Source: Vreelandella subglaciescola (GTDB lineage: Bacteria > Pseudomonadota > Gammaproteobacteria > Pseudomonadales > Halomonadaceae). From it: a DNA stretch of 64,000 nt. Below are positions 1-64,000 of the stretch, in pieces (the first letter of the stretch is position 1; each line of letters starts with the position of its first letter). Under the pieces are notes generated by a model that saw nothing but the letters and a program-made list of their open reading frames with translations, ran no database searches and was not told the DNA's origin. The DNA is taken from the NCBI RefSeq assembly GCF_900142895.1, contig NZ_LT670847.1, forward strand, positions 124,001 through 188,000, in the 5' to 3' direction. A program made the translations under genes and the position numbers.

Positions 1-898
1 CCGGGTCAAACAGGCGAAAGGCCAGGCCGACGACCGTGGCGATGGGCGCCAGCGTAATCCAGCGCTTTTCAAAGTTCAGGCGCAGGCCCAGCACTTCTTT
101 ACCGTCGACCATTTGCTTGCAGACGATGCCGGTATCGGGAAGCGACGTGGCATCAGAGCCCGCGCGAGGGCCGGTCAGGCCAAAGCAGGGGATCTCGCGG
201 CCATCGGACAGGCGCGGCAGATAGTGGTCTTTCTGCTCTTCGGTGCCGTATTTCAGCAGTAGCTCGCCCGGGCCCAACGAGTTGGGCACGCCAACCGTGA
301 CCATCAGCGTTTCGTTGACGGCAAGCTTTTGCAGCACCATCGATTGCCCCTTGGCGGAAAAGCCCAGCCCGCCGTATTCTTTGGGGATAATCATCCCGAA
401 AAAGCCTTCTTTTTTCAGGTAGTCCCAAAGCTCCTGGGGCAGGTCGGCGCGCTCCCGGGCGATATCCCAGGCGTTGCACATGCCCGCCGCCTTGGCGCAC
501 TGGACGTCAAGAAAGACCTGTTCGTCATCGGTTAATCCGCTGTCGGCATAGTCGAGCAGCTTGCTCCACTGGGGTTTGCCGGAGAAAAGCTCGCCGTCCC
601 AAGAAACGGTGCCGGCCTCAAGGGCGGTGCGCTCGGTGTCGGACACTTTGGGCGCGACTTTTTTGAACATGGCAAAAAGCCGCGGAGTCAGCCACATCCG
701 GCGCAGCACCGGCAGGCCGGCAACGGCGGTCACCGCCGCACCGATCAACAACAACACGCCAATCACTGGCGCGCCCAGGCCAAGGCCTACAAGGCCCAGC
801 ACGCCAAGCACCAGCAGCGTGGCCGAGGCTCCGGCTTCGCGCCGCATCACCACCAGCAGGCCAATCACGGCCAGCACAATCAAAAATAAGGTGAGCAT
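1..898 (-). CDS. fadE: Acyl-CoA dehydrogenase FadE, N-terminal part (cut by window edge)
   Basis: FAD-dependent acyl-CoA dehydrogenase of beta-oxidation. Translating the minus strand from the ATG at 898 gives about 299 open residues running off the left edge. The first ~75 residues hold hydrophobic membrane segments followed by a WLTPRLF-type linker, which is the FadE arrangement (family length about 800 aa) rather than that of short soluble acyl-CoA dehydrogenases. The acyl-CoA dehydrogenase N-terminal region follows, with IIPKEYGGLGFSAKGQS and LTGPRAGSDA blocks typical of the family. A TetR-type palindrome lies upstream. Family assignment is firm; the C-terminal two thirds are not visible. 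Confidence 0.9.
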   Translation of the reverse strand, partial: MLTLFLIVLAVIGLLVVMRREAGASATLLVLGVLGLVGLGLGAPVIGVLLLIGAAVTAVAGLPVLRRMWLTPRLFAMFKKVAPKVSDTERTALEAGTVSWDGELFSGKPQWSKLLDYADSGLTDDEQVFLDVQCAKAAGMCNAWDIARERADLPQELWDYLKKEGFFGMIIPKEYGGLGFSAKGQSMVLQKLAVNETLMVTVGVPNSLGPGELLLKYGTEEQKDHYLPRLSDGREIPCFGLTGPRAGSDATSLPDTGIVCKQMVDGKEVLGLRLNFEKRWITLAPIATVVGLAFRLFDP

Positions 899-942
899 AG
901 ACTTTCTCCAGGTAACGTCAGAACGATAGCGTCAGACGGGTA

Positions 943-960
943 TTCGAACACTCGTTTGAA
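943..960. promoter_or_regulatory. Possible PsrA/FadR-type operator upstream of fadE
   Basis: Near-perfect 18-bp inverted repeat, half-sites TTCGAAC and GTTTGAA around a 4-bp spacer. On the bottom strand it reads CAAAC-N4-GTTCG, one mismatch from the CAAAC-N4-GTTTG pattern known for PsrA, the TetR-family repressor of fatty-acid genes in pseudomonads. It lies 45-62 bp before the fadE start, a sensible operator position. The assignment is by pattern and context only. Confidence 0.5.
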
Positions 961-1085
961 TAGTGGCAGACTCCCGCCTTGCCGCGCAAGCATTCCGGGC
1001 GTCTTTTTATCAGGCTGTCTATCAAGCGTTCCATCAAGGTCTTTACACTTGTTCTATCAAGCTATCGCCTAACGCCGTAAAGCAC

Positions 1086-1116
1086 AAAAAAGCGCCGCGG
1101 CATGGCCACGGCGCTT
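1086..1116 (-). terminator. Intrinsic terminator after betA
   Basis: Perfect 8-bp stem AAGCGCCG/CGGCGCTT with an 11-nt loop. On the minus strand it is followed by a run of T (six A on the plus strand at 1086-1091). It lies about 60 bp beyond the betA stop and closes the betIBA transcript. The rest of 899-1175 holds the fadE leader and nothing else recognisable except three short direct repeats of the type GTTAGTCAGGCA just after the betA stop (1142-1180). Confidence 0.8.
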
Positions 1117-1175
1117 GATACTTGATCTGAGGTTCAAACAGAGTTAGTCAGGCAGGGTTAGTCAGGCAGAGTTAG

Positions 1176-2828
1176 TCAGGCGACATAGTAGGGCACATCG
1201 CGGCGAGGCAGCGGCGTGCGGCCACGAATCTTGTCGGCGATTTTTTCCGCCAGCATAATCGTTGGCGCGTTGAGGTTGCCGGCAGGAATCAGCGGAAACA
1301 GCGAGGCATCCACTACGCGCAGGTTCTCTACGCCATGAACCCGGCCCTGGCCGTCGGTGACCGCCATAGCGTCTTCGCCCATACGACAGGTGCCGCACGG
1401 ATGATAGGCGGTTTCGGCCTTTTGCTGAATGAAGGCGTCCAGCTCGGCATCGGAATCGGCGGCGACACCCGGGGCAATTTCACGCCCGCGATAGTCGTCA
1501 AACGCCGGCTGGCGGATGATCTCGCGGGTCAGGCGGATGCCGTCGCGAAACTCCTGCCAGTCTTTCGGCGTGGCCATGTAGTTGAACAGAATGCTGGGGG
1601 CGGTACTCGGGTCTTTCGAGGTCAGGCGAACGCGGCCGCGACTTTCCGAGCGCATCGAGCCGACGTGCGCCTGAAAGCCGTGGGCCTGTACCGCACTTTT
1701 GCCGTTGTAGCTGATGGCGATGGGCAAAAAGTGATACTGCAGGTTCGGCCAGGCTTCGTTTTCATTGCTGCGGATAAAGGCACAGGCTTCAAACTGGTTG
1801 CTGGCGCCGATGCCGGTGCCGGCAAACAGCCACTGCGCGCCGATTTTAGGCTGGTTGTACCACTTGAGCGCGGGGTAGAGCGAAATTGGCTCTTTGCACT
1901 CGTACTGCAGGTACATTTCCAGATGGTCCTGCAGGTTTTCGCCCACGCCGGGCAGCGCATGCACCGGGGTAATATCCAGCGCATCAAGCAGCGAGACCGC
2001 GCCGATACCCGAGCGCTGGAGTATCTGCGGCGAGGCAATGGCGCCGGCGCACAGCAGCACCTCGCGGCGCGCATGGGCCCGCATCGGCTGGCCTTTGCGC
2101 GTATAGCGCACGCCCGTGGCGCGCTTGCCGTCAAACTCGATCACGTCGGTGAGCGCATGGGTTTCAATGGTCACGTTAGCACGTTGTTTGGCGGCATCCA
2201 GATAGCCGCGGGCGGTCGAGGCGCGGCGGCCTTTGGGCGTAACGAAGCGATCCATGGGGCCGAAGCCTTCCTGGCGGTAGCCGTTGACGTCGTCGGTTTC
2301 GGCGTAGCCGGCCTGCACGCCGGCGTCGATAAAGGTGCGGTACAGCGGGTTGTTACTCGCCGTCCGCGGAGTGGCCACGTCAATTGGCCCGTCGCCGCCG
2401 TGGTAGTCGTTGGCGCCGGTATCACGGCGCTCGGACTTTTTGAAGTAGGGCAGGCAGCTGAGGTAATCCCAGTCTTCAAGCCCCGGGTGTTTCGCCCAGC
2501 CGTCGTAGTCCAGCGCGTTGCCGCGGATGTAGCACATGCCGTTGATCAGCGAAGAGCCGCCCAGCCCCTTGCCGCGGCCGCACTCCATGCGCCGGCCGCC
2601 CATGTGTGGCTCGGGGTCGGTTTCAAATGCCCAGTTGTTACGCGTGCCCTGCAGCGGGTAGGCCAGCGCGGCGGGCATCTGGGTGCGAAAATCCAAGCGG
2701 TAGTCGGGGCCGCCGGCTTCCAGCAGCAACACGCTAGCGTCGCTGTCTTCGCTAAGGCGCGCGGCGAGCACGTTGCCCGCCGAGCCGGCGCCGATAATCA
2801 CATAGTCAAATTCGCGGAGTTGGGACAT
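1176..2828 (-). CDS. betA: Choline dehydrogenase BetA
   Basis: Membrane-associated FAD enzyme of the GMC oxidoreductase family that oxidises choline to betaine aldehyde, the first step to the osmoprotectant glycine betaine. Residues 6-33 form the ADP-binding fold ([18 protein letters not shown]). The second GMC signature ([15 protein letters not shown]) is mid-protein, and the C-terminal HPCGTCRMG plus [15 protein letters not shown] blocks carry the catalytic His/Asn region. The start at 2828 ([10 protein letters not shown]) gives 550 aa, close to E. coli BetA, with CAGGAAA as ribosome site; the reading frame is open much further upstream, but that part overlaps betB. It is last in the betI-betB-betA order, 43 bp after betB. 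Confidence 0.96.
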
Positions 2829-2871
2829 GACGGTTTCCTGACATCGTTGACGGGGAGAAAAACAGTGCGCG

Positions 2872-4341
2872 TTAAAACGCCGACTCAAACGGGCCCATTT
2901 CCACCTGAACCGATTTGGTCTGGGTGTAGTGGCCAAGCGTCTCAACGCCGTTTTCCCGCCCAATACCCGACTGCTTATAGCCACCCACGGGCATTTCAGC
3001 GGGCGAGTCGCCCCAGGTGTTGATCCAGCAGATGCCCGCTTCCAGCTGATGAATGACGCGGTGCGCGCGGTTGATGTTTTCGCTGAACACGCCGGCGGCC
3101 AGGCCGTACTCGGTGTCGTTGGCGCGGCGGATGGCTTCATCTTCTTCATCAAAGGCGAGCAGCGCCATCACCGGGCCAAAGATTTCCTCACGCACGATGC
3201 GCATGTTGTCATGGCAGTCGGTAAAGATAGTGGGAGCCGCCCAGGCGCCGCGAGCGAACGCGCCTTGGGTAAACGCCGCCTCGTCGCAGGCCAGTACGCG
3301 CGCGCCTTCTTCCTTACCCAGTGCGATGTAGCCCAGCACTTTTTGCTGATGCTCAAAGCTCACCAGCGGGCCGAAGTTGACGCTGAGGTCGAGCGGGTCG
3401 CCGGGGTGAATGCGCGCTACGCGCTCAAGCAGCTTGGCTTCAAACGCGTCTTTCACCGAGCGCTCAATAAATACGCGGGTACCATTAGTGCAGACCTGCC
3501 CGCTGGAGTAGAAATTGGCCATCATCGCGGCGTCGGCGGCGCGGTCAAGGTCGGCATCGGCGAAGACCAGCAGCGGCGACTTGCCGCCCAGCTCCATGGT
3601 GGCGTCTTTCAGCGTGGAACCGGCAGCGGCGGCCATGACTTTCTTGCCGGTGCCCACTTCGCCGGTAAAAGAAATCTTGGCTATCCCTGAGTGGCGCGTC
3701 AGCATTTCGCCCACGCGGCCGTCGCCGTGAACCACGTTGAACACGCCGTCGGGCAGGCCGGCCTGGGTGAAAATGTCGGCCAGCTTCATGACGGTCAGCG
3801 GGGTGACTTCGCTGGGCTTGAACACCACCGCATTGCCTGCGGCGAGCGCCGGAGCGGCTTTCCAGCAGGCAATTTGCAGCGGGTAGTTCCACGCGCCAAT
3901 AGCGCCAATCACGCCCAGCGGCTCGCGGCGGGTGTAGACAAAAGAGCTTTCGCGCAGCGGTATCTGGCTGCCTTCGAGCGCGGGCGCCAAGCCGGCATAA
4001 TACTCAAGGGCATCGGCGCCGGTGTGAATATCCACCGCGGTGGTTTCACTCAGCGGCTTGCCGGTATTGCGGGTTTCAAGCTCGGCCAGCGCGTCGTTTT
4101 GCTCACGCAGTAGCGCCACGGCGCGGTGAAGTACCCGGGCGCGCTCCATGCCGGTCATCGCCGCCCAGACTTTCTGGCCACGCACGGCACTGGCGACGGC
4201 GGCGTCCACGTCGGCCTCGCTTGCCTGACCGATGGTAGCTAACAGGCTGGCATCAAAGGGGTTGGTCACGCTGAAGGTGTCGCCCGAGGTCGCAGTAACC
4301 GGGTGGCCGTCAATATAGAGCGGTTGAATGTCGTGAGCCAT
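2872..4341 (-). CDS. betB: Betaine aldehyde dehydrogenase BetB
   Basis: NAD(P)-dependent aldehyde dehydrogenase that converts betaine aldehyde to glycine betaine. The start at 4341 ([12 protein letters not shown]) is preceded by AAGGAG seven bases away and gives 489 aa, matching the ~490-aa family; the frame extends 14 codons further but without support. Visible motifs: [14 protein letters not shown], the Glu motif MELGGKSP and the catalytic Cys motif [14 protein letters not shown]. It lies 22 bp after betI and 43 bp before betA, so the three are one transcript under BetI control. Confidence 0.96.
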
Positions 4342-4363
4342 GAGGGTCTCCTTCGGCGGCTGA

Positions 4364-4969
4364 TTATGCTGCGGTGGTGCCACAGTGGTGGGCTAACAGC
4401 TGGTCAAGGTAGGCGAAGGCCAGGCGCCGCGCGCCGTCGGCGTTGAGCCCGCCGGGCGTGAGCGCGCCACGCAGCCAGAGGCCATCGATCATCGCGGCCA
4501 GGCCGCGTGCGGCATTGCGAGCCTCTACGCGAGGCATCACCCGGGAGAAGTGGTAGCACAGGTTGTCGTACAGGCGGCGGTCGTTGACGTTTTGCAGCCG
4601 TGCCAGCGCGGGTTTGTGCATGCTGCTCGTCCAGAAGGCAAGCCAGGTCTTGGCGGCGGGGCCGGTCACCTGGGTGTGGTCGAAGTTGCCTTCGATCACC
4701 GCGCCGATGAGGGCGCGGGGCGAGTCGTCGTCAAGCTCGCGCCGGCGCGAACCGACGGCGTTGCCAAGATCGGTGAGAATCTGGCGCATTGTCGCTTCAA
4801 GCAGGCCGTCCTTGCCGCCAAAATAATGGCTTATAATGCCCGCCGAAACGCCGGCATGGCGCGCAATGCGCACTATCGTCGCGTCAGCCAGCCCCACCTC
4901 GTTAATCGCGTTCATGGTGGCGTTGATTAACTGCTGACGGCGTATTGGCTCCATTCCCACCTTGGGCAC
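4364..4969 (-). CDS. betI: Choline-responsive repressor BetI
   Basis: TetR-family repressor of the choline-to-betaine genes, released by choline. 201 aa, beginning [15 protein letters not shown], which is the diagnostic BetI N-terminus. A helix-turn-helix follows ([28 protein letters not shown], about residues 30-57) and a BetI-type ligand domain containing [11 protein letters not shown]. First gene of betIBA and divergent from the binding-protein gene at 5135; the shared intergenic region holds its palindromic operator. Confidence 0.95.
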
Positions 4970-5048
4970 AGCGTTCTCCTTTTGCGTAGCGGTTCACCCT
5001 TGAAACCAGCGTTAAAGCGTGATTACCTGTGCATCGTAATATTTTTTT

Positions 5049-5062
5049 ATTGAACGTTCAAT
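5049..5062. promoter_or_regulatory. BetI operator between betI and choX
   Basis: Perfect 14-bp palindrome ATTGAACGTTCAAT inside a longer dyad (TTTATTGA ... TCAATnAATAAA). This is the core known for BetI sites in several proteobacteria. Midway between the divergent genes, it can control both. The 165-bp intergenic region is AT-rich around it, as expected for back-to-back promoters. Confidence 0.85.
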
Positions 5063-5134
5063 CAATAAAGGTCATGTGATTTTCGGCCTGTTATCTTCCA
5101 AGACGACGTTTCAAAATCACCAGAGGATTTCGCC

Positions 5135-6079
5135 ATGAGCTTGTCGACCCCATCACATTCACGCTGGCTGGGTGCTTTAGTGCTCGCCGCCGGCGTGCCT
5201 GCCACCGCACTGGCTCAGCAGTGCGATACCGTGCGTTTTGCCGAAGTCGGCTGGACGGACATTACCGCCACTACCGCGCTCACCACCGAAGTGCTAGAAG
5301 GCCTGGGCTATGACACCCGGGTGGATACCGTCTCCGTGCCGATTGCCTACTCGGGCATGAAAAACAACGACTTCGATGTGTTTCTGGGCAACTGGATGCC
5401 GACCATGGCGTCCATCAGCGACAAGTACGTTGAAGGTGGCGGCGTAGACCGCCTGGATGCCAACCTTGAAGGCGCCAAGTACACCTTGGCCGTGCCGCAG
5501 TACGTCTACGACGCCGGCGTGACGTCGGTTACCGATCTGGCCGAGCATGCAGAAAAGTTCGATTCTGATATCCACGGCATCGAAGCCGGTAACGACGGCA
5601 ACCAGATGATTCAGGGCATGATCGACGACGGTGCCTACGGCCTTGACGGCTGGAATCTGGTGGACTCCAGCGAGGCGGGCATGCTCTCCGAGCTGAAAGC
5701 ACGCACGCCCAATGAGAAGTGGATGGTGTTTCTCGGCTGGGAACCGCACCCGATGAATAGCAACTTCGACATGGCCTATCTGGCCGATGCCGATGACTAC
5801 TTCGGTCCGGATCTTGGCGGCGCCACGGTATATACCAATACGCGCGGCGGCTACGTTGAGGAATGCGCCAACGTGGGGCAGCTCCTGAACAACCTGACGT
5901 TTACCCTGGAAATGGAAAACGAGCTGATGGCCGACATCATGGATGACGGCCAGAAGCCCCGCGAAGCGGCCCGCGCCTACCTTCAGGAGAATGACGACAT
6001 TCTGGATGAATGGCTTGACGGCGTGACGACGCGTGACGGCGAGCCGGGCGCGCCCGCTGTACGTGCCGCGCTGAACTAA
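5135..6079 (+). CDS. Choline/betaine ABC-transporter substrate-binding protein (ChoX-like)
   Basis: Periplasmic binding protein of the OpuAC/ProX superfamily, 314 aa. Residues 1-27 form a Sec signal peptide ending ATALAQ. The mature N-terminus (VRFAEVGWTDITATTA) and the block DVFLGNWMP resemble the rhizobial choline-binding protein ChoX; the aromatic-rich segment FLGWEPHPMN fits a quaternary-amine cage. It is divergent from betIBA and shares the BetI operator, so it probably supplies choline or betaine. No permease or ATPase gene follows: the next feature is a tRNA. It therefore works with a transporter encoded elsewhere, or has been orphaned. Choline rather than betaine specificity is inferred. 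Confidence 0.85.
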   Translation: MSLSTPSHSRWLGALVLAAGVPATALAQQCDTVRFAEVGWTDITATTALTTEVLEGLGYDTRVDTVSVPIAYSGMKNNDFDVFLGNWMPTMASISDKYVEGGGVDRLDANLEGAKYTLAVPQYVYDAGVTSVTDLAEHAEKFDSDIHGIEAGNDGNQMIQGMIDDGAYGLDGWNLVDSSEAGMLSELKARTPNEKWMVFLGWEPHPMNSNFDMAYLADADDYFGPDLGGATVYTNTRGGYVEECANVGQLLNNLTFTLEMENELMADIMDDGQKPREAARAYLQENDDILDEWLDGVTTRDGEPGAPAVRAALN

Positions 6080-6121
6080 ACCAAACCGTGACAGCGTTTT
6101 AGGCAAAGGCAGGCCAAAGGC

Positions 6122-6150
6122 TTGTCTTTACCGCTAAACACAGGCATAAT
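6122..6150 (+). promoter_or_regulatory. Sigma-70 promoter of tRNA-Met
   Basis: TTGTCT and CATAAT hexamers 17 bp apart, followed by a GC-rich discriminator (GCCCCGC) of the kind seen at stringently controlled stable-RNA promoters, 23 bp before the mature tRNA 5' end. Confidence 0.6.
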
Positions 6151-6172
6151 CTTGCCCCGCTGATGAGGAAAA

Positions 6173-6249
6173 GGCTACGTAGCTCAGTTGGTTAGAGCAC
6201 ATCACTCATAATGATGGGGTCCCCTGTTCGAATCAGGGCGTAGCCACCA
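6173..6249 (+). tRNA. tRNA-Met (CAT), elongator
   Basis: Full cloverleaf: acceptor stem GGCTACG pairs with CGTAGCC, D arm with AGTTGGTTAGAGC, anticodon loop CTCATAA (anticodon CAT), T arm with TTCGAAT, discriminator A and an encoded CCA. The first ~50 bases match the E. coli elongator Met tRNA as I recall it, and the paired first base pair of the acceptor stem argues against initiator tRNA. A perfect UUCG hairpin (GCAAGC-TTCG-GCTTGC, 6294-6309) separates it from ffs. Confidence 0.95.
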
Positions 6250-6314
6250 CGGCGTAGTATATGTAGAATTAGTATTTGTAAGCGTAGTATCCGCAAGCTT
6301 CGGCTTGCCGCGAT

Positions 6315-6427
6315 GGTGGCCCCTTAGGTCCTCCCGCAACGCTAAACTGCAAACCCCGCCAGGCCCGGAAGGGAGCAACGGTAGTGGTGGATGCGTGTGC
6401 CGGGATGTGGCTTTTGGGGCCGCCTCC
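6315..6427 (+). ncRNA. ffs: 4.5S signal recognition particle RNA
   Basis: Hairpin RNA of the bacterial SRP that binds Ffh and targets membrane proteins to FtsY/SecYEG. The diagnostic apical parts are present: TCCTCCCGCAACGCTA, the Ffh-binding loop with AGGCCCGGAAGGGAGCA, and GTGTGCCGGGATGT. The ends close in a long helix (6315-6323 with 6416-6424, one G-U pair). Length about 113 nt, as in E. coli. Exact ends are estimated from the helix. Confidence 0.92.
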
Positions 6428-6498
6428 ATTTTAGACCCTTCCGTTTTACCCCTTCGCTATTTCAGCCCTCCGTTTCGTACGTATACCTGCTCTGTATC

Positions 6499-6519
6499 CG
6501 GCATTTAGTGCCGTTTTTT
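6499..6519 (+). terminator. Intrinsic terminator downstream of ffs
   Basis: Perfect 5-bp stem CGGCA/TGCCG with loop TTTAG followed by six T. The only plus-strand gene upstream is ffs, whose 3' end is ~70 bp away. Confidence 0.65.
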
Positions 6520-6565
6520 CGTGTCAGAATTCTCGCGACAGAATCTTTAGCAACGGCTCGGTCAC

Positions 6566-7057
6566 TTATTCGAGCGCGGCCGCTGCAACCGCGGCGAAGT
6601 CCGTCTCGAGCTCCTCGGCGGCGGTGGCTAGCGCCTCGCCACCTTCTTCCCTGTAGGGTTCATAGACGTAGGTGGGCAGTTTGTACGACAAGGTCGCGGT
6701 GCCATCGGGCGCTTCGGTGACGTACATGCGGATCGGCGCCTCGATCATCGCTGCCGTGGATACCTGCAGGATCCGAACGGCGTAGTCGTTGTTGAACAGG
6801 CCGATGACCCGGTTGCCGGGTATTTCGATACCACGATCAGCCGCCGCCTGGGTCGGGCCGGCTTCGGTGACGACCCCGAGCTCGCTGTTTTCGGCGGCCG
6901 CCTTCACGTCATCAACTAACTCCTGATATAGCTTGTCGCTGTCGTGAACGGCCCAACCATCCTGCGGGCCGACGGTGGGGATAGTGTCTTGCGCGGAGGC
7001 AGACGCTGTCGCGAGAAGCGCGCAGCCGAGAAGGCCAGCGGAAATCAACTTGTGCAT
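6566..7057 (-). CDS. Exported DUF302 protein
   Basis: 163 aa. Residues 1-22 are a Sec signal peptide ending ASASAQ, so the protein is periplasmic. The remainder matches the DUF302 fold family: the NRVIGLFNNDYAVRILQ strand and the MIEAPIRMYVTEAPDGTATLSYKLP segment are its hallmark. DUF302 proteins have no settled function; some occur with sulfur or redox genes. Transcribed away from the BREX operon, it looks like the last chromosomal gene before the defence island. Confidence 0.75.
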   Translation of the reverse strand: MHKLISAGLLGCALLATASASAQDTIPTVGPQDGWAVHDSDKLYQELVDDVKAAAENSELGVVTEAGPTQAAADRGIEIPGNRVIGLFNNDYAVRILQVSTAAMIEAPIRMYVTEAPDGTATLSYKLPTYVYEPYREEGGEALATAAEELETDFAAVAAAALE

Positions 7058-7238
7058 TGCATGCTCCCGAAGTGGTGTTGGATCAACATAGTGAAAAGGT
7101 AGGCACTCGAAAACCAGCGTGCTGTCTTTTGTTGGTTCTCAAGGAGACATTAGTGACCCTGTCGTGGCATGACTCGACTTTGCACGATGCGTATCTATAT
7201 TCTTCACCCCCTTTCATACATACAGCCTTGGGCATGCC

Positions 7239-7847
7239 GTGACTGCTTCGTTTACCTATAATTCTGACCTCATTGGGGGCGCGCTGATGGTACGCGAAAG
7301 CCGCATCATTGCCGGTCTGATGCTTGACGGTACCGATGATGCCACTTGGCATCAGACCATCATGGTGGACAATTGCCTGCAGAAAAACCGTCCAGCCACT
7401 GCTAAGCGTATGGCGCAGGCGATTCGCAAACGTCTCGAGCGGTTAGAACCGCCGTTCTGGCAGGCACTTCAAGAGGGTGATGCCTTACTCGCGACGCAGG
7501 TTTCTTTTTGTGCGGCGATGGCGCGTAACCTGCTGTTGGTCGAGTTTTTAGAGACGGTGGTGGCCGATGCCTTCGCGACCCGAGCGGAACGGCTGGAGGC
7601 GTATTGGTGGGATGACTTTCTTGCCGAGCGTGCTTTCCGTGACCCGGCGATAGCGAATTGGGCAGCGTCTTCTCAACGAAAGATGGGCCAGGTTGTATTC
7701 CGGATGCTGACTGAAGTCGGCGTGCTGGAAAACACCCGCAGCCGCCGGCTGTGCTCACTTTTGTTGCAACCCGATGTAGAGAGGTTGCTGGAAAGCCATG
7801 GCATGGTGCGGCTACAAAATTGCCTGGGCGCCTTGCGGTTTCGTTAG
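7239..7847 (+). CDS. brxA: BREX protein BrxA
   Basis: First core gene of a type I BREX phage-defence operon; BrxA (DUF1819) is a small DNA-binding protein of NusB-like fold. 202 aa, matching the family, with the typical opening YNSDLIGGALMVRESRIIAGLML. The start is GTG at 7239: no ATG occurs upstream in frame and the next in-frame Met comes after the conserved N-terminal strand. The 181 bp upstream is shared with the divergent DUF302 gene and should hold the BREX promoter (a TATATT -10-like hexamer at 7196, no clear -35). No WYL-type BrxR regulator gene lies upstream. Confidence 0.92.
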   Translation: MTASFTYNSDLIGGALMVRESRIIAGLMLDGTDDATWHQTIMVDNCLQKNRPATAKRMAQAIRKRLERLEPPFWQALQEGDALLATQVSFCAAMARNLLLVEFLETVVADAFATRAERLEAYWWDDFLAERAFRDPAIANWAASSQRKMGQVVFRMLTEVGVLENTRSRRLCSLLLQPDVERLLESHGMVRLQNCLGALRFR

Positions 7848-7988
7848 CGCATCCAGGGCGTCGGCAAATCTATACGTTAAGCGGCGTAATGGCATAGATG
7901 ACGCAGCGGCGAAGTATCGCAATGACGGTGGGTAGCACGTAAGATCATCATCATCTAAACAAGAATGACAGTCGCAAGGTGAGACCAT

Positions 7989-8597
7989 ATGTCACTAGCT
8001 CCACAGGGCCCAGCTCGCCGCGAAGACCCCCACCTGCAGGATCGCCTCAATCAGATCGCCGAGAAGATCACCAGCCCGACATTTCTCTCTGGGGAAGGAC
8101 TGGGTAATGAGATCGGCTTCTGGATTTTTGAGTATCCCCCCGAGCACGAACTCCAGGTGCGTGAATACCTGACTTTTCTAGAAGGGGTGCTGGCGCGTCA
8201 GTACGGTGAGTTAACCGTGGATCGCGTCAATTTATTGCGCGTGCTGCGTGATTATCTTAGTGAACGCGGCTTTCTTGATAAAGCGATTGCCCTGCAGCAG
8301 CATAAGGGCGATGCGGCACTGAACAAAGCGCTGCGCGGCCCGCTACACATGGATAAGTTTGCGCCCTTCATGATCCGCCATGCGCTGTCGCACGACCCCG
8401 ACATCATTTTGCTGTCCGGCGTCGGCAGCGTCTGGCCGGTCATGCGCGCGCATAGCTTGCTCAACGCACTACACGGGCTACTTGGCCATAAGCCGCTGGT
8501 GCTTTTTTATCCCGGCCGTTATGACGGTCAGACGCTAACTCTGTTCAACCAGATCGCCAGTAATAATTACTATCGCGCCTTTGCGCTGGTGCCCTGA
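7989..8597 (+). CDS. brxB: BREX protein BrxB
   Basis: 202-aa member of the BrxB/DUF1788 family, an essential BREX component of unknown biochemistry. Recognisable family features are the GLGNEIGFWIFEYPPEHE segment, the FLEGVLARQY helix and the C-terminal PLVLFYPGRYDGQTLTLF...YYRAF block. Starts at ATG 7989 after an AAGGTGAG ribosome site. A 141-bp gap separates it from brxA, unusually long within this operon, with no obvious terminator or promoter. Confidence 0.92.
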   Translation: MSLAPQGPARREDPHLQDRLNQIAEKITSPTFLSGEGLGNEIGFWIFEYPPEHELQVREYLTFLEGVLARQYGELTVDRVNLLRVLRDYLSERGFLDKAIALQQHKGDAALNKALRGPLHMDKFAPFMIRHALSHDPDIILLSGVGSVWPVMRAHSLLNALHGLLGHKPLVLFYPGRYDGQTLTLFNQIASNNYYRAFALVP

Positions 8598-8714
8598 AGG
8601 GCAATAATATCGCGGCCCGCCTCGTTGTAACTCATCATGGCTTATGGCCTTACCACCTCCGCTACAGCCTGAACTCAACCAGTAAGGCGCTGTCCGTTAA
8701 GGAATTCATTGAGC

Positions 8715-11700
8715 ATGCGTATCCAGACTCTTTTCCAGAAACCCTTGCATCGCTCCATTAACGGCGTGGTCAAAGCCGATCAGCGCGATGACGCCACGAT
8801 ATATCAAGAGCTCGACGAGTACGTTGTGACCAACGAGCTGGAAAAGCACTTTAGTGCCTTTTTTGACTCCTACGCCACGCCGCTCAGCGATCCTTCCATC
8901 GCCAACCGCGTGGGAGTGTGGGTCTCGGGCTTCTTTGGCTCGGGTAAGTCGCACTTTCTTAAAGCGCTTTCCTACCTGCTGGCCAACATCGAAGCCCATG
9001 ACGATGCCGGTAACGTTTACCAAGCAGCGGATTTCTTTGACGAGGGCAAGCTGCACGATGCCATGATCCGGGCCGACATCGCCAAAGCGATACAAGAGCC
9101 AGCGGACGTCATCCTGTTCAACATCGACAGCAAAGCCAGCTCTAACGATGACGGCAACCCGATCCTCAGCGTCTTCCTGCGGGTGTTTAACGAGTCGCAA
9201 GGCTTTAGCGGTGATCATCCGCATATTGCCCACATGGAGCGTCACCTGGCCCAGCGCGGCGTTTATGCCCGCTTTTGCGAGGCGTTCCAAACGGCCAGCG
9301 GCATGGTGTGGAAGGAGGAGCGCGACGGTTACCAGTTCTACCAGGATGACATTGAGCAGGCGGTCAGTCAGGCGCTGGACCTCTCGCCCGACGCTGCCCA
9401 TAAGTGGTTTGAGGAGTCCGAAGAGGCCTTTAGCGTGTCGGTAGAAAACTTCTGCCATTGGGTCAAAGACTATTTGGATGAGCAATCACCCACGCAGCGC
9501 ATTGTCTTCATGGTCGATGAAGTAGGCCAGTTCATCGGCAGCAATACCCGATTGATGCTAACGCTGCAAACGTTGACCGAAAACCTGGGTACCATCTGCG
9601 GCGGTCGGGCCTGGATTGTGGTCACCTCTCAGGCCGATATGGACGCCGTGCTGGGTGAGATGACGGCGACCAAAGCCAATGACTTCTCCAAGATTGCCGG
9701 GCGCTTTAAAACGCGCTTGTCGCTTTCTAGCTCTAACTCTGACGAGGTGATCCGCAAGCGGCTGTTGGCCAAGACGCCAGAGGCGCGTGATGAGCTCGGG
9801 GACGTATTCGACGCCAAGGGCGCGATTCTGCGCAACCAGCTTACCTTTGACAGTACCGGCCCTACGCTGCAAAACGTGGACGATGCAGAAAGCTTCATTG
9901 CCAACTATCCCTTCGTGCCTTACCACTTTCAGCTGGTGCAGAAGGTCTTCGAGGAAATTCGCAAGGTCGGGGCGACCGGCGCGCACCTGGCTTACGGCGA
10001 GCGTTCGATGCTCGATGCGTTCCAGATGGCGGCCAAAGCGGTAGGCGACGATGACGTCGGTGCGCTGGTGCCCATGTATCGTTTTTATAGCTCGGTGGAA
10101 GGTTTTCTGGATACCACCGTCAAGCGCACGATCGACCAGGCAGACGGGAATCCCGCGCTGAATGCCTTCGATGTAGAGATCTTGCGCACCCTGTTTATGA
10201 TCCGCTACGTCGATCTGGTCAAGGGCACTCTCGACAACTTGGTGACGCTCTCCATCACCCGCATCGACGATGATCGGCTGGCCATTCGAGAGCGCCTGGA
10301 AGGCACCCTGGTACGGCTAGAAAAGGAAAGTCTGGTCATTCGCAACGGCGAGGAGTACCTGTTCCTCACCAACGAAGAGCGCGATATCACGCGCCAGATC
10401 AAGGCCACCGACATTACCGGTAGCGATGAAAACAAGGAGTTGGCGAGTCTGATCTTCAGAGACTTGCTGCGCGACCGCAACAAATATCGCTACCCGCTGA
10501 ACAAGAGTGACTACAGCATCGGCCGCTATCTGGACGGCCATACCCTCGACGGCCGTTATCAGGCCCAGCTGCGCGTCGAGGTGGTGTCCCCGCTGGATAT
10601 TGATTATCTCCAGCACTACGGATCTCAAGCCGGTGAGGCGGGGTGCATCTACAAAAGTAGCGAAAACCACGGCCAAGTGTTGCTCAAATTAACTGATGAC
10701 AACGCCTTCTTTGCCGATTTGCGCACCTTCCTGAAGACGGAAAAGTTCATCCGCCTTAATGCCGCCTCCGGCGATAGCAGCGTTGAGCGTATTCTGGCCG
10801 ACCGTGGCCGCGAGAATCAGGAGCGCAAAAAACGCCTGCGCGTGTGGCTGGAAGAGATGCTGCTCGACGCCGACGTTTATGCACTGGGGCATAAGCTCGA
10901 TATTAACCGTCGCCAGCTGAATACCCGGCTGGATGAGGCCTGCCAATATTTGCTGGAAAATACCTACGGCAAGCTTGGCTATCTCAAAACGCTGACGTCT
11001 GACCCAATGCGCGAGCTGCTGGCGGTGCTAACCGCCGATGATATTGGCCAGCTGGGCATCGCGCTGGACGGCGAGGAAGGTAACCCTCAGGCAGTGCATG
11101 AGGTCGAGCAGTACATCAGCCTGCATGGCGGTGAACCGGTAGCGCTTAACCCGCTGCTTGAGCGCTTCAGCGGGCGTCCTTTTGGCTGGCCGCCCGAAGA
11201 GACACTGTTGATTTTGGGCCGCTTAGCCGCGGTAGGGCGACTGACCTTCCACACCGCCGGCCCCGCGCTGTCGGGCAAGGACGCTTTTGATCTGCTCAAT
11301 AACGCCCGGCGTCGTAGCGAAGTTCGGTTGCAGAAAAAGCGCCAGACCGACGATGCGGTGCTGCGCCAGGTGCGTAACCTCACCAAAGAGCTATTTAGCC
11401 AGCTTGGCCCCAACGGGGAAAAGGAGCTTTACGACTTTTACGTCACTCAGTTCGGCCAGTGGCGAAATCACCTGGGAGCCTACAAAAGTAAAACCGATGT
11501 GGGGCACTTTCCTGGGCGCAAAACCATCGAAAACACGCTGAAAGAGGTCGATCGATTACTACGCATTGACGACAGCTTCGATTTCTTCAAGGAGGTCGTC
11601 GCCTGCAAAGAGGCGCTGTTGGACCTTGAAGAAGACTACCGCGACCTGCACGAGTTTTTTACCCGGCAGCTCACCACCTGGCAGCAGCTGGGTCATGCGC

Positions 11701-12437
11701 TGACGCGGTTTCAGCCTAACCGTTCTGCGCTAGAGAAATCACCGGAGGCGCACAAGGCGCTGGCCGAACTGGACAGTATCTATGCCGATGAGGCGCCCTA
11801 CGCCAAGCTGCCCCGGGTTGCCGTGTTGATCGAAACGATTGATGGCGTCAACGGCCAGCTGCTCGAGCAAAAGCGCGAGCATGCTATGGGGTTAATCGAC
11901 AAGCGTATCGCCAGCCTCAGCGCAGAAATCGTCAAGAGTGGCATCGGCACGCCAGAGCTGAGCAACCAGCTGCTGCGCCCGCTGCAGCTGCTCAAAGACG
12001 ATATCGCCACGGTTATGGGCGTGGCGCAGATTTATTTGCTGCAGGGCGAAACCGCTGCCGAGCGCGAACAGGACAGCCTCGATCGGCTTTATCGGGCTCA
12101 GCAGGACGAAGCCGAACGCCAGCGCGCGGTCGCCAAAGCGGCTAACAGCGGTAGCGGACAAAAGGCCCCGGCCACAACGGACAACGCTAGCGGCGGTCAT
12201 CAAGGCACTGATGCCACAGGGCCGAGCCCCACCAGCGTCGTCGATGAAGTGCGCGAGCCCCATCCGCCAGTGGCGCCGCCCAAGCCGGTCGTCAACGTCA
12301 GCGTCAGCCAGGTGCTCAGCCGCACGCACAGCGGTGTTTATCTGGAAAGCCAGCAAGAGGTGGATGCCTTTATCGACAAGCTAAAAGACGAGCTGGATGA
12401 TGCCATCGCCGCCCATAAGCGCATTCGGGTACGTTAA
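8715..12437 (+). CDS. brxC: BREX P-loop ATPase BrxC
   Basis: Large ATPase of BREX (BrxC/PglY group), about 1,240 aa. The N-terminus MRIQTLFQKPLHRSINGVVKA aligns residue for residue with E. coli BrxC, so I place the start at ATG 8715; a TTG two codons upstream (8709) is nearer the AAGGA ribosome site and is the alternative. Walker A is GFFGSGKS at residues 72-79; Walker B-like IVFMVDEVGQF is at about residue 265. The C-terminal fifth has charged helices, then a low-complexity Ser/Ala/Pro linker (about 12,130-12,290) before a short conserved tail. Followed within 10 bp by a gene remnant. Confidence 0.94.
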   Translation: MRIQTLFQKPLHRSINGVVKADQRDDATIYQELDEYVVTNELEKHFSAFFDSYATPLSDPSIANRVGVWVSGFFGSGKSHFLKALSYLLANIEAHDDAGNVYQAADFFDEGKLHDAMIRADIAKAIQEPADVILFNIDSKASSNDDGNPILSVFLRVFNESQGFSGDHPHIAHMERHLAQRGVYARFCEAFQTASGMVWKEERDGYQFYQDDIEQAVSQALDLSPDAAHKWFEESEEAFSVSVENFCHWVKDYLDEQSPTQRIVFMVDEVGQFIGSNTRLMLTLQTLTENLGTICGGRAWIVVTSQADMDAVLGEMTATKANDFSKIAGRFKTRLSLSSSNSDEVIRKRLLAKTPEARDELGDVFDAKGAILRNQLTFDSTGPTLQNVDDAESFIANYPFVPYHFQLVQKVFEEIRKVGATGAHLAYGERSMLDAFQMAAKAVGDDDVGALVPMYRFYSSVEGFLDTTVKRTIDQADGNPALNAFDVEILRTLFMIRYVDLVKGTLDNLVTLSITRIDDDRLAIRERLEGTLVRLEKESLVIRNGEEYLFLTNEERDITRQIKATDITGSDENKELASLIFRDLLRDRNKYRYPLNKSDYSIGRYLDGHTLDGRYQAQLRVEVVSPLDIDYLQHYGSQAGEAGCIYKSSENHGQVLLKLTDDNAFFADLRTFLKTEKFIRLNAASGDSSVERILADRGRENQERKKRLRVWLEEMLLDADVYALGHKLDINRRQLNTRLDEACQYLLENTYGKLGYLKTLTSDPMRELLAVLTADDIGQLGIALDGEEGNPQAVHEVEQYISLHGGEPVALNPLLERFSGRPFGWPPEETLLILGRLAAVGRLTFHTAGPALSGKDAFDLLNNARRRSEVRLQKKRQTDDAVLRQVRNLTKELFSQLGPNGEKELYDFYVTQFGQWRNHLGAYKSKTDVGHFPGRKTIENTLKEVDRLLRIDDSFDFFKEVVACKEALLDLEEDYRDLHEFFTRQLTTWQQLGHALTRFQPNRSALEKSPEAHKALAELDSIYADEAPYAKLPRVAVLIETIDGVNGQLLEQKREHAMGLIDKRIASLSAEIVKSGIGTPELSNQLLRPLQLLKDDIATVMGVAQIYLLQGETAAEREQDSLDRLYRAQQDEAERQRAVAKAANSGSGQKAPATTDNASGGHQGTDATGPSPTSVVDEVREPHPPVAPPKPVVNVSVSQVLSRTHSGVYLESQQEVDAFIDKLKDELDDAIAAHKRIRVR

Positions 12438-12445
12438 GGAACGTC

Positions 12446-12904
12446 ATGGCACCTAGCACAGTGAGTACAATGGAACACTTGCTTGCTCAGCCTGAAGGCA
12501 AGCAGTTGGAGTTCAAGCGCGATATTTCCTCGCTCAAGCCGTTGCTGAAAGCGCTGGTGGCCTTTGCCAACACCGCCGGTGGACAAATGCAGCCCCATCC
12601 GTATCGCCTTCTTCGATGACCGCATTGAGATTGAAAGCCCCGGCCTGCTGATGCCGGGCATGACCGTGGCCGACATGAAAAGCGGTGTCTCGATGATCCG
12701 CAATCCGGTTATTGCCCGCGTGTTTAGCGAGCTTCGGCTGGTGGAGCAGTGGGGGAGCGGAGTTAAGCGCCTCTCGGCAAGTCCGCCATTGCTAAACAGC
12801 TGGGCCACAAAGGCGTATCCGGTGAACTCAACAAGCAGATCAGCCGACTGCAGCAGTACCGCCTTACCGCTGATGGCGAAACGTATCTCAAGGATAAAAT
12901 ATGA
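12446..12904 (+). pseudogene. Remnant of an AlbA_2/HATPase_c_4-type ATP-binding regulator
   Basis: Three pieces in different frames make up one broken gene. From ATG 12446 the first 46 codons give an AlbA_2 (Schlafen-like) start, QLEFKRDISSLKPLLKALVAFANTAGG; the frame then fails and hits TGA at 12617. In the next frame RIAFFDDRIEIESPGLLMPGM ... VEQWGSGVKR is the C-terminal half of the HATPase_c_4 domain. A second frameshift leads into GKSAIAKQLGHKGVSGELNKQ, a winged-helix tail ending at TGA 12904, which overlaps the pglX ATG. Intact relatives have roughly 450-560 aa; only ~150 codons remain, so there is a large internal deletion plus at least two frameshifts. Confidence 0.8.
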
Positions 12905-15900
12905 ACACAGGGAACATCAAGCAGTACGCCCCCAAAGCGCGGACTCGGTTTATCGAGACCATGGCGCGCCAGGCCGCCCGCTACGGTATTACCCCGGGTG
13001 AGCAGGGCGGAGGCCACGCTGCGCCCATGGAGATCCGCGGCGACGTGATGCTGATTACCACGCAGGATGGCCAGACCCACAGCTTCCCCAAGGCGCTGCG
13101 CGGCCCCCGCGAGGCGCTGGCCAAGTGGGTCACCCAGTTGGGCTTTGATCAAGCCATTGAGCAAGCCGCCTACAGCTGGTTCAACCGCCTGTGCGCGATC
13201 CGCTTTATGGAGCTCAAGGGCTATCTGGACCACGGCCGGCGGGTGCTCTCGCATCCGGATCACGAGGGCGGCGTACAGATTCTTGATGATTGCCTGGAGA
13301 TCGAGCTGCCCGGCCTGGCACCTGCCCGGGTGCGCGAGCTAAAACTCGATGGCACCCAGGACGAAACGCTTTACCGTGAGCTGCTGCTGGCCCAGTGCAA
13401 CGCCCTGCATAGCGCCATGCCGTTTCTGTTCGAGCCGCTGGACGACGCCAGCGAGCTGCTGCTGCCGGATAACCTGACCAAGACCGACTCGCTGATCCGC
13501 GAGCTGGTGGAAGCGATTCCCGAGGAAGACTGGCAGGACGTCGAAGTCATCGGCTGGCTCTACCAGTTCTACATCAGCGAGAAGAAGGATCAGGTGATCG
13601 GCAAGGTGGTGAAGAGCGAAGATATTCCCGCCGCCACCCAGCTGTTCACCCCCAACTGGATCGTCCAGTACCTGGTGCAGAACTCCATCGGCCGCCAGTG
13701 GCTGCAGACCTACCCAGGCTCGCCCCTCAAGGCTGAGATGCCGTACTACATCGAGCCCGCCGAGCAAGAGCCCGAGGTGCAGGCCCAGCTGGACGCCATC
13801 ACCCCTGAAAGCCTCGACCCCGAAACGATCAAGGTGCTCGACCCGGCCTGCGGCTCCGGCCATATTCTGGTCGAAGCCTACAACGTGCTGAAGGCCATCT
13901 ATGAGGAGCGCGGCTACCGCAGCCGCGATATTCCCAAGCTGATCCTGGAACATAACCTGTTCGGCCTGGACATCGACGACCGCGCCGCCCAGCTCGCCGG
14001 CTTTGCCCTGCTAATGAAGGCCCGCGAGGACGACCGACGGATATTTAGCCGGATGGGTGACAATAAAGGGCGGCTGAACGTGCTGGCCCTGCAGGGCACC
14101 CAGCACCTGAGCGCCAAGGCACTATGGCGCGATCTCAACCTCACTGGCGACTCGCACCAGGGCCAGTCTCAGGGCCTGTTCGATAGCGAGCAGCAAGACC
14201 TCTCCAGCAATGACAACACCTACAAGGCCATTGCCGACCTGATCGAGCGCTTCCAGGACGCCAAGACCTTCGGCTCGCTGATCGAAGTGCCCAATAGCTT
14301 CGAGGCCCCGCTCAAGACTCTGCTGGACAAGCTGCGCGAGCTGGAAGCCAGCGGCGACACCCTGCAGAAGTCCGCCGCCAAGCAGCTAACTCCCATCGTG
14401 CAGCAGGCGTGGGGTCTGGCGCAGCGGTATGATGCCGTGGTGGCAAATCCGCCGTATATGGGTAGCAAGTACCAAACACCAGCGGTGAAGAAATACCTGA
14501 AAGACGCCTACAAAGGCTACGAGAAAGATCTTTTCTCCGCCTTTATCGTCCGCAATCTAGATTTTGCCAAAGACCACGGCCAGCTTGGCTTTATGACGCC
14601 GTTTGTCTGGATGTTCATTTCCAGCTACGAGCAGCTACGCAAGCGCTTGATTGAAGAGGATGTCATCACCAGCCTGATTCAGCTGGAATACTCAGGCTTT
14701 GATGGCGCAACGGTGCCGATTTGTACCTTTATGCTCAGCAAGGGCCACATTGCCAGCTATACCGGCAGCTATATTCGGCTGTCTGATTTCCGAGGCGCGG
14801 TAAATCAGGGGCCGAAAACGCTGGAGGCCATTCAGGACCGCGAGTGTGGCTGGTTCTACGAAGCCAAGCCGGATGATTTCAAGAAGATTCCGGGAAGTCC
14901 GGTTGCGTATTGGTTAAGTAGCGCAGTGAAAGATGCTTTTTCAAACAATAAACCACTTGCACAGTATGCATTTTCAGATGGAAAAAATATTACAGGTGAT
15001 AACGAGAAATATCAGAGGTTTTTTTGGGAAACTTCGGTCTCAAAAATTGGTGACGCGAAAAAATGGAGGTTCATATCAAAAGGGGGCGGGTTTAAAAAGT
15101 GGACTGAAAGTAATGATGTGACTATAGATTGGTCTGAAAAAGCTCGTGACCACTATCGGGAAAGTAAAATTGGGAGGATCATACCTAACAGTATATGGTT
15201 TCGAGAGGGTATTACTTGGGGCTTGATAACCTCTTCGCTACCAAGCTTCAGGTTTCTTGATGAGAATACAACCTTTAGTGATGTAGGCATTTTTTTCAAA
15301 AAAAATGATGATATATTGCCTGTGTTGGCCTTTTTGAATTCCAAAATTTGCCATTACTTTCTCAATGTGATGAATCCAACCCTAAACTATCCTGTGGAAG
15401 TTGTTTTAAGAATCCCTGTCTCTAAAGCCATAGAAAAAAAGTTAGGCTATGAAAATGGCAAGAGAATACAAGAAATTGATCCATGGAAAATTTCATTTGA
15501 TGAGTCAACATGGGGTTTTTCCTTACTCCCATTATTGAATAAGAAGGTTTTTTATAAAAGTATTGCAGGTTCATATAGTCGGCTTCGTAAGCATTGGCAT
15601 GAGATGATTCTTGAGGTTCAACAACTGGAGGAAGAGAACAATCGCACCTTTATCGACGTCTATGGCCTTCAGGGTGAGATGACTCCCTGCATCTCCCTGA
15701 AAGAAATTACTCTCACATGCAACCCCCACTACCGCTATGGTGGCAACCGCTCCGAGGAAGAGCTGGAAACCTTACTTCAGTGCGACACGCTCAAAGAGCT
15801 GGTCAGCTATGCCATCGGCTGCATGATGGGCCGCTACTCGCTGGATAAGCCCGGCCTGATCCTCGCCAGTCAAGGCGAAACTCTCCGCGACTACTTCGCC

Positions 15901-16554
15901 CGAATCCCCGACCCCAACTTTGCACCGGATGAAAACGCCATCATCCCGTTGACCGATCAGGAGTGGTTCCCCGACGACGCCACCAATCGCTTCCGTGATT
16001 TCGTTAGCACCGCCTGGGGCGAAGATCACCTGCAGGAAAACCTCGACTTCGTTGCCGAAAGCCTTTGCCTGCACGCGATCAAACCCAAGAAAGGCGAAGC
16101 CGCACTGGAAACCATCCGCCGCTATATGAGCGCCCAGTTCTTCAAAGACCACCTGCGTACCTACAAGAAGCGCCCCATCTACTGGCTGTTCAGCTCCGGC
16201 AAGCAGAAAGCCTTCGAGTGCCTGATCTACCTGCACCGCTACAATGAAAGCACCCTGGCCGAGATGCGCACCGACTACGTCATCCCGCTGACCACCAAGC
16301 TCGCCAGCTACGTCGAGACGTTGGAAAAAGACAAAGACGCCAGCGCCTCCGCTGCCGACACCAAGCGCATCGAAAAACAGCTGAGCAAGCTCCACAAACA
16401 GCAGGCCGAGCTCAACACCTTCGACGAAAAACTCCGCCACTACGCCGATCAGCGCATCGCGCTGGATCTCGACGATGGCGTTAAGGTCAACTACGGGAAA
16501 TTTGGGGATCTGCTGGCGGAAGTGAAGGACGTCACAGGAGTTAAGCCAACATGA
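12901..16554 (+). CDS. pglX: BREX adenine-specific DNA methyltransferase PglX
   Basis: N6-adenine methyltransferase that marks host DNA at the BREX site and takes part in phage exclusion; 1,217 aa. Opens MNTGNIKQYAPKARTRFI as in E. coli PglX. The AdoMet motif DPACGSGH is at residues 314-321 and the catalytic NPPY at 516-519. From about nucleotide 14,900 to 15,650 (residues ~667-917) base composition drops sharply to AT-rich with many AAA/TTT codons, then returns to GC-rich; this interval corresponds to the target-recognition region. A coiled coil follows (residues ~1,140-1,180). Its TGA overlaps the ATG of the next gene by 4 bp, implying translational coupling. Confidence 0.95.
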   Translation: MNTGNIKQYAPKARTRFIETMARQAARYGITPGEQGGGHAAPMEIRGDVMLITTQDGQTHSFPKALRGPREALAKWVTQLGFDQAIEQAAYSWFNRLCAIRFMELKGYLDHGRRVLSHPDHEGGVQILDDCLEIELPGLAPARVRELKLDGTQDETLYRELLLAQCNALHSAMPFLFEPLDDASELLLPDNLTKTDSLIRELVEAIPEEDWQDVEVIGWLYQFYISEKKDQVIGKVVKSEDIPAATQLFTPNWIVQYLVQNSIGRQWLQTYPGSPLKAEMPYYIEPAEQEPEVQAQLDAITPESLDPETIKVLDPACGSGHILVEAYNVLKAIYEERGYRSRDIPKLILEHNLFGLDIDDRAAQLAGFALLMKAREDDRRIFSRMGDNKGRLNVLALQGTQHLSAKALWRDLNLTGDSHQGQSQGLFDSEQQDLSSNDNTYKAIADLIERFQDAKTFGSLIEVPNSFEAPLKTLLDKLRELEASGDTLQKSAAKQLTPIVQQAWGLAQRYDAVVANPPYMGSKYQTPAVKKYLKDAYKGYEKDLFSAFIVRNLDFAKDHGQLGFMTPFVWMFISSYEQLRKRLIEEDVITSLIQLEYSGFDGATVPICTFMLSKGHIASYTGSYIRLSDFRGAVNQGPKTLEAIQDRECGWFYEAKPDDFKKIPGSPVAYWLSSAVKDAFSNNKPLAQYAFSDGKNITGDNEKYQRFFWETSVSKIGDAKKWRFISKGGGFKKWTESNDVTIDWSEKARDHYRESKIGRIIPNSIWFREGITWGLITSSLPSFRFLDENTTFSDVGIFFKKNDDILPVLAFLNSKICHYFLNVMNPTLNYPVEVVLRIPVSKAIEKKLGYENGKRIQEIDPWKISFDESTWGFSLLPLLNKKVFYKSIAGSYSRLRKHWHEMILEVQQLEEENNRTFIDVYGLQGEMTPCISLKEITLTCNPHYRYGGNRSEEELETLLQCDTLKELVSYAIGCMMGRYSLDKPGLILASQGETLRDYFARIPDPNFAPDENAIIPLTDQEWFPDDATNRFRDFVSTAWGEDHLQENLDFVAESLCLHAIKPKKGEAALETIRRYMSAQFFKDHLRTYKKRPIYWLFSSGKQKAFECLIYLHRYNESTLAEMRTDYVIPLTTKLASYVETLEKDKDASASAADTKRIEKQLSKLHKQQAELNTFDEKLRHYADQRIALDLDDGVKVNYGKFGDLLAEVKDVTGVKPT

Positions 16555-17735
16555 TAAAAAGAATCTATATCGACAACTTCAAGTCGCTGATGGATTTTGA
16601 GCTGAATCTGGCGGCGTTCACCTGCCTGGTGGGGCTAAACGGGGCGGGTAAATCCACGGTGCTCCAGGCGCTGGATTTTATCTCTCAGCAGATGCGGGGC
16701 GATATAGACGAGTGGCTGTTTCAGCGGCAGTGGCAGCCAAGTGATATTGGCTCCAAGCTTACCGCCAAGAAAAATATTGAGATTGCCCTGCAGCTGGAAA
16801 ACCAGGACCACGGCCTAATCGAATGGAAAGCCAGCTTTAACCGCCATTCCTTGCGCTGCACAAGAGAAGAAGCCACCAGCAACGGCAAGCTGGTGCTCAA
16901 GGTAGAAGACGGCGAGTTTTTCATTAATAAGAATGTCAGCTCTGAAGGTTCGCGTAGCGCAAGCCATAGCATCATGTTTGATTACCAAGGCTCGATTCTG
17001 TCTCAGCTGAAGCAAAACCAGCTTGGCCCGGGGCTGCAGGTATTAAAAGAGACGTTGGCCAATATCCGCTCGCTGGACCTGCTCTCGCCTGAACATCTTC
17101 GCCAGCGCACCCGCGACTCCGCCGGGCATCTGGGGCTGGGCGGGCAAAAACTCTCGGCCTACCTACACGAGCAAGGCAGTGAAGCGCGCCAGCGGCTGCT
17201 GACAAAGCTGCAAACCGTATACCCACAGCTGACCAGTATTGATACCCGTTCGATGCGCTCGGGGTGGAAGCACCTGGATATCGCCGAGCAGTTTGCGAAA
17301 AAAATGCTGAAAACACCGGCACGCCACGTCAACGACGGCTTGTTGCGCCTGCTCGCCGTGCTGTCTCAGTTGGAATCAGACGAGCAGTTTTTGCTGTTTG
17401 ATGAAATCGAGAATGGCATCAACCCCGAGCTGGTCGAGTTCCTGGTGGATGCGCTTGTCGAGAGTGAGCATCAGGTAATGGTCACCACACACAGCCCGGT
17501 GATTCTTAATTACCTGGAAGATGAAGTCGCCAAGCAGGGCGTGATCTATCTCTACAAGAATGCCAGCGGTGCGACCCAGGCAATCCACCTGTTTGAAATT
17601 CCGTCGCTGGCGGAAAAGCTGCGCGTAATGGGGCCAGGGGAAGCCTTTCTTGATACCCGGCTCACCGAGCTGGAAGACGAAATACAGGGCCTAAGCCAGC
17701 AGGAGGGCAAGGATGCATCTGCTACTGAGCGGTGA
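16551..17735 (+). CDS. AAA ATPase (OLD/RecF-like) coupled to pglX
   Basis: 394 aa, SMC/RecF/OLD-type ATPase (AAA_21 group). Walker A GLNGAGKST at residues 28-36 follows the typical IKRIYIDNFKSL opening; an ABC-signature-like GHLGLGGQKLSAYL lies near residue 190-205; Walker B FLLFDEIENG is near 279-287, followed by VMVTTHSPVIL with the switch His. No nuclease domain is fused. The start codon overlaps the pglX stop (ATGA) and the end overlaps the TOPRIM-like gene by 23 bp. Not a BREX core gene. The architecture resembles the ATPase halves of two-gene abortive systems such as PARIS, but homology to AriA cannot be shown here. Confidence 0.8.
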   Translation: MIKRIYIDNFKSLMDFELNLAAFTCLVGLNGAGKSTVLQALDFISQQMRGDIDEWLFQRQWQPSDIGSKLTAKKNIEIALQLENQDHGLIEWKASFNRHSLRCTREEATSNGKLVLKVEDGEFFINKNVSSEGSRSASHSIMFDYQGSILSQLKQNQLGPGLQVLKETLANIRSLDLLSPEHLRQRTRDSAGHLGLGGQKLSAYLHEQGSEARQRLLTKLQTVYPQLTSIDTRSMRSGWKHLDIAEQFAKKMLKTPARHVNDGLLRLLAVLSQLESDEQFLLFDEIENGINPELVEFLVDALVESEHQVMVTTHSPVILNYLEDEVAKQGVIYLYKNASGATQAIHLFEIPSLAEKLRVMGPGEAFLDTRLTELEDEIQGLSQQEGKDASATER

Positions 17736-18465
17736 AGGCCCCAGCGATATCGGCGTATGCTATCCGGCTGCTGAATACTGCCAATCGGAAAACTTCAAGC
17801 CGGGGCCAATGGCGTGGCTGGCTGATCAGTGGGTAGAAAGGTGCCAAGGGTATAATTTATCGCACCTTGAAAGCGGGCTGGTGCACTTCGTCAACGAAAA
17901 ATACTTGGCAAAAAACAAACCTGATCCCGCTAAAAAAGCCATGCGGCTGCGGGGCAAGCGTACGCCCGGTGAAACGGCTTATTACTTCTACAACGCCCGT
18001 GCGCTGGCCAAGCGCGCGATCTCCCTGGCGCACGAGGTCGACGATCAGGTAGTGGCGGTGCTGTTCCGCGACGCTGACGGCACCGCCTCAGCCGGGCGCG
18101 GAGAATGGCAAGCCAAGTACGACTCCATGCTTGAAGGCTTCGAGGTTGAAGGCTTTGTCTATGGCGTTGCCATGCTGCCCCAACCAAAGTCAGAAGCCTG
18201 GCTGCTTTGCGCGCTAAACCCCCAGTCGCCTTATCAGCACTGCGCCAGGCTGGAGGAGGAATCAGGTAACGACAAAAGCCCGTATTCGCTGAAAAGCCAG
18301 CTGGATGTTGCTTGCCAGGGCAATACCTCGGCCGACCAGCTAGCCGAAGTGGTCCAGGCAGGCGGCGTCCAGTGGGAAAAGATTGACATGCCTTCATTGA
18401 GTGCGTTTAAGAGCCGGTTGGAAGAAGTGGTCGCACGGGCGGTAAAGCGGAAAAACCAAGTGTAA
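17713..18465 (+). CDS. TOPRIM-like (DUF4276-like) partner of the AAA ATPase
   Basis: 250 aa, family not certain. The opening MHLLLSGEGPSDIG places an acidic residue (E8) at the end of the first strand, and VVAVLFRDADGT (near residues 113-124) supplies a DxD; together these are the TOPRIM metal-binding pattern. PKSEAWLLCAL is a further conserved-looking block, as in DUF4276-type proteins encoded beside AAA ATPases. It overlaps the ATPase gene by 23 bp in another frame, so the two are made together. Likely role: metal-dependent nuclease effector gated by the ATPase. That role is inference. Confidence 0.6.
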   Translation: MHLLLSGEGPSDIGVCYPAAEYCQSENFKPGPMAWLADQWVERCQGYNLSHLESGLVHFVNEKYLAKNKPDPAKKAMRLRGKRTPGETAYYFYNARALAKRAISLAHEVDDQVVAVLFRDADGTASAGRGEWQAKYDSMLEGFEVEGFVYGVAMLPQPKSEAWLLCALNPQSPYQHCARLEEESGNDKSPYSLKSQLDVACQGNTSADQLAEVVQAGGVQWEKIDMPSLSAFKSRLEEVVARAVKRKNQV

Positions 18466-18501
18466 GCAGCAAATCCAAAAAGCGAGTATCAAGGAGCAGC
18501 A

Positions 18502-18822
18502 ATGAGCTATCCCATCGGTCGCTGGCGTATCACCTGGATGGAAACGTGGGACCAGGAATTTGTCGACCTGATCGAGCCTGGCCACTTCCGATTCGATGAA
18601 AACGGGCTGGGTTTTTTTATTTTCGGTGCTGTTGAGGGGCAGGTTGATTACCGCCTATCAGACGATGGCCAGCGCATCGAGTTTTCCTGGTCGGGTAATG
18701 ATGATGGCGATGAAAAATCCGGCCGCGGCTGGTTTGAGCTGACATCCTCAAACACCGCCAAGGGGCGATTTTTTATCCACTGCGGCGATGAGTCGGCGGT
18801 GGAAGTACAGCTTCAAGCCTGA
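18502..18822 (+). CDS. Small uncharacterised protein in BREX cargo
   Basis: 106 aa, not recognised as a named family. No signal peptide or membrane segment. It is rich in aromatic and acidic residues, with a beta-strand-like layout: GRWRITWMETWDQEF, FRFDENGLGFFIFGAVEGQVDYR, IEFSWSGNDDGDEKSGRGWFEL, GRFFIHCGDESAVEVQL. This suggests a small beta barrel or immunity-like fold. An AAGGAGCAGCA ribosome site precedes the ATG. It lies 36 bp after the TOPRIM-like gene and could be its third component, or an independent orphan. Confidence 0.65.
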   Translation: MSYPIGRWRITWMETWDQEFVDLIEPGHFRFDENGLGFFIFGAVEGQVDYRLSDDGQRIEFSWSGNDDGDEKSGRGWFELTSSNTAKGRFFIHCGDESAVEVQLQA

Positions 18823-18991
18823 GCAGTGACACGGATAAGATCCCCCGGCTGTTCGCTCGCAATGTTGGGCCCTGCGATGACAAGGGGCGGTGGGAGTGAT
18901 GGAGTGCCGGGATTTTTGCTTCAGGATCTACTAGAATTGTTTTTGTCAGATATTTTTGGTTTTTAATCGTTTTTGGGGCTGAATAATCATT

Positions 18992-20548
18992 TTGAGCGCG
19001 ATAACAGGTGATGAAATCGGTTATGCCTGGCTGGCGGCACACTACAAAGTGCGAACCATTCAGCCGCTACCTGTGGAGAGCTGTATCGGACGCAGGCGCC
19101 AGACCCATCAACAGGCTGGCCGTTGCGAGGAGTTCTATACGGAAGCGATGCGCCCTCAAGCTTCGCTGGGCGCGCACCTAACGTTCGCGTTGAAGCATGA
19201 AGGGGTGGTGCTGGAGTTTCTGGCAAGATTGTTTGCGCTCGTACCACCAGAGGCGCTTGCTGAATGGATATGTTCTGAACCGACAGGCCAGTATGCCCGG
19301 CGTGCCGGTTTTTTTTACGAGTGGCTGACCGGTAATACCCTGTTAGTTGAGGGTGTTGGCGGTAACTATCGTTATGCTCTGGATCCTAGGCTTTTCGTTA
19401 CTGCGGTCACCGGGGTGCGTCGCAACCGCCGTTGGCGGATTAATGACAACCTGCCGGGGAGTCCTGAGTTCTGCCCTCTTGTGCGTCGTACAACGCCATT
19501 GCTGGAAGCCGGCCAGTACGACATCGCCGATAGACTCGCGGCGATGGAGGTTGAGTTCGGGCCAGATATTATTCGTCGCAGCGCCGTGTGGCTGACCATT
19601 AAAGAGAGTCGTGCCAGTTTTGTGATTGAGCACGAAGGGCAGCACCAGGACCGAATACGCCGGTTCGCCTCCGCCATTGAGCGTTATTGCGGGCGGTTGG
19701 AGTCGCCCCTCGGTGAAAGTGCCCTGAAGGAGTTTCAGTCGGCCATTCTGGGTACCACGACGGTCCGGACGGGCTTGCGCCAGTCTCCGGTTTTCGTCGG
19801 AAGTAGTTCGATCGATTACGGTGCGGTCGTACATTACGTTTGCCCCCACTGGGAGTGGTTGCCAGGCATGCTGAAAGGGCTGCAACAATTTCTGGCACAC
19901 ACTGATGCGCAAGATGCAGTGGTGCGCGCTGCTGTGGCAAGTTTTGGATTTGTGTTTATTCACCCACTGGCAGACGGCAATGGGCGAATCTCTCGCTTTC
20001 TGGTGAATGACACCCTCCGCCACGACGGTGTGGTGCCTGAGCCCTTCATTTTGCCGATTTCAGCGGCGATAACCTCCTCAGCGGTAAGGCGCGCCGAGTA
20101 TGACCAAATTCTTGAGCGCTACTCTGGGCCATTGATGTCGGCTTGCCGTGATTCGGCCGACTTCAGCCATGAGCGTGTGGTGTATGCAGATGGTATTGAA
20201 TCGGACTTTGTTTTTGATGCCTATGACGAAGCGGCGCCGTTCTGGCGCTACCCAGACTTGACGGAGCAATCGGAATACCTGTTTGCGATCATTCGCCATA
20301 CCCTGGAGCACGAGATGCATCATCAGGCTGCCTTTCAGCGGGCATGGTATCGCACGCGGGAGGCGGTCAAAGATTGGGTGGAAGGCCCTGATGATCACAT
20401 CGACCGGATAATCCGGTCGATACGCCAGCATGGCCGAGTGAGTGGCAAATTGACGAAGGAGTTTCCTGTCATAGCGCAGGCTGGCCTGGCATCTGAATTA
20501 GAGCGGGTGGTGGCTGAGGGGTTTGCTGATTTGCCAGATGCGCTTTAG
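18992..20548 (+). CDS. Fic-domain AMPylase-type protein in BREX cargo
   Basis: 518 aa. The Fic core motif HPLADGNGRISR begins at residue 324, with Leu where Phe is usual. Upstream, SFVIEH at residues 209-214 resembles the class II inhibitory motif (S/TxxxE-G/N), so the enzyme is probably autoinhibited, with His in place of Gly/Asn. The N-terminal third (LPVESCIGRRRQTH) and the C-terminal region match a large-Fic subgroup common in gammaproteobacteria. Start is TTG 18992, with no in-frame ATG nearby. The 169 bp upstream is AT-rich and may hold its own promoter. The target protein is unknown. Confidence 0.85.
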   Translation: MSAITGDEIGYAWLAAHYKVRTIQPLPVESCIGRRRQTHQQAGRCEEFYTEAMRPQASLGAHLTFALKHEGVVLEFLARLFALVPPEALAEWICSEPTGQYARRAGFFYEWLTGNTLLVEGVGGNYRYALDPRLFVTAVTGVRRNRRWRINDNLPGSPEFCPLVRRTTPLLEAGQYDIADRLAAMEVEFGPDIIRRSAVWLTIKESRASFVIEHEGQHQDRIRRFASAIERYCGRLESPLGESALKEFQSAILGTTTVRTGLRQSPVFVGSSSIDYGAVVHYVCPHWEWLPGMLKGLQQFLAHTDAQDAVVRAAVASFGFVFIHPLADGNGRISRFLVNDTLRHDGVVPEPFILPISAAITSSAVRRAEYDQILERYSGPLMSACRDSADFSHERVVYADGIESDFVFDAYDEAAPFWRYPDLTEQSEYLFAIIRHTLEHEMHHQAAFQRAWYRTREAVKDWVEGPDDHIDRIIRSIRQHGRVSGKLTKEFPVIAQAGLASELERVVAEGFADLPDAL

Positions 20549-20661
20549 CTTTTTCCTGAACGCATTTTGTCTGTAGCAAAAAAAGAAGCAGCAAAAATAG
20601 CCCGGCTCGATTGATGTCGGTATTGGGTACGCACTTATTCAGTGTTTTCTAAGGAGGCTAA

Positions 20662-23322
20662 ATGCAGCTCGATCAACTCCAGCAGGGGCTTCAATACGCT
20701 TTCTTCACCGACGGCCACCGCTTGGTCTTCTGGTACGACGCTCCGGGCCACTTTGCTGACGTGTTGGATGAGCTGTCGCTAGATGGCGTGCAGGTCCTCA
20801 ACATGGCGGGGCAGTCCACCTTTGGCGTAAAACTGCGCCTGGAGCTGGACGAGCCGGATACACCGACGCTGCTCTATTTCCCTTACGCCGAGCCTGCGCC
20901 TGAGGATGACTGGCTGTTGGATATCAAGCTCTACTCCGGGCGTTTCTATGCCGACCGGATCTCGATGATCTTCAACGAGCTGGGACTCACCCGGCACGTG
21001 CTGCGCGAGCACCTGGGCCAGCGGCAGGCTTTCTTGGGTAGCCGCAAGCGCATCGATGCGCTGAAGCGTTTGGTCACACCCAGCGTCGATGAAGAGGGCG
21101 TGGACCTCGCAATGTGCGCGGCGGTGTTAGGGGCACAGGCGTCGGATGTGGCTACGCTGCTGTTTCACCTGGCCACCGAGGCGGTCAAAGAAGAGACCGG
21201 GCTTGAAGCCAACCCCACAGCGCTAAACGAGATGGATAAGTACGGCTTGGTGCCGGCGCTGGTCCAGGCGTTGCAGGTGGAAGTGGGCTATTCCGCGACT
21301 CAGGAAGAGCCCGATCTTGAAAAAGAAGACGGTAAGGCACCGCTACACTTTGGCCAGCTGATGCTGCGCTTGCTGACCACCGGCTACTGCGAGAGCATTT
21401 CCGCTATTCCCGACTGGGCGCAAAGCCACGCCATTGCTTCGGTGAATGCGCGGGCTACCTCGCGGGCACTGCTGTCGCGCTGGCGCGATAGCTCGAGCTT
21501 TTACCCGGCCTTTGATGTCATATCCGGCTGGGTAGCCGACGCGCTACGCATTGAAGATAAAATCCGCGACGTGCCTCTGGAGCAACTGGCCAACGCCGCA
21601 ACGTTTGAAGCGGTGGAACAGCAGGTCATTATCGATCTTTGCCAAGCCGTTCCCCAGGCGGATAGCCGTGATCTGGCCGTGTTTCGCGGTGTGATTGCCA
21701 ACCGGTTGGACGGCTACTGGGCTTCCCGCCATAAGAACGACGAGCGGCGCATCCGTTATCGCCAGCTTTATGCCGCGCTGAGTGCGGCGATTGATCTGTT
21801 CGTGCTGCGCCAGCAATACAGCGACGGCTTTCACTATCAGAGCGTTGAAGCGCTGTACCACGCTTACTGCGCAGAGCTTTATCGCTTCGATACGGCCTAC
21901 CGTCACTATGCCGTCGCCTCTGACAGCGCCGGGGTGGAGCTACTCAAACGCCTGGATGACGCGGTGGAGTGCTGCTACGACGAATGGTTTCTGGGCCAGC
22001 TCACGCGTAACTGGAGCGAGCGGGTGGATGCCGAAGGGCGGCTCGCCGACTGGAAGCTACCGCGGATTCCCCAGCAGCAGCACTTCTTCCGGGAAGCCGT
22101 TCAGCCACAGCTGGATGCCCACCGCAATAAGCGCCTGGTGGTGATCATTAGCGATGCCTTTCGCTTTGAGGCCGCCGAAGAGCTGCGCGAGCGGATCAAT
22201 GCCAAGCGCTACAGCGAGGCTACCCTAAGCAGCCAACTTGGCGTCGTGCCCAGCTACACCACCTTAGGCATGGCCTCGCTATTGCCACACCGCGAGCTGG
22301 CGTATAAACCCGACAGCGATACCGTGCTGGTCAACGGGCAGTCGAGCCAGGGCACTGCTAACCGCAGCAAGCTGCTTAGCGATGCGTTGAACGGGCAGGC
22401 CATGGCGGTCACCGCCGAGGAGGCCAGGGGCTGGTCGCGCGGGCAAGGCCGTGAGGCGCTCAAAGGCATGCAGCTGGTGTACGTCTACCACAACGTGGTG
22501 GATGCCCGAGGCGATACCGCCAGTACCGAGAGCGAGACGTTTGCCGCGGTGGAAGATGCCATTGATGAGCTTGACCAGCTAACGCGCAAGGTCTTGATGC
22601 ACTTCAATACCAGCACGGTACTGGTGACCGCCGACCACGGCTTTCTGTTTCAGCGCGGCAAGCTGGATGCCACCGACCGGACGGCGCTGGGTGAAAAACC
22701 GGCTATGGCCTTCAAGAGCAAGAAGCGCTATGTGTTGAACTCGCCGCAGGCAGGGCGCCGCCTACCCGATAACCCCAGCGTCTGGCATGGCCACACCCGC
22801 GATACCGCCGGTACGAGCTGCGATACCGAGTTTTGGATTCCCAAGGGCGCACATCGCTTCCACTTTGTCGGTGGGGCGCGTTTCGTGCACGGCGGCATTA
22901 TGCCCCAGGAAATCGCGGTGCCGGTACTGACCGTGAAGCAGCTGCGTGGGGAGAAGGCCGAAAAGCGTACTCGGCGTAAGGTCGGGGTGATCTCGCCCAA
23001 GGCTTCGATGAAGATGGTCAATAACATCCAACGCTTTGAGCTGATGCAGACCGAGGCGGTGAGCGAGCAGCACCGCCCGGTCACGTTGGCCGTGGCCATT
23101 TACGCGGGTGATGCGATTGTTTCTAGCGAAGAGGCCGTCACCTTCGACAGTGCCAGTGGTGATATGAACGACCGCATGAAGTTGGTGCGGCTATCGCTTG
23201 CGGGTACCGACTTTGACCGCAAGCGCGACTATTTTTTGGTGCTGCGCGATAAAGACCTGGGCACGGAGTTGGAGCGCTACCGGGTGGTGATTGACCTGGC
23301 GTTTACCGATGACTTTTTCTAA
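20662..23322 (+). CDS. pglZ: BREX alkaline-phosphatase-like protein PglZ
   Basis: Core BREX protein of the alkaline phosphatase superfamily (type A PglZ), 886 aa. The N-terminus MQLDQLQQGLQYAFFTDGHRLVFWYD is diagnostic. Metal-binding motifs of the phosphatase fold are visible: ISDAFRFEAAEEL with Asp near residue 498 and TADHGFLF with D658/H659, followed by a distal His-containing strand (HRFHFVGGARFVHGG). AAGGAGG ribosome site before ATG 20662. A 113-bp gap follows the Fic gene, so pglZ begins a second transcription block or is reached by read-through. Confidence 0.95.
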   Translation: MQLDQLQQGLQYAFFTDGHRLVFWYDAPGHFADVLDELSLDGVQVLNMAGQSTFGVKLRLELDEPDTPTLLYFPYAEPAPEDDWLLDIKLYSGRFYADRISMIFNELGLTRHVLREHLGQRQAFLGSRKRIDALKRLVTPSVDEEGVDLAMCAAVLGAQASDVATLLFHLATEAVKEETGLEANPTALNEMDKYGLVPALVQALQVEVGYSATQEEPDLEKEDGKAPLHFGQLMLRLLTTGYCESISAIPDWAQSHAIASVNARATSRALLSRWRDSSSFYPAFDVISGWVADALRIEDKIRDVPLEQLANAATFEAVEQQVIIDLCQAVPQADSRDLAVFRGVIANRLDGYWASRHKNDERRIRYRQLYAALSAAIDLFVLRQQYSDGFHYQSVEALYHAYCAELYRFDTAYRHYAVASDSAGVELLKRLDDAVECCYDEWFLGQLTRNWSERVDAEGRLADWKLPRIPQQQHFFREAVQPQLDAHRNKRLVVIISDAFRFEAAEELRERINAKRYSEATLSSQLGVVPSYTTLGMASLLPHRELAYKPDSDTVLVNGQSSQGTANRSKLLSDALNGQAMAVTAEEARGWSRGQGREALKGMQLVYVYHNVVDARGDTASTESETFAAVEDAIDELDQLTRKVLMHFNTSTVLVTADHGFLFQRGKLDATDRTALGEKPAMAFKSKKRYVLNSPQAGRRLPDNPSVWHGHTRDTAGTSCDTEFWIPKGAHRFHFVGGARFVHGGIMPQEIAVPVLTVKQLRGEKAEKRTRRKVGVISPKASMKMVNNIQRFELMQTEAVSEQHRPVTLAVAIYAGDAIVSSEEAVTFDSASGDMNDRMKLVRLSLAGTDFDRKRDYFLVLRDKDLGTELERYRVVIDLAFTDDFF

Positions 23323-23398
23323 GCCCCGGCGCTATTTTGTCGTATGGGGACTTGTCGCTATCGTTTTGTCGCCCTGACACGACATTTTTCGTGGATGG

Positions 23399-23476
23399 CG
23401 TTGGTAGACAGTTTTGGTAGATGCTTTTTATAGATCGTTTTTATGAACGGCTTTTATGGACAGTTTTTATGGACAG
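23399..23476 (+). repeat. Degenerate ~13-bp tandem repeats at the brxL start
   Basis: About six imperfect units, the last two nearly identical (CTTTTATGGACAG, TTTTTATGGACAG), preceded by TTTTTATGAACGG, CTTTTTATAGATCG, TTTTGGTAGATG and GTTGGTAGACAG. Three units carry ATG. Because the unit is 13 bp, successive ATGs fall in different frames, and only some are in frame with brxL. Confidence 0.7.
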
Positions 23477-25556
23477 TGAAACGCAATTTGATGTGTCCCG
23501 TGGCACCGAGACTGGCCTGGAAGCTGATCTCGATACGCTGCTGAATAGCCACTTCGCCGGGCGGGTGGTGCGTAAGGACCTCACCCAGCGGGTCAAGGAA
23601 GGCGCTAACGTGCCGGTCTACGTGCTGGAGTACCTGCTTGGCATGTACTGCGCTTCCGATGATGCGGAGGTGATCGAGCAGGGACTGGTCAACGTCAAAA
23701 AGATCCTGGCCGAGAATTACGTACGCCCCGATGAGGCCGAGAAGGTTAAGTCACTGGTTCGCGAGCGCGGCAGCTTTAAGGTGATTGACCGGGTCACGGT
23801 GCGGCTCAACGAGAAGCAGGATTGCTATGAAGCGGCGTTTAGTAATCTGGGCATCCGCGACGCCGAAATCTCTGCGGGTATCGTCAAAGCGCACGAGAAG
23901 CTGTTGGTGGGAGGGATCTGGGTCATCGCCACGCTGAGCTACTTTCACGAAGAGGGTCAGCGCGGCTCGCCGTTCGGTGTGAGCCAGCTCAAGCCGATCC
24001 AGATGCCCCACATGAATATGGACGAGCTCTTCGAGGGGCGGCGTGGCTTTACAACCGAGCAGTGGCGCGAAGTACTGGTGCGCTCTATCGGAATGGAACC
24101 CACGTCGCTCGACGAAACCGTGCAGTGGCACTTGCTGGCGCGGATGATTCCGTTTGTTGAAAATAACTATAACGTCTGCGAGCTGGGGCCACGGGGCACC
24201 GGTAAGAGCCATATCTACAAGGAGTGTTCACCCAACAGCATTCTGGTGTCTGGCGGGCAAACCACGGTGGCTAATCTGTTCTATAACATGAGCTCGCGGC
24301 GCATCGGGCTGGTGGGCATGTGGGACCTGGTGGCCTTCGATGAAGTCGCCGGCATTTCGTTCAAGGACAACGACGGCGTGCAGATCATGAAGGACTACAT
24401 GGCCTCGGGGTCTTTCGCCCGCGGACGCGAGCAGATGGAAGCGTCGGCCTCCATGGTGTTTATCGGCAACATAAACCAAAGCGTTGAGTCGCTGGTAAAA
24501 ACTAGCCATCTGCTGACGCCGTTTCCCGATGCGATGATCGATGCCGCCTTCTTCGACCGCTTTCACGCCTACATTCCGGGCTGGGAAATTCCCAAAATGC
24601 GGCCGTCGTTCTTTACCCAGCGCTACGGCTTCATCGTCGACTACCTGGCCGAATTTTTCCGCGAGATGCGCAAACGCAGCTTCGCCGACGCCATCGATCA
24701 ATATTTCAGCCTGGGCGACAACCTCAACCAGCGCGATGTGATTGCCGTGCGCAAGACGGTCTCGGGGCTGCTCAAACTGCTTTACCCGCACGGCGGCGAG
24801 TCACCCGGGCTCGCCAAGGAAGAGGTGCGCCCCTGTTTGGAATATGCGCTGGAGGTTCGCCGCCGGGTCAAAGAGCAGCTCAAGAAAATCGGCGGCATGG
24901 AGTTTTACGACGTCCACTTCAGCTACATCGACAAGGAAACGCTGGAAGAACACTTTGTGTCGGTCAAAGAGCAGGGCGGCGGCGGCCTGATCCCCGAAGG
25001 CCCGGGCAAGCCGGGTACGGTGCATACCATTGGCCTCAGCGATAAGGGCATGCCCGGCGTCTATCGGCTGGAGCTGCAGATCACCGCCGGCAGCGGCAAA
25101 CTCGCTACCTCCGGGTTGTGGAACTCCAGCGCTGCCAAAGAACAGGTGAAAATCGCCTTCGACTATTTCAAGGCCAACGCGCGCGGTATCAGCGCTTCCA
25201 GCAAGGTGCTCGACCACGATTACCACCTGCACGTGGTGGAGCTGCAAAACACCGGCCCGCTGCGTGACCTGGCGTTGGCCAGCCTGGTCGCGTTTTCTTC
25301 GGGGCTGTTGGGCAAGCCCACGCAGGGCCAGATGGTGGTGTTGGGGGACATGAGCTTGGGTGGCAGCCTCAAACCCGTGGAAAGCCTCGCCGAGTGCCTT
25401 CAGGTGGCCTTTGACGCCGGTGGCAAGCGGGTGAAGTTACCCATGAGCAGCGCCGTGGACATAGCGACCATTCCCGCCGAGCTCTTCACCAAGTTTCAGA
25501 CCAGCTTTTATTCCGAGCCCGTCGATGCCGTAGTTAAAGCGTTGGGAGTCGAGTGA
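23469..25556 (+). CDS. brxL: BREX Lon-like ATPase BrxL
   Basis: Last BREX core gene; an AAA+ protein with a C-terminal Lon-like domain that binds DNA. From ATG 23469 (MDSETQFDVS) it has 695 aa; an in-frame ATG at 23421 would add 16 residues, but these are encoded by the tandem repeat and look non-protein. Walker A GPRGTGKS is at residues 240-247, Walker B LVAFDEVAG near 290. The C-terminal Lon-type domain has QGQMVVLGDMSLGGSLKPV but no canonical Ser-Lys protease dyad motif, as is known for BrxL. No Shine-Dalgarno sequence is evident. Confidence 0.93.
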   Translation: MDSETQFDVSRGTETGLEADLDTLLNSHFAGRVVRKDLTQRVKEGANVPVYVLEYLLGMYCASDDAEVIEQGLVNVKKILAENYVRPDEAEKVKSLVRERGSFKVIDRVTVRLNEKQDCYEAAFSNLGIRDAEISAGIVKAHEKLLVGGIWVIATLSYFHEEGQRGSPFGVSQLKPIQMPHMNMDELFEGRRGFTTEQWREVLVRSIGMEPTSLDETVQWHLLARMIPFVENNYNVCELGPRGTGKSHIYKECSPNSILVSGGQTTVANLFYNMSSRRIGLVGMWDLVAFDEVAGISFKDNDGVQIMKDYMASGSFARGREQMEASASMVFIGNINQSVESLVKTSHLLTPFPDAMIDAAFFDRFHAYIPGWEIPKMRPSFFTQRYGFIVDYLAEFFREMRKRSFADAIDQYFSLGDNLNQRDVIAVRKTVSGLLKLLYPHGGESPGLAKEEVRPCLEYALEVRRRVKEQLKKIGGMEFYDVHFSYIDKETLEEHFVSVKEQGGGGLIPEGPGKPGTVHTIGLSDKGMPGVYRLELQITAGSGKLATSGLWNSSAAKEQVKIAFDYFKANARGISASSKVLDHDYHLHVVELQNTGPLRDLALASLVAFSSGLLGKPTQGQMVVLGDMSLGGSLKPVESLAECLQVAFDAGGKRVKLPMSSAVDIATIPAELFTKFQTSFYSEPVDAVVKALGVE

Positions 25557-25595
25557 GAAGGGCGGGGGCGTGATAGGAGCCGATTCTGAAATGCC

Positions 25596-25633
25596 CCTCC
25601 CTAACTGCGCAGGTGACAGTGCAGCTAGGGAGG
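25596..25633. repeat. Long stem-loop after brxL
   Basis: CCTCCCTA-CTGC pairs with GCAG-TAGGGAGG (12 bp with one internal A/C mismatch), 12-nt loop. No T-run follows, so it is not a standard intrinsic terminator; it may be an mRNA 3' stabiliser or a palindromic repeat. It lies 40 bp after the brxL stop and 32 bp before an IS end. Confidence 0.55.
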
Positions 25634-25664
25634 ACGAGATAAGCAATGACATTACAGCCTAACT

Positions 25665-26609
25665 CCCGCCTTATTCATCAGGACGTTGAACGAGCGTTTT
25701 ATGTCCAGTGGTGACCGGTACCGACCGATTTTTATGTCATGCAGTTGCTGAGTAGCCGGTCAGCATATAGTTTTTACAGATTGATGACGGTCTCTTCCAT
25801 AACGTTAGGGTATTGATTTCAAGCAGCGGCGCAGTCGTGTCCGTCAGCCTCCGTGGTGGCCGACGTGTCTGCTGGCAAAGGCGGGGTAATGCGGCGTGTC
25901 AGTGCCGTCAGCCGCGGTAACCCTTTCAGCAAGGATGGCCACCATTTGTCGGCGGCATCGCCGAGGTGCACGGTGATGCGCCGGGCGTGCACCGCCAGCG
26001 TGGCGGCTACCTTGAGTACCTGCTCGCGCATCCGCCTCAGGCTCCAGCCCTGCCGGGTCTGGCGTTCCAACAGGCAACGCAGCCCCGTGTAGCACCTGAT
26101 AGGCGTAGAGGCTCAGCAGCAGGCTCACTTCGTTGCGGGCCATCACGTCCTGAACGCTCGAGGCGCCGCGATCCGTCGAGGAGAGGTGCACGTCGAGCGA
26201 CGATTTCACCTCGCCCATGTGGGCCTCGGCGCTGCCGCGCTTGCGATACAGCGCCAGGACCTTCTCCGGCGGCCAGTCGAACTGGCTGAGATTGGTGACC
26301 AGGAAGAAGGCATGCAGCAGCAGATCACCGCGATCCGGATAGCGGTGATCGACTAGGTGGTCCTCAAGTGCGGCGATCATGCCGCTGTTGTCGAGGGTTT
26401 CACGCAGCAACAAGGCACCGCTATCGCTAGTGGTGCGGTGACCGCGGAGCTCGACGCGGATGGACCCGTTTCAGGACGGGCTCCAGGGGGATAGGCTTTC
26501 ACCCATGGCGAGGGGTCTTCTTGAATCAATTTTGTTGGGAACATATTGATTCTACAAGAGAAACCGCTCGCCATCTTCTTTTCTGCCTCCGCCCGGTGAA
26601 TAAGGCGGG
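25665..26609 (-). mobile_element. IS1380-type element, internally deleted copy (R)
   Basis: 945 bp with both ends kept: CCCGCCTTATTCA at 25665 and its complement ending at 26609. Relative to the 1,717-bp complete copies in this window, roughly 770 bp are missing: after DHLVDHRYPDR the sequence jumps to DLLLHAFFLV. It is also more diverged than the others. Flanking pentamers differ (TAACT left, TTCAG right), so there is no target duplication. The right end lies 16 bp from the thioesterase stop codon. Confidence 0.88.
25819..26506 (-). pseudogene. Broken IS1380 transposase in copy R
   Basis: Homologous to the 459-aa transposases at 36862 and elsewhere. Start MGESLSPW at 26506, in-frame TGA twelve codons in, a large internal deletion, an extra base in the stretch encoding YQVLHG that shifts frame, and loss of the normal stop so the end reads on to 25819. 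The YRKRGSAEAHMGE catalytic block survives. Cannot make an active enzyme. Confidence 0.88.
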
Positions 26610-26625
26610 TTCAGGGAGGGGGCAG

Positions 26626-27432
26626 TCAAGAGTCTTTGTTAACTCTGCGTACGGTCAAGGTTTGTTCGCTGCGGCCAAATATTCCGAGTTCATCGTGCAG
26701 TATCGAACTGGTTAAGCCAATGCCATCATTTCCATGTTTTTGAATAGCATTAAGGCCTAACCAGCGTCCTTGAGGAAGTCTTAGTAGATTAATATTTAAG
26801 TCCACATTCGGGAATATCCATTCGCCGGGTTTAATTCGGGTAGCCACACCATTGGCGGTGTCGACCATCCCTAATAGATGTACAAAAGAAGAGGTAAGCT
26901 TACCTTCAATCATGTTGAGATCATTACTCATCCAGATGATCCCTTGATCTTCTCGACGTTGATCATCTATTTTAAATGTCATGCTCTCAATAAAGCCGCC
27001 GCCCCACTTTTGCATACCGCTCCATTCTTGCATGGTCTCAGGGTTAACGGTGCATGTGTTTTCCAATTCGGAGACTTCTTGAGTATCACTAATTTGCATG
27101 CGCCAAGCCGTCGCGACGATACAAGTTCTACCTTCGGCCTCCATGCGGGATTCAACCAGTTCTATGGTTCGGCCAGGTCGCAAAATACGGGTTTTAATGG
27201 TAAACGGAGAAAACCAGATGACTCCCCAGATATCGAGATTAATACGACCAATACGCAAGTTGCTACGGGGGTGGTATTTCTCTATCTCGGCACATATCAC
27301 ACCGGTGGCAGGGGCCATGTGTTGCTCATTTGGGTTCCAGGCCCCTTGGGCAGCGTGATTAGGCTCATAGTGAGCGGTAACCACACCCTCAGTGTCAATG
27401 TTTCTATCGATTAGACGATAATATGCTGACAT
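26626..27432 (-). CDS. Acyl-CoA thioesterase-like (hotdog) protein
   Basis: 268 aa, double-hotdog thioesterase-like protein of the 4HBT_3/TesB-like group: opening YYRLIDRN, central GRINLDIWG and RILRPGRTIELVESRM, and a C-terminal second hotdog with WLGLNAIQKHGNDGIGLTSSILHDELGIFGRSEQTLTV. No signal peptide. Last gene of the liu cluster, 127 bp after the acyl-CoA ligase. With the ligase it could balance CoA pools or release branched acids; the substrate is unknown. Confidence 0.75.
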   Translation of the reverse strand: MSAYYRLIDRNIDTEGVVTAHYEPNHAAQGAWNPNEQHMAPATGVICAEIEKYHPRSNLRIGRINLDIWGVIWFSPFTIKTRILRPGRTIELVESRMEAEGRTCIVATAWRMQISDTQEVSELENTCTVNPETMQEWSGMQKWGGGFIESMTFKIDDQRREDQGIIWMSNDLNMIEGKLTSSFVHLLGMVDTANGVATRIKPGEWIFPNVDLNINLLRLPQGRWLGLNAIQKHGNDGIGLTSSILHDELGIFGRSEQTLTVRRVNKDS

Positions 27433-27559
27433 GTATTTTCCTTTATTAAGTGTTGGATTCTCGGTGATTGATAGCTCGTTCGATAAAAAGTCCGGCAGTC
27501 AATGCCGGCGCTTCGCCCGGGTTTTCGGAGCGCGGTTATTTAGGCAAAGAGCCTGATAA

Positions 27560-29248
27560 TTATGGTGAATCGCCCATTTCCTCAATGTAAAATTGGCGCA
27601 TCTTGAACTTCTGTATTTTGCCAGTCGCGGTCATCGGGAATGCGTCCACGAATTTGTAGTGCCGGGGAATCTTAAAGTGGGAAATTTGGCCCTGGCAGAA
27701 TGCGATCAAATCGTCGGCATCCATTGGGTCGGCATCGGAGCGCAGTTGGACCCAAGCGACCAGCTCTTCACCGTAAGTTTTATCGGGAATACCGGTCACT
27801 TGAACTTCGTGGATGGCAGGATGCGTATACAGGAATTCTTCGACTTCTTTGGGGTAGATGTTTTCACCACCACGGATCACCATATCCTTGATGCGGCCGA
27901 CAATCTTCACGTAACCTTCGTCGTCCATAGCGGCCAGGTCGCCGGTGTGCATCCAGCCGGCCGCGTCTATGGCCTCGTGGGTTTCCTCCTCGTTGTTCCA
28001 GTATTTTAGCATCACGCTGTAGCCCCGCGTACACAGTTCACCTATCTCGCCGCGGGGCAGCACGTTGCCGGTTACCGGGTCGACGATTTTGGTCTCCAGG
28101 TGTGGCTGGGTACGGCCCACGGTGGTTACCTGCTTATCGAACGGGTCACGGGAGCTGGTTTGCGTCGATACCGGGCTGGTTTCGGTCATGCCATAGGCGA
28201 TTTGAACATCCTTGATATTCATCTGTTCGTTGACTTTCTTCATGACTTCGGCAGGACAGATAGAGCCAGCCATAATGCCCGTGCGCAGGCTGGATAAGTC
28301 GCAGTCGTGAATGGCCGGGTCGGCCAGTTCGGCGATGAACATGGTGGGTACGCCGTAGAGGACGGTGGCCTTTTCCTGGTGTACGGCATCCAGCACCGCC
28401 TTGGGTTCAAAGCCTTCCCCCGGGTAAATCATGGTGGAACCGTGGGTAATACATCCCAGATTACCCATCACCATGCCGAAGCAGTGATATAATGGAACGG
28501 GAATAACCATCCGGTCTTTTTCGCTCAACCGCTGGCTTTCACCGACAAAAAATCCGTTATTGAGAATATTGTGGTGGGTCAGCGTAGCCCCTTTGGGGTT
28601 GCCGGTAGTGCCGGATGTAAACTGAATGTTGATGGGATCATCGAACTGGAGCTGGTCTTGCACTTTGTTCAGATCTTCCTGGGGAGTGTCCCGGGCAAAG
28701 CCGATAAATTTGTCCCAGCTCCACATGCCGGCGTGATCTTCTGTGTCCATATTGATGACGGCACGCAAGTCAGCAAGACGTTGTGATTTGACCCTGCCCG
28801 GCGTGCAGGTATGCAATTCGGGGGAGACTTCATAGAGTGATTGGCGGTAGTTGGAGGATTTGAACTTATCGGCCGTTACCAGCACGCTGATGCCCGCCAA
28901 GTTCATGGCGTATTCCAGCTCATGTGCGCCGTAGGCCGGGTTAATGTTGACCAGAATGGCGCCAATCTTGGCAGTGGCAAACTGGGTCAGCGTCCATTCA
29001 TAGCGATTGGGTGACCAGATACCGACACGATCACCGCGCTGGACGCCAATGGCCAAAAAAGCCCTTGCGGCTTCATTGACCTTGGCCACGAACTCCTTGT
29101 ATGTCCAGCGAATGTCCTGATGCAGGCACACCAGGGCCTCGGTGTCAGGGTACTTGTCGGCGGTTCGGTCCAGCATTTCGCCGATGGTCATGCCCAGCAG
29201 TGGGGTTTTGGAGGTACCGCTGGCGTAGCTTGGAAGAGTCTGATTCAT
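27560..29248 (-). CDS. AMP-binding acyl-CoA synthetase in the liu cluster
   Basis: 562-aa adenylate-forming ligase that activates a carboxylic acid to its CoA ester. The P-loop-like motif FTSGTTGNPKGATLTHHN lies near residues 205-222, AYGMTETSPVSTQ is the A5 motif, GWMHTGDLAAMD the A7 motif, and the C-terminal TATGKIQKFKM supplies the catalytic Lys. It resembles medium/branched-chain acyl-CoA synthases often found beside liu genes. The likely substrate is isovalerate or a similar short branched acid, by context only. Confidence 0.88.
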   Translation of the reverse strand: MNQTLPSYASGTSKTPLLGMTIGEMLDRTADKYPDTEALVCLHQDIRWTYKEFVAKVNEAARAFLAIGVQRGDRVGIWSPNRYEWTLTQFATAKIGAILVNINPAYGAHELEYAMNLAGISVLVTADKFKSSNYRQSLYEVSPELHTCTPGRVKSQRLADLRAVINMDTEDHAGMWSWDKFIGFARDTPQEDLNKVQDQLQFDDPINIQFTSGTTGNPKGATLTHHNILNNGFFVGESQRLSEKDRMVIPVPLYHCFGMVMGNLGCITHGSTMIYPGEGFEPKAVLDAVHQEKATVLYGVPTMFIAELADPAIHDCDLSSLRTGIMAGSICPAEVMKKVNEQMNIKDVQIAYGMTETSPVSTQTSSRDPFDKQVTTVGRTQPHLETKIVDPVTGNVLPRGEIGELCTRGYSVMLKYWNNEEETHEAIDAAGWMHTGDLAAMDDEGYVKIVGRIKDMVIRGGENIYPKEVEEFLYTHPAIHEVQVTGIPDKTYGEELVAWVQLRSDADPMDADDLIAFCQGQISHFKIPRHYKFVDAFPMTATGKIQKFKMRQFYIEEMGDSP

Positions 29249-29301
29249 TGTATGTCTCCATTTATTTTTGTCGTCAAGGTCTAACAGGGTAGCTGAGCCT
29301 G

Positions 29302-29880
29302 TTAGCGACTCTGGCTGTGATACTCGGGATTTGGTTGCATGTCGCTGGCGATCGCCACGCGATTGGACATATTGTAGAAGCCGATTACGTTGCTCAGATC
29401 CCAGATGCCACTGTCGCTGAAGCCGGCATCTCGCAGTGCCTGAACCTGGTTTTCCATAACCGTTTGCGGGGAGCGGGTAAGATGGGACGCGAAGTCCAAC
29501 ATGGCGCGCTGACGCCTATCCAGTTTGGTGGTCCGGTAGTTCATTACCAGGTGTTCGCCCAGGGTCGGGTCTGCGCTCATTACCCGTACGGCGGCGCCAT
29601 GGGCGACTAGGCAGTAGAAGCATTTGTTTTCTGAGGAAACCACGACGGCAATCATTTCCCGCTCCAGCTTGCTGAGCTCGCTTTCGCCCATCATCAGCTC
29701 ATTATAGAAGCGGATGAAACCGTCCAGTTGCTTCAGGTTCTGGCTGAAGGCGGTGAGCACATTGGGAACCATCCCCAGCTTTTCCAGGCAGATATCAAAG
29801 TACTTCCTGACATCCGCCGGAAGGTCTTCCACATCGGGAATGGGCAGGTCCAGAGCGACAATGTTTTTGTTGTTGGTCAT
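29302..29880 (-). CDS. Carboxymuconolactone decarboxylase/AhpD-fold protein
   Basis: 192 aa, peroxidase-related AhpD-like family. The redox motif CFYCLVAHG (Cys-x-x-Cys plus His) lies near residues 87-95 within an all-helical CMD domain; QRAMLDFASHLTRSP is a second family block. Such proteins reduce peroxides or act as alkylhydroperoxidases. Set between the HMG-CoA lyase (9-bp gap) and the ligase (53-bp gap), it is evidently co-transcribed; why leucine catabolism would need it is not clear. Confidence 0.8.
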   Translation of the reverse strand: MTNNKNIVALDLPIPDVEDLPADVRKYFDICLEKLGMVPNVLTAFSQNLKQLDGFIRFYNELMMGESELSKLEREMIAVVVSSENKCFYCLVAHGAAVRVMSADPTLGEHLVMNYRTTKLDRRQRAMLDFASHLTRSPQTVMENQVQALRDAGFSDSGIWDLSNVIGFYNMSNRVAIASDMQPNPEYHSQSR

Positions 29881-29889
29881 TTCAGATCC

Positions 29890-30789
29890 TTACCGTTGAA
29901 GAGCCTGTCCCACTTTCGAGCCGTTATGGCGATTGAGCTGGCTGCTGATCCATTCGCCGGTGGCGACCAGATTGTCCAGATCCACGCCTGTGCTGATGCC
30001 CAGGCCATTGAGAAGATAGAGTACGTCTTCGGTGGCGACGTTACCGGAGGCGCCTTTGGCGTACGGGCACCCGCCCAGGCCGGCGACCGAGGCATCAATA
30101 ACACCGACGCCTTCTGCCAATACTGCGTAGAGGTTAGCCAGCGCCTGGCCATAGGTGTCGTGAAAGTGTGCTGCCAGGCGCTCTATAGGCACCTGTGTGG
30201 TTACGGCTTCCAGCATGCGTTTGGCTTTCAGCGGCGTACCTACACCAATGGTATCGCCCAGGGAAATTTCATAGCAGCCCATGTCGGCCAGCTCCCTAGC
30301 GACGTTCGCCACCTGTTCAGGAGCAATATCGCCTTCATAGGGGCAGCCCAGCACGGTAGAAACATAGCCGCGCACGGGGATATGGTGTTTTTTCGCCGCT
30401 TCCATCACCGGCTGGAAGCGCTCCAAGCTCTCTGCGATGGAGCAGTTGATGTTCTTTTGGCTGAAGGATTCAGATGCCGCGGCGAACACCGCTACTTCAT
30501 CCACGCCCGCCGCCAGGGCATTTTCGAAGCCTCTGAGGTTGGGGGTCAGAACCGAATAGCGCACACCGGTCTTGCGCTTGATGCCAGCCATCACGTCAGA
30601 CGCATCGCCCATTTGTGGCACCCACTTGGGTGAGACAAAGCTGGCCGATTCGATATGGTTGAGGCCGCAATCAGCAAGCCGGTTGATCAGGCCGGTTTTG
30701 ATATCGGTGGCAATCATCGGGCCGGCTTCGTTTTGTAAGCCGTCCCGGGGGCTCATTTCAACCAGCCGTACCTGTTTCGGGAAGGTCAT
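29890..30789 (-). CDS. liuE: Hydroxymethylglutaryl-CoA lyase LiuE
   Basis: Cleaves HMG-CoA to acetyl-CoA and acetoacetate, the last step of leucine degradation. 299 aa TIM-barrel: the N-terminal [14 protein letters not shown] carries the metal/catalytic Arg-Asp, [12 protein letters not shown] the metal-binding His pair, and [16 protein letters not shown] the active-site Cys signature. Its ATG overlaps the liuD stop by one base (TAATG). Confidence 0.95.
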
Positions 30790-32792
30790 TAGCCAGCCTC
30801 CTCTGCACTCTTATCGGTGACCTCTATGGCAATCAGTTCCGCGCCATCGGAAACCTGCTCGCCTTCGGAAAAGAAGATCTCGCTGACCACTCCATCGGCC
30901 GGAGCCTTGATCGCATGCTCCATTTTCATCGCCTCCATGATGACCAGTGTCTGGCCAGCGGTAACCGTGTTGCCTACCTTAGCCTGCACAGTCACAATAG
31001 AACCGTTCATGGGGGCACTCAGGCCACCTTCGGGGGGCATGTCCTCAAAAGTGTAGTTTTCCTGGTACAGAGTGCACTGGAAGGTGTCTCCTTCGTAGAA
31101 GAGCACAAGCTGATCGTGGTGCAGGTTGCCGTGGATGCTGATTCGGTGACCATTGATCACTGCCTGAAGGTAGTCGTCCTCCAGCTTTGCGGTGAGGTTG
31201 TAAACACTGCCATTCACAAACACTCGATAATGGTCATCCCGCTCGATAATTTTCAGCTCGTGGATGTCGCCGTCCACCTGAAACTGCAGAGGCTGAGCAT
31301 ATTCGGAGTTCAGGCGCCAACTGTTGCGGCGGCCGAACGGTGACCACGGATCTGTGCTTACGGACTCCCTGGATTTGCGTGCTTCCAGTACAAAGCCGGC
31401 GGCCAGCACCAGAGCTTTGTGGGTGTCCAGTTTTGATTTGGTGAACAGTAAATCCCGGTGGTCTTCGATAAAGCCGGTTGTCAGATCGGCTTCCCGGAAC
31501 GGTTGTGCATCGGCCAGAGCATGCAGGAAACGGATGTTGGTTTTTACCCCCGCGATCCGGTAGTGCTCCAGAGCCTGAACCATGCGGTTGATGGCCTGGT
31601 CACGGGTTTCGTCCCAGACAATCAGTTTGGCGATCATCGGGTCGTAGTGAATACTGATGTCATCGCCTTCGACGACCCCGGTATCCACTCGCACATGGGC
31701 GCTTTCGTCGGGCGTGCTCAGGTAGCGCAGGTTGCCGGTGGCGGGCAGGAAGTCCTGGTCCGGATCTTCAGCATAGATACGGGCTTCCAGAGCATGGCCG
31801 CGGGTTCTTACCTGAGACTGCTCCAGCGGCAGGGGATCACCCCAGGCCACTTTCAGTTGCCATTCCACCAGATCCTGACCGGTCACCATTTCGGTAACCG
31901 GGTGCTCTACCTGCAGGCGCGTGTTCATTTCCATAAAAAAGAAGGAACCGTCGACATCGTAAAGAAACTCCACGGTGCCCGCGCCCACATAGTTGATGGC
32001 CTGGGCCGCTTTAACCGCTGTTTCACCCATGGCTTTGCGGGTTTCGTCGCTCAGCCCCGGTGCTGGGGCCTCTTCCAGAACTTTCTGGTGGCGACGCTGA
32101 ACCGAGCAATCCCGCTCGGCCAGATACACGCCGTGACCCTTCTGGTCACAGAACACCTGGATTTCAACATGGCGCGGTTGGGTCAGGTAGCGCTCGATCA
32201 GCATGTCCGGGTTGCCGAATGCATTCGTTGCTTCACGCTTGGCAGCGGCGAGTGCTTCGTCGAACTCGCCCATGCTCTCCACCACGCGCATGCCTTTGCC
32301 GCCGCCCCCGGCAACCGCCTTCAGTAGCAGCGGGAAACCGCATTTTTCGGCTTCGATGCGCAGAGTTTCTGGCGTTTGGTCATCGCCGTGGTAACCGGGC
32401 ACCAGGGGCACGCCGGCTTTGTCCATGATGACTTTGGCGGCGGATTTGGAGCCCATCGACGCAATGGCAGAGGAGGGTGGCCCGATGAATACTAGGTTGT
32501 TGGCCTCACACGCCTCGGCAAAATCGGTGTTCTCGGAAAGAAAACCATAGCCCGGGTGGATAGCCTGGGCGCCGCTCTTTTTGGCGATTTCGATGATTTT
32601 CTCAGCGCGCAGGTAGCTTTGTGAACTGGGCGCTGGGCCAATGCGAAAGGCTTCGTCGGCCAGAGCCACGTGGTGGGCGTTGGCGTCGGCATCGGAATAT
32701 ACCGCGACACATCGGATACCCATGCGCTGTGCAGTCTGGATAATGCGGCAGGCGATCTCGCCCCGGTTGGCAATCAGGATTTTACTGAACAT
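30789..32792 (-). CDS. liuD: Methylcrotonyl-CoA carboxylase alpha (biotin) subunit LiuD
   Basis: ATP-dependent biotin carboxylase plus biotin carrier of 3-methylcrotonyl-CoA carboxylase, 667 aa. Biotin carboxylase domain in residues 1-450 ([29 protein letters not shown] loop, [14 protein letters not shown]), middle BT-type region, and biotinyl domain with the lysine in [15 protein letters not shown] near residue 625. Works with LiuB. One base separates it from liuC upstream. Confidence 0.95.
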
Positions 32793-32793
32793 G

Positions 32794-33624
32794 TTATGTG
32801 CTCTCCGGAATCCAGTTGGCGCGATGTTTGTTGAGGAAGGCGTTGAGCCCTTCCTGACCTTCTTCGCCTACGCGGATATCAGCGATGCGGTGCGCAGTGT
32901 CGTCAATCACCGTGCTGTCGATGGGCTGGTGGCTGACGGCAAACACCAGGCCCTTGGCGGCTTCCATAGCTTCCGGGCCATTCTGCGCGAGCTGTTGCAG
33001 CATCTGATTACAGCGGGCGTTCATGGCGTCAACATCGTCGCAGACGATATGCACAAGGCCGAAGCGTTCCGCGTCCCGGGCACTGAGTACTTCCGCTGAC
33101 AGGAAGTAGCGGCGCGCCTGGCGCTCGCCAATGGCGCGCACCACGTAGGGGCTGATGACAGCGGGAATCAGTCCGAGCTTCACTTCGCTCAGGCAGAAGC
33201 TGGTTTTTTCTGTGGCGATGACAATATCGCAGCAGGCAGCCAGGCCGACGGCACCGCCGTAGGCTGCGCCCTGAACAAGGCCAATGACGGGCTTGTTGAG
33301 CTCGTTCAGGCATTCCATCATGCGCGCAAGCTGGCGGGAGTCATCCAGGTTTTCCTGGTGGCTGTTGTCCGCCATGCGGCGCATCCAGGCAAGATCTGCT
33401 CCGGCAGAGAAATGCTTGCCCTCGGAGCGCAGGATTACCGCCTTGGTGTCACTGTCGGCGTGTACGTCGGTGAAGGCGCTGATCAGTTGCTGAATGATCA
33501 CATCGTCAAACGCGTTGCGCTTTTCTGGCCGGTTCAGCACGATCTCGGTCACGCCGTTAGCGTGGCGTTTGGTCAGAACCACCGACTCTTGGTCTGGCAC
33601 TGTGTTGGTATCTGTCATGGTCAT
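32794..33624 (-). CDS. liuC: Methylglutaconyl-CoA hydratase LiuC
   Basis: 276-aa crotonase-fold hydratase that converts 3-methylglutaconyl-CoA to HMG-CoA. Oxyanion-hole segments are visible: SEGKHFSAGADLAWMRRM, the AUH/LiuC-type variant, and IGLVQGAAYGGAVGLAACCDIVIA. Nine bases after liuB and one base before liuD, in the standard liu order. Confidence 0.92.
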   Translation of the reverse strand: MTMTDTNTVPDQESVVLTKRHANGVTEIVLNRPEKRNAFDDVIIQQLISAFTDVHADSDTKAVILRSEGKHFSAGADLAWMRRMADNSHQENLDDSRQLARMMECLNELNKPVIGLVQGAAYGGAVGLAACCDIVIATEKTSFCLSEVKLGLIPAVISPYVVRAIGERQARRYFLSAEVLSARDAERFGLVHIVCDDVDAMNARCNQMLQQLAQNGPEAMEAAKGLVFAVSHQPIDSTVIDDTAHRIADIRVGEEGQEGLNAFLNKHRANWIPEST

Positions 33625-33633
33625 TCTCCCGGA

Positions 33634-35241
33634 TTACATCCGGAACACGCCGAAGCGCGTGGGCTTCGCCGGCCGGTTGAGGGTGGCGGAGAGACTGAGG
33701 GCAACCACTTCCCGGGTTTGGGCCGGGTCAATAACACCGTCGTCCCATAGTCGGGCACTGGCGTAGTAGGGGTGACCCTGCTCCTCGTAGGTATCGGTAA
33801 TCGGTTTTTTGAACGCCGCTTCTTCTTCCTCACTCCATTCCTGGCCTTTGCGCTCCATGCCTTCACGGCGAACCTGGGCCAGTACGCCGGCAGCCTGTTC
33901 GCCGCCCATGACGGAGATGCGGGCATTTGGCCACATCCACAGGAAGTCGGGGCTGTAGGCGCGGCCACACATGCCATAGTTGCCGGCGCCATAGCTGCCA
34001 CCGATCAATACGGTAATTTTGGGTACGTTGGCGCAGGCGACGGCCATCACCATTTTGGCGCCGTGCTTGGCAATGCCTTCGGCTTCGTACTTCTGGCCCA
34101 CCATAAAGCCGGTGATGTTCTGCAGGAACAGCAGGGGGATATTGCGCTGGCAGCAAAGCTCGATAAAGTGCGCGGCTTTCTGCGCTGACTCACTGAACAA
34201 TATGCCATTGTTGGCGATAATGCCCACGGGATAGCCGTGTATGTGGGCAAAACCGGTTACCAGGGTCTGACCATAGTAACGTTTGAATTCGTCAAACTCG
34301 GAGCCGTCTACCGTGCGCGCGATCACGTCGCGCACGTCGAACTGTTTGCGCAGGTCGGTGCCGACGATGCCGTAGATTTCATCGGGGTCGTACAGTGGCG
34401 CCCTGGGTTTTTGAATCTCTACGTCAACGGGCTTGCGACGGTTGAGATTGGAAATGCAGCGCCGGGCGATGTCCAGGGCGTGGCCGTCGTTTTCAGCATA
34501 GTGGTCGGCTACGCCCGAGGTTTTGCAGTGTACGTCGGCACCCCCCAGATCTTCGGCGGTAACGACTTCACCGGTGGCGGCTTTTACCAGCGGCGGGCCG
34601 GCCAGGAAGATAGTGCCCTGGTTGCGCACGATGATAGATTCGTCGGCCATGGCGGGTACGTAGGCGCCGCCGGCGGTGCACAGGCCCATCACGACGGCGA
34701 TCTGGGGAATGTCGTCGGCGGACATGCGGGCCTGGTTGTAGAAGATGCGGCCAAAGTGGTCACGGTCAGGGAAGACTTCGTCCTGCCGGGGCAGGTTGGC
34801 GCCGCCGGAATCGACCAGGTAAATGCAGGGCAGGCGGTTTTCCAGGGCGATTTCCTGGGCGCGCAGGTGTTTTTTAACCGATAGCGGGTAGTAGGTGCCG
34901 CCTTTTACCGTGGCGTCGTTGGCAATGATCATGCATTCGGTGCCGGAGACTCGGCCTATGCCTGCGACAACGCCGGCTGCGGGGACGTTGTCGTCGTAGA
35001 CGTTGTAGGCGGCAAGTTGGCCAATTTCCAGCAACGGTGAGCCGTCGTCGAGCAGGCGGTTGATGCGCTCTCTGGGTAGAAGTTTGCCGCGGGCGATGTG
35101 GCGTTCTTGGTAGGAGGGGCCGCCGCCTTGCTGGATGGTGGATACTTTATCCCGCAGATCTGCAACGGCTTCTGCCATGGAGGCCTGGTTGGTCTGGAAT
35201 TCTTCAGACCGTGGGTTTATTTTGCTTTGCAGTATCGTCAT
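33634..35241 (-). CDS. liuB: Methylcrotonyl-CoA carboxylase beta subunit LiuB
   Basis: Carboxyltransferase subunit, 535 aa, transfers CO2 from LiuD-bound biotin to 3-methylcrotonyl-CoA. Carboxyltransferase N domain with [18 protein letters not shown] and [18 protein letters not shown] domain with [23 protein letters not shown] and [18 protein letters not shown], the MCC-type signature. 170 bp separate it from liuA, the only long gap in the core operon. Confidence 0.95.
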
Positions 35242-35314
35242 AGCCTAATAGTCCGTGCATCGGGCTGGGGGTGTCGTTCAGGGAGATGCTATGAGCACTT
35301 CCATGTGCGCCTGT

Positions 35315-35336
35315 CTGTGGCCGTCCCTGGCCACAG
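35315..35336. repeat. Stem-loop in the liuA-liuB gap
   Basis: Perfect 8-bp inverted repeat CTGTGGCC/GGCCACAG with a 6-nt loop, without a T-run. Possible mRNA processing or stabilising hairpin that would let liuA be expressed at a different level from liuBCDE. Confidence 0.5.
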
Positions 35337-35411
35337 GCACTCCCGGAACGCCCCCTCAGCCCCTTGTTGTACTTGGTACGTTTACCCGCTCTTATTCGTG
35401 CCGAGTACCCA

Positions 35412-36578
35412 TTAGTTGTTCAGGAACAGCTCTCTGCCAATCAGCATGCGGCGGATTTCGGAGGTGCCCGCACCGATTTCATACAGCTTGGCGTCACGCA
35501 GCAGGCGGCCTGTGGGGTATTCGTTGATGTAGCCGTTGCCGCCCAGAAGCTGGATGGCGTCCAGGGCCATTTTGGTAGCCATTTCGGCGGAGTAGAGGAT
35601 CGCGCCGGCGGAGTCTTTGCGGGTGGTTTCGCCGCGGTCGGCGGATTGGGCCACCATGTAAACGTAGGATCGGGCGGTGTTCATGGCGGTGTACATGTCG
35701 GCTACTTTGCCCTGGACCAGTTCAAATTCACCAATGGGTTGGTCGAACTGTTTGCGCTCACGAATGTAGGGCACGACGACGTCCATAGCCGCCTGCATGA
35801 TGCCCAGCGGACCGCCGGAGAGTACGAGGCGTTCGTAGTCGAGACCGCTCATGAGTACGCGGGCACCACCGCCCACGCCACCGAGGACGTTTTCTTTCGG
35901 TACTTTGCAGTCTTGGAATACCAGCTCACAGGTGTTGGAGCCACGCATGCCGAGTTTGTCCAGTTTCTGATGCTGACTGAAACCTTCGGAACCCCGCTCT
36001 ACGATGAAGGCGGTGATGCCTTTGGAGCCGGCATGTATGTCGGTTTTGGCGTAGATAACGTAGACGTTGGCGTCGGGGCCGTTGGTGATCCACATTTTGT
36101 TGCCGTTGAGCACGTAGTGGTCACCGGCGTCTTTGGCGCTGAGCTTCATCGAGATAACGTCGGAACCGGCGTTGGGCTCGGACATGGCCAGGGCACCAAC
36201 GTGTTCGCCGCTAACGAGCTTGGGCAGATAGGCCTGCTTTTGTTCTTCGGTGCCGTTGCGGTGAATCTGGTTAATGCAGAGGTTGGAGTGGGCGCCGTAC
36301 GAAAGCCCAACAGAGGCAGAGGCGCGACTAATCTCTTCAACGGCGATAACGTGAGCCATATAGCCCATGCCTGAGCCGCCGTAGGCTTCATCCACGGTAA
36401 TACCAAGCAAGCCCATATCGCCGAGCTTCTCCCACAGGTCGGCCGGGAATTCATTGGCGCGGTCGATATCTTCGGCGCGCGGGGCGATCTCGGTGGCGGA
36501 AAAGTTATTAACCTGCTCACGCAGTATGTCAAGTGTTTCGCCAAGGCCGAAATTGAGCTCCGAATACGATGATTTCAT
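35412..36578 (-). CDS. liuA: Isovaleryl-CoA dehydrogenase LiuA
   Basis: FAD acyl-CoA dehydrogenase, 388 aa, first committed step of leucine catabolism. Family signatures are [20 protein letters not shown] and the C-terminal [41 protein letters not shown]; the opening [16 protein letters not shown] and [18 protein letters not shown] segment ([14 protein letters not shown]) fit IVD. First gene of the operon; the IS1380 pair begins 180 bp upstream. No MerR-type liuR gene is present where it is usually found, so its regulator is elsewhere or was lost with the rearrangement. Confidence 0.94.
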
Positions 36579-36861
36579 GTTTTCTCGCCTTTTGATTTAA
36601 CGGGGGTAAATGTCAAAGCTACGACAGAGTCATTTGTCAGGCGCGCCGCCAGCTGGCACCTGCTAAGGTTTTTCTTCTGCACGTCATGGGGGTGCTTTCC
36701 GGCAGCATGTCGATGCCAAGTCAATTTCCACCTTAACCTTATCGATACTCTTTTTATCCCGCCTTATTCACCGGGCTGAGACAGAAAAGAAGATGGCGAG
36801 CAGTTTCTCTTGTAGAATCAATATGTTCCTAACCGAACTTGACTCAAGAGGACCACTCGCC

Positions 36862-38241
36862 ATGGGTGAAAGCCTATCCCCCTGGACCCCGTCATGCAAC
36901 GGGTCCATCCGCGTCGAGCTCAGCGGCCATCGCACCACCAGCGACAGCGGTGCTTTGCTGTTGCGTGAAGCCCTCGACAACAGCGGCATGATCGATGCGC
37001 TGGACGACCATCTGGTCGATCATCGCGACCCGGATCGCGTCCGCCACTCGTTAGCCAGCCAGCTGCGTACCCTGGTGCTGCAGCGTTCGATGGGCTGGAT
37101 CGACCTCAGCGATACCGACACGCTCCGCCGTGACCCGCTCTGGCAGCTAGCCTGCAGTGATGCCCGCGGGACAACGCCGTTGGCTCAGGACCGGCCATCT
37201 CAAGCGACGCTGTCGCGGCTGCTGACGTGCCTGGGCCGCGACGACAATATCGATACCGTGCATGAGGGCCTGCTGCGGCTGGCGGTCTGGCGACTGACCT
37301 CGCTGGACGGCGGCGAACGCCCCGAGCATCTGACGCTGGACATCGACGGCTTGCCGATCGACGTCCACGGCCACCAGGGCGGTTCGGCGTTTCATGGACT
37401 TTACGGGGCCAGAATCTACTCGCCTTTGGTGGCCTCGCTGGCAGAGACCGGCGACATGGTGGGCGGTCTGCTGCGTGAAGGTAACGCCGGCCCAGCCGAG
37501 AATGCCGATACCTGGATCCCACATCTGGTGCGGCGACTCAACGAGAGCACCGGGGCCAAGGTCAAGGTACGCATCGACGCGGGTTTCACCGACAACGACA
37601 CGCTTGAGGCGCTGGAAGATCGCGACATCGAGTATCTGGGCCGGTTGCGCAGTCATACGGGCCTGCAGACACTGGCAGCGCCACATCTGAAGCGGCCACG
37701 CGGCCGGCCCCCCGAGCAACCTCGGGAATGGTGCCATGACCTGGCGTACCAAGCCGGTACCTGGCCGGCGCCGCGGCGCGTGGTGCTGGTGGTACAAGAG
37801 CGGCCCGATGATCTGCTGCTGCATGCCTTCTTTTTGGTCACCAACCTCGGCAAGTTCAACTGGCCGCCGGAAAAGGTCCTGGCGCTTTATCGCAAGCGCG
37901 GCAGCGCCGAAGCCCACATGGGCGAGGTGAAGTCGGCGCTCGACCTGCATCTCTCCTCGACTGATCGCGGTGTCTCCACCGTCCAGGACGTCATGGCCCG
38001 CAACGAGGTAAACCTGCTGCTGACTCTCTGCGCTTATCAGGTGCTACACGGGCTGCGTTGCCTGTTGGAACGACAGACCCGGCAGGGCTGGAGCCTGAAG
38101 CGGATGCGCGAGCAGGTGCTTAAGGTGGCCGCCACGCTGACAGTGCACGCCCGGCGCATCACCGTGCACCTCGGCGATGCCGCCGATAAATGGTGGCCAT
38201 CTTTACTGAAAGGGTTGCCGCGGCTGACGGCATTGACCTGA
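36862..38241 (+). CDS. IS1380-family transposase, copy A
   Basis: 459-aa DDE transposase. Conserved blocks: RVELSGHRTTSDSGALLLREALD at the N-terminus, LTLDIDGLPIDVHGHQ (first Asp), FHGLYGARIYSPLVASL, VRIDAGFTDNDTLEALE (second Asp) and YRKRGSAEAHMGEVK (Tyr/Glu block). I start at ATG 36862 because AAGAGGA lies 9 bases before it and because the upstream in-frame stretch (from ATG 36793) differs freely between copies, as non-coding DNA would. Codes Asp in SLDGGER and Leu in KSALDLH, the variants shared with copy B. Confidence 0.92.
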   Translation: MGESLSPWTPSCNGSIRVELSGHRTTSDSGALLLREALDNSGMIDALDDHLVDHRDPDRVRHSLASQLRTLVLQRSMGWIDLSDTDTLRRDPLWQLACSDARGTTPLAQDRPSQATLSRLLTCLGRDDNIDTVHEGLLRLAVWRLTSLDGGERPEHLTLDIDGLPIDVHGHQGGSAFHGLYGARIYSPLVASLAETGDMVGGLLREGNAGPAENADTWIPHLVRRLNESTGAKVKVRIDAGFTDNDTLEALEDRDIEYLGRLRSHTGLQTLAAPHLKRPRGRPPEQPREWCHDLAYQAGTWPAPRRVVLVVQERPDDLLLHAFFLVTNLGKFNWPPEKVLALYRKRGSAEAHMGEVKSALDLHLSSTDRGVSTVQDVMARNEVNLLLTLCAYQVLHGLRCLLERQTRQGWSLKRMREQVLKVAATLTVHARRITVHLGDAADKWWPSLLKGLPRLTALT

Positions 38242-38482
38242 CACGTCGCATTACTCAGCCTTTTCCAGCAGACAAAACGGCCACTATGGAGGCCGACGAC
38301 CACGGCTGCGCCGACACTCGAAACCAATGAACTTCAGTTATAAACATCACGTCATTGATACGATAAAGCTATGCGCTAATCGGCTACGCAACGACCGTAT
38401 GACATAAAAGTCGGTCGGTACCGGTCATCACGGGACGTAAAACGCTCGTTCGGCGTCCTGATGAATAAGGCGGGGCGACGTG

Positions 38483-39862
38483 TCAGGTCAATGCCGTCAG
38501 CCGCGGCAACCCTTTCAGTAAAGATGGCCACCATTTATCGGCGGCATCGCCGAGGTGCACGGTGATGCGCCGGGCGTGCACTGTCAGCGTGGCGGCCACC
38601 TTAAGCACCTGCTCGCGCATCCGCTTCAGGCTCCAGCCCTGCCGGGTCTGTCGTTCCAACAGGCAACGCAGCCCGTGTAGCACCTGATAAGCGCAGAGAG
38701 TCAGCAGCAGGTTTACCTCGTTGCGGGCCATGACGTCCTGGACGGTGGAGACACCGCGATCAGTCGAGGAGAGATGCAGGTCGAGCGCCGACTTCACCTC
38801 GCCCATGTGGGCTTCGGCGCTGCCGCGCTTGCGATAAAGCGCCAGGACCTTTTCCGGCGGCCAGTTGAACTTGCCGAGGTTGGTGACCAAAAAGAAGGCA
38901 TGCAGCAGCAGATCATCGGGCCGCTCTTGTACCACCAGCACCACGCGCCGCGGCGCCGGCCAGGTACCGGCTTGGTACGCCAGGTCATGGCACCATTCCC
39001 GAGGTTGCTCGGGGGGCCGGCCGCGTGGCCGCTTCAGATGTGGCGCTGCCAGTGTCTGCAGGCCCGTATGACTGCGCAACCGGCCCAGATACTCGATGTC
39101 GCGATCTTCCAGCGCCTCAAGCGTGTCGTTGTCGGTGAAACCCGCGTCGATGCGTACCTTGACCTTGGCCCCGGTGCTCTCGTTGAGTCGCCGCACCAGA
39201 TGTGGGATCCAGGTATCGGCATTCTCGGCTGGGCCGGCGTTACCTTCACGCAGCAGACCGCCCACCATGTCGCCGGTCTCTGCCAGCGAGGCCACCAAAG
39301 GCGAGTAGATTCTGGCCCCGTAAAGTCCATGAAACGCCGAACCGCCCTGGTGGCCGTGGACGTCGATCGGCAAGCCGTCGATGTCCAGCGTCAGATGCTC
39401 GGGGCGTTCGCCGCCGTCCAGCGAGGTCAGTCGCCAGACCGCCAGCCGCAGCAGGCCCTCATGCACGGTATCGATATTGTCGTCGCGGCCCAGGCACGTC
39501 AGCAGCCGCGACAGCGTCGCTTGAGATGGCCGGTCCTGAGCCAACGGCGTTGTCCCGCGGGCATCACTGCAGGCTAGCTGCCAGAGCGGGTCACGGCGGA
39601 GCGTGTCGGTATCGCTGAGGTCGATCCAGCCCATCGAACGCTGCAGCACCAGGGTACGCAGCTGGCTGGCTAACGAGTGGCGGACGCGATCCGGGTCGCG
39701 ATGATCGACCAGATGGTCGTCCAGCGCATCGATCATGCCGCTGTTGTCGAGGGCTTCACGCAACAGCAAAGCACCGCTGTCGCTGGTGGTGCGATGGCCG
39801 CTGAGCTCGACGCGGATGGACCCGTTGCATGACGGGGTCCAGGGGGATAGGCTTTCACCCAT
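38483..39862 (-). CDS. IS1380-family transposase, copy B
   Basis: 459 aa, identical in translation to copy A as far as can be read, in opposite orientation. Start 39862 with the same AAGAGGA site. The two face each other tail to tail and form a large inverted repeat of about 1.5 kb around the 230-bp tail at 38245-38474, the substrate for the inversion inferred for this pair. Confidence 0.92.
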   Translation of the reverse strand: MGESLSPWTPSCNGSIRVELSGHRTTSDSGALLLREALDNSGMIDALDDHLVDHRDPDRVRHSLASQLRTLVLQRSMGWIDLSDTDTLRRDPLWQLACSDARGTTPLAQDRPSQATLSRLLTCLGRDDNIDTVHEGLLRLAVWRLTSLDGGERPEHLTLDIDGLPIDVHGHQGGSAFHGLYGARIYSPLVASLAETGDMVGGLLREGNAGPAENADTWIPHLVRRLNESTGAKVKVRIDAGFTDNDTLEALEDRDIEYLGRLRSHTGLQTLAAPHLKRPRGRPPEQPREWCHDLAYQAGTWPAPRRVVLVVQERPDDLLLHAFFLVTNLGKFNWPPEKVLALYRKRGSAEAHMGEVKSALDLHLSSTDRGVSTVQDVMARNEVNLLLTLCAYQVLHGLRCLLERQTRQGWSLKRMREQVLKVAATLTVHARRITVHLGDAADKWWPSLLKGLPRLTALT

Positions 39863-40196
39863 GGCGAGTGGTCCTCTTGAGTCAAGTTCGGTTAGGAACA
39901 TATTGATTCTACAAGAGAAACTGCTCGCCATCTTCTTTTCTGTCTCAGCCCGGTGAATAAGGCGGGGTCGCATTACTCAGCCTTTTCCAGCAGACAAAAC
40001 GGCCACTATGGAGGCCGACGACCACGGCTGCGCCGTCACTCGAAACCAATGAACTTCAGTTATAAATATCACGGCATTGATACGATAAAGCTATGTGCTA
40101 ATCGGCTACTCAGCGACCGTATGACATAAAAGCCGGTCGGTCCCGGTCACCACGGGACGTAAAACGCTCGTTCGGCGTCCTGATGAATAAGGCGGG

Positions 40197-40237
40197 ATAA
40201 AAGTCGGTCGGTACCGGTCACCACTGGACATAAAACG
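40197..40237 (+). mobile_element. 41-bp orphan tail fragment of a diverged IS1380 copy
   Basis: Starts ATAAAAGTCGGTCGGTACCG and ends CCACTGGACATAAAACG. It matches the tail of the deleted copy R (which also has CCACTGGACATAAAACG) rather than the tails of A-D (CACGGGACGTAAAACG). So copies A+B appear to have inserted in the tail of an R-type element, whose terminus was later lost where it meets dctP sequence at 40238. Confidence 0.7.
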
Positions 40238-40384
40238 TCGAAGAGCCAAAAATTATCTGATAATCAGCTTGAAAAATTTCGCGAGGCGACACAGCCTGCG
40301 TATGATAAATGGTCTGAAAAGGTTGGTTATGATCTTGTAAGAACTTTTGAAGATGCGATAGAGAGCGCTTCAAATGAAGAATAA
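40238..40384 (+). pseudogene. C-terminal fragment of a TRAP substrate-binding protein (DctP)
   Basis: 48 in-frame codons ending at TAA 40384: SDNQLEKFREATQPAYDKWSEK then VGYDLVRTFEDAIESA. This is the usual C-terminal helix region of DctP/SmoM-type TRAP binding proteins. It begins abruptly at IS tail sequence; the other ~280 residues are absent from the window. The following gene is dctQ, as in intact operons. Confidence 0.8.
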
Positions 40385-40420
40385 AAGCCTCGATGCAAGT
40401 TGCAGAAATGGTTTTAGCTT

Positions 40421-40583
40421 ATGAAATCGATCTGGCAGTACTTGGAAGAAACAGTCTGCGTGGCTGTTTTTTTGTGCATGACATTGCTGGGGTTCGTCAA
40501 TGTTATGGTGCGTAATCTTACCAGCTACTCACTAGCTTCAACCCAAGAGCTAGTTATCAATGGAATGGTCTTGGCCGCAGAAA
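40421..40583 (+). pseudogene. N-terminal fragment of TRAP small permease (DctQ)
   Basis: 54 codons from ATG 40421: MKSIWQYLEETVCVAVFLCM, then TLLGFVNVMVRN with a transmembrane segment, then QELVINGMVLAAE, cut by the IS30 end. Intact DctQ has about 160 residues. The missing part, together with the start of dctM, is not on the other side of the IS. Confidence 0.8.
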
Positions 40584-40589
40584 CTGAGT

Positions 40590-40620
40590 GCAACACCTGA
40601 CCATTCCGCTAAGGTGTTGC
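40590..40620 (+). promoter_or_regulatory. Hairpin masking the IS30 transposase ribosome site
   Basis: Perfect 9-bp inverted repeat GCAACACCT/AGGTGTTGC, 13-nt loop. The right arm includes AAGGTG, the Shine-Dalgarno sequence 8 bases before ATG 40625. Transcripts entering from outside the IS would fold and hide the site, a known way for IS elements to avoid activation by read-through. Confidence 0.6.
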
Positions 40621-40624
40621 CCCT

Positions 40625-41641
40625 ATGTCCTACGTCGAACTTAGCATCGAAGAGCGTGCCACTATCCAGGTCAGCCGTGCTCAAGGCATGAGCCTCCGAC
40701 ACGTCGCCCGCGTCTTGAACCGATCCCCCTCAACGGTCTGTCGCGAGATCCGGCGCAACCGAACATCTCCGGGCCGCTACTGTGCTCGCCGTGCCCAGAA
40801 ATACCGGCAGAGTCGGCGTATTCCGTGCCGCCCTTGGCGCAAACTACCACTAGGCAGCGAACGCTTTGATCTTGTTGTCCACCTACTGCGTCAACGGTTG
40901 TCTCCCGAACAAATTGCCGGCAAGCTCAAGGACATGGATATACCTAGCCTTCGAGATGCCTACGTCTGCCGCGAAACGATCTATAGCGCCATCTATGCGC
41001 TACCTGTTGGCCAATTGCGCAAGGAACTGATCCATTGCCTGCGCCAAGGGAAAGCAACACGCAAGCCGCGTCGCGGCGACGTTGATCGACGTAGTCAGAT
41101 TCCCGATATGGTTAGTATCCACCTGCGCCCGCCAGAGGTCGAAAAGCGTGAAATGCCTGGTCACTGGGAAGGTGACCTGATTAAGGGCAAGAACAACGGA
41201 TCAGCGGTCGGCACCCTGGTGGAACTCAGCAGTGGCTATCTGATTCTGGCCAAAATGATCGATGCGACCGCCACCTCAGCGGTTGAGGGCTTCAGTGCGG
41301 CATTAAATCAAATGCCTCGGGCGGCCCGGAAGAGCATGACCTATGACCAGGGCCGGGAAATGACTCGGCACGCGGAGATCACTCAGAACTCGGGGGTTGC
41401 CATCTACTTCTGCGATCCGCACAGCCCATGGCAGCGAGGGAGTAACGAGAACATCAATGGCCTGATTCGCCAGTATCTTCCAAAGGGAACCGACCTATCG
41501 GGCCATAGCCAAGAGGAGCTGGACGCCATCGCGTTCGAGCTCAATATGCGGCCCCGGAAACGCTTCGACTTCAGGTGTCCCATCGAGAAAATGGGCGAAC
41601 TGATGGCGAAGTATCACGAAGGCCCATCGTCAATCCAATGA
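40625..41641 (+). CDS. IS30-family transposase
   Basis: 338 aa. N-terminal helix-turn-helix SIEERATIQVSRAQGMSLRHVARVLNRSPSTVCREIRRN, then the integrase-type DDE core: HWEGDLIKGKNNGSAVGTLVEL (first Asp), MTYDQGREMTRH (second Asp) and CDPHSPWQRGSNENINGLIRQYLPKGTDL (Glu block), all IS30 hallmarks. Appears intact. Confidence 0.95.
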   Translation: MSYVELSIEERATIQVSRAQGMSLRHVARVLNRSPSTVCREIRRNRTSPGRYCARRAQKYRQSRRIPCRPWRKLPLGSERFDLVVHLLRQRLSPEQIAGKLKDMDIPSLRDAYVCRETIYSAIYALPVGQLRKELIHCLRQGKATRKPRRGDVDRRSQIPDMVSIHLRPPEVEKREMPGHWEGDLIKGKNNGSAVGTLVELSSGYLILAKMIDATATSAVEGFSAALNQMPRAARKSMTYDQGREMTRHAEITQNSGVAIYFCDPHSPWQRGSNENINGLIRQYLPKGTDLSGHSQEELDAIAFELNMRPRKRFDFRCPIEKMGELMAKYHEGPSSIQ

Positions 41642-41656
41642 GCGTGTTGCACTCAG

Positions 41657-42121
41657 AGCCTGCATCCGCCCATTTTTAGAAGCTTTTTGGGGGTTGCTCA
41701 CACCGGTGGTGATTCTCGGCGGCATTTATGGAGGGCTATTCACCCCGACTGAAGCTGCCATTGTTGCGACTGTTTATGCCATGTTTACCGGCTTCTTTAT
41801 TTATCGCACGTTAAATTTAAAATCTCTTTTTATTTGCGTAGCTGCATCAGCACGATCCTCTTCAGTCGTTATGCTAGTCGTTGCTTTTGCCAGTTTGTTT
41901 GGATGGGTTGTCGTAACGGACGGGCTGGTTAGCGATTACTCAGGCGCTTTGTTAAGTGTTAGTGGCAGTGACTGGGTGGTAGTGCTGGTGATGATGCTCA
42001 TTCTTTTGCTGGCCGGTATGTTTATGGATGCCATCACTATTATGTTTATCACTTTACCAATTTTCCTCCCTGTGGTTGACAGTATAGGTCTTGACACCAC
42101 CTGGTTTGGGGTTGCGCTGAT
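41657..42121 (+). pseudogene. TRAP large permease DctM, middle fragment
   Basis: In-frame from the IS30 end: RACIRPFLEAFWGLLTPVVI, then LGGIYGGLFTPTEAAIVA, the family hallmark, followed by transmembrane helices up to GLDTTWFGVAL. The first ~200 residues are gone. Interrupted at 42121 by IS1380 copy C; joining across one copy of the duplicated CTGAT restores ...GVALMTALSIGLITPP without a frameshift. Confidence 0.88.
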
Positions 42122-43838
42122 CCCGCCTTATTCATCAGGACGCCGAACGAGCGTTTTACGTCCCGTGGTGACCGGGACCGACCGGCTTTTATGTCATACG
42201 GTCGCTGAGTAGCCGATTAGCACATAGCTTTATCGTATCAATGCCGTGATATTTATAACTGAAGTTCATTGGTTTCGAGTGACGGCGCAGCCGTGGTCGT
42301 CGGCCTCCATAGTGGCCGTTTTGTCTGCTGGAAAAGGCTGAGTAATGCGACGTGTCAGGTCAATGCCGTCAGCCGCGGCAACCCCTTCAGTAAGGATGGC
42401 CACCATTTGTCGGCGGCATCGCCGAGGTGCACGGTGATACGCCGGGCGTGCACTGTCAGCGTGGCGGCCACCTTGAGCACCTGCTCGCGCATCCGCTTCA
42501 GGCTCCAGCCCTGCCGGGTCTGTCGTTCCAACAGGCAACGCAGCCCGTGTAGCACCTGATAAGCGCAGAGAGTCAGCAGCAGGTTTACCTCGTTGCGGGC
42601 CATGACGTCCTGGACGGTGGAGACACCGCGATCAGTCGAGGAGAGATGCATATCGAGCGACGACTTCACCTCGCCCATGTGGGCTTCGGCGCTGCCGCGC
42701 TTGCGATAAAGCGCCAGGACCTTTTCCGGCGGCCAGTCGAACTTGCCGAGATTGGTGACCAAAAAGAAGGCATGCAGCAGCAGATCATCGGGCCGCTCTT
42801 GTACCACCAGCACCACGCGCCGCGGCGCCGGCCAGGTACCGGCTTGGTACGCCAGGTCATGGCACCATTCCCGAGGTTGCTCGGGGGGCCGGCCGCGTGG
42901 CCGCTTCAGATGTGGCGCTGCCAGTGTCTGCAGGCCCGTATGACTGCGCAACCGGCCCAGATACTCGATGTCGCGATCTTCCAGCGCCTCAAGCGTGTCG
43001 TTGTCGGTGAAGCCGGCGTCGATGCGCACCTTGACCTTGGCCCCGGTGCTCTCGTTGAGTCGCCGCACCAGATGTGGGATCCAGGTATCGGCATTCTCGG
43101 CTGGGCCGGCGTTACCTTCACGCAGCAGGCCGCCCACCATGTCGCCGGTCTCTGCCAGCGAGGCCACCAAAGGCGAGTAGATTCTGGCCCCGTAAAGTCC
43201 ATGAAACGCCGAACCGCCCTGGTGGCCGTGAACGTCGATCGGCAAGCCGTCGATGTCCAGCGTCAGATGCTCGGGGCGTTCGCCGCCGTTCAGCGAGGTC
43301 AGTCGCCAGACCGCCAGCCGCAGCAGGCCCTCATGCACGGTATCGATATTGTCGTCGCGGCCCAGGCACGTCAGCAGCCGCGACAGCGTCGCTTGAGATG
43401 GCCGGTCCTGAGCCAACGGCGTTGTCCCGCGGGCATCACTGCAGGCTAGCTGCCAGAGCGGGTCACGGCGAAGCGTATCGGTATCGCTGAGGTCGATCCA
43501 GCCCATCGAACGCTGCAGCACCAGGGTACGCAGCTGGCTGGCTAACGAGTGGCGGACGCGATCCGGGTCGCGGTGATCGACCAGATGGTCGTCCAGCGCA
43601 TCGATCATGCCGCTGTTGTCGAGGGCTTCACGCAACAGCAAAGCACCGCTGTCGCTGGTGGTGCGATGGCCGCTGAGCTCGACGCGGATGGACCCGTTGC
43701 ATGACGGGGTCCAGGGGGATAAGCTTTCACCCATGGCGAGTGGTCCTCTTGAATTGTGTTCGTTCAGGAACATCTTGATTCTACAAGAGAAACTGCTCGC
43801 CATCTTCTTTTCTGTCTCAGCCCGGTGAATTAGGCGGG
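42122..43838 (-). mobile_element. IS1380-type element, copy C
   Basis: 1,717 bp complete copy. Ends CCCGCCTTATTCA at 42122 and the complementary end at 43838, the latter with one substitution (GAATTAGGCGGG). Flanked by a 5-bp target duplication CTGAT (42117-42121 and 43839-43843) inside dctM, the cleanest evidence in the window for this element's ends and duplication size. Terminal repeats match at about 16 of 18 positions between left and right ends. Confidence 0.95.
42355..43734 (-). CDS. IS1380-family transposase, copy C
   Basis: 459 aa, same domain layout as copy A. It differs in a few residues (SLNGGER, GKFDWPPE, KSSLDMH). Its 5' leader differs strongly from the other copies (C encodes KMFLNEHNS where A, B and D encode NMFLTELDS upstream of the true start), so C represents a second sequence type. 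Frame intact. Confidence 0.92.
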   Translation of the reverse strand: MGESLSPWTPSCNGSIRVELSGHRTTSDSGALLLREALDNSGMIDALDDHLVDHRDPDRVRHSLASQLRTLVLQRSMGWIDLSDTDTLRRDPLWQLACSDARGTTPLAQDRPSQATLSRLLTCLGRDDNIDTVHEGLLRLAVWRLTSLNGGERPEHLTLDIDGLPIDVHGHQGGSAFHGLYGARIYSPLVASLAETGDMVGGLLREGNAGPAENADTWIPHLVRRLNESTGAKVKVRIDAGFTDNDTLEALEDRDIEYLGRLRSHTGLQTLAAPHLKRPRGRPPEQPREWCHDLAYQAGTWPAPRRVVLVVQERPDDLLLHAFFLVTNLGKFDWPPEKVLALYRKRGSAEAHMGEVKSSLDMHLSSTDRGVSTVQDVMARNEVNLLLTLCAYQVLHGLRCLLERQTRQGWSLKRMREQVLKVAATLTVHARRITVHLGDAADKWWPSLLKGLPRLTALT

Positions 43839-44030
43839 CTGATGACAGCCCTGTCCATTGGACTTATAACGCCTCCTGTAGGCATTAATCTTTTTGTTGC
43901 TGCAAATATTACACGTTTACCACTTGGCAAAATATCTCTGGGAGTGCTTCCATTCCTCTTGATGTCACTTATTGGACTGTTATTAATTACTTATATTCCC
44001 AGCCTGACACTCTTTTGGATAGATGATTAA
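43839..44030 (+). pseudogene. TRAP large permease DctM, C-terminal fragment
   Basis: Continues the reading frame of the fragment at 41657-42121: ALSIGLITPPVGINLFVAAN followed by two hydrophobic helices and LFWIDD, stop TAA at 44030. This is the conserved DctM C-terminus. The stop codon abuts the left end of IS copy D exactly. Only the C-terminal ~60% of DctM survives in total. Confidence 0.88.
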
Positions 44031-45747
44031 CCCGCCTTATTCATCAGGACGCCGAACGAGCGTTTTACGTCCCGTGGTGACCGGGACCGACCGGCTTTTA
44101 TGTCATACGGTCGCTGAGTAGCCGATTAGCACATAGCTTTATCGTATCAATGCCGTGATATTTATAACTGAAGTTCATTGGTTTCGAGTGACGGCGCAGC
44201 CGTGGTCGTCGGCCTCCATAGTGGCCGTTTTGTCTGCTGGAAAAGGCTGAGTAATGCGACGTGTCAGGTCAATGCCGTCAGCCGCGGCAACCCCTTCAGT
44301 AAGGATGGCCACCATTTGTCGGCGGCATCGCCGAGGTGCACGGTGATACGCCGGGCGTGCACTGTCAGCGTGGCGGCCACCTTGAGCACCTGCTCGCGCA
44401 TCCGCTTCAGGCTCCAGCCCTGCCGGGTCTGTCGTTCCAACAGGCAACGCAGCCCGTGTAGCACCTGATAAGCGCAGAGAGTCAGCAGCAGGTTTACCTC
44501 GTTGCGGGCCATGACGTCCTGGACGGTGGAGACACCGCGATCAGTCGAGGAGAGATGCATATCGAGCGACGACTTCACCTCGCCCATGTGGGCTTCGGCG
44601 CTGCCGCGCTTGCGATAAAGCGCCAGGACCTTTTCCGGCGGCCAGTCGAACTTGCCGAGATTGGTGACCAAAAAGAAGGCATGCAGCAGCAGATCATCGG
44701 GCCGCTCTTGTACCACCAGCACCACGCGCCGCGGCGCCGGCCAGGTACCGGCTTGGTACGCCAGGTCATGGCACCATTCCCGAGGTTGCTCGGGGGGCCG
44801 GCCGCGTGGCCGCTTCAGATGTGGCGCTGCCAGTGTCTGCAGGCCCGTATGACTGCGCAACCGGCCCAGATACTCGATGTCGCGATCTTCCAGCGCCTCA
44901 AGCGTGTCGTTGTCGGTGAAGCCGGCGTCGATGCGCACCTTGACCTTGGCCCCGGTGCTCTCGTTGAGTCGCCGCACCAGATGTGGGATCCAGGTATCGG
45001 CATTCTCGGCTGGGCCGGCGTTACCTTCACGCAGCAGGCCGCCCACCATGTCGCCGGTCTCTGCCAGCGAGGCCACCAAAGGCGAGTAGATTCTGGCCCC
45101 GTAAAGTCCATGAAACGCCGAACCGCCCTGGTGGCCGTGAACGTCGATCGGCAAGCCGTCGATGTCCAGCGTCAGATGCTCGGGGCGTTCGCCGCCGTTC
45201 AGCGAGGTCAGTCGCCAGACCGCCAGCCGCAGCAGGCCCTCATGCACGGTATCGATATTGTCGTCGCGGCCCAGGCACGTCAGCAGCCGCGACAGCGTCG
45301 CTTGAGATGGCCGGTCCTGAGCCAACGGCGTTGTCCCGCGGGCATCACTGCAGGCTAGCTGCCAGAGCGGGTCACGGCGAAGCGTATCGGTATCGCTGAG
45401 GTCGATCCAGCCCATCGAACGCTGCAGCACCAGGGTACGCAGCTGGCTGGCTAACGAGTGGCGGACGCGATCCGGGTCGCGATGATCGACCAGATGGTCG
45501 TCCAGCGCATCGATCATGCCGCTGTTGTCGAGGGCTTCACGCAACAGCAAAGCACCGCTGTCGCTGGTGGTGCGATGGCCGCTGAGCTCGACGCGGATGG
45601 ACCCGTTGCATGACGGGGTCCAGGGGGATAGGCTTTCACCCATGGCGAGTGGTCCTCTTGAGTCAAGTTCGGTTAGGAACATATTGATTCTACAAGAGAA
45701 ACTGCTCGCCATCTTCTTTTCTGTCTCAGCCCGGTGAATAAGGCGGG
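44031..45747 (-). mobile_element. IS1380-type element, copy D (mosaic)
   Basis: 1,717 bp, ends at 44031 and 45747. Flanks ATTAA (left) and CTAAT (right) do not match, so this is not a simple insertion. The right, 5' part (leader, GATAGGCTTTC, GCGATGATCG) has the A/B sequence type, whereas from about 45,380 leftward it has the C type (GCGAAGCGTATCGG, SLNGGER, KSSLDMH). The switch lies between about 45,380 and 45,483. Confidence 0.9.
44264..45643 (-). CDS. IS1380-family transposase, copy D
   Basis: 459 aa, intact. The protein is the same as copy C across the readable coding region, while the leader is that of A/B. Same orientation as C; the two flank just 192 bp of dctM, so they form a 1.7-kb direct repeat able to delete the segment between them by recombination. 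Confidence 0.92.
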   Translation of the reverse strand: MGESLSPWTPSCNGSIRVELSGHRTTSDSGALLLREALDNSGMIDALDDHLVDHRDPDRVRHSLASQLRTLVLQRSMGWIDLSDTDTLRRDPLWQLACSDARGTTPLAQDRPSQATLSRLLTCLGRDDNIDTVHEGLLRLAVWRLTSLNGGERPEHLTLDIDGLPIDVHGHQGGSAFHGLYGARIYSPLVASLAETGDMVGGLLREGNAGPAENADTWIPHLVRRLNESTGAKVKVRIDAGFTDNDTLEALEDRDIEYLGRLRSHTGLQTLAAPHLKRPRGRPPEQPREWCHDLAYQAGTWPAPRRVVLVVQERPDDLLLHAFFLVTNLGKFDWPPEKVLALYRKRGSAEAHMGEVKSSLDMHLSSTDRGVSTVQDVMARNEVNLLLTLCAYQVLHGLRCLLERQTRQGWSLKRMREQVLKVAATLTVHARRITVHLGDAADKWWPSLLKGLPRLTALT

Positions 45748-45820
45748 CTAATGGCTTGGGCAGTGTATTACGTCTTTAGAGGTATAAGAAGTGGTGACGC
45801 TACCTCTTTGGGCAGAGCAT

Positions 45821-46267
45821 CTAAACGCTGACGGTGGGAATTTTCATCAGCTTGGAGAGTTCGGCGCTGCGGCCGTCGAGCAGATCCGCCAGGGTATAGG
45901 CGTCGAGCACGCGCAAAAACGCATCAAGGGCTTCGGCAAGAATAGGCTGCAGCCGGCAGTGGGGGGTAATCACGCAGGCGTTGTCGTCACGAAAGCACTC
46001 CACCAGCGCCATTTCCTGTTCGGTATCGCGAATCACCGCGCCCAGGCTGATGCTATGCGGTGAGCGGTTGAGCAACAGCCCGCCGTGCTTGCCGCGTATG
46101 GCTTTCAGGTAGCCTTTTTGATTCAGCTCCTGAACAATTTTCATCAGGTGATTACGCGAAATATTGAACGTCTCGGCGATTTCGCTGATCGTCGAGCGCT
46201 GCTCACCCTTGGCCGCAAGGTACAGCAGCACGCGAACGGAGTAATCGGTAAAGCGCGTCAGGTGCAT
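45821..46267 (-). CDS. nsrR: Nitric-oxide-sensitive repressor NsrR
   Basis: Rrf2-family Fe-S repressor, 148 aa from ATG 46267 (MHLTRFTDYSVRVLLYLA, the diagnostic NsrR start); the frame is open 27 codons further but unsupported. HTH ISEIAETFNISRNHLMKIVQEL near residues 25-46; three cluster Cys in ECFRDDNACVITPHCRL. Represses hmp and itself until NO damages the cluster. Divergent from hmp with an NsrR box between. Its stop lies 73 bp from the IS copy D end; nothing recognisable is in that gap. Confidence 0.94.
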   Translation of the reverse strand: MHLTRFTDYSVRVLLYLAAKGEQRSTISEIAETFNISRNHLMKIVQELNQKGYLKAIRGKHGGLLLNRSPHSISLGAVIRDTEQEMALVECFRDDNACVITPHCRLQPILAEALDAFLRVLDAYTLADLLDGRSAELSKLMKIPTVSV

Positions 46268-46466
46268 AAGACACCGCCTCAAAAAAGCGTTAAAAAGCGT
46301 TTCGTCATTATACGATGTTTGTCCGCGTTTTGCTTTTTTGCGGCACACTTTACTTAGTCATATTGTTTTGGAATAGCCGGCGGGGGCGCTGGCCGGCGTG
46401 TTTCAACGGAGCGTCGCGGTGAATTGTCGCGGTGAATTGCCGAAGAGCGAAAAGCTTGGTAATTTA

Positions 46467-46489
46467 AACATGCATTTAGAATGCATCTT
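46467..46489. promoter_or_regulatory. NsrR-binding site upstream of hmp
   Basis: 11-1-11 inverted repeat with halves AACATGCATTT and GAATGCATCTT around a central A, very close to the known enterobacterial NsrR consensus built on AAGATGCATTT. It ends 28 bp before the hmp ATG and overlaps a TAGAAT -10-like hexamer, fitting repression of hmp. Confidence 0.88.
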
Positions 46490-46517
46490 ATGAAGGCGAC
46501 TGATAAAAGAGGTAGCC

Positions 46518-47687
46518 ATGCTGACGCAGGCACAAGAACAGATCATCGACGCCACCGCTCCCGTGGTAGCCGAACACCTTGACGCAATCACCCAGCGTTT
46601 TTATCCCCTGATGTTTACCCGCTACCCGGAAGTGGCACCGCTGTTCAACCAGGCGCACCAGCAGGATGGCGGGCAACCCCGCGCCTTGGCCGGCGCCATT
46701 CTGGCCTATGTGCAGCTACGCCAGACGCCCGAAACGGCGCGCGCTACGCTTGAAATCGTGGTCAACAAGCACATATCGCTGGATATTCAGCCGGATCAGT
46801 ATCCTATCGTCGGCGAGTGCCTGATGGCGGCCATCGCTGAAGAGCTGGGCGAGGCGATAACGCCCGAAGTGGCAGAGGCCTGGACGGCGCTATACAACGA
46901 GTTGGCCGGGCTTTTGATCGAGCTTGAAGAGCAGCGCTACCAGGAGTTTGCCAACCGCCCGGGCGGCTGGCGCAGCACGCGCCGTTTCAAGATTGCGGCA
47001 ACCCGTCAGGAAAGCCGCGTCATCCGCTCGTTCGTGCTTGAGCCCGAAGACGGTCAGCCGGTGGCGACCCATTCGCCGGGGCAGTTTATCGGCGTCAGGC
47101 TCACTATCGACGGCACGCCGGTATATCGTCACTACAGTCTGTCTGACGTGCCTAACGGGCGCAGCTACCGCGTGTCGATCAAGCGCGAAGCCGAAGGGCT
47201 TGCCAGCCGCTATTTCCACGATCGACTGGACGTGGGCGATACGCTGGAACTGCTGCCGCCGGCCGGCGAGCTCACCCTGGCCAAGGGCGACGAGCCGCTG
47301 CTGCTTATCAGCGGTGGCGTCGGCCAGACCCCGCTTCTGCCCATGGCACGCCAGGCGCTTGAAGAAGGCCGTCAGGTGACCTACGTACACGCCGCGCTTG
47401 ATGCCGAGCACCACGCCTTTGGTGACGCGCTGGCAAGACTGACCCGGGCGTATCCACAAACGCTGAAAAACGTCACCGTGTACGAGACAGGCGACGCAGC
47501 CGACCATCAGGGGCGGATTAACGATGCGCTGCTGGCCACTTACGTCACGCCGCAGGCGCGCTGCTACTTTGTTGGCCCGCACGGCTTTATGGCCGCGGTG
47601 AATCAGGGGCTTGAGCGGCTGGGCGTGCCCGACACTCATCGCCACTACGAATATTTCGGCCCCGCCCAAGACCTGACCGCCGCGTAG
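46518..47687 (+). CDS. hmp: Flavohaemoglobin / nitric oxide dioxygenase Hmp
   Basis: Converts NO and O2 to nitrate using NAD(P)H; cytoplasmic. 389 aa: globin domain 1-140 with Tyr29, Gln53 and proximal His85 at the canonical positions; FAD-binding domain with RHYSLSD near 205; NAD-binding domain with LLISGGVGQTPLLPMA and the C-terminal YEYFGP. AAGAGGT ribosome site. NsrR-controlled; placed next to narGHJI, it removes NO formed during nitrate/nitrite metabolism. Confidence 0.96.
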   Translation: MLTQAQEQIIDATAPVVAEHLDAITQRFYPLMFTRYPEVAPLFNQAHQQDGGQPRALAGAILAYVQLRQTPETARATLEIVVNKHISLDIQPDQYPIVGECLMAAIAEELGEAITPEVAEAWTALYNELAGLLIELEEQRYQEFANRPGGWRSTRRFKIAATRQESRVIRSFVLEPEDGQPVATHSPGQFIGVRLTIDGTPVYRHYSLSDVPNGRSYRVSIKREAEGLASRYFHDRLDVGDTLELLPPAGELTLAKGDEPLLLISGGVGQTPLLPMARQALEEGRQVTYVHAALDAEHHAFGDALARLTRAYPQTLKNVTVYETGDAADHQGRINDALLATYVTPQARCYFVGPHGFMAAVNQGLERLGVPDTHRHYEYFGPAQDLTAA

Positions 47688-47746
47688 TCAATGGTGTCGC
47701 CGTCAGCGTGATGCTCGTTTTTATTCTGCTGTTCAGCCGTCTTTTT

Positions 47747-47776
47747 CACCCCCTATCCCCTAAGTGGTAGGGGGTG
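47747..47776. promoter_or_regulatory. Dyad upstream of narG, possible NarL site or hmp 3' hairpin
   Basis: Perfect 9-bp arms CACCCCCTA/TAGGGGGTG with a 12-bp centre. The bottom strand contains TACCACT, which fits the NarL heptamer TACYNMT, followed two bases later by an imperfect inverted heptamer (GGGGATA). No T-run follows, so it is a poor terminator. The rest of 47688-47884 shows no convincing FNR box. Confidence 0.4.
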
Positions 47777-47884
47777 ATTATATGGAGGTAACCGGGCAGA
47801 AATTAGCGCTCTAATCCTTCAATATCGATCCCAAGGTGCCTGTTATCAGGTGATTGCTTTTACTTAAAGCCAGGGAGATCGACC

Positions 47885-50800
47885 ATGAGTCATTTCATTG
47901 ACCGGCTGAATTTTTTCCGCAAGGCCCGCGAGCCTTTTGCCGACGACCACGGCGAGCTGCGCCAGGAGTCGCGTAAATGGGAAGACAGCTACCGCCGCCG
48001 CTGGCAGCACGATAAGGTCGTGCGCTCCACCCACGGTGTGAACTGCACCGGCTCGTGCAGCTGGAAAATCTACGTCAAGAATGGCCTGGTCACCTGGGAA
48101 ACCCAGCAGACCGACTACCCCCGCACACGCCCGGATCTGCCCAACCACGAACCTCGTGGCTGCCCGCGCGGTGCCAGCTATTCGTGGTACATGTACAGCG
48201 CCAACCGCCTCAAATACCCGCTGGTCAGAAGGCCGCTGCTGGAACTTTGGCGCAAGGCGCTGGCGGACAAGAAAGATCCGGTTGATGCCTGGGCGGCGAT
48301 TGTCGAAGACCCGGCCTCCACCAAGCAATACAAGCGCGCCCGGGGCATGGGCGGTTTTGTCCGTGCGGACTGGGATGAGCTCAACGAAATCATCGCCGCT
48401 TCCAACGTCTACACCGCCAAGCAGTACGGCCCGGACCGCATTGTCGGCTTTTCGCCGATTCCCGCCATGTCGATGATTTCCTACGCCTCCGGCGCGCGCT
48501 ACCTGTCGCTGATCGGCGGGGTTAATCTGTCGTTTTACGACTGGTACTGCGATTTGCCGCCGGCCAGCCCGCAAACCTGGGGCGAGCAGACCGACGTCCC
48601 GGAATCCGCCGACTGGTACAACTCCGGCTACATCATCGCCTGGGGCTCCAACGTGCCGCAAACGCGCACGCCGGATGCGCATTTCTTCACCGAAGTGCGC
48701 TACAAGGGCACCAAAACCGTCTCGATATGCCCTGATTACTCCGAAGTCTCCAAGCTCACCGACGAATGGCTTTCTGCCAAGCAGGGCACCGACGCCGCGC
48801 TTGCCATGGCCATGGGCCACGTGATTCTCAAGGAATTTCACCTCGAGAATCCGAGTCCCTACTTTACCGAGTACGTGCGCCGCTATACCGATATGCCGTG
48901 TCTGGTCGAGCTTGAGCCCCGCGAAGACGGCAGCTACGCGGCGGGCCGGCAAATGCGCGCCAGCGATTTTGAAGCGAGCCTGGGTCAGGACAATAACCCC
49001 GAGTGGAAAACGCTGGTGTGGGACGAGGCCCGCGACCAGATCGTCGTCCCCCGCGGTTCGATCGGTTTCCGCTGGGGCGAAGACGACGCCAATGTTGGCA
49101 AGTGGAACCTGGAATCGCTGGACGCTGACGGTGCCGAGCTGGCACCGCTACTGAGCATGGCCAAGAGCCATGACGACGTAGCGCGGGTGGCGTTTCCGTA
49201 TTTTGGCGGCATCGAACACAAGCACTTTGAAAGCGTGAAAAACGAAGGCGTCCACGATGAAATCGTCTACCACAGCCTGCCGGTAAAGCGCGTCAAAAAG
49301 GCCGACGGCAGCGACGTGCTGATGGTCACCGTGTTTGACCTGATGTGTGCCAACTACGGCATTGATCGCGGCTTTGGTGCTGAGGGCGAAGACGACGGTG
49401 CGACGGACTATAGCCAGATCCGGCCGTACACGCCGGCGTGGCAGGAAAAAATCACCGGCGTGTCCGCTGATCAGGCCATCCGTATCGCCCGGGAATTTGC
49501 CGACAACGCGCATAAAACCAGCGGTCGCTCGATGATCATCGTGGGTGCCGGCATGAACCACTGGTACCACATGGACATGAACTACCGCGGCCTGATCAAC
49601 ATGCTGATCATGTGCGGCTGTATCGGTCAGACCGGCGGCGGCTGGTCGCACTACGTGGGTCAGGAAAAGCTGCGTCCGCAAACCGGCTGGACGCCGCTGG
49701 CCTTCGGCCTCGACTGGCAGCGCCCGCCGCGCCACATGAACGGCACCTCGTTTTTCTACAACCACTCCAGCCAGTGGCGCTACGAAAAGCTCGAAATCAA
49801 GGAGCTGTTGTCCCCGCTGGCCAAAGCCGAAGATTATTCCGGCAACCTGATCGACTATAACGTGCGCGCCGAGCGCATGGGCTGGCTGCCGTCCGCGCCG
49901 CAGCTGACCACCAACCCGCTGCATCTGGCCGGTGCCGCTGAAAAAGCCGGCATGGGCACCGCGGACTACGTGGTGGAACAGCTGAAAAACGGCAAGTTGG
50001 CCTTCGCTGCGGAAGACCCGGATAACCCCAAGAACTTCCCGCGCAACATGTTCATCTGGCGTTCCAACCTGCTGGGTAGCTCGGGTAAAGGGCATGAATA
50101 CATGCTCAAGTACCTGCTGGGTACGCGCCACGGCATTCAGGGCAAAAACCTGGGCGACGCCGGCGAGCACAAGCCCGAAGAGGTCAAGTGGCACGACGAT
50201 GCGCCCGAAGGCAAAGTCGACTTGCTGGTAACGCTGGACTTCCGTATGTCCACCACCTGCCTGTATTCTGACATCGTGCTGCCCACCGCCACCTGGTACG
50301 AGAAAAACGACCTCAATACCTCGGACATGCACCCGTTCATCCACCCGCTGACCGCGGCGACGGATCCGGCGTGGGAATCGCGCAGCGACTGGGAAATCTA
50401 CAAGGGCATCGCCAAGACGTTCTCCAGGGTCTGTGTCGGGCACCTGGGCGAAGAAACCGATCTGGTCACGCTGCCCATGCAGCACGACTCCCCCGGGGAA
50501 CTGGCACAAGCCGCCGTGCTCGACTGGAAAAAGGGCGAGTGTGACCCCATCCCCGGCGAGACAATGCCCAGCCTGATCGAGGTTAAGCGCAACTATCCGG
50601 AAACCTACGAACGCTTTACCTCGGTAGGCCCGCTGCTGGAAAACGTGGGTAACGGCGGCAAGGGCATCGGTTGGGAAACCAAGTCGGAAATCGAGCTGCT
50701 GGGCAAGCTCAACCACTGCAAGCTGGACGGCCCGGCCAAAGGCCAGCCGCTTTTGGAAAGCGCTATTGACGCCGCCGAAATGATCCTCACGCTGGCACCG

Positions 50801-51661
50801 GAAACCAACGGTCAGGTGGCGGTAAAAGCTTGGGGGGCGTTGTCGAAAATCACCGGCCGCGACCATACCCACCTGGCGAAGCCGAAGGAAGACGAGAAGA
50901 TCCGCTTCCGCGATGTCGTCGCTCAGCCGCGCAAGATTATCTCCAGTCCCACCTGGTCGGGCCTTGAAGATGAGCACGTGTCTTACAACGCCGGTTACAC
51001 CAACGTCCATGAGTTTATTCCGTGGCGCACGATGAGCGGCCGCCAGCAGCTGTATCAGGATCACCCCTGGATGCGTGCTTTTGGTGAAAGCCTGCTGGTG
51101 TATCGCCCGCCCATCGACACCAAGGCGGCGGCCAGCGTTTCTGAGCCGCAGGGTAACGGTAACCCGGAAATTGCGCTCAACTTCCTGACGCCGCACCAGA
51201 AGTGGGGGATTCACTCAACCTACTCTGACAACCTGCTGATGCAGACGCTATCCCGGGGCGGGCCGATTGTGTGGATGTCGGAAGACGACGCCCAGTCTAT
51301 CGGCGTGGAAGATAACGACTGGATCGAAGCCTACAACGCCAACGGCGCGATTGCCGCACGGGCGGTGGTTAGCCAGCGGGTGAAAAACGGCATGGCGATG
51401 ATGTATCACGCCCAGGAGCGGATCGTGAACATTCCCGGCTCCGAGGTCACCGGTACGCGTGGCGGTATTCATAACTCGGTGACGCGGGTGTGCCCCAAAC
51501 CGACGCACATGATCGGCGGCTACGCGCAGCTGTCTTACAGCTTTAACTACTACGGCACCGTGGGCTCCAACCGTGATGAGTTTGTGCTGGTACGCCGGAT
51601 GAAAAACATCGATTGGCTCGACGGCGAGAATAACGACTACGTTCAGGAGGCCGTGAAATGA
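47885..51661 (+). CDS. narG: Respiratory nitrate reductase alpha subunit NarG
   Basis: 1,258-aa molybdopterin (bis-MGD) catalytic subunit, cytoplasmic side of the membrane. N-terminal HGVNCTGSCSW has His50, Cys54 and Cys58 and, with Cys93 in RGCPRGASYSW, ligates the FS0 [4Fe-4S] cluster. The conserved block DWYNSGYIIAWGSNVPQTRTPDAHFF belongs to the Mo-site region. Length matches E. coli NarG (~1,247). Overlaps narH by 4 bp (ATGA). First gene of narGHJI-ppiC. Confidence 0.97.
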   Translation: MSHFIDRLNFFRKAREPFADDHGELRQESRKWEDSYRRRWQHDKVVRSTHGVNCTGSCSWKIYVKNGLVTWETQQTDYPRTRPDLPNHEPRGCPRGASYSWYMYSANRLKYPLVRRPLLELWRKALADKKDPVDAWAAIVEDPASTKQYKRARGMGGFVRADWDELNEIIAASNVYTAKQYGPDRIVGFSPIPAMSMISYASGARYLSLIGGVNLSFYDWYCDLPPASPQTWGEQTDVPESADWYNSGYIIAWGSNVPQTRTPDAHFFTEVRYKGTKTVSICPDYSEVSKLTDEWLSAKQGTDAALAMAMGHVILKEFHLENPSPYFTEYVRRYTDMPCLVELEPREDGSYAAGRQMRASDFEASLGQDNNPEWKTLVWDEARDQIVVPRGSIGFRWGEDDANVGKWNLESLDADGAELAPLLSMAKSHDDVARVAFPYFGGIEHKHFESVKNEGVHDEIVYHSLPVKRVKKADGSDVLMVTVFDLMCANYGIDRGFGAEGEDDGATDYSQIRPYTPAWQEKITGVSADQAIRIAREFADNAHKTSGRSMIIVGAGMNHWYHMDMNYRGLINMLIMCGCIGQTGGGWSHYVGQEKLRPQTGWTPLAFGLDWQRPPRHMNGTSFFYNHSSQWRYEKLEIKELLSPLAKAEDYSGNLIDYNVRAERMGWLPSAPQLTTNPLHLAGAAEKAGMGTADYVVEQLKNGKLAFAAEDPDNPKNFPRNMFIWRSNLLGSSGKGHEYMLKYLLGTRHGIQGKNLGDAGEHKPEEVKWHDDAPEGKVDLLVTLDFRMSTTCLYSDIVLPTATWYEKNDLNTSDMHPFIHPLTAATDPAWESRSDWEIYKGIAKTFSRVCVGHLGEETDLVTLPMQHDSPGELAQAAVLDWKKGECDPIPGETMPSLIEVKRNYPETYERFTSVGPLLENVGNGGKGIGWETKSEIELLGKLNHCKLDGPAKGQPLLESAIDAAEMILTLAPETNGQVAVKAWGALSKITGRDHTHLAKPKEDEKIRFRDVVAQPRKIISSPTWSGLEDEHVSYNAGYTNVHEFIPWRTMSGRQQLYQDHPWMRAFGESLLVYRPPIDTKAAASVSEPQGNGNPEIALNFLTPHQKWGIHSTYSDNLLMQTLSRGGPIVWMSEDDAQSIGVEDNDWIEAYNANGAIAARAVVSQRVKNGMAMMYHAQERIVNIPGSEVTGTRGGIHNSVTRVCPKPTHMIGGYAQLSYSFNYYGTVGSNRDEFVLVRRMKNIDWLDGENNDYVQEAVK

Positions 51662-53235
51662 AAATTCGCTCCCAGGTAGGCATGGTCTTGAACCTCGACA
51701 AGTGCATCGGCTGTCACACTTGTTCAGTGACGTGTAAAAACGTCTGGACCAGCCGCGAAGGCGTCGAGTACGCTTGGTTTAACAACGTCGAGACCAAGCC
51801 CGGCATCGGTTATCCCAAGGAATGGGAAAACCAGAACAAATGGAAAGGCGGCTGGATGCGCGGCAAAAACGGCAAGATCACGCCGCGCATCGGCGGTAAG
51901 TGGCGGGTACTGGCGAATATTTTTGCCAACCCCGATCTGCCCGAAATCGACGACTACTACGAGCCGTTCACTTTCGACTACCAGCACCTGCACAACGCCA
52001 AGCAGGGCGAGCACCAGCCCACTGCGCGGCCGCGTTCGCTGATTTCCGGCAAGCGCATGAAAAAGATCGAATGGGGCCCCAACTGGGAAGAGATTCTGGG
52101 CACCGAGTTTGCCAAGCGGCGCAAGGACATGAACTTCGAGAAGGTGCAGGCCGACATTTACGGCCAGTTTGAAAACACCTTCATGATGTATCTGCCCAGG
52201 CTTTGCGAGCACTGCCTGAACCCCACCTGCGTGGCGGCGTGCCCGAGCGGTGCGATTTACAAGCGCGAAGAAGACGGCATTGTGCTGATCGATCAGGACA
52301 AGTGCCGCGGCTGGCGGATGTGTATTTCCGGCTGCCCGTACAAGAAGATTTACTACAACTGGAAGTCGGGTAAATCCGAGAAGTGCACTTTCTGCTATCC
52401 GCGCATCGAGTCCGGTCAGCCGACGGTGTGCTCGGAAACCTGCGTGGGCCGGATTCGCTACCTGGGTGTGATGCTTTACGACGCCGACCGTATCGAAGAG
52501 GTCGCCAGCACCCCGGACGAGCGCGATCTGTACCACCGCCAGCGCGAAATTTTCCTCGATCCGCACGACCCCGAGGTCATCGCTCAGGCGAAGAAAGACG
52601 GCATCATGGACAACGTCATCAAGGCCGCGCAGGAATCGCCGGTCTACAAGCTGGCGATGGACTGGGGGCTGGCGCTGCCGCTGCACCCGGAATACCGCAC
52701 GCTGCCGATGGTCTGGTACGTGCCGCCGCTGTCGCCGATCCAGTCCGCTGCCGAGGCCGGTGACGTCGAGTTTGACGGCATTCTGCCCAAGATCGAATCG
52801 CTGCGTATTCCGGTCAAATACCTGGCTAACATGCTCACCGCCGGTGAAGAAGCGCCGGTCGTGCTGGCGCTCAAACGCCTGATGGCGATGCGCGTTTACA
52901 TGCGCGGCAAGCACGTTGAGGGCAATCCCGACGTTGCAGTGCTCAAAGAAGTAGGGCTGACCGAAGCCCAGGTGGAAGACATGTACCGCTACCTGGCGAT
53001 TGCCAACTACGAAGACCGCTTCGTGATTCCCACCAGCCACCGCGAAATGGCCACCGAGGCCTTCCCCGAGCGCGGCGGCTGCGGCTTTAGCTTCGGCGAC
53101 GGCTGTCACGGTGAAAGCGAGCCGAGCCTGTTTAACGGCAGCTCGACCACCTCGACGCTGGTCAAGCCGGTGGACGTGTACGATCCGCAGGAAAACGCGC
53201 CGGCGGAAACCAAGCTGGAGGTGCCCCATGAGTAA
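51658..53235 (+). CDS. narH: Respiratory nitrate reductase beta subunit NarH
   Basis: 525-aa Fe-S subunit that carries electrons from NarI haem to NarG. Four cluster motifs: CIGCHTCSVTC (residues 19-29), CEHCLNPTCVAACP, CRGWRMCISGCP, where Trp replaces a Cys as expected for the [3Fe-4S] centre, and CTFCYPRIESGQPTVCSETC. Overlaps narG by 4 bp and narJ by 8 bp. Confidence 0.97.
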   Translation: MKIRSQVGMVLNLDKCIGCHTCSVTCKNVWTSREGVEYAWFNNVETKPGIGYPKEWENQNKWKGGWMRGKNGKITPRIGGKWRVLANIFANPDLPEIDDYYEPFTFDYQHLHNAKQGEHQPTARPRSLISGKRMKKIEWGPNWEEILGTEFAKRRKDMNFEKVQADIYGQFENTFMMYLPRLCEHCLNPTCVAACPSGAIYKREEDGIVLIDQDKCRGWRMCISGCPYKKIYYNWKSGKSEKCTFCYPRIESGQPTVCSETCVGRIRYLGVMLYDADRIEEVASTPDERDLYHRQREIFLDPHDPEVIAQAKKDGIMDNVIKAAQESPVYKLAMDWGLALPLHPEYRTLPMVWYVPPLSPIQSAAEAGDVEFDGILPKIESLRIPVKYLANMLTAGEEAPVVLALKRLMAMRVYMRGKHVEGNPDVAVLKEVGLTEAQVEDMYRYLAIANYEDRFVIPTSHREMATEAFPERGGCGFSFGDGCHGESEPSLFNGSSTTSTLVKPVDVYDPQENAPAETKLEVPHE

Positions 53236-54031
53236 CGCCGCTGAGATATATACGCCAGGGGCTGTTCCCACCGGTGCCGATGAGGCACCGGTGGCCCCGG
53301 AAGGCATGCTTTGTCTGCGCGTGCTGGCGCGGTTGCTGGACTACCCAACCGTCGAGCTACAGCAGGCGGCGGGTGAGATGATCGAGATTATTCACGCCGA
53401 GCGCCGCTGGGCGGCAGCGCACCGGCGCAGCCTGATGGACTGGTGTCAGCGCCTGGCCGATGCCGAGCTGCTTGACCTTCAGGCCGAGTACGTCGAGCTG
53501 TTTGACAAGGGCAAGGCGACGTCGCTTTTGCTGTTCGAGCACGTACACGGCGAATCTCGCGACCGCGGCCAGGCCATGGTTGATCTGATGAATGAGTACG
53601 AAGACGCCGGCTTTGAGCTTGACGCGCGAGAGCTTCCGGACTATTTGCCGATGTTTCTCGAGTATCTGTCCACCCGCGGGGAGGCAGACATAGGCCGCTG
53701 GCTGGGGGAAATTCGGCATATTCTGGCGCTGCTGACCGCCCGTCTGGAAGAGCGCGAAGCGGATCATGCGCTTGTGCCGCTGGCACTGCTGGCGCTGATT
53801 GGCGCCGAGGGCGACGTTGATAACCACCGCGCTGCGGCCCAAGCCGAGGAACCCGACGACACCCCTGAAGCGCTGGACGCCGTCTGGGAAGAGGAAATGG
53901 TGACCTTTACCGCCGACTCCGACCAGGACTGCGCGCTGCAGTCGGCCGAAGGCCGCCGCCTTGCCGAGCGCAAGAAGACGGTGCCCAGTGACCCCGTTAA
54001 CATCATGCCGTCCGGTTCGTCCGCCCGCTAA
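53228..54031 (+). CDS. narJ: Nitrate reductase assembly chaperone NarJ
   Basis: 267 aa from ATG 53228 (MSNAAEIYTPG), overlapping the narH stop by 8 bp; the frame is open further upstream, but only as a shadow of narH. Helical TorD/NarJ family with the conserved YVELFDKGKATSLLLFEHVHGESRDRGQAM and LPDYLPMFLEYLS segments. Delivers Mo cofactor and holds NarGH until it docks on NarI. The acidic C-terminal extension (EEPDDTPEALDAVWEEEMV) is usual. Confidence 0.94.
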   Translation: MSNAAEIYTPGAVPTGADEAPVAPEGMLCLRVLARLLDYPTVELQQAAGEMIEIIHAERRWAAAHRRSLMDWCQRLADAELLDLQAEYVELFDKGKATSLLLFEHVHGESRDRGQAMVDLMNEYEDAGFELDARELPDYLPMFLEYLSTRGEADIGRWLGEIRHILALLTARLEEREADHALVPLALLALIGAEGDVDNHRAAAQAEEPDDTPEALDAVWEEEMVTFTADSDQDCALQSAEGRRLAERKKTVPSDPVNIMPSGSSAR

Positions 54032-54043
54032 AGGAGATACGCC

Positions 54044-54727
54044 ATGTTTATCGAATACTTGCAGCACCTGATCTATGGCTACTATCCGTATCTGGCCGGT
54101 ACGGTGTTTCTGGTGGGCAGCCTGATGCGCTTTGATCACGGGCAGTACACGTGGAAAACCGGCTCCAGTCAGATGCTTTCGTCAAAGAACATGCGTGTGG
54201 CCAGCAACGTGTTTCATATCGGCATTCTGGTGATCTTTTTTGGCCACCTGTTCGGTATGCTCACGCCGCACTGGATCTATGCGCCGTTTATCAGCGCCAG
54301 CGCCAAACAGATTATTGCCATTGTGATCGGCGGTATTGCCGGCGTGATGGTACTGATCGGCGGCGGCATGCTGCTTTATCGGCGACTGTACAATGCCCGT
54401 GTCAAGGCGTCTTCCAGCACCATGGATACGCTGATTCTGGGGATTCTGGTGCTGCAGGCAGCGCTTGGCGTGATCACCGTGTTTGTCTCGTTGGGTCACC
54501 TGGACGGCGAAATGATGCTGACCCTGGCGTCGTGGGCGCAGTCCATCGTGTTCTTCAGCGGCGGTGCGGCGGATTACATGGCCGATGTGTCATGGATCTA
54601 CAAGCTGCACGTGTTTTTGGGGCTGACCATTATTCTGCTGTTTCCCTTTACCCGTCTGGTACACGTCTGGAGCGTACCGTTCGGCTACGTCACGCGGCGC
54701 TACCAGTTGGTACGCAAAAGAGGCTGA
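54044..54727 (+). CDS. narI: Nitrate reductase gamma subunit NarI
   Basis: 227-aa cytochrome b with five transmembrane helices that oxidises quinol and anchors NarGH. Haem-ligand histidines appear in the expected pairs: NVFHIG and FFGHLFGML in helix II, YKLHVFLG and RLVHVWS in helix V. AAGGAGA ribosome site, 12 bp after narJ. Confidence 0.96.
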   Translation: MFIEYLQHLIYGYYPYLAGTVFLVGSLMRFDHGQYTWKTGSSQMLSSKNMRVASNVFHIGILVIFFGHLFGMLTPHWIYAPFISASAKQIIAIVIGGIAGVMVLIGGGMLLYRRLYNARVKASSSTMDTLILGILVLQAALGVITVFVSLGHLDGEMMLTLASWAQSIVFFSGGAADYMADVSWIYKLHVFLGLTIILLFPFTRLVHVWSVPFGYVTRRYQLVRKRG

Positions 54728-54781
54728 TAGCAAACGGTTGATGCAGATGCAGACGGTTGAAGCAGGTAGAGAGGGATACGC

Positions 54782-55600
54782 ATGTCCATACAGATGATTG
54801 ATATTGAAGAGCTGCCCGGAAAGCAAACGCCGCCGCCGGTGGTCGTTGGCAATCGCGAGATCAACGAGGCAGACATCGCTGCTGAGATGCAGTATCACCC
54901 GGCCGATAGCGCCGGCAGCGCCCAGCTGAAAGCCGCCCGAGCGCTGGTCGTGCGCGAGCTTTTACACCAGCGTGCGCAGCAGATAGGGCTAACGCCTGCG
55001 GACAGCGACGCTGATAACGACGCCATCGCCGAGCTGTTGGAGCAGGAGCTTGCGGTACCCGAGCCCGGGAAAGACGACTGCGAGCGCTTTTATGCCATAC
55101 ATCCCGAGCGCTTCAGCCAGCCGGAGCAGCTTAGCGTGCGACATATCCTGCTGTCAGCGCCGCCGGATGACGCCAAGGCGCGCGATGCGCAATACCATCT
55201 GGGGGTTGATCTGCTTGAGCAGCTGTCAGCGCACCCCGAGCGTATGACCGAGCTGGCCCAGCGCTATTCGGCCTGCCCGTCAAAAGACGCCGGTGGCGAG
55301 CTTGGTTGGCTGTTGCCGGGGCAAACCGTGGCCGAGCTGGATCGGGCGCTCAAGCACCTGCCGGAAGGGCTTCACGAACGTCCACTGGCGTCGCGCTATG
55401 GCTGGCATTTGGTGTGGGTCGACGCGCGCGAAGAAAGCCGCCAGCTGCCGTATGAGGCGGTGGCCGAGCAGGTGCGTCTCAGCCTGCTCGAACAGGCCAC
55501 CAGGCGCGGCCTGCGCCATTACCTGCTGGCGCTGGAAAGCGAGATCGGCGTGGCCGGGGTAACGCTGGACGAGGACAGCGGCGGCAGTCTGATGCGCTAA
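54782..55600 (+). CDS. PpiC-type (parvulin) peptidyl-prolyl isomerase of the nar operon
   Basis: 272 aa with an N-terminal helical region and a parvulin domain around residues 115-215 (LSVRHILLSA, AQRYSACPSKDAGGELGWLLPGQTV, the last being the PpiC signature). No signal peptide, so cytoplasmic. A NifM-like parvulin gene follows narI in Pseudomonas as well; it is thought to help maturation of the complex. 54 bp after narI and before a strong terminator, so it closes the operon. Confidence 0.88.
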   Translation: MSIQMIDIEELPGKQTPPPVVVGNREINEADIAAEMQYHPADSAGSAQLKAARALVVRELLHQRAQQIGLTPADSDADNDAIAELLEQELAVPEPGKDDCERFYAIHPERFSQPEQLSVRHILLSAPPDDAKARDAQYHLGVDLLEQLSAHPERMTELAQRYSACPSKDAGGELGWLLPGQTVAELDRALKHLPEGLHERPLASRYGWHLVWVDAREESRQLPYEAVAEQVRLSLLEQATRRGLRHYLLALESEIGVAGVTLDEDSGGSLMR

Positions 55601-55637
55601 ACTGCGAGCGTTTGTCGTACCGCTGTTGACAAGACTC

Positions 55638-55673
55638 AAGCCCCGAACGTGACCGCACGTTGCGGGGCTTTTT
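55638..55673 (+). terminator. Terminator of the narGHJI-ppiC operon
   Basis: Long hairpin: AAGCCCCG/CGGGGCTT with an inner AACGTG/CACGTT stem and ACCG loop, one bulged G, then TTT. It lies 37 bp after the ppiC stop and between convergent genes. Confidence 0.9.
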
Positions 55674-55702
55674 CAGCGATGACGCTGAGTAAAGCTGCCG
55701 CG

Positions 55703-57244
55703 CTAGGCGGAGGCCTTGAGGCATTCGCAGGTTTTCTCGGCAATGCCGATGCCCGCACCGGACATCAGCAGGTAGGTGTGATCCACACCCGCGGCCTTGA
55801 GCGGCTCTTCTTCATCTTGAAAGTGCAGCCCGGCGATAATATTGCCGTGAAACCCGCCTTTTCTCAGCTGCTGGGCGGCCATCAGCTTGCTTTCGATAGT
55901 AGGCATGGCCAGCGTCACGGCTTTCAGCTGCGCCATGTCCAAGTGATGCCAGAAGCCGGCGTCTTCGACGTCGGCGTAGAGTACATGACGCGCTTCCTGA
56001 CCCGCTTTATTGGGGTCCGAATCGAGGCCTATAACGCTAACCCCCTGCTCGACAAAAAAGTCGTAGGCGGCGCTTCCGGTACGCCCCATGCCCAGCACCA
56101 GCACGTTGGCATCGCCCAGGTCAGCGGGCTGCTCGTCGGGGTGACGGGTGTCGGTCTCAAAGCGCACCAGGTACTTTTCCCAGCGGTCGAACAGCGCGTG
56201 GGCAAAGCGGTTGGCCGGAGCGGCAATCACAAACGACAGTGCTACGGTCACCGCCAACGGCACCAGCCACTCCTCAAGGATGCTGGCGGCGACAATCAAA
56301 CCGAACTCGCTGTACGCGGCAAGGCTGAGCCCGCCGAGAAAAGCGTTGCGCGCGCGTACCCGAAACGCAATGAGCAGGGCGGAAAACAGCGCGCCTTTCA
56401 GCGGCAGCAGCAGCGCCATGATGGCGGCGAACATCAGCGCCTTGGCGTCGGGCAGGCCAGACATGCCGATCTGCAGAAAAAAGCTGATCAGAAACACTTC
56501 CTTGATGCCCCACAGCGCCTGGGACAGCTCCTGGGCACGCGGGTGCTGGGAGAGCACCAGCCCCATGGCCAGCGCGCCCACTTCAGAGCTCAAGCCGACC
56601 GCCTGAAAGCCCATTCCGCCGGCGGCTACGGCCAGTACCACGCCCATCAGCACCAGCAGTTCGTCGTGGGCTGCGACTTTCATCAGCCAGTAAAACAGCG
56701 GACGCAATAGCGGCAGTGCCAGCACCCAGAGTGCCCAGATCGAAGGCGTCTGCCCGCTGTAAACGCTGAGCACGGCCAGCGCGATCAAATCCTGCATCAC
56801 CAGAATGCCGATAGCAATCCGGCCGTGAAAAGCACGCAGTTCGCCTTTGCTTTCCAACACCTTGGCGGCCAGCACCGTGCTGGAAAATGACAGTGCAATC
56901 GAGAGCAAAATAGCGGTTTCAAGGGGCAGGCCGGCCAGCCAGGCAAACCCGGCGGTAAACACGCTGCCGCTGATCAGCAGGTGGGCAAAAGCGCTGCCGA
57001 GCACCACGGGCTCGAACAGATTCTTGATATTGAGCTTGAGTCCGATGGTAAACAGCAGCAGCAATACGCCGAGGTGCGCGGTGTGCTCCAGAATCGGTCC
57101 GGCATCGCTTGGCAGGCCGACCATGGGGCCGTAAGCATTGAGAGCAAAGCCCGCGCCCAGAAATCCTACCAGCGGCGGAAGCCCGATTTGTCTGACCAGA
57201 ATGCCGAACACGAAGGCGAACGAAAGGGTAACGACTTCAAGCAT
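55703..57244 (-). CDS. CPA2-family cation:proton antiporter (KefB/YbaL-like) with RCK domain
   Basis: Start taken at ATG 57244 (MLEVVTLSF), 513 aa; an in-frame ATG seven codons upstream (57265) is possible. Residues 1-375 form a Na+/H+-exchanger membrane domain of about 12 helices (IGLPPLVGFLGAGF, LSIALSFSSTVLAAKVLE). The C-terminal TrkA-N/RCK domain has the nucleotide fold VLVLGMGRTGSAAYDFFVEQGVSVIGLDSD. Probable K+ or Na+ efflux in exchange for H+, regulated by NAD(H). There is no KefF/G partner gene next to it. Confidence 0.88.
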   Translation of the reverse strand: MLEVVTLSFAFVFGILVRQIGLPPLVGFLGAGFALNAYGPMVGLPSDAGPILEHTAHLGVLLLLFTIGLKLNIKNLFEPVVLGSAFAHLLISGSVFTAGFAWLAGLPLETAILLSIALSFSSTVLAAKVLESKGELRAFHGRIAIGILVMQDLIALAVLSVYSGQTPSIWALWVLALPLLRPLFYWLMKVAAHDELLVLMGVVLAVAAGGMGFQAVGLSSEVGALAMGLVLSQHPRAQELSQALWGIKEVFLISFFLQIGMSGLPDAKALMFAAIMALLLPLKGALFSALLIAFRVRARNAFLGGLSLAAYSEFGLIVAASILEEWLVPLAVTVALSFVIAAPANRFAHALFDRWEKYLVRFETDTRHPDEQPADLGDANVLVLGMGRTGSAAYDFFVEQGVSVIGLDSDPNKAGQEARHVLYADVEDAGFWHHLDMAQLKAVTLAMPTIESKLMAAQQLRKGGFHGNIIAGLHFQDEEEPLKAAGVDHTYLLMSGAGIGIAEKTCECLKASA

Positions 57245-57480
57245 GCGTGAGGCCTGACGTGTCAACGGCTCTGGCTAACGCAGCTCTGGCGAACGTAGTG
57301 GCGTGGGGCATGGTGGCGGTGATCTCCTTGAAAGCGCGGCGGTCTTCGTGACCCGATAAAAAATGGCAGTATTATGCTGGCATTTTAACGTCTCTTGACC
57401 TGAACGCCAGCGGCCCGGCGCGTTTTATCTGCTAAAATCGGGCGCCTTTCTTTCAATCTTGATGCTTCTGGATATTTTCG

Positions 57481-58827
57481 ATGAACGCTGTAATTCTTGC
57501 CGTACTTGTCATGGTGGCGCTCGCGCTTGCGCGCGTGTCGGTGGTGTTTGCTCTGGTGCTGGGGGCGCTGGTGGGCGGTATCGCCGGCGGGCTGACGCTT
57601 GAGCAAACGCTAAACGCCTTTAATGAAGGCGTGGGCGGCGGAGCCCAGGTGGCGCTCGCCTACGCCACGCTGGGGGCTTTTGCCGTGGCCATTTCGCGCT
57701 CCGGCCTGCCGGACATGCTGGCCCAACGCCTGATCGCCATGCTCGGCCAGGAAGCCGATGCGGCGCGTCGGGCGCGGGTCAAAATGCTGCTGCTGGTTGC
57801 GGTGCTGCTGGTGGCAATTTCATCCCAAAACCTGATCCCCGTGCACATTGCGTTTATTCCGATTCTGATTCCGCCGCTATTGAAGGTGATGAACCAGCTC
57901 AGGCTTGACCGCCGGGCGATTGCCTGCGCGTTGACGTTTGGCCTGACCGCGCCGTACATGATGCTGCCGGTGGGCTTTGGCGCGATTTTTTTGAACGATA
58001 TTCTGCTGGCTAATATCAATAGCGCCGGCGCGCCGCTGGGCCTGGAAATTACCCGCGGTATGCTGCCGCTGGCCATGGCGGTGCCCGTGAGCGGCATGGC
58101 CGTGGGGCTCGCGGTGGCGGTGTTTATCAGCTACCGCCGGCCGCGCGACTATCAAGCGCTTGAGGTGGCCGATAGCACCACGCATGAGGGCCACTCGGCT
58201 CCCCGCCCCAGCGCGATGGGGCTTGCCATGTCGGGGCTGGCGATTCTGGCCGCACTGGGGCTGCAGCTTTACAGCGGCTCGATGATCCTTGGCGGTCTGG
58301 TAGGGATTGCGATCCTGTCGCTGAGCGGTATTTTCAAGTGGCGCGAGGCGGACGATCTCTTCACCAGCGGCATGCGCATGATGGCGCTGATCGGCTTTAT
58401 CATGATCTCCGCCGCCGGCTTTGCCGAGGTGATGAAAACCACCGGCGAGATCGATGCGCTGGTGCAGGGCGCCTTTGCGCTGTTTGGCGACAACCGCGGC
58501 TTGGCGGCGATTGCCATGCTGCTGGTGGGGCTGTTTATTACCCTGGGCATTGGCTCGTCGTTTTCGACGATTCCGATTATTGCCGCGATTTTCGTGCCGC
58601 TGGCGGTGCAGTTCGGCTTTTCACCCTTGGCCACTACCGTGCTGGTGGGCACCGCGGCGGCTTTGGGCGATGCCGGGTCGCCGGCCTCGGATTCGACCCT
58701 CGGGCCCACTTCCGGGCTGAACGTTGACGGCCAGCACGACCACATCATGGGCAGCGTGGTGCCGACCTTCCTGCACTACAACCTGCCGATGATCGCCTTT
58801 GGCTGGACGGCCGCGATGATGCTCTAG
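57481..58827 (+). CDS. Na+/H+ antiporter-family permease
   Basis: 448 aa, 10-12 hydrophobic helices. N-terminal region [32 protein letters not shown] and the conserved [31 protein letters not shown] and [20 protein letters not shown] blocks match the Na_H_antiport family (NhaC-like; YuiF group). A role in Na+ homeostasis fits a halophile, but some members carry amino acids, so the substrate is open. An extended -10 (TGCTAAAAT, 57430-57438) lies 43 bp upstream. Confidence 0.82.
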
Positions 58828-58849
58828 GCTTTTGTTGAAATGTGCCGAG

Positions 58850-59587
58850 TCAGGCATCTTGCGGGTCGCCGGGTTCAAGCGCGCTCAACAGCCCGCGCAG
58901 CAGCGAAAGCTCCTTGCGGCTGGGCTCGGCGCGGGCAAACAGCGCCTGCAGCTGCTCTTCGGTGCGCGCGTGGGGCTGGGTCAAAAAGCCGCTGTGCTGC
59001 ATCACCTTATGCAGGTGTTGCTGAAAATGCTCAAACTGCTCGCGGGTGGGCGGTGTGGCCTGGGTCGGTGCCTGATAGGCAAATTCGCTGCCGCGTTGGG
59101 TGCGCCAAGCGCGATGCACTTCATAAGCCAGAATCTGCACCGCCTGGGACAGGTTTAGAATACCGTAGTCGGGGTTGGCCGGAATGCTGACCTGATGCGT
59201 GCAGCAGCAGATTTCATCGTTGGTCAGCCCCGAGCGCTCGCGGCCGAACACCAGCGCAACCGGTGCGCTACGGGCATTGCCCAGCGCGCTTTGGGCCATG
59301 GTGTCGGGTTCATCAAAGTGGGGCAGCGGCAGGTGGCGCAGCCGAGCGCTGGCGCCAATTACCTGCACGCAGTCGTCAACGGCCTCACTCAGCGAGTCCA
59401 CCACGCGGGCGTTGTCCAGCACGTCGGTGGCACCTGCGGCTAGCCGGGTCGCTTCATCGTCGGGAAAGGCGCGTGGGTTGACCAGCGTCAGCTCGGTCAG
59501 GCCCATGGTTTTCATGGCGCGGGCAGCGGCGCCGATATTGCCGGGGTGAAACGTTTGCACCAGCACAATGCGGATGTTGGAAAGCAC
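58850..59587 (-). CDS. trmJ: tRNA (Cm32/Um32) methyltransferase TrmJ
   Basis: SPOUT-class methyltransferase for 2'-O-methylation of residue 32 of several tRNAs, 245 aa. N-terminal IRIVLVQTFHPGNIGAAARAMKTMGL and the knot motifs VALVFGRERSGLTNDE and IPANPDYGILNLSQAVQILAYE are diagnostic. GTG start at 59587 with AAGAGG eight bases before it. Its promoter must lie in the 56 bp before the IS4 element or inside that element. Ends 22 bp from the convergent antiporter gene. Confidence 0.95.
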   Translation of the reverse strand: MLSNIRIVLVQTFHPGNIGAAARAMKTMGLTELTLVNPRAFPDDEATRLAAGATDVLDNARVVDSLSEAVDDCVQVIGASARLRHLPLPHFDEPDTMAQSALGNARSAPVALVFGRERSGLTNDEICCCTHQVSIPANPDYGILNLSQAVQILAYEVHRAWRTQRGSEFAYQAPTQATPPTREQFEHFQQHLHKVMQHSGFLTQPHARTEEQLQALFARAEPSRKELSLLRGLLSALEPGDPQDA

Positions 59588-59623
59588 AATAAAACCTCTT
59601 GCCGGAATCAGGGAGCCACGAAC

Positions 59624-59643
59624 AAAAAACCCCGCCGAAGCGG
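59624..59643. terminator. Left half of a terminator hairpin split by IS4
   Basis: AAAAAACCCCGC plus the loop bases and 11-bp duplication CGCCGAAGCGG (59633-59643). The other half, GCGGGG followed by six T, is at 61067-61078. Rejoined, they give a perfect bidirectional terminator (A6-CCCCGC-CGAA-GCGGGG-T6) between groEL and trmJ. Confidence 0.88.
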
Positions 59644-61059
59644 TAATGCCAGTCAGTTAAGCCTGACTGGCATTTTTCGTCTGGTCGGATACTTCTGCGG
59701 CCTTTGCTTGACCGATCTGGGATAAGATCTCTCACGTCGCGCCGGTAGGATAAAAGACGGTGCCATGTCCAGCATTGACTGAATTACCTCGGGAATACGG
59801 CCTGGCGAGACCCAAGGTAACACTGTTAACTCCTTGATAATCCAATGAGCCGCCTGATGAAAGCTGAGCTGATTCGGGTGGACGGCTTTTAAACTGTAAG
59901 CCATGCGAGCCATCTGAAACCGAATCAGATTGTAGGCGAGTAACGTGCCCCAAAGCTCTTGGCAGATCATCTCGGGCGTCCGACTGCGCAGCGTCATACG
60001 ATTTCCCAGCAACGATTGCTTGATTTCCCGATAGCCCAGTTCGATTTCCCAGCGGTAGCTGTAAAGATCGACAATATCCGCCGCTGGAAAACGCATCGGG
60101 TCCGTCATTGATGTCAGTACTTGAACCTCTTTTCCATTCACTTTCCGCCGTAGCAAGCGCGCGGTGACCGTCGACGGTAAACCGGGCCACTTCTTTCGGG
60201 CTTGCGGAGAGGACGTTAATGTCACCAATCGATCCTGCCGACCCAGCGACCGCTCTTCCTGGTACTGCGTACCCTTTTTTAACGGAATAAGCCAGTGACG
60301 CTGCTCGCCTGCGCTTTGCCAGGCATGCAACAGCCCCAGCGAGTAGAAACCACGGTCAAACAACGTCAGGGAGTGATCCGGCGTGCTGGTGATGAGCTCT
60401 GGCGTCAAGTCCATCTCGCTCCTCGCCACACTATCGAACGCGGATCCCGTCAATAGATGACTGGTTAACTCCATCTGACACACCATACGGACCTGCGGAT
60501 AACCGGCTTCATGGTGTGCGTTACGGGTCCGGGCAAATGTGGTGTGGTTCTCGGGAGAATCAGGCGTGCGCCATACGACACCATCAACGCCCAGCAAGGT
60601 CAGGCCGCACCAATGCGGGTGAGGCGTCTGTTGGTGCCAAAGCGCTTGTGTCTGCTCGAAGACACGCTTCACGGGATCGACTCCCAGCCGTTGACGTGCC
60701 TGAACCACGGCGCTGGGTGCCACAAAGGGCCGTTTTCCGGGCAGCATAATATCAAGATGGTTGACGATCTGGCCCATGGGAATATGCCGGAACAGGGCCA
60801 TCCCGACCACGGCCCAAACGACCATGTCCAGCGGCAGTCGTCGTTTACGTAGTGTGGCGACGCCGGCCTCCTCGAGGCAGGTATCGATCAAGTCGGGAGA
60901 CAGCACCTCGGAGAGGCTGGAGAAGTCGTCGGGTACTGCTTTGGCGATGGCACCAATGGCTTGACTGAAATGCATACAAAAATCCGGCATCAGTAAGTGG
61001 CTGATGCCGGAATATCGCATTACCTGCCAGGTGATGAAAGGCTTAACTGACTGGCATTA
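59644..61059 (-). mobile_element. IS4-family insertion sequence
   Basis: 1,416 bp with ~21-bp terminal inverted repeats starting TAATGCCAGTCAGTTAAGCC and an 11-bp target duplication CGCCGAAGCGG (59633-59643 and 61060-61070). The left end also forms an 11-bp hairpin AATGCCAGTCA/TGACTGGCATT (59645-59674) followed by T residues, a plus-strand terminator that would block antisense transcription into the element. Confidence 0.93.
59653..61020 (-). CDS. IS4-family transposase
   Basis: 455 aa. DDE residues lie in [13 protein letters not shown] (Asp), [14 protein letters not shown] (Asp) and the [21 protein letters not shown] block, characteristic of the IS4 group. The stop codon lies inside the terminal repeat. 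ATG at 61020 gives the full length; [12 protein letters not shown] at 60975 is an alternative start. Reads in the same direction as groEL upstream. Confidence 0.94.
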
Positions 61060-61103
61060 CGCCGAAGCGGGGTTTTTTAGCTGGCAATAGCGTGGTGAGA
61101 GGC

Positions 61104-63100
<1,997 letters not shown>

Positions 63101-63202
63101 TCACGTTCTCCTGGGGTTTGATAGACGATGGTACTGATAAACAATAAGTGGCGACTGAATGACAAGGCCACACGGCCTCGCCGATCTTGTGTGCTGGCTA
63201 AA

Positions 63203-63230
63203 AAATGGGGGCTGGCGGCATCCTTTCAAG
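63203..63230 (-). promoter_or_regulatory. Sigma-32 heat-shock promoter of groESL
   Basis: On the minus strand: -35 CTTGAAA (63224-63230), 13-bp spacer, -10 CCCCATTT (63203-63210). This is nearly the sigma-32 consensus. It begins 8 bp from the fxsA terminator. Confidence 0.92.
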
Positions 63231-63237
63231 GGGCGCA

Positions 63238-63263
63238 AATGAAAAAAGTCGGCTTTTTTCATT
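63238..63263 (-). terminator. Terminator between fxsA and groES
   Basis: Perfect 11-bp stem AATGAAAAAAG/CTTTTTTCATT with loop TCGG; the T-rich arm serves as the slippery tract in either direction. It lies 20 bp after the fxsA stop and just before the heat-shock promoter. Confidence 0.75.
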
Positions 63264-63282
63264 CCCTTGGCCGCCGGACCGG

Positions 63283-63801
63283 CTAGCGCCGATGAAACGG
63301 CTCGTCGTGGGCGATAAAATCGCCTTCAAGGGGCTCGTCCTCGGTATGCGGTCGGTCCGCCTTGCGCGAACGTCGCTGTGAGCCCGAGGGGCGCTGGGTA
63401 TTCCACTCGTTGGCACCGTGGGTGCTGCTGCTTTGAGTACCGCTGACGCTGGCCTTTAACCCCAGCCAGGCCAGCAGCTTGAACAGCAGGCGCCGGGCAT
63501 CGGGTATCAGGCAGGCAAGGCCAAGGGCGTCGGATAAAAACCCCGGTGCCATCAGCAGCGCACCGCCAAAGATGAGGGCGGCGCCGGTAAACAGCTCGGT
63601 GGAGGGGACTTCGCCGGCGTTGAGGCGCTCACGCGCCCGGGCAAAGGTGTGGGCACCCTCGCGGCGGATCAGGTGCAGCCCGCCAATGCCGGTGAGCAGT
63701 ACCAGCAGCAGCGTCGCCAAAAGCCCGATATGGCCGCCGACGCTGAACAGGACGACAAAATCGAGCAGGGTAAATAGGGAAATAACAATCAGTACCGGCA
63801 T
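63283..63801 (-). CDS. fxsA: FxsA family inner-membrane protein
   Basis: 172 aa. Three or four hydrophobic helices in residues 1-120 (PVLIVISLFTLLDFVVLF, GLLATLLLVLLTGIGGLHLIRREG, LIFGGALLMAPGFLSDALGL), the last being the FxsA family hallmark, then a polar, charged tail rich in Ser/Arg/Glu. E. coli FxsA suppresses F-plasmid exclusion of phage T7. Upstream of groES, the common gammaproteobacterial order. Confidence 0.9.
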   Translation of the reverse strand: MPVLIVISLFTLLDFVVLFSVGGHIGLLATLLLVLLTGIGGLHLIRREGAHTFARARERLNAGEVPSTELFTGAALIFGGALLMAPGFLSDALGLACLIPDARRLLFKLLAWLGLKASVSGTQSSSTHGANEWNTQRPSGSQRRSRKADRPHTEDEPLEGDFIAHDEPFHRR

Positions 63802-64000
63802 GGGGGCTCCGCCTCGTTCCAGCGCGCGTGTTTAATCTACAGTGCGGAGAATATGGTGACGCAGCACGCGTAAAACAAGCGTCAAGCCGGATGACGGACC
63901 AATAGGATGCGCCATGTCGTTAAGCAACGTCGTTCGTCAGCATTGCCGGTCCAAACAGTCAGTCAAAATAGTTTTCGGCCAACTGCTTTTGAAAGTACAT
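63802..64000. other. Window-end region, possible gene ends
   Basis: 199 bp upstream of fxsA. The minus strand is open from the edge to a TGA at 63959 (last residues FQKQLAENYFD), which could be the 3' end of a gene entering from the right. The plus strand is open from ATG 63914 to the edge. Neither can be assigned; the fxsA promoter should lie here. Confidence 0.3.

Follow-up and report, generated by a model that had tools for sequence, protein, structure and literature searches.

The BREX operon and its cargo slot

The analyzed stretch of DNA (64,000 nucleotides of Vreelandella subglaciescola, hereafter the window) contains a complete type 1 BREX operon, with brxA, brxB, brxC, pglX, pglZ of type A and brxL in this order, as identified using NCBIfam and Pfam models. 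The core and non-core features are as follows (L numbers denote individual loci used for comparison).

brxA: 7239..7847, + strand; Pfam BrxA, 161.8 bits
brxB: 7989..8597, + strand; Pfam BrxB, 126.1 bits
brxC: 8709..12437, + strand; Pfam BREX_BrxC domains
Remains of a decayed Schlafen AlbA_2/HATPase_c_4 gene, in the slot between brxC and pglX: 12489..12837, + strand; DNA matches to L050 and L053
pglX, BREX-1 adenine methyltransferase: 12901..16554, + strand; NCBIfam NF033452, 1395 bits
Cargo slot: approximately 16555..20650, no strand assigned; DNA similarity to related operons (blastn) breaks near the end of pglX and returns near the start of pglZ
M25A (PDC-M25A), OLD/PtuA/Rad50-like ABC ATPase, 394 aa: 16551..17735, + strand; PADLOC, 551.5 bits
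M25B (PDC-M25B), putative TOPRIM/DUF4276-like effector, 250 aa: 17713..18465, + strand; PADLOC, 319.1 bits
106-aa protein, recurring in the slot across the window's family: 18502..18822, + strand; relatives in L045, L050 and L051
Fic protein PDC-S24, 518 aa, TTG start: 18992..20548, + strand; PADLOC PDC-S24, 558.7 bits, and Pfam Fic
pglZ type A: 20662..23322, + strand; NCBIfam TIGR02687, 814.8 bits
brxL: 23421..25556, + strand; NCBIfam TIGR02653, 1154.6 bits

The sequence-only reading had placed four cargo genes, none of them BREX core, between pglX and pglZ; their reading frames and coordinates were verified, and the surrounding core genes were confirmed with NCBIfam and Pfam. The overlaps that it described are also correct: upon recalculation, the pglX stop and the M25A start share 4 bp (ATGA), and M25A and M25B (together M25AB) share 23 bp. 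Translation of both genes may depend on that of pglX, and we infer that the cargo is co-transcribed with the BREX operon; a promoter scan of the slot was uninformative, with one site versus 2.4 expected. Upstream of the Fic gene there is a gap of 169 bp. The cargo is not an oddly composed island, since its GC content of 0.54-0.57 falls inside the range for most of the operon.

Comparison with related operons using blastn delimits the slot. On the left side, similarity ends at 16,527-16,559 in nine loci, and on the right side it restarts at 20,650-20,651, i.e., 11-12 bp ahead of the pglZ ATG, in five loci, and at 20,674-20,701 in four others. M25AB is absent from all 11 fetched related BREX loci, nine of which have the slot filled by other cargo, including Kwa (KwaB), ThsB (ThsB1), HEC-05 and another Fic protein. 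Each of the nine filled slots has either a match to a PADLOC family, be it for defence or a defence candidate, or the recurrent 106-aa gene, with the reservation that the PADLOC matches of L051 and L053 are partial, at 113 and 64 bits, respectively, and that L049 was judged by its resemblance to L047. Partial duplicates of pglZ or pglX lie inside the slot in two of the 11 loci. We read the pglX-pglZ interval as an exchangeable cargo slot, which in the window holds three units: (i) the M25AB pair; (ii) the 106-aa gene; (iii) the gene for the PDC-S24 Fic protein. According to PMC11341690, about 7,000 of some 9,000 genomes with co-localised pglX and pglZ have intervening genes, and BrxU, like other BREX cargo, is a non-core defence gene in this interval, although it is a different enzyme from M25AB.

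The 106-aa protein turned out not to be the orphan it had been taken for: a search of 72,556 plasmid records found relatives in 97, and three of the 11 fetched loci of the window's family have one in their BREX slot (L045, L050 and L051, 79-82% identity). The assignment of the third unit to Fic/PDC-S24 combines the Pfam Fic domain, a PADLOC score of 558.7 bits and the motif HPLADGNGRISR, which is intact at residue 324 and agrees with the Fic signature, HPx.[DE]GNGR..R. A specific link between this Fic protein and BREX is not supported, as none of the three inspected plasmid homologues (from 264 records) has a gene annotated as BREX within 6 kb.

Family assignment of M25A and M25B

M25A and M25B match the PADLOC models PDC-M25A and PDC-M25B over nearly their full length (551.5 and 319.1 bits), which by sequence makes the pair a member of PDC-M25, a family labelled in PADLOC as a candidate for phage defence. 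The names PDC-M25 and PDC-S24 were not found in the main texts of the literature searched. The pair had been likened to PARIS. What stands of this comparison is the architectural class, shared with PARIS (AriA/AriB) and WonAB, of two genes encoding an ABC ATPase and a small, putatively TOPRIM-like nuclease; identity with PARIS is rejected, because M25B has no match to AriB. Among PADLOC models at E<=0.1, M25B matched PDC-M25B only, whereas the AriB of an Oceanisphaera relative, used as a control, matched the AriB model at 77 bits; a BLASTP comparison of M25B with this AriB gave a best E of 4.8. AriB is a DUF4435 TOPRIM protein, and profile comparison of M25B with DUF4435 gave no match; this test is weak for remote TOPRIM kinship, because the link between DUF4276 and DUF4435 was missed as well. 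M25A belongs to the same ATPase superfamily as AriA, but scores 85 bits for AriA versus 551 for PDC-M25A (PADLOC), and AriA chains have a weak profile score (E 3.8e-5). PARIS resembles M25AB further in being able to occupy the pglX-pglZ slot.

We aligned 19 homologues of M25B, and E8, D120 and D122 are invariant in all of them (19/19), i.e., the catalytic-type residues are conserved. The acidic residues had been given as E8, D118 and D120; E8 and D120 hold, whereas residue 118 is F and the true pair is D120/D122. This pattern agrees with the TOPRIM signature, a catalytic E and a DxD. A Pfam scan of the window M25B alone gave no match to DUF4276 (PF14103) up to E 1. DUF4276 was weakly matched by five of the 19 homologues (best E 0.0035); no other family was matched by more than a single homologue. 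The alignment of the M25B and DUF4276 profiles pairs the E, the DxD and the second-E regions. In one setting, the score was 21.3 compared to at most 5.5 for 20 column shuffles; in the default mode it was 23.3, lying between two unrelated controls (25.1, the best control, and 21.7), and splitting the DUF4276 set into halves lowered it to 16.6 and 18.5. The number of aligned columns was 148 by default, compared to a maximum of 98 in 43 controls, and 197 versus 208 in a lax setting. The comparison is only suggestive of kinship between M25B and DUF4276, because the scores are within the range of unrelated controls and fall with half sets, and the lead in columns is lost in the lax setting. The AlphaFold model of M25B is poor (pLDDT 58, nine input sequences) and has no TOPRIM match; lumazine synthases, racemases and macrodomains make up most of its top VIA matches, and HSP70 most of its top Foldseek matches, which we read as uninformative. 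Nothing meaningful emerged when PDB sequences were searched with the profile of M25B. M25B is referred to as putatively TOPRIM-like, on the basis of its motif and the weak profile matches. WonAB, a prophage-borne pair of an OLD-ABC ATPase and a nuclease that aborts infection (PMC12137116), parallels M25AB, which also sometimes lies on phage-like contigs; WonB, however, is described as a PD-(D/E)xK nuclease, whereas M25B has the E...DxD pattern of the TOPRIM type.

Occurrence of the pair inside and outside BREX

M25AB lies in BREX in seven of 24 inspected loci, and in all seven it adjoins pglX. In the other 17, no BREX core gene was found in the surrounding DNA examined; the same search recovered six of six BREX loci. 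Six of eight host genomes of non-BREX copies have no PglZ match at E<=0.001. The sequence-only reading had named two observations that would speak against its guard inference, a pair mostly away from BREX and acidic residues that vary among homologues. The first largely applies, whereas the second does not, E8 and the DxD being fully conserved; it should be noted that the sample is uneven, as five of six inspected plasmid copies sit in BREX. Some non-BREX copies are on contigs with phage genes (terminase, tape-measure, primase or Zot-like). A scan of viral_contigs with the window protein alone gave no match and later scans of viral_contigs gave no new M25 family members; phage records searched with the Moellerella M25B gave no match; and wider surveys (2/78 genomes, class of G710; 2/239 genomes, window's class) gave no new M25AB loci.

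In 22 of the 24 loci, M25B directly follows M25A, which in one of them is split into two ORFs. The spacing between them ranges from -23 to +7 across the 21 loci measured, with an overlap in 16, of which 13 are outside BREX; the overlap is a property of the M25AB module. Where M25A comes after pglX (four copies), the spacing between the two genes is -4, -4, -8 and +6 (the latter in L006); the window, L004 and L007 are the loci in which M25A overlaps the pglX stop. One non-BREX copy (L025) retains a trace of pglX: just ahead of M25A and in the same orientation lies a 20-codon tail (80% identity over residues 1194-1213), in a genome where a PglZ match was not found. This copy has probably left BREX. 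Since the pair outlasted the reduction of pglX to a tail, and 17 of 24 loci have no BREX core gene in the DNA examined, pglX is not needed for retention of M25AB.

In a tree of 21 M25AB pairs, the BREX state changes three times. Monophyly of the BREX copies is rejected (p-AU 1.3e-7), and so is monophyly of the four copies following pglX (p-AU 9.2e-5). The association of M25AB with BREX has changed more than once in its history. Judging from this distribution, M25AB appears to be a rare, mobile and autonomous module, a candidate defence unit known both inside and outside BREX.

Possible roles of the pair

The reading that we prefer, with a probability of about 0.62, is that the slot is exchangeable and M25AB is a self-contained sensor-effector, probably a second line of defence within BREX, which persists without BREX. 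M25A, as an ABC ATPase of the OLD/PtuA type, would sense an infection cue and would hold or license M25B; M25B, acting as a TOPRIM-like metal-dependent nuclease via E8, D120 and D122, would then shut down the infected cell or cut phage nucleic acid. Inside BREX, the pair would probably serve as a back-up. A back-up role of such cargo is already published and is not new here: PMC12839542 presents a model in which OLD-ABC/nuclease effectors serve BREX as back-ups, and our reading shares its overall concept as well as the argument from Ocr, while the main text of that paper contains neither DUF4276 nor Fic as whole words.

It is unlikely that the pair guards PglX, as the sequence-only reading had proposed, with M25A monitoring PglX or detecting anti-BREX proteins (Ocr-like DNA mimics) and firing M25B upon a block of BREX. 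The PARIS-like architecture is consistent with a guard, as are the overlaps with the pglX stop in three loci and the Oceanisphaera operon, in which M25AB precedes and PARIS follows pglX; furthermore, the seven BREX-borne copies, although they do not form one clade, all occupy a slot flanking pglX. Position is weak evidence, however, because unrelated cargo fills the same slot, and the guard is disfavored by the 17 loci without BREX core genes in the DNA examined, by the six of eight host genomes without a PglZ match and by the L025 pair that outlived pglX. In Salmonella D23580, moreover, a BREX-embedded PARIS was activated by neither Ocr nor its homologue Gp5, and defence against one phage became tenfold stronger when ariA or ariB was deleted (PMC11341690). 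Since M25AB occurs both in and out of BREX, guarding of a host system by embedded modules can be tested by comparison.

We are also rather doubtful that M25AB is a second BREX tripwire, in which a DUF4276-type effector replaces AriB and which, having been recruited beside pglX more than once, signals by a trigger other than that of PARIS when PglX or BREX is inhibited. If this were true, M25AB and PARIS, stacked in the Oceanisphaera operon, would complement each other as alarms, each for its own class of anti-BREX proteins, and the L025 alarm would have outlived BREX, with the pglX tail kept as a leader.

It is improbable that M25AB is a neutral passenger, functionally unconnected to BREX and present only because the slot is a hotspot of recombination in which the operon flanks offer convenient homology. 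The differing cargo of related loci and the partial pglZ or pglX duplicates in two of 11 fit this explanation, whereas the content of the nine filled slots, all with a defence-type match (some partial) or the 106-aa gene, suggests selection for defence cargo. An extra BREX subunit that alters restriction by PglX/PglZ and does not act alone would account for the overlapping reading frames within the operon, but is very hard to reconcile with 17 of 24 copies lacking a BREX core gene in the DNA examined and with the presence of M25AB in 0/11 fetched related BREX loci.

In the brxC-pglX interval, L050 and L053 contain full-length DNA counterparts of the 12489..12837 remnant, HATPase_c_4 is present in the 12564-13001 ORF, and L007 has the full gene (Pfam).

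Cargo between pglX and pglZ

The type-1 BREX operon of the window is complete (brxA, brxB, brxC, pglX, pglZ type A and brxL), and the four extra genes that the sequence-only reading had placed between pglX and pglZ are indeed there: an ATPase gene (16551-17735) whose start shares 4 bp with the pglX stop, its partner (17713-18465), overlapping the ATPase by 23 bp, a 106-aa gene (18502-18822) and a Fic gene (18992-20548). In PADLOC-DB, these are PDC-M25A (551.5 bits) and PDC-M25B (319.1 bits), hereafter M25AB, and PDC-S24 for the Fic protein (558.7 bits); the 106-aa protein had no match at E<=0.1. The names PDC-M25 and PDC-S24, which we take to originate with Payne et al., were not found in the main texts of the literature searched.

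PglZ was matched at E<=1e-30 in 17 of 201 genomes of the family, including the window's own, and we fetched 11 of the other 16 loci, the five omitted having distant PglZ proteins (33-35% identity). The interval is occupied in nine of these loci, cargo-free in L055 and decayed in L054; M25AB was found in none of the 11. DNA similarity of the nine filled loci to the window stops at 16,527-16,559 and restarts at 20,650-20,651 in five of them and at 20,674-20,701 in four.

Cargo of the pglX-pglZ slot in the nine filled related loci
L045: 106-aa gene and an unassigned ORF
L046: KwaB
L047: HEC-05
L048: ThsB1
L049: protein similar to HEC-05 of L047 (judged by likeness, not by PADLOC scan)
L050: SoFic-type Fic and 106-aa gene
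L051: HEC-05-like protein and 106-aa gene
L052: PDC-M16B and others
L053: four genes, one of them with a partial match to PDC-M72B

In the available text of Went et al. (PMC11341690), about 7,000 of the about 9,000 genomes that have both pglX and pglZ carry genes in the interval. Together with the variety seen here, this indicates that the slot is a general cargo site. The 106-aa gene recurs in the slot of the window and of three of the 11 related loci; on the one plasmid inspected (Halomonas KO116), its neighbours include a transposase and metal-resistance genes. The Fic protein belongs to a broad family, seen in 264 plasmid records; none of the three plasmids inspected has a BREX gene annotated within 6 kb. 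The catalytic motif of the window Fic protein is intact, which makes an adenylyltransferase-type role likely.

Further features were seen in and around the operon.
12489-12837: what is left of a decayed Schlafen gene (AlbA_2/HATPase_c_4), between brxC and pglX
25844-26413: weak transposase-like remnant, immediately 3' of brxL
36793-38241: 482-aa ORF matching a DDE group-1 transposase
42355-43803: second 482-aa ORF
44264-45712: third 482-aa ORF

The surroundings are thus rich in insertion sequences. The Schlafen gene is full-length in L007 (Azotobacter), L050 and L053, with a near-full match in L106. The middle of pglX (14470-15700), which we presume to be the target recognition domain, is largely unalignable at the DNA level to related loci, its flanks being ~78-88% identical, and GC falls to ~0.43-0.44 at 14,500-16,000; this is probably an exchanged specificity domain.

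M25AB inside and outside BREX

M25B is rare. Among genomes, it was found in 1 of 293 at order level, 2 of 369 at class level and 8 of 398 at phylum level (the window's own genome included in each); it also occurs in 7 of 72,556 plasmid records and on 8 viral contigs, and a relative with 74% identity lies on a contig of a Vreelandella subglaciescola MAG. Of the 25 loci found, we inspected 24, leaving out one Moellerella plasmid and tallying the near-duplicates L010/L011 and L023/L024 separately. Seven of the 24 are within BREX, in three arrangements: (i) in the pglX-pglZ slot, as seen in the window, L006 (Acinetobacter) and L007; (ii) immediately 3' of pglX in L004 (Vreelandella), where the contig stops inside M25B and pglZ is not visible; (iii) between brxC and pglX, in L008 (Oceanisphaera), L010 and L011 (both Moellerella).

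The other 17 loci (one plasmid, eight viral contigs and eight genome loci) showed no BREX core gene in the available DNA (tblastn at E<=1e-4, plasmid annotation), the sole exception being a pglX tail in L025, within a view limited by contig ends, chiefly in L029, L032, L035, L036 and L038; the identical tblastn search recovered BREX genes in six of six BREX loci. L031 and L032 hold M25B fragments only, with no M25A seen. A PglZ search of the eight host genomes of non-BREX copies, one of them only 65% complete, gave no match in six, a match below the cut-off in one, and real matches on other contigs in the host genome of L032, itself a 3.5-kb contig. It should be noted that the sample is small and uneven and that the BREX:non-BREX ratio depends on the collection: five of six inspected plasmid copies are BREX-borne, versus none of eight viral copies. 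The sequence-only reading had the pair guarding PglX; we do not claim this, as most of the inspected loci have the pair but no BREX.

L025 is the nearest non-BREX relative of the window pair (M25B 52% identical). At 12058-12117, in the orientation of M25A, a run of 20 codons matches residues 1194-1213 of the 1217 of pglX with 80% identity (E 7.7e-5); it forms a short open frame of its own and ends ~40 bp ahead of the M25A start. The last 60 residues of pglX had no match in any other available non-BREX locus, and the PglZ search of the L025 genome gave none. Probably, as the simplest reading, the pair exited a BREX operon carrying the pglX end, or BREX was lost around it; by either route, the pair was retained without BREX. 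A tree of 21 concatenated M25A/M25B pairs (omitting L020, L031 and L032; long branches in L022, L009 and L029) requires three changes between BREX and non-BREX states. With groups named before the tree was seen, a single clade was rejected both for all seven BREX copies (p-AU 1.3e-7) and for the four copies following pglX (p-AU 9.2e-5). Either three gains or one gain plus two losses could account for these changes; exits do happen, as L025 indicates.

On the viral contigs L035 (5316-7998) and L036 (5226-7998), M25AB lies directly 3' of an integrase-like ORF, identified by eye, which suggests an integrase-linked cargo site outside BREX. In L009, a Hydrogenimonas plasmid (2393-4942), an HNH endonuclease gene immediately follows M25AB, possibly as a three-gene form.

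M25B and the comparison with PARIS

The residues singled out by the sequence-only reading were E8, D118 and D120. E8 is invariant in 19 of 19 M25B homologues; the aspartates were placed two residues off, the invariant pair being D120 and D122, and G7, G9, D12, S160, E161 and W163 are also invariant. In a weak predicted model, E8 sits at the end of strand 2-7 and D120-x-D122 comes just after strand 113-118, an arrangement like that of TOPRIM domains. In separate searches of 24,736 Pfam families (E up to 1) with each of the 19 homologues, five matched DUF4276, which we take to be a TOPRIM family (best E 0.0035); four other families matched one homologue each, and the window M25B itself matched none. 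The fold search with the model was uninformative, and the profile comparison with DUF4276 did not score above the best unrelated control. Judged by these residues and matches, M25B is likely a TOPRIM/DUF4276-like nuclease. Profile comparison and BLASTP detected no similarity to AriB (DUF4435).

OLD-ABC/nuclease pairs in BREX have already been termed back-up effectors, and the argument from the anti-restriction protein Ocr is also published, as the accessible part of the source has it (PMC12839542). In PARIS, the AriA hexamer sequesters AriB and frees it upon sensing a trigger, according to the sections available (PMC12409363), and by this analogy we propose that M25A would act as sensor and M25B as executor. 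For the BREX-embedded PARIS of Salmonella, the closest experimental case found, the available text of PMC11341690 reports no activation by Ocr or Gp5, inactivity against the tested phages, and tenfold more defence against TB34 upon single deletion of ariA or ariB. In the Oceanisphaera plasmid BREX (L008, 8836-16263), pglX is preceded by M25AB and followed by a PARIS pair (AriB model 77 bits).

Possible movement of cargo

In L052/L106 (L052 1-18001), brxA, brxB, brxC, a Schlafen gene and pglX are followed by two genes, a 5' piece of pglZ (residues 1-87), a 3' piece of pglX (1111-1215), four more genes and the full-length pglZ. The slot thus holds two successive cassettes, divided by the joined pglZ and pglX pieces. 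Because these duplicated ends diverge from the other copies in the locus (89.6% and 77.5% DNA identity), a pglX'-cargo-pglZ' segment appears to have been captured from another BREX lineage, e.g., by a single crossover. Self-comparison of the window revealed no such duplicate-end scar (best self-match 22 bp, E 0.02). The slot of L045 also holds a pglZ 5' fragment (187 bp, 80%).
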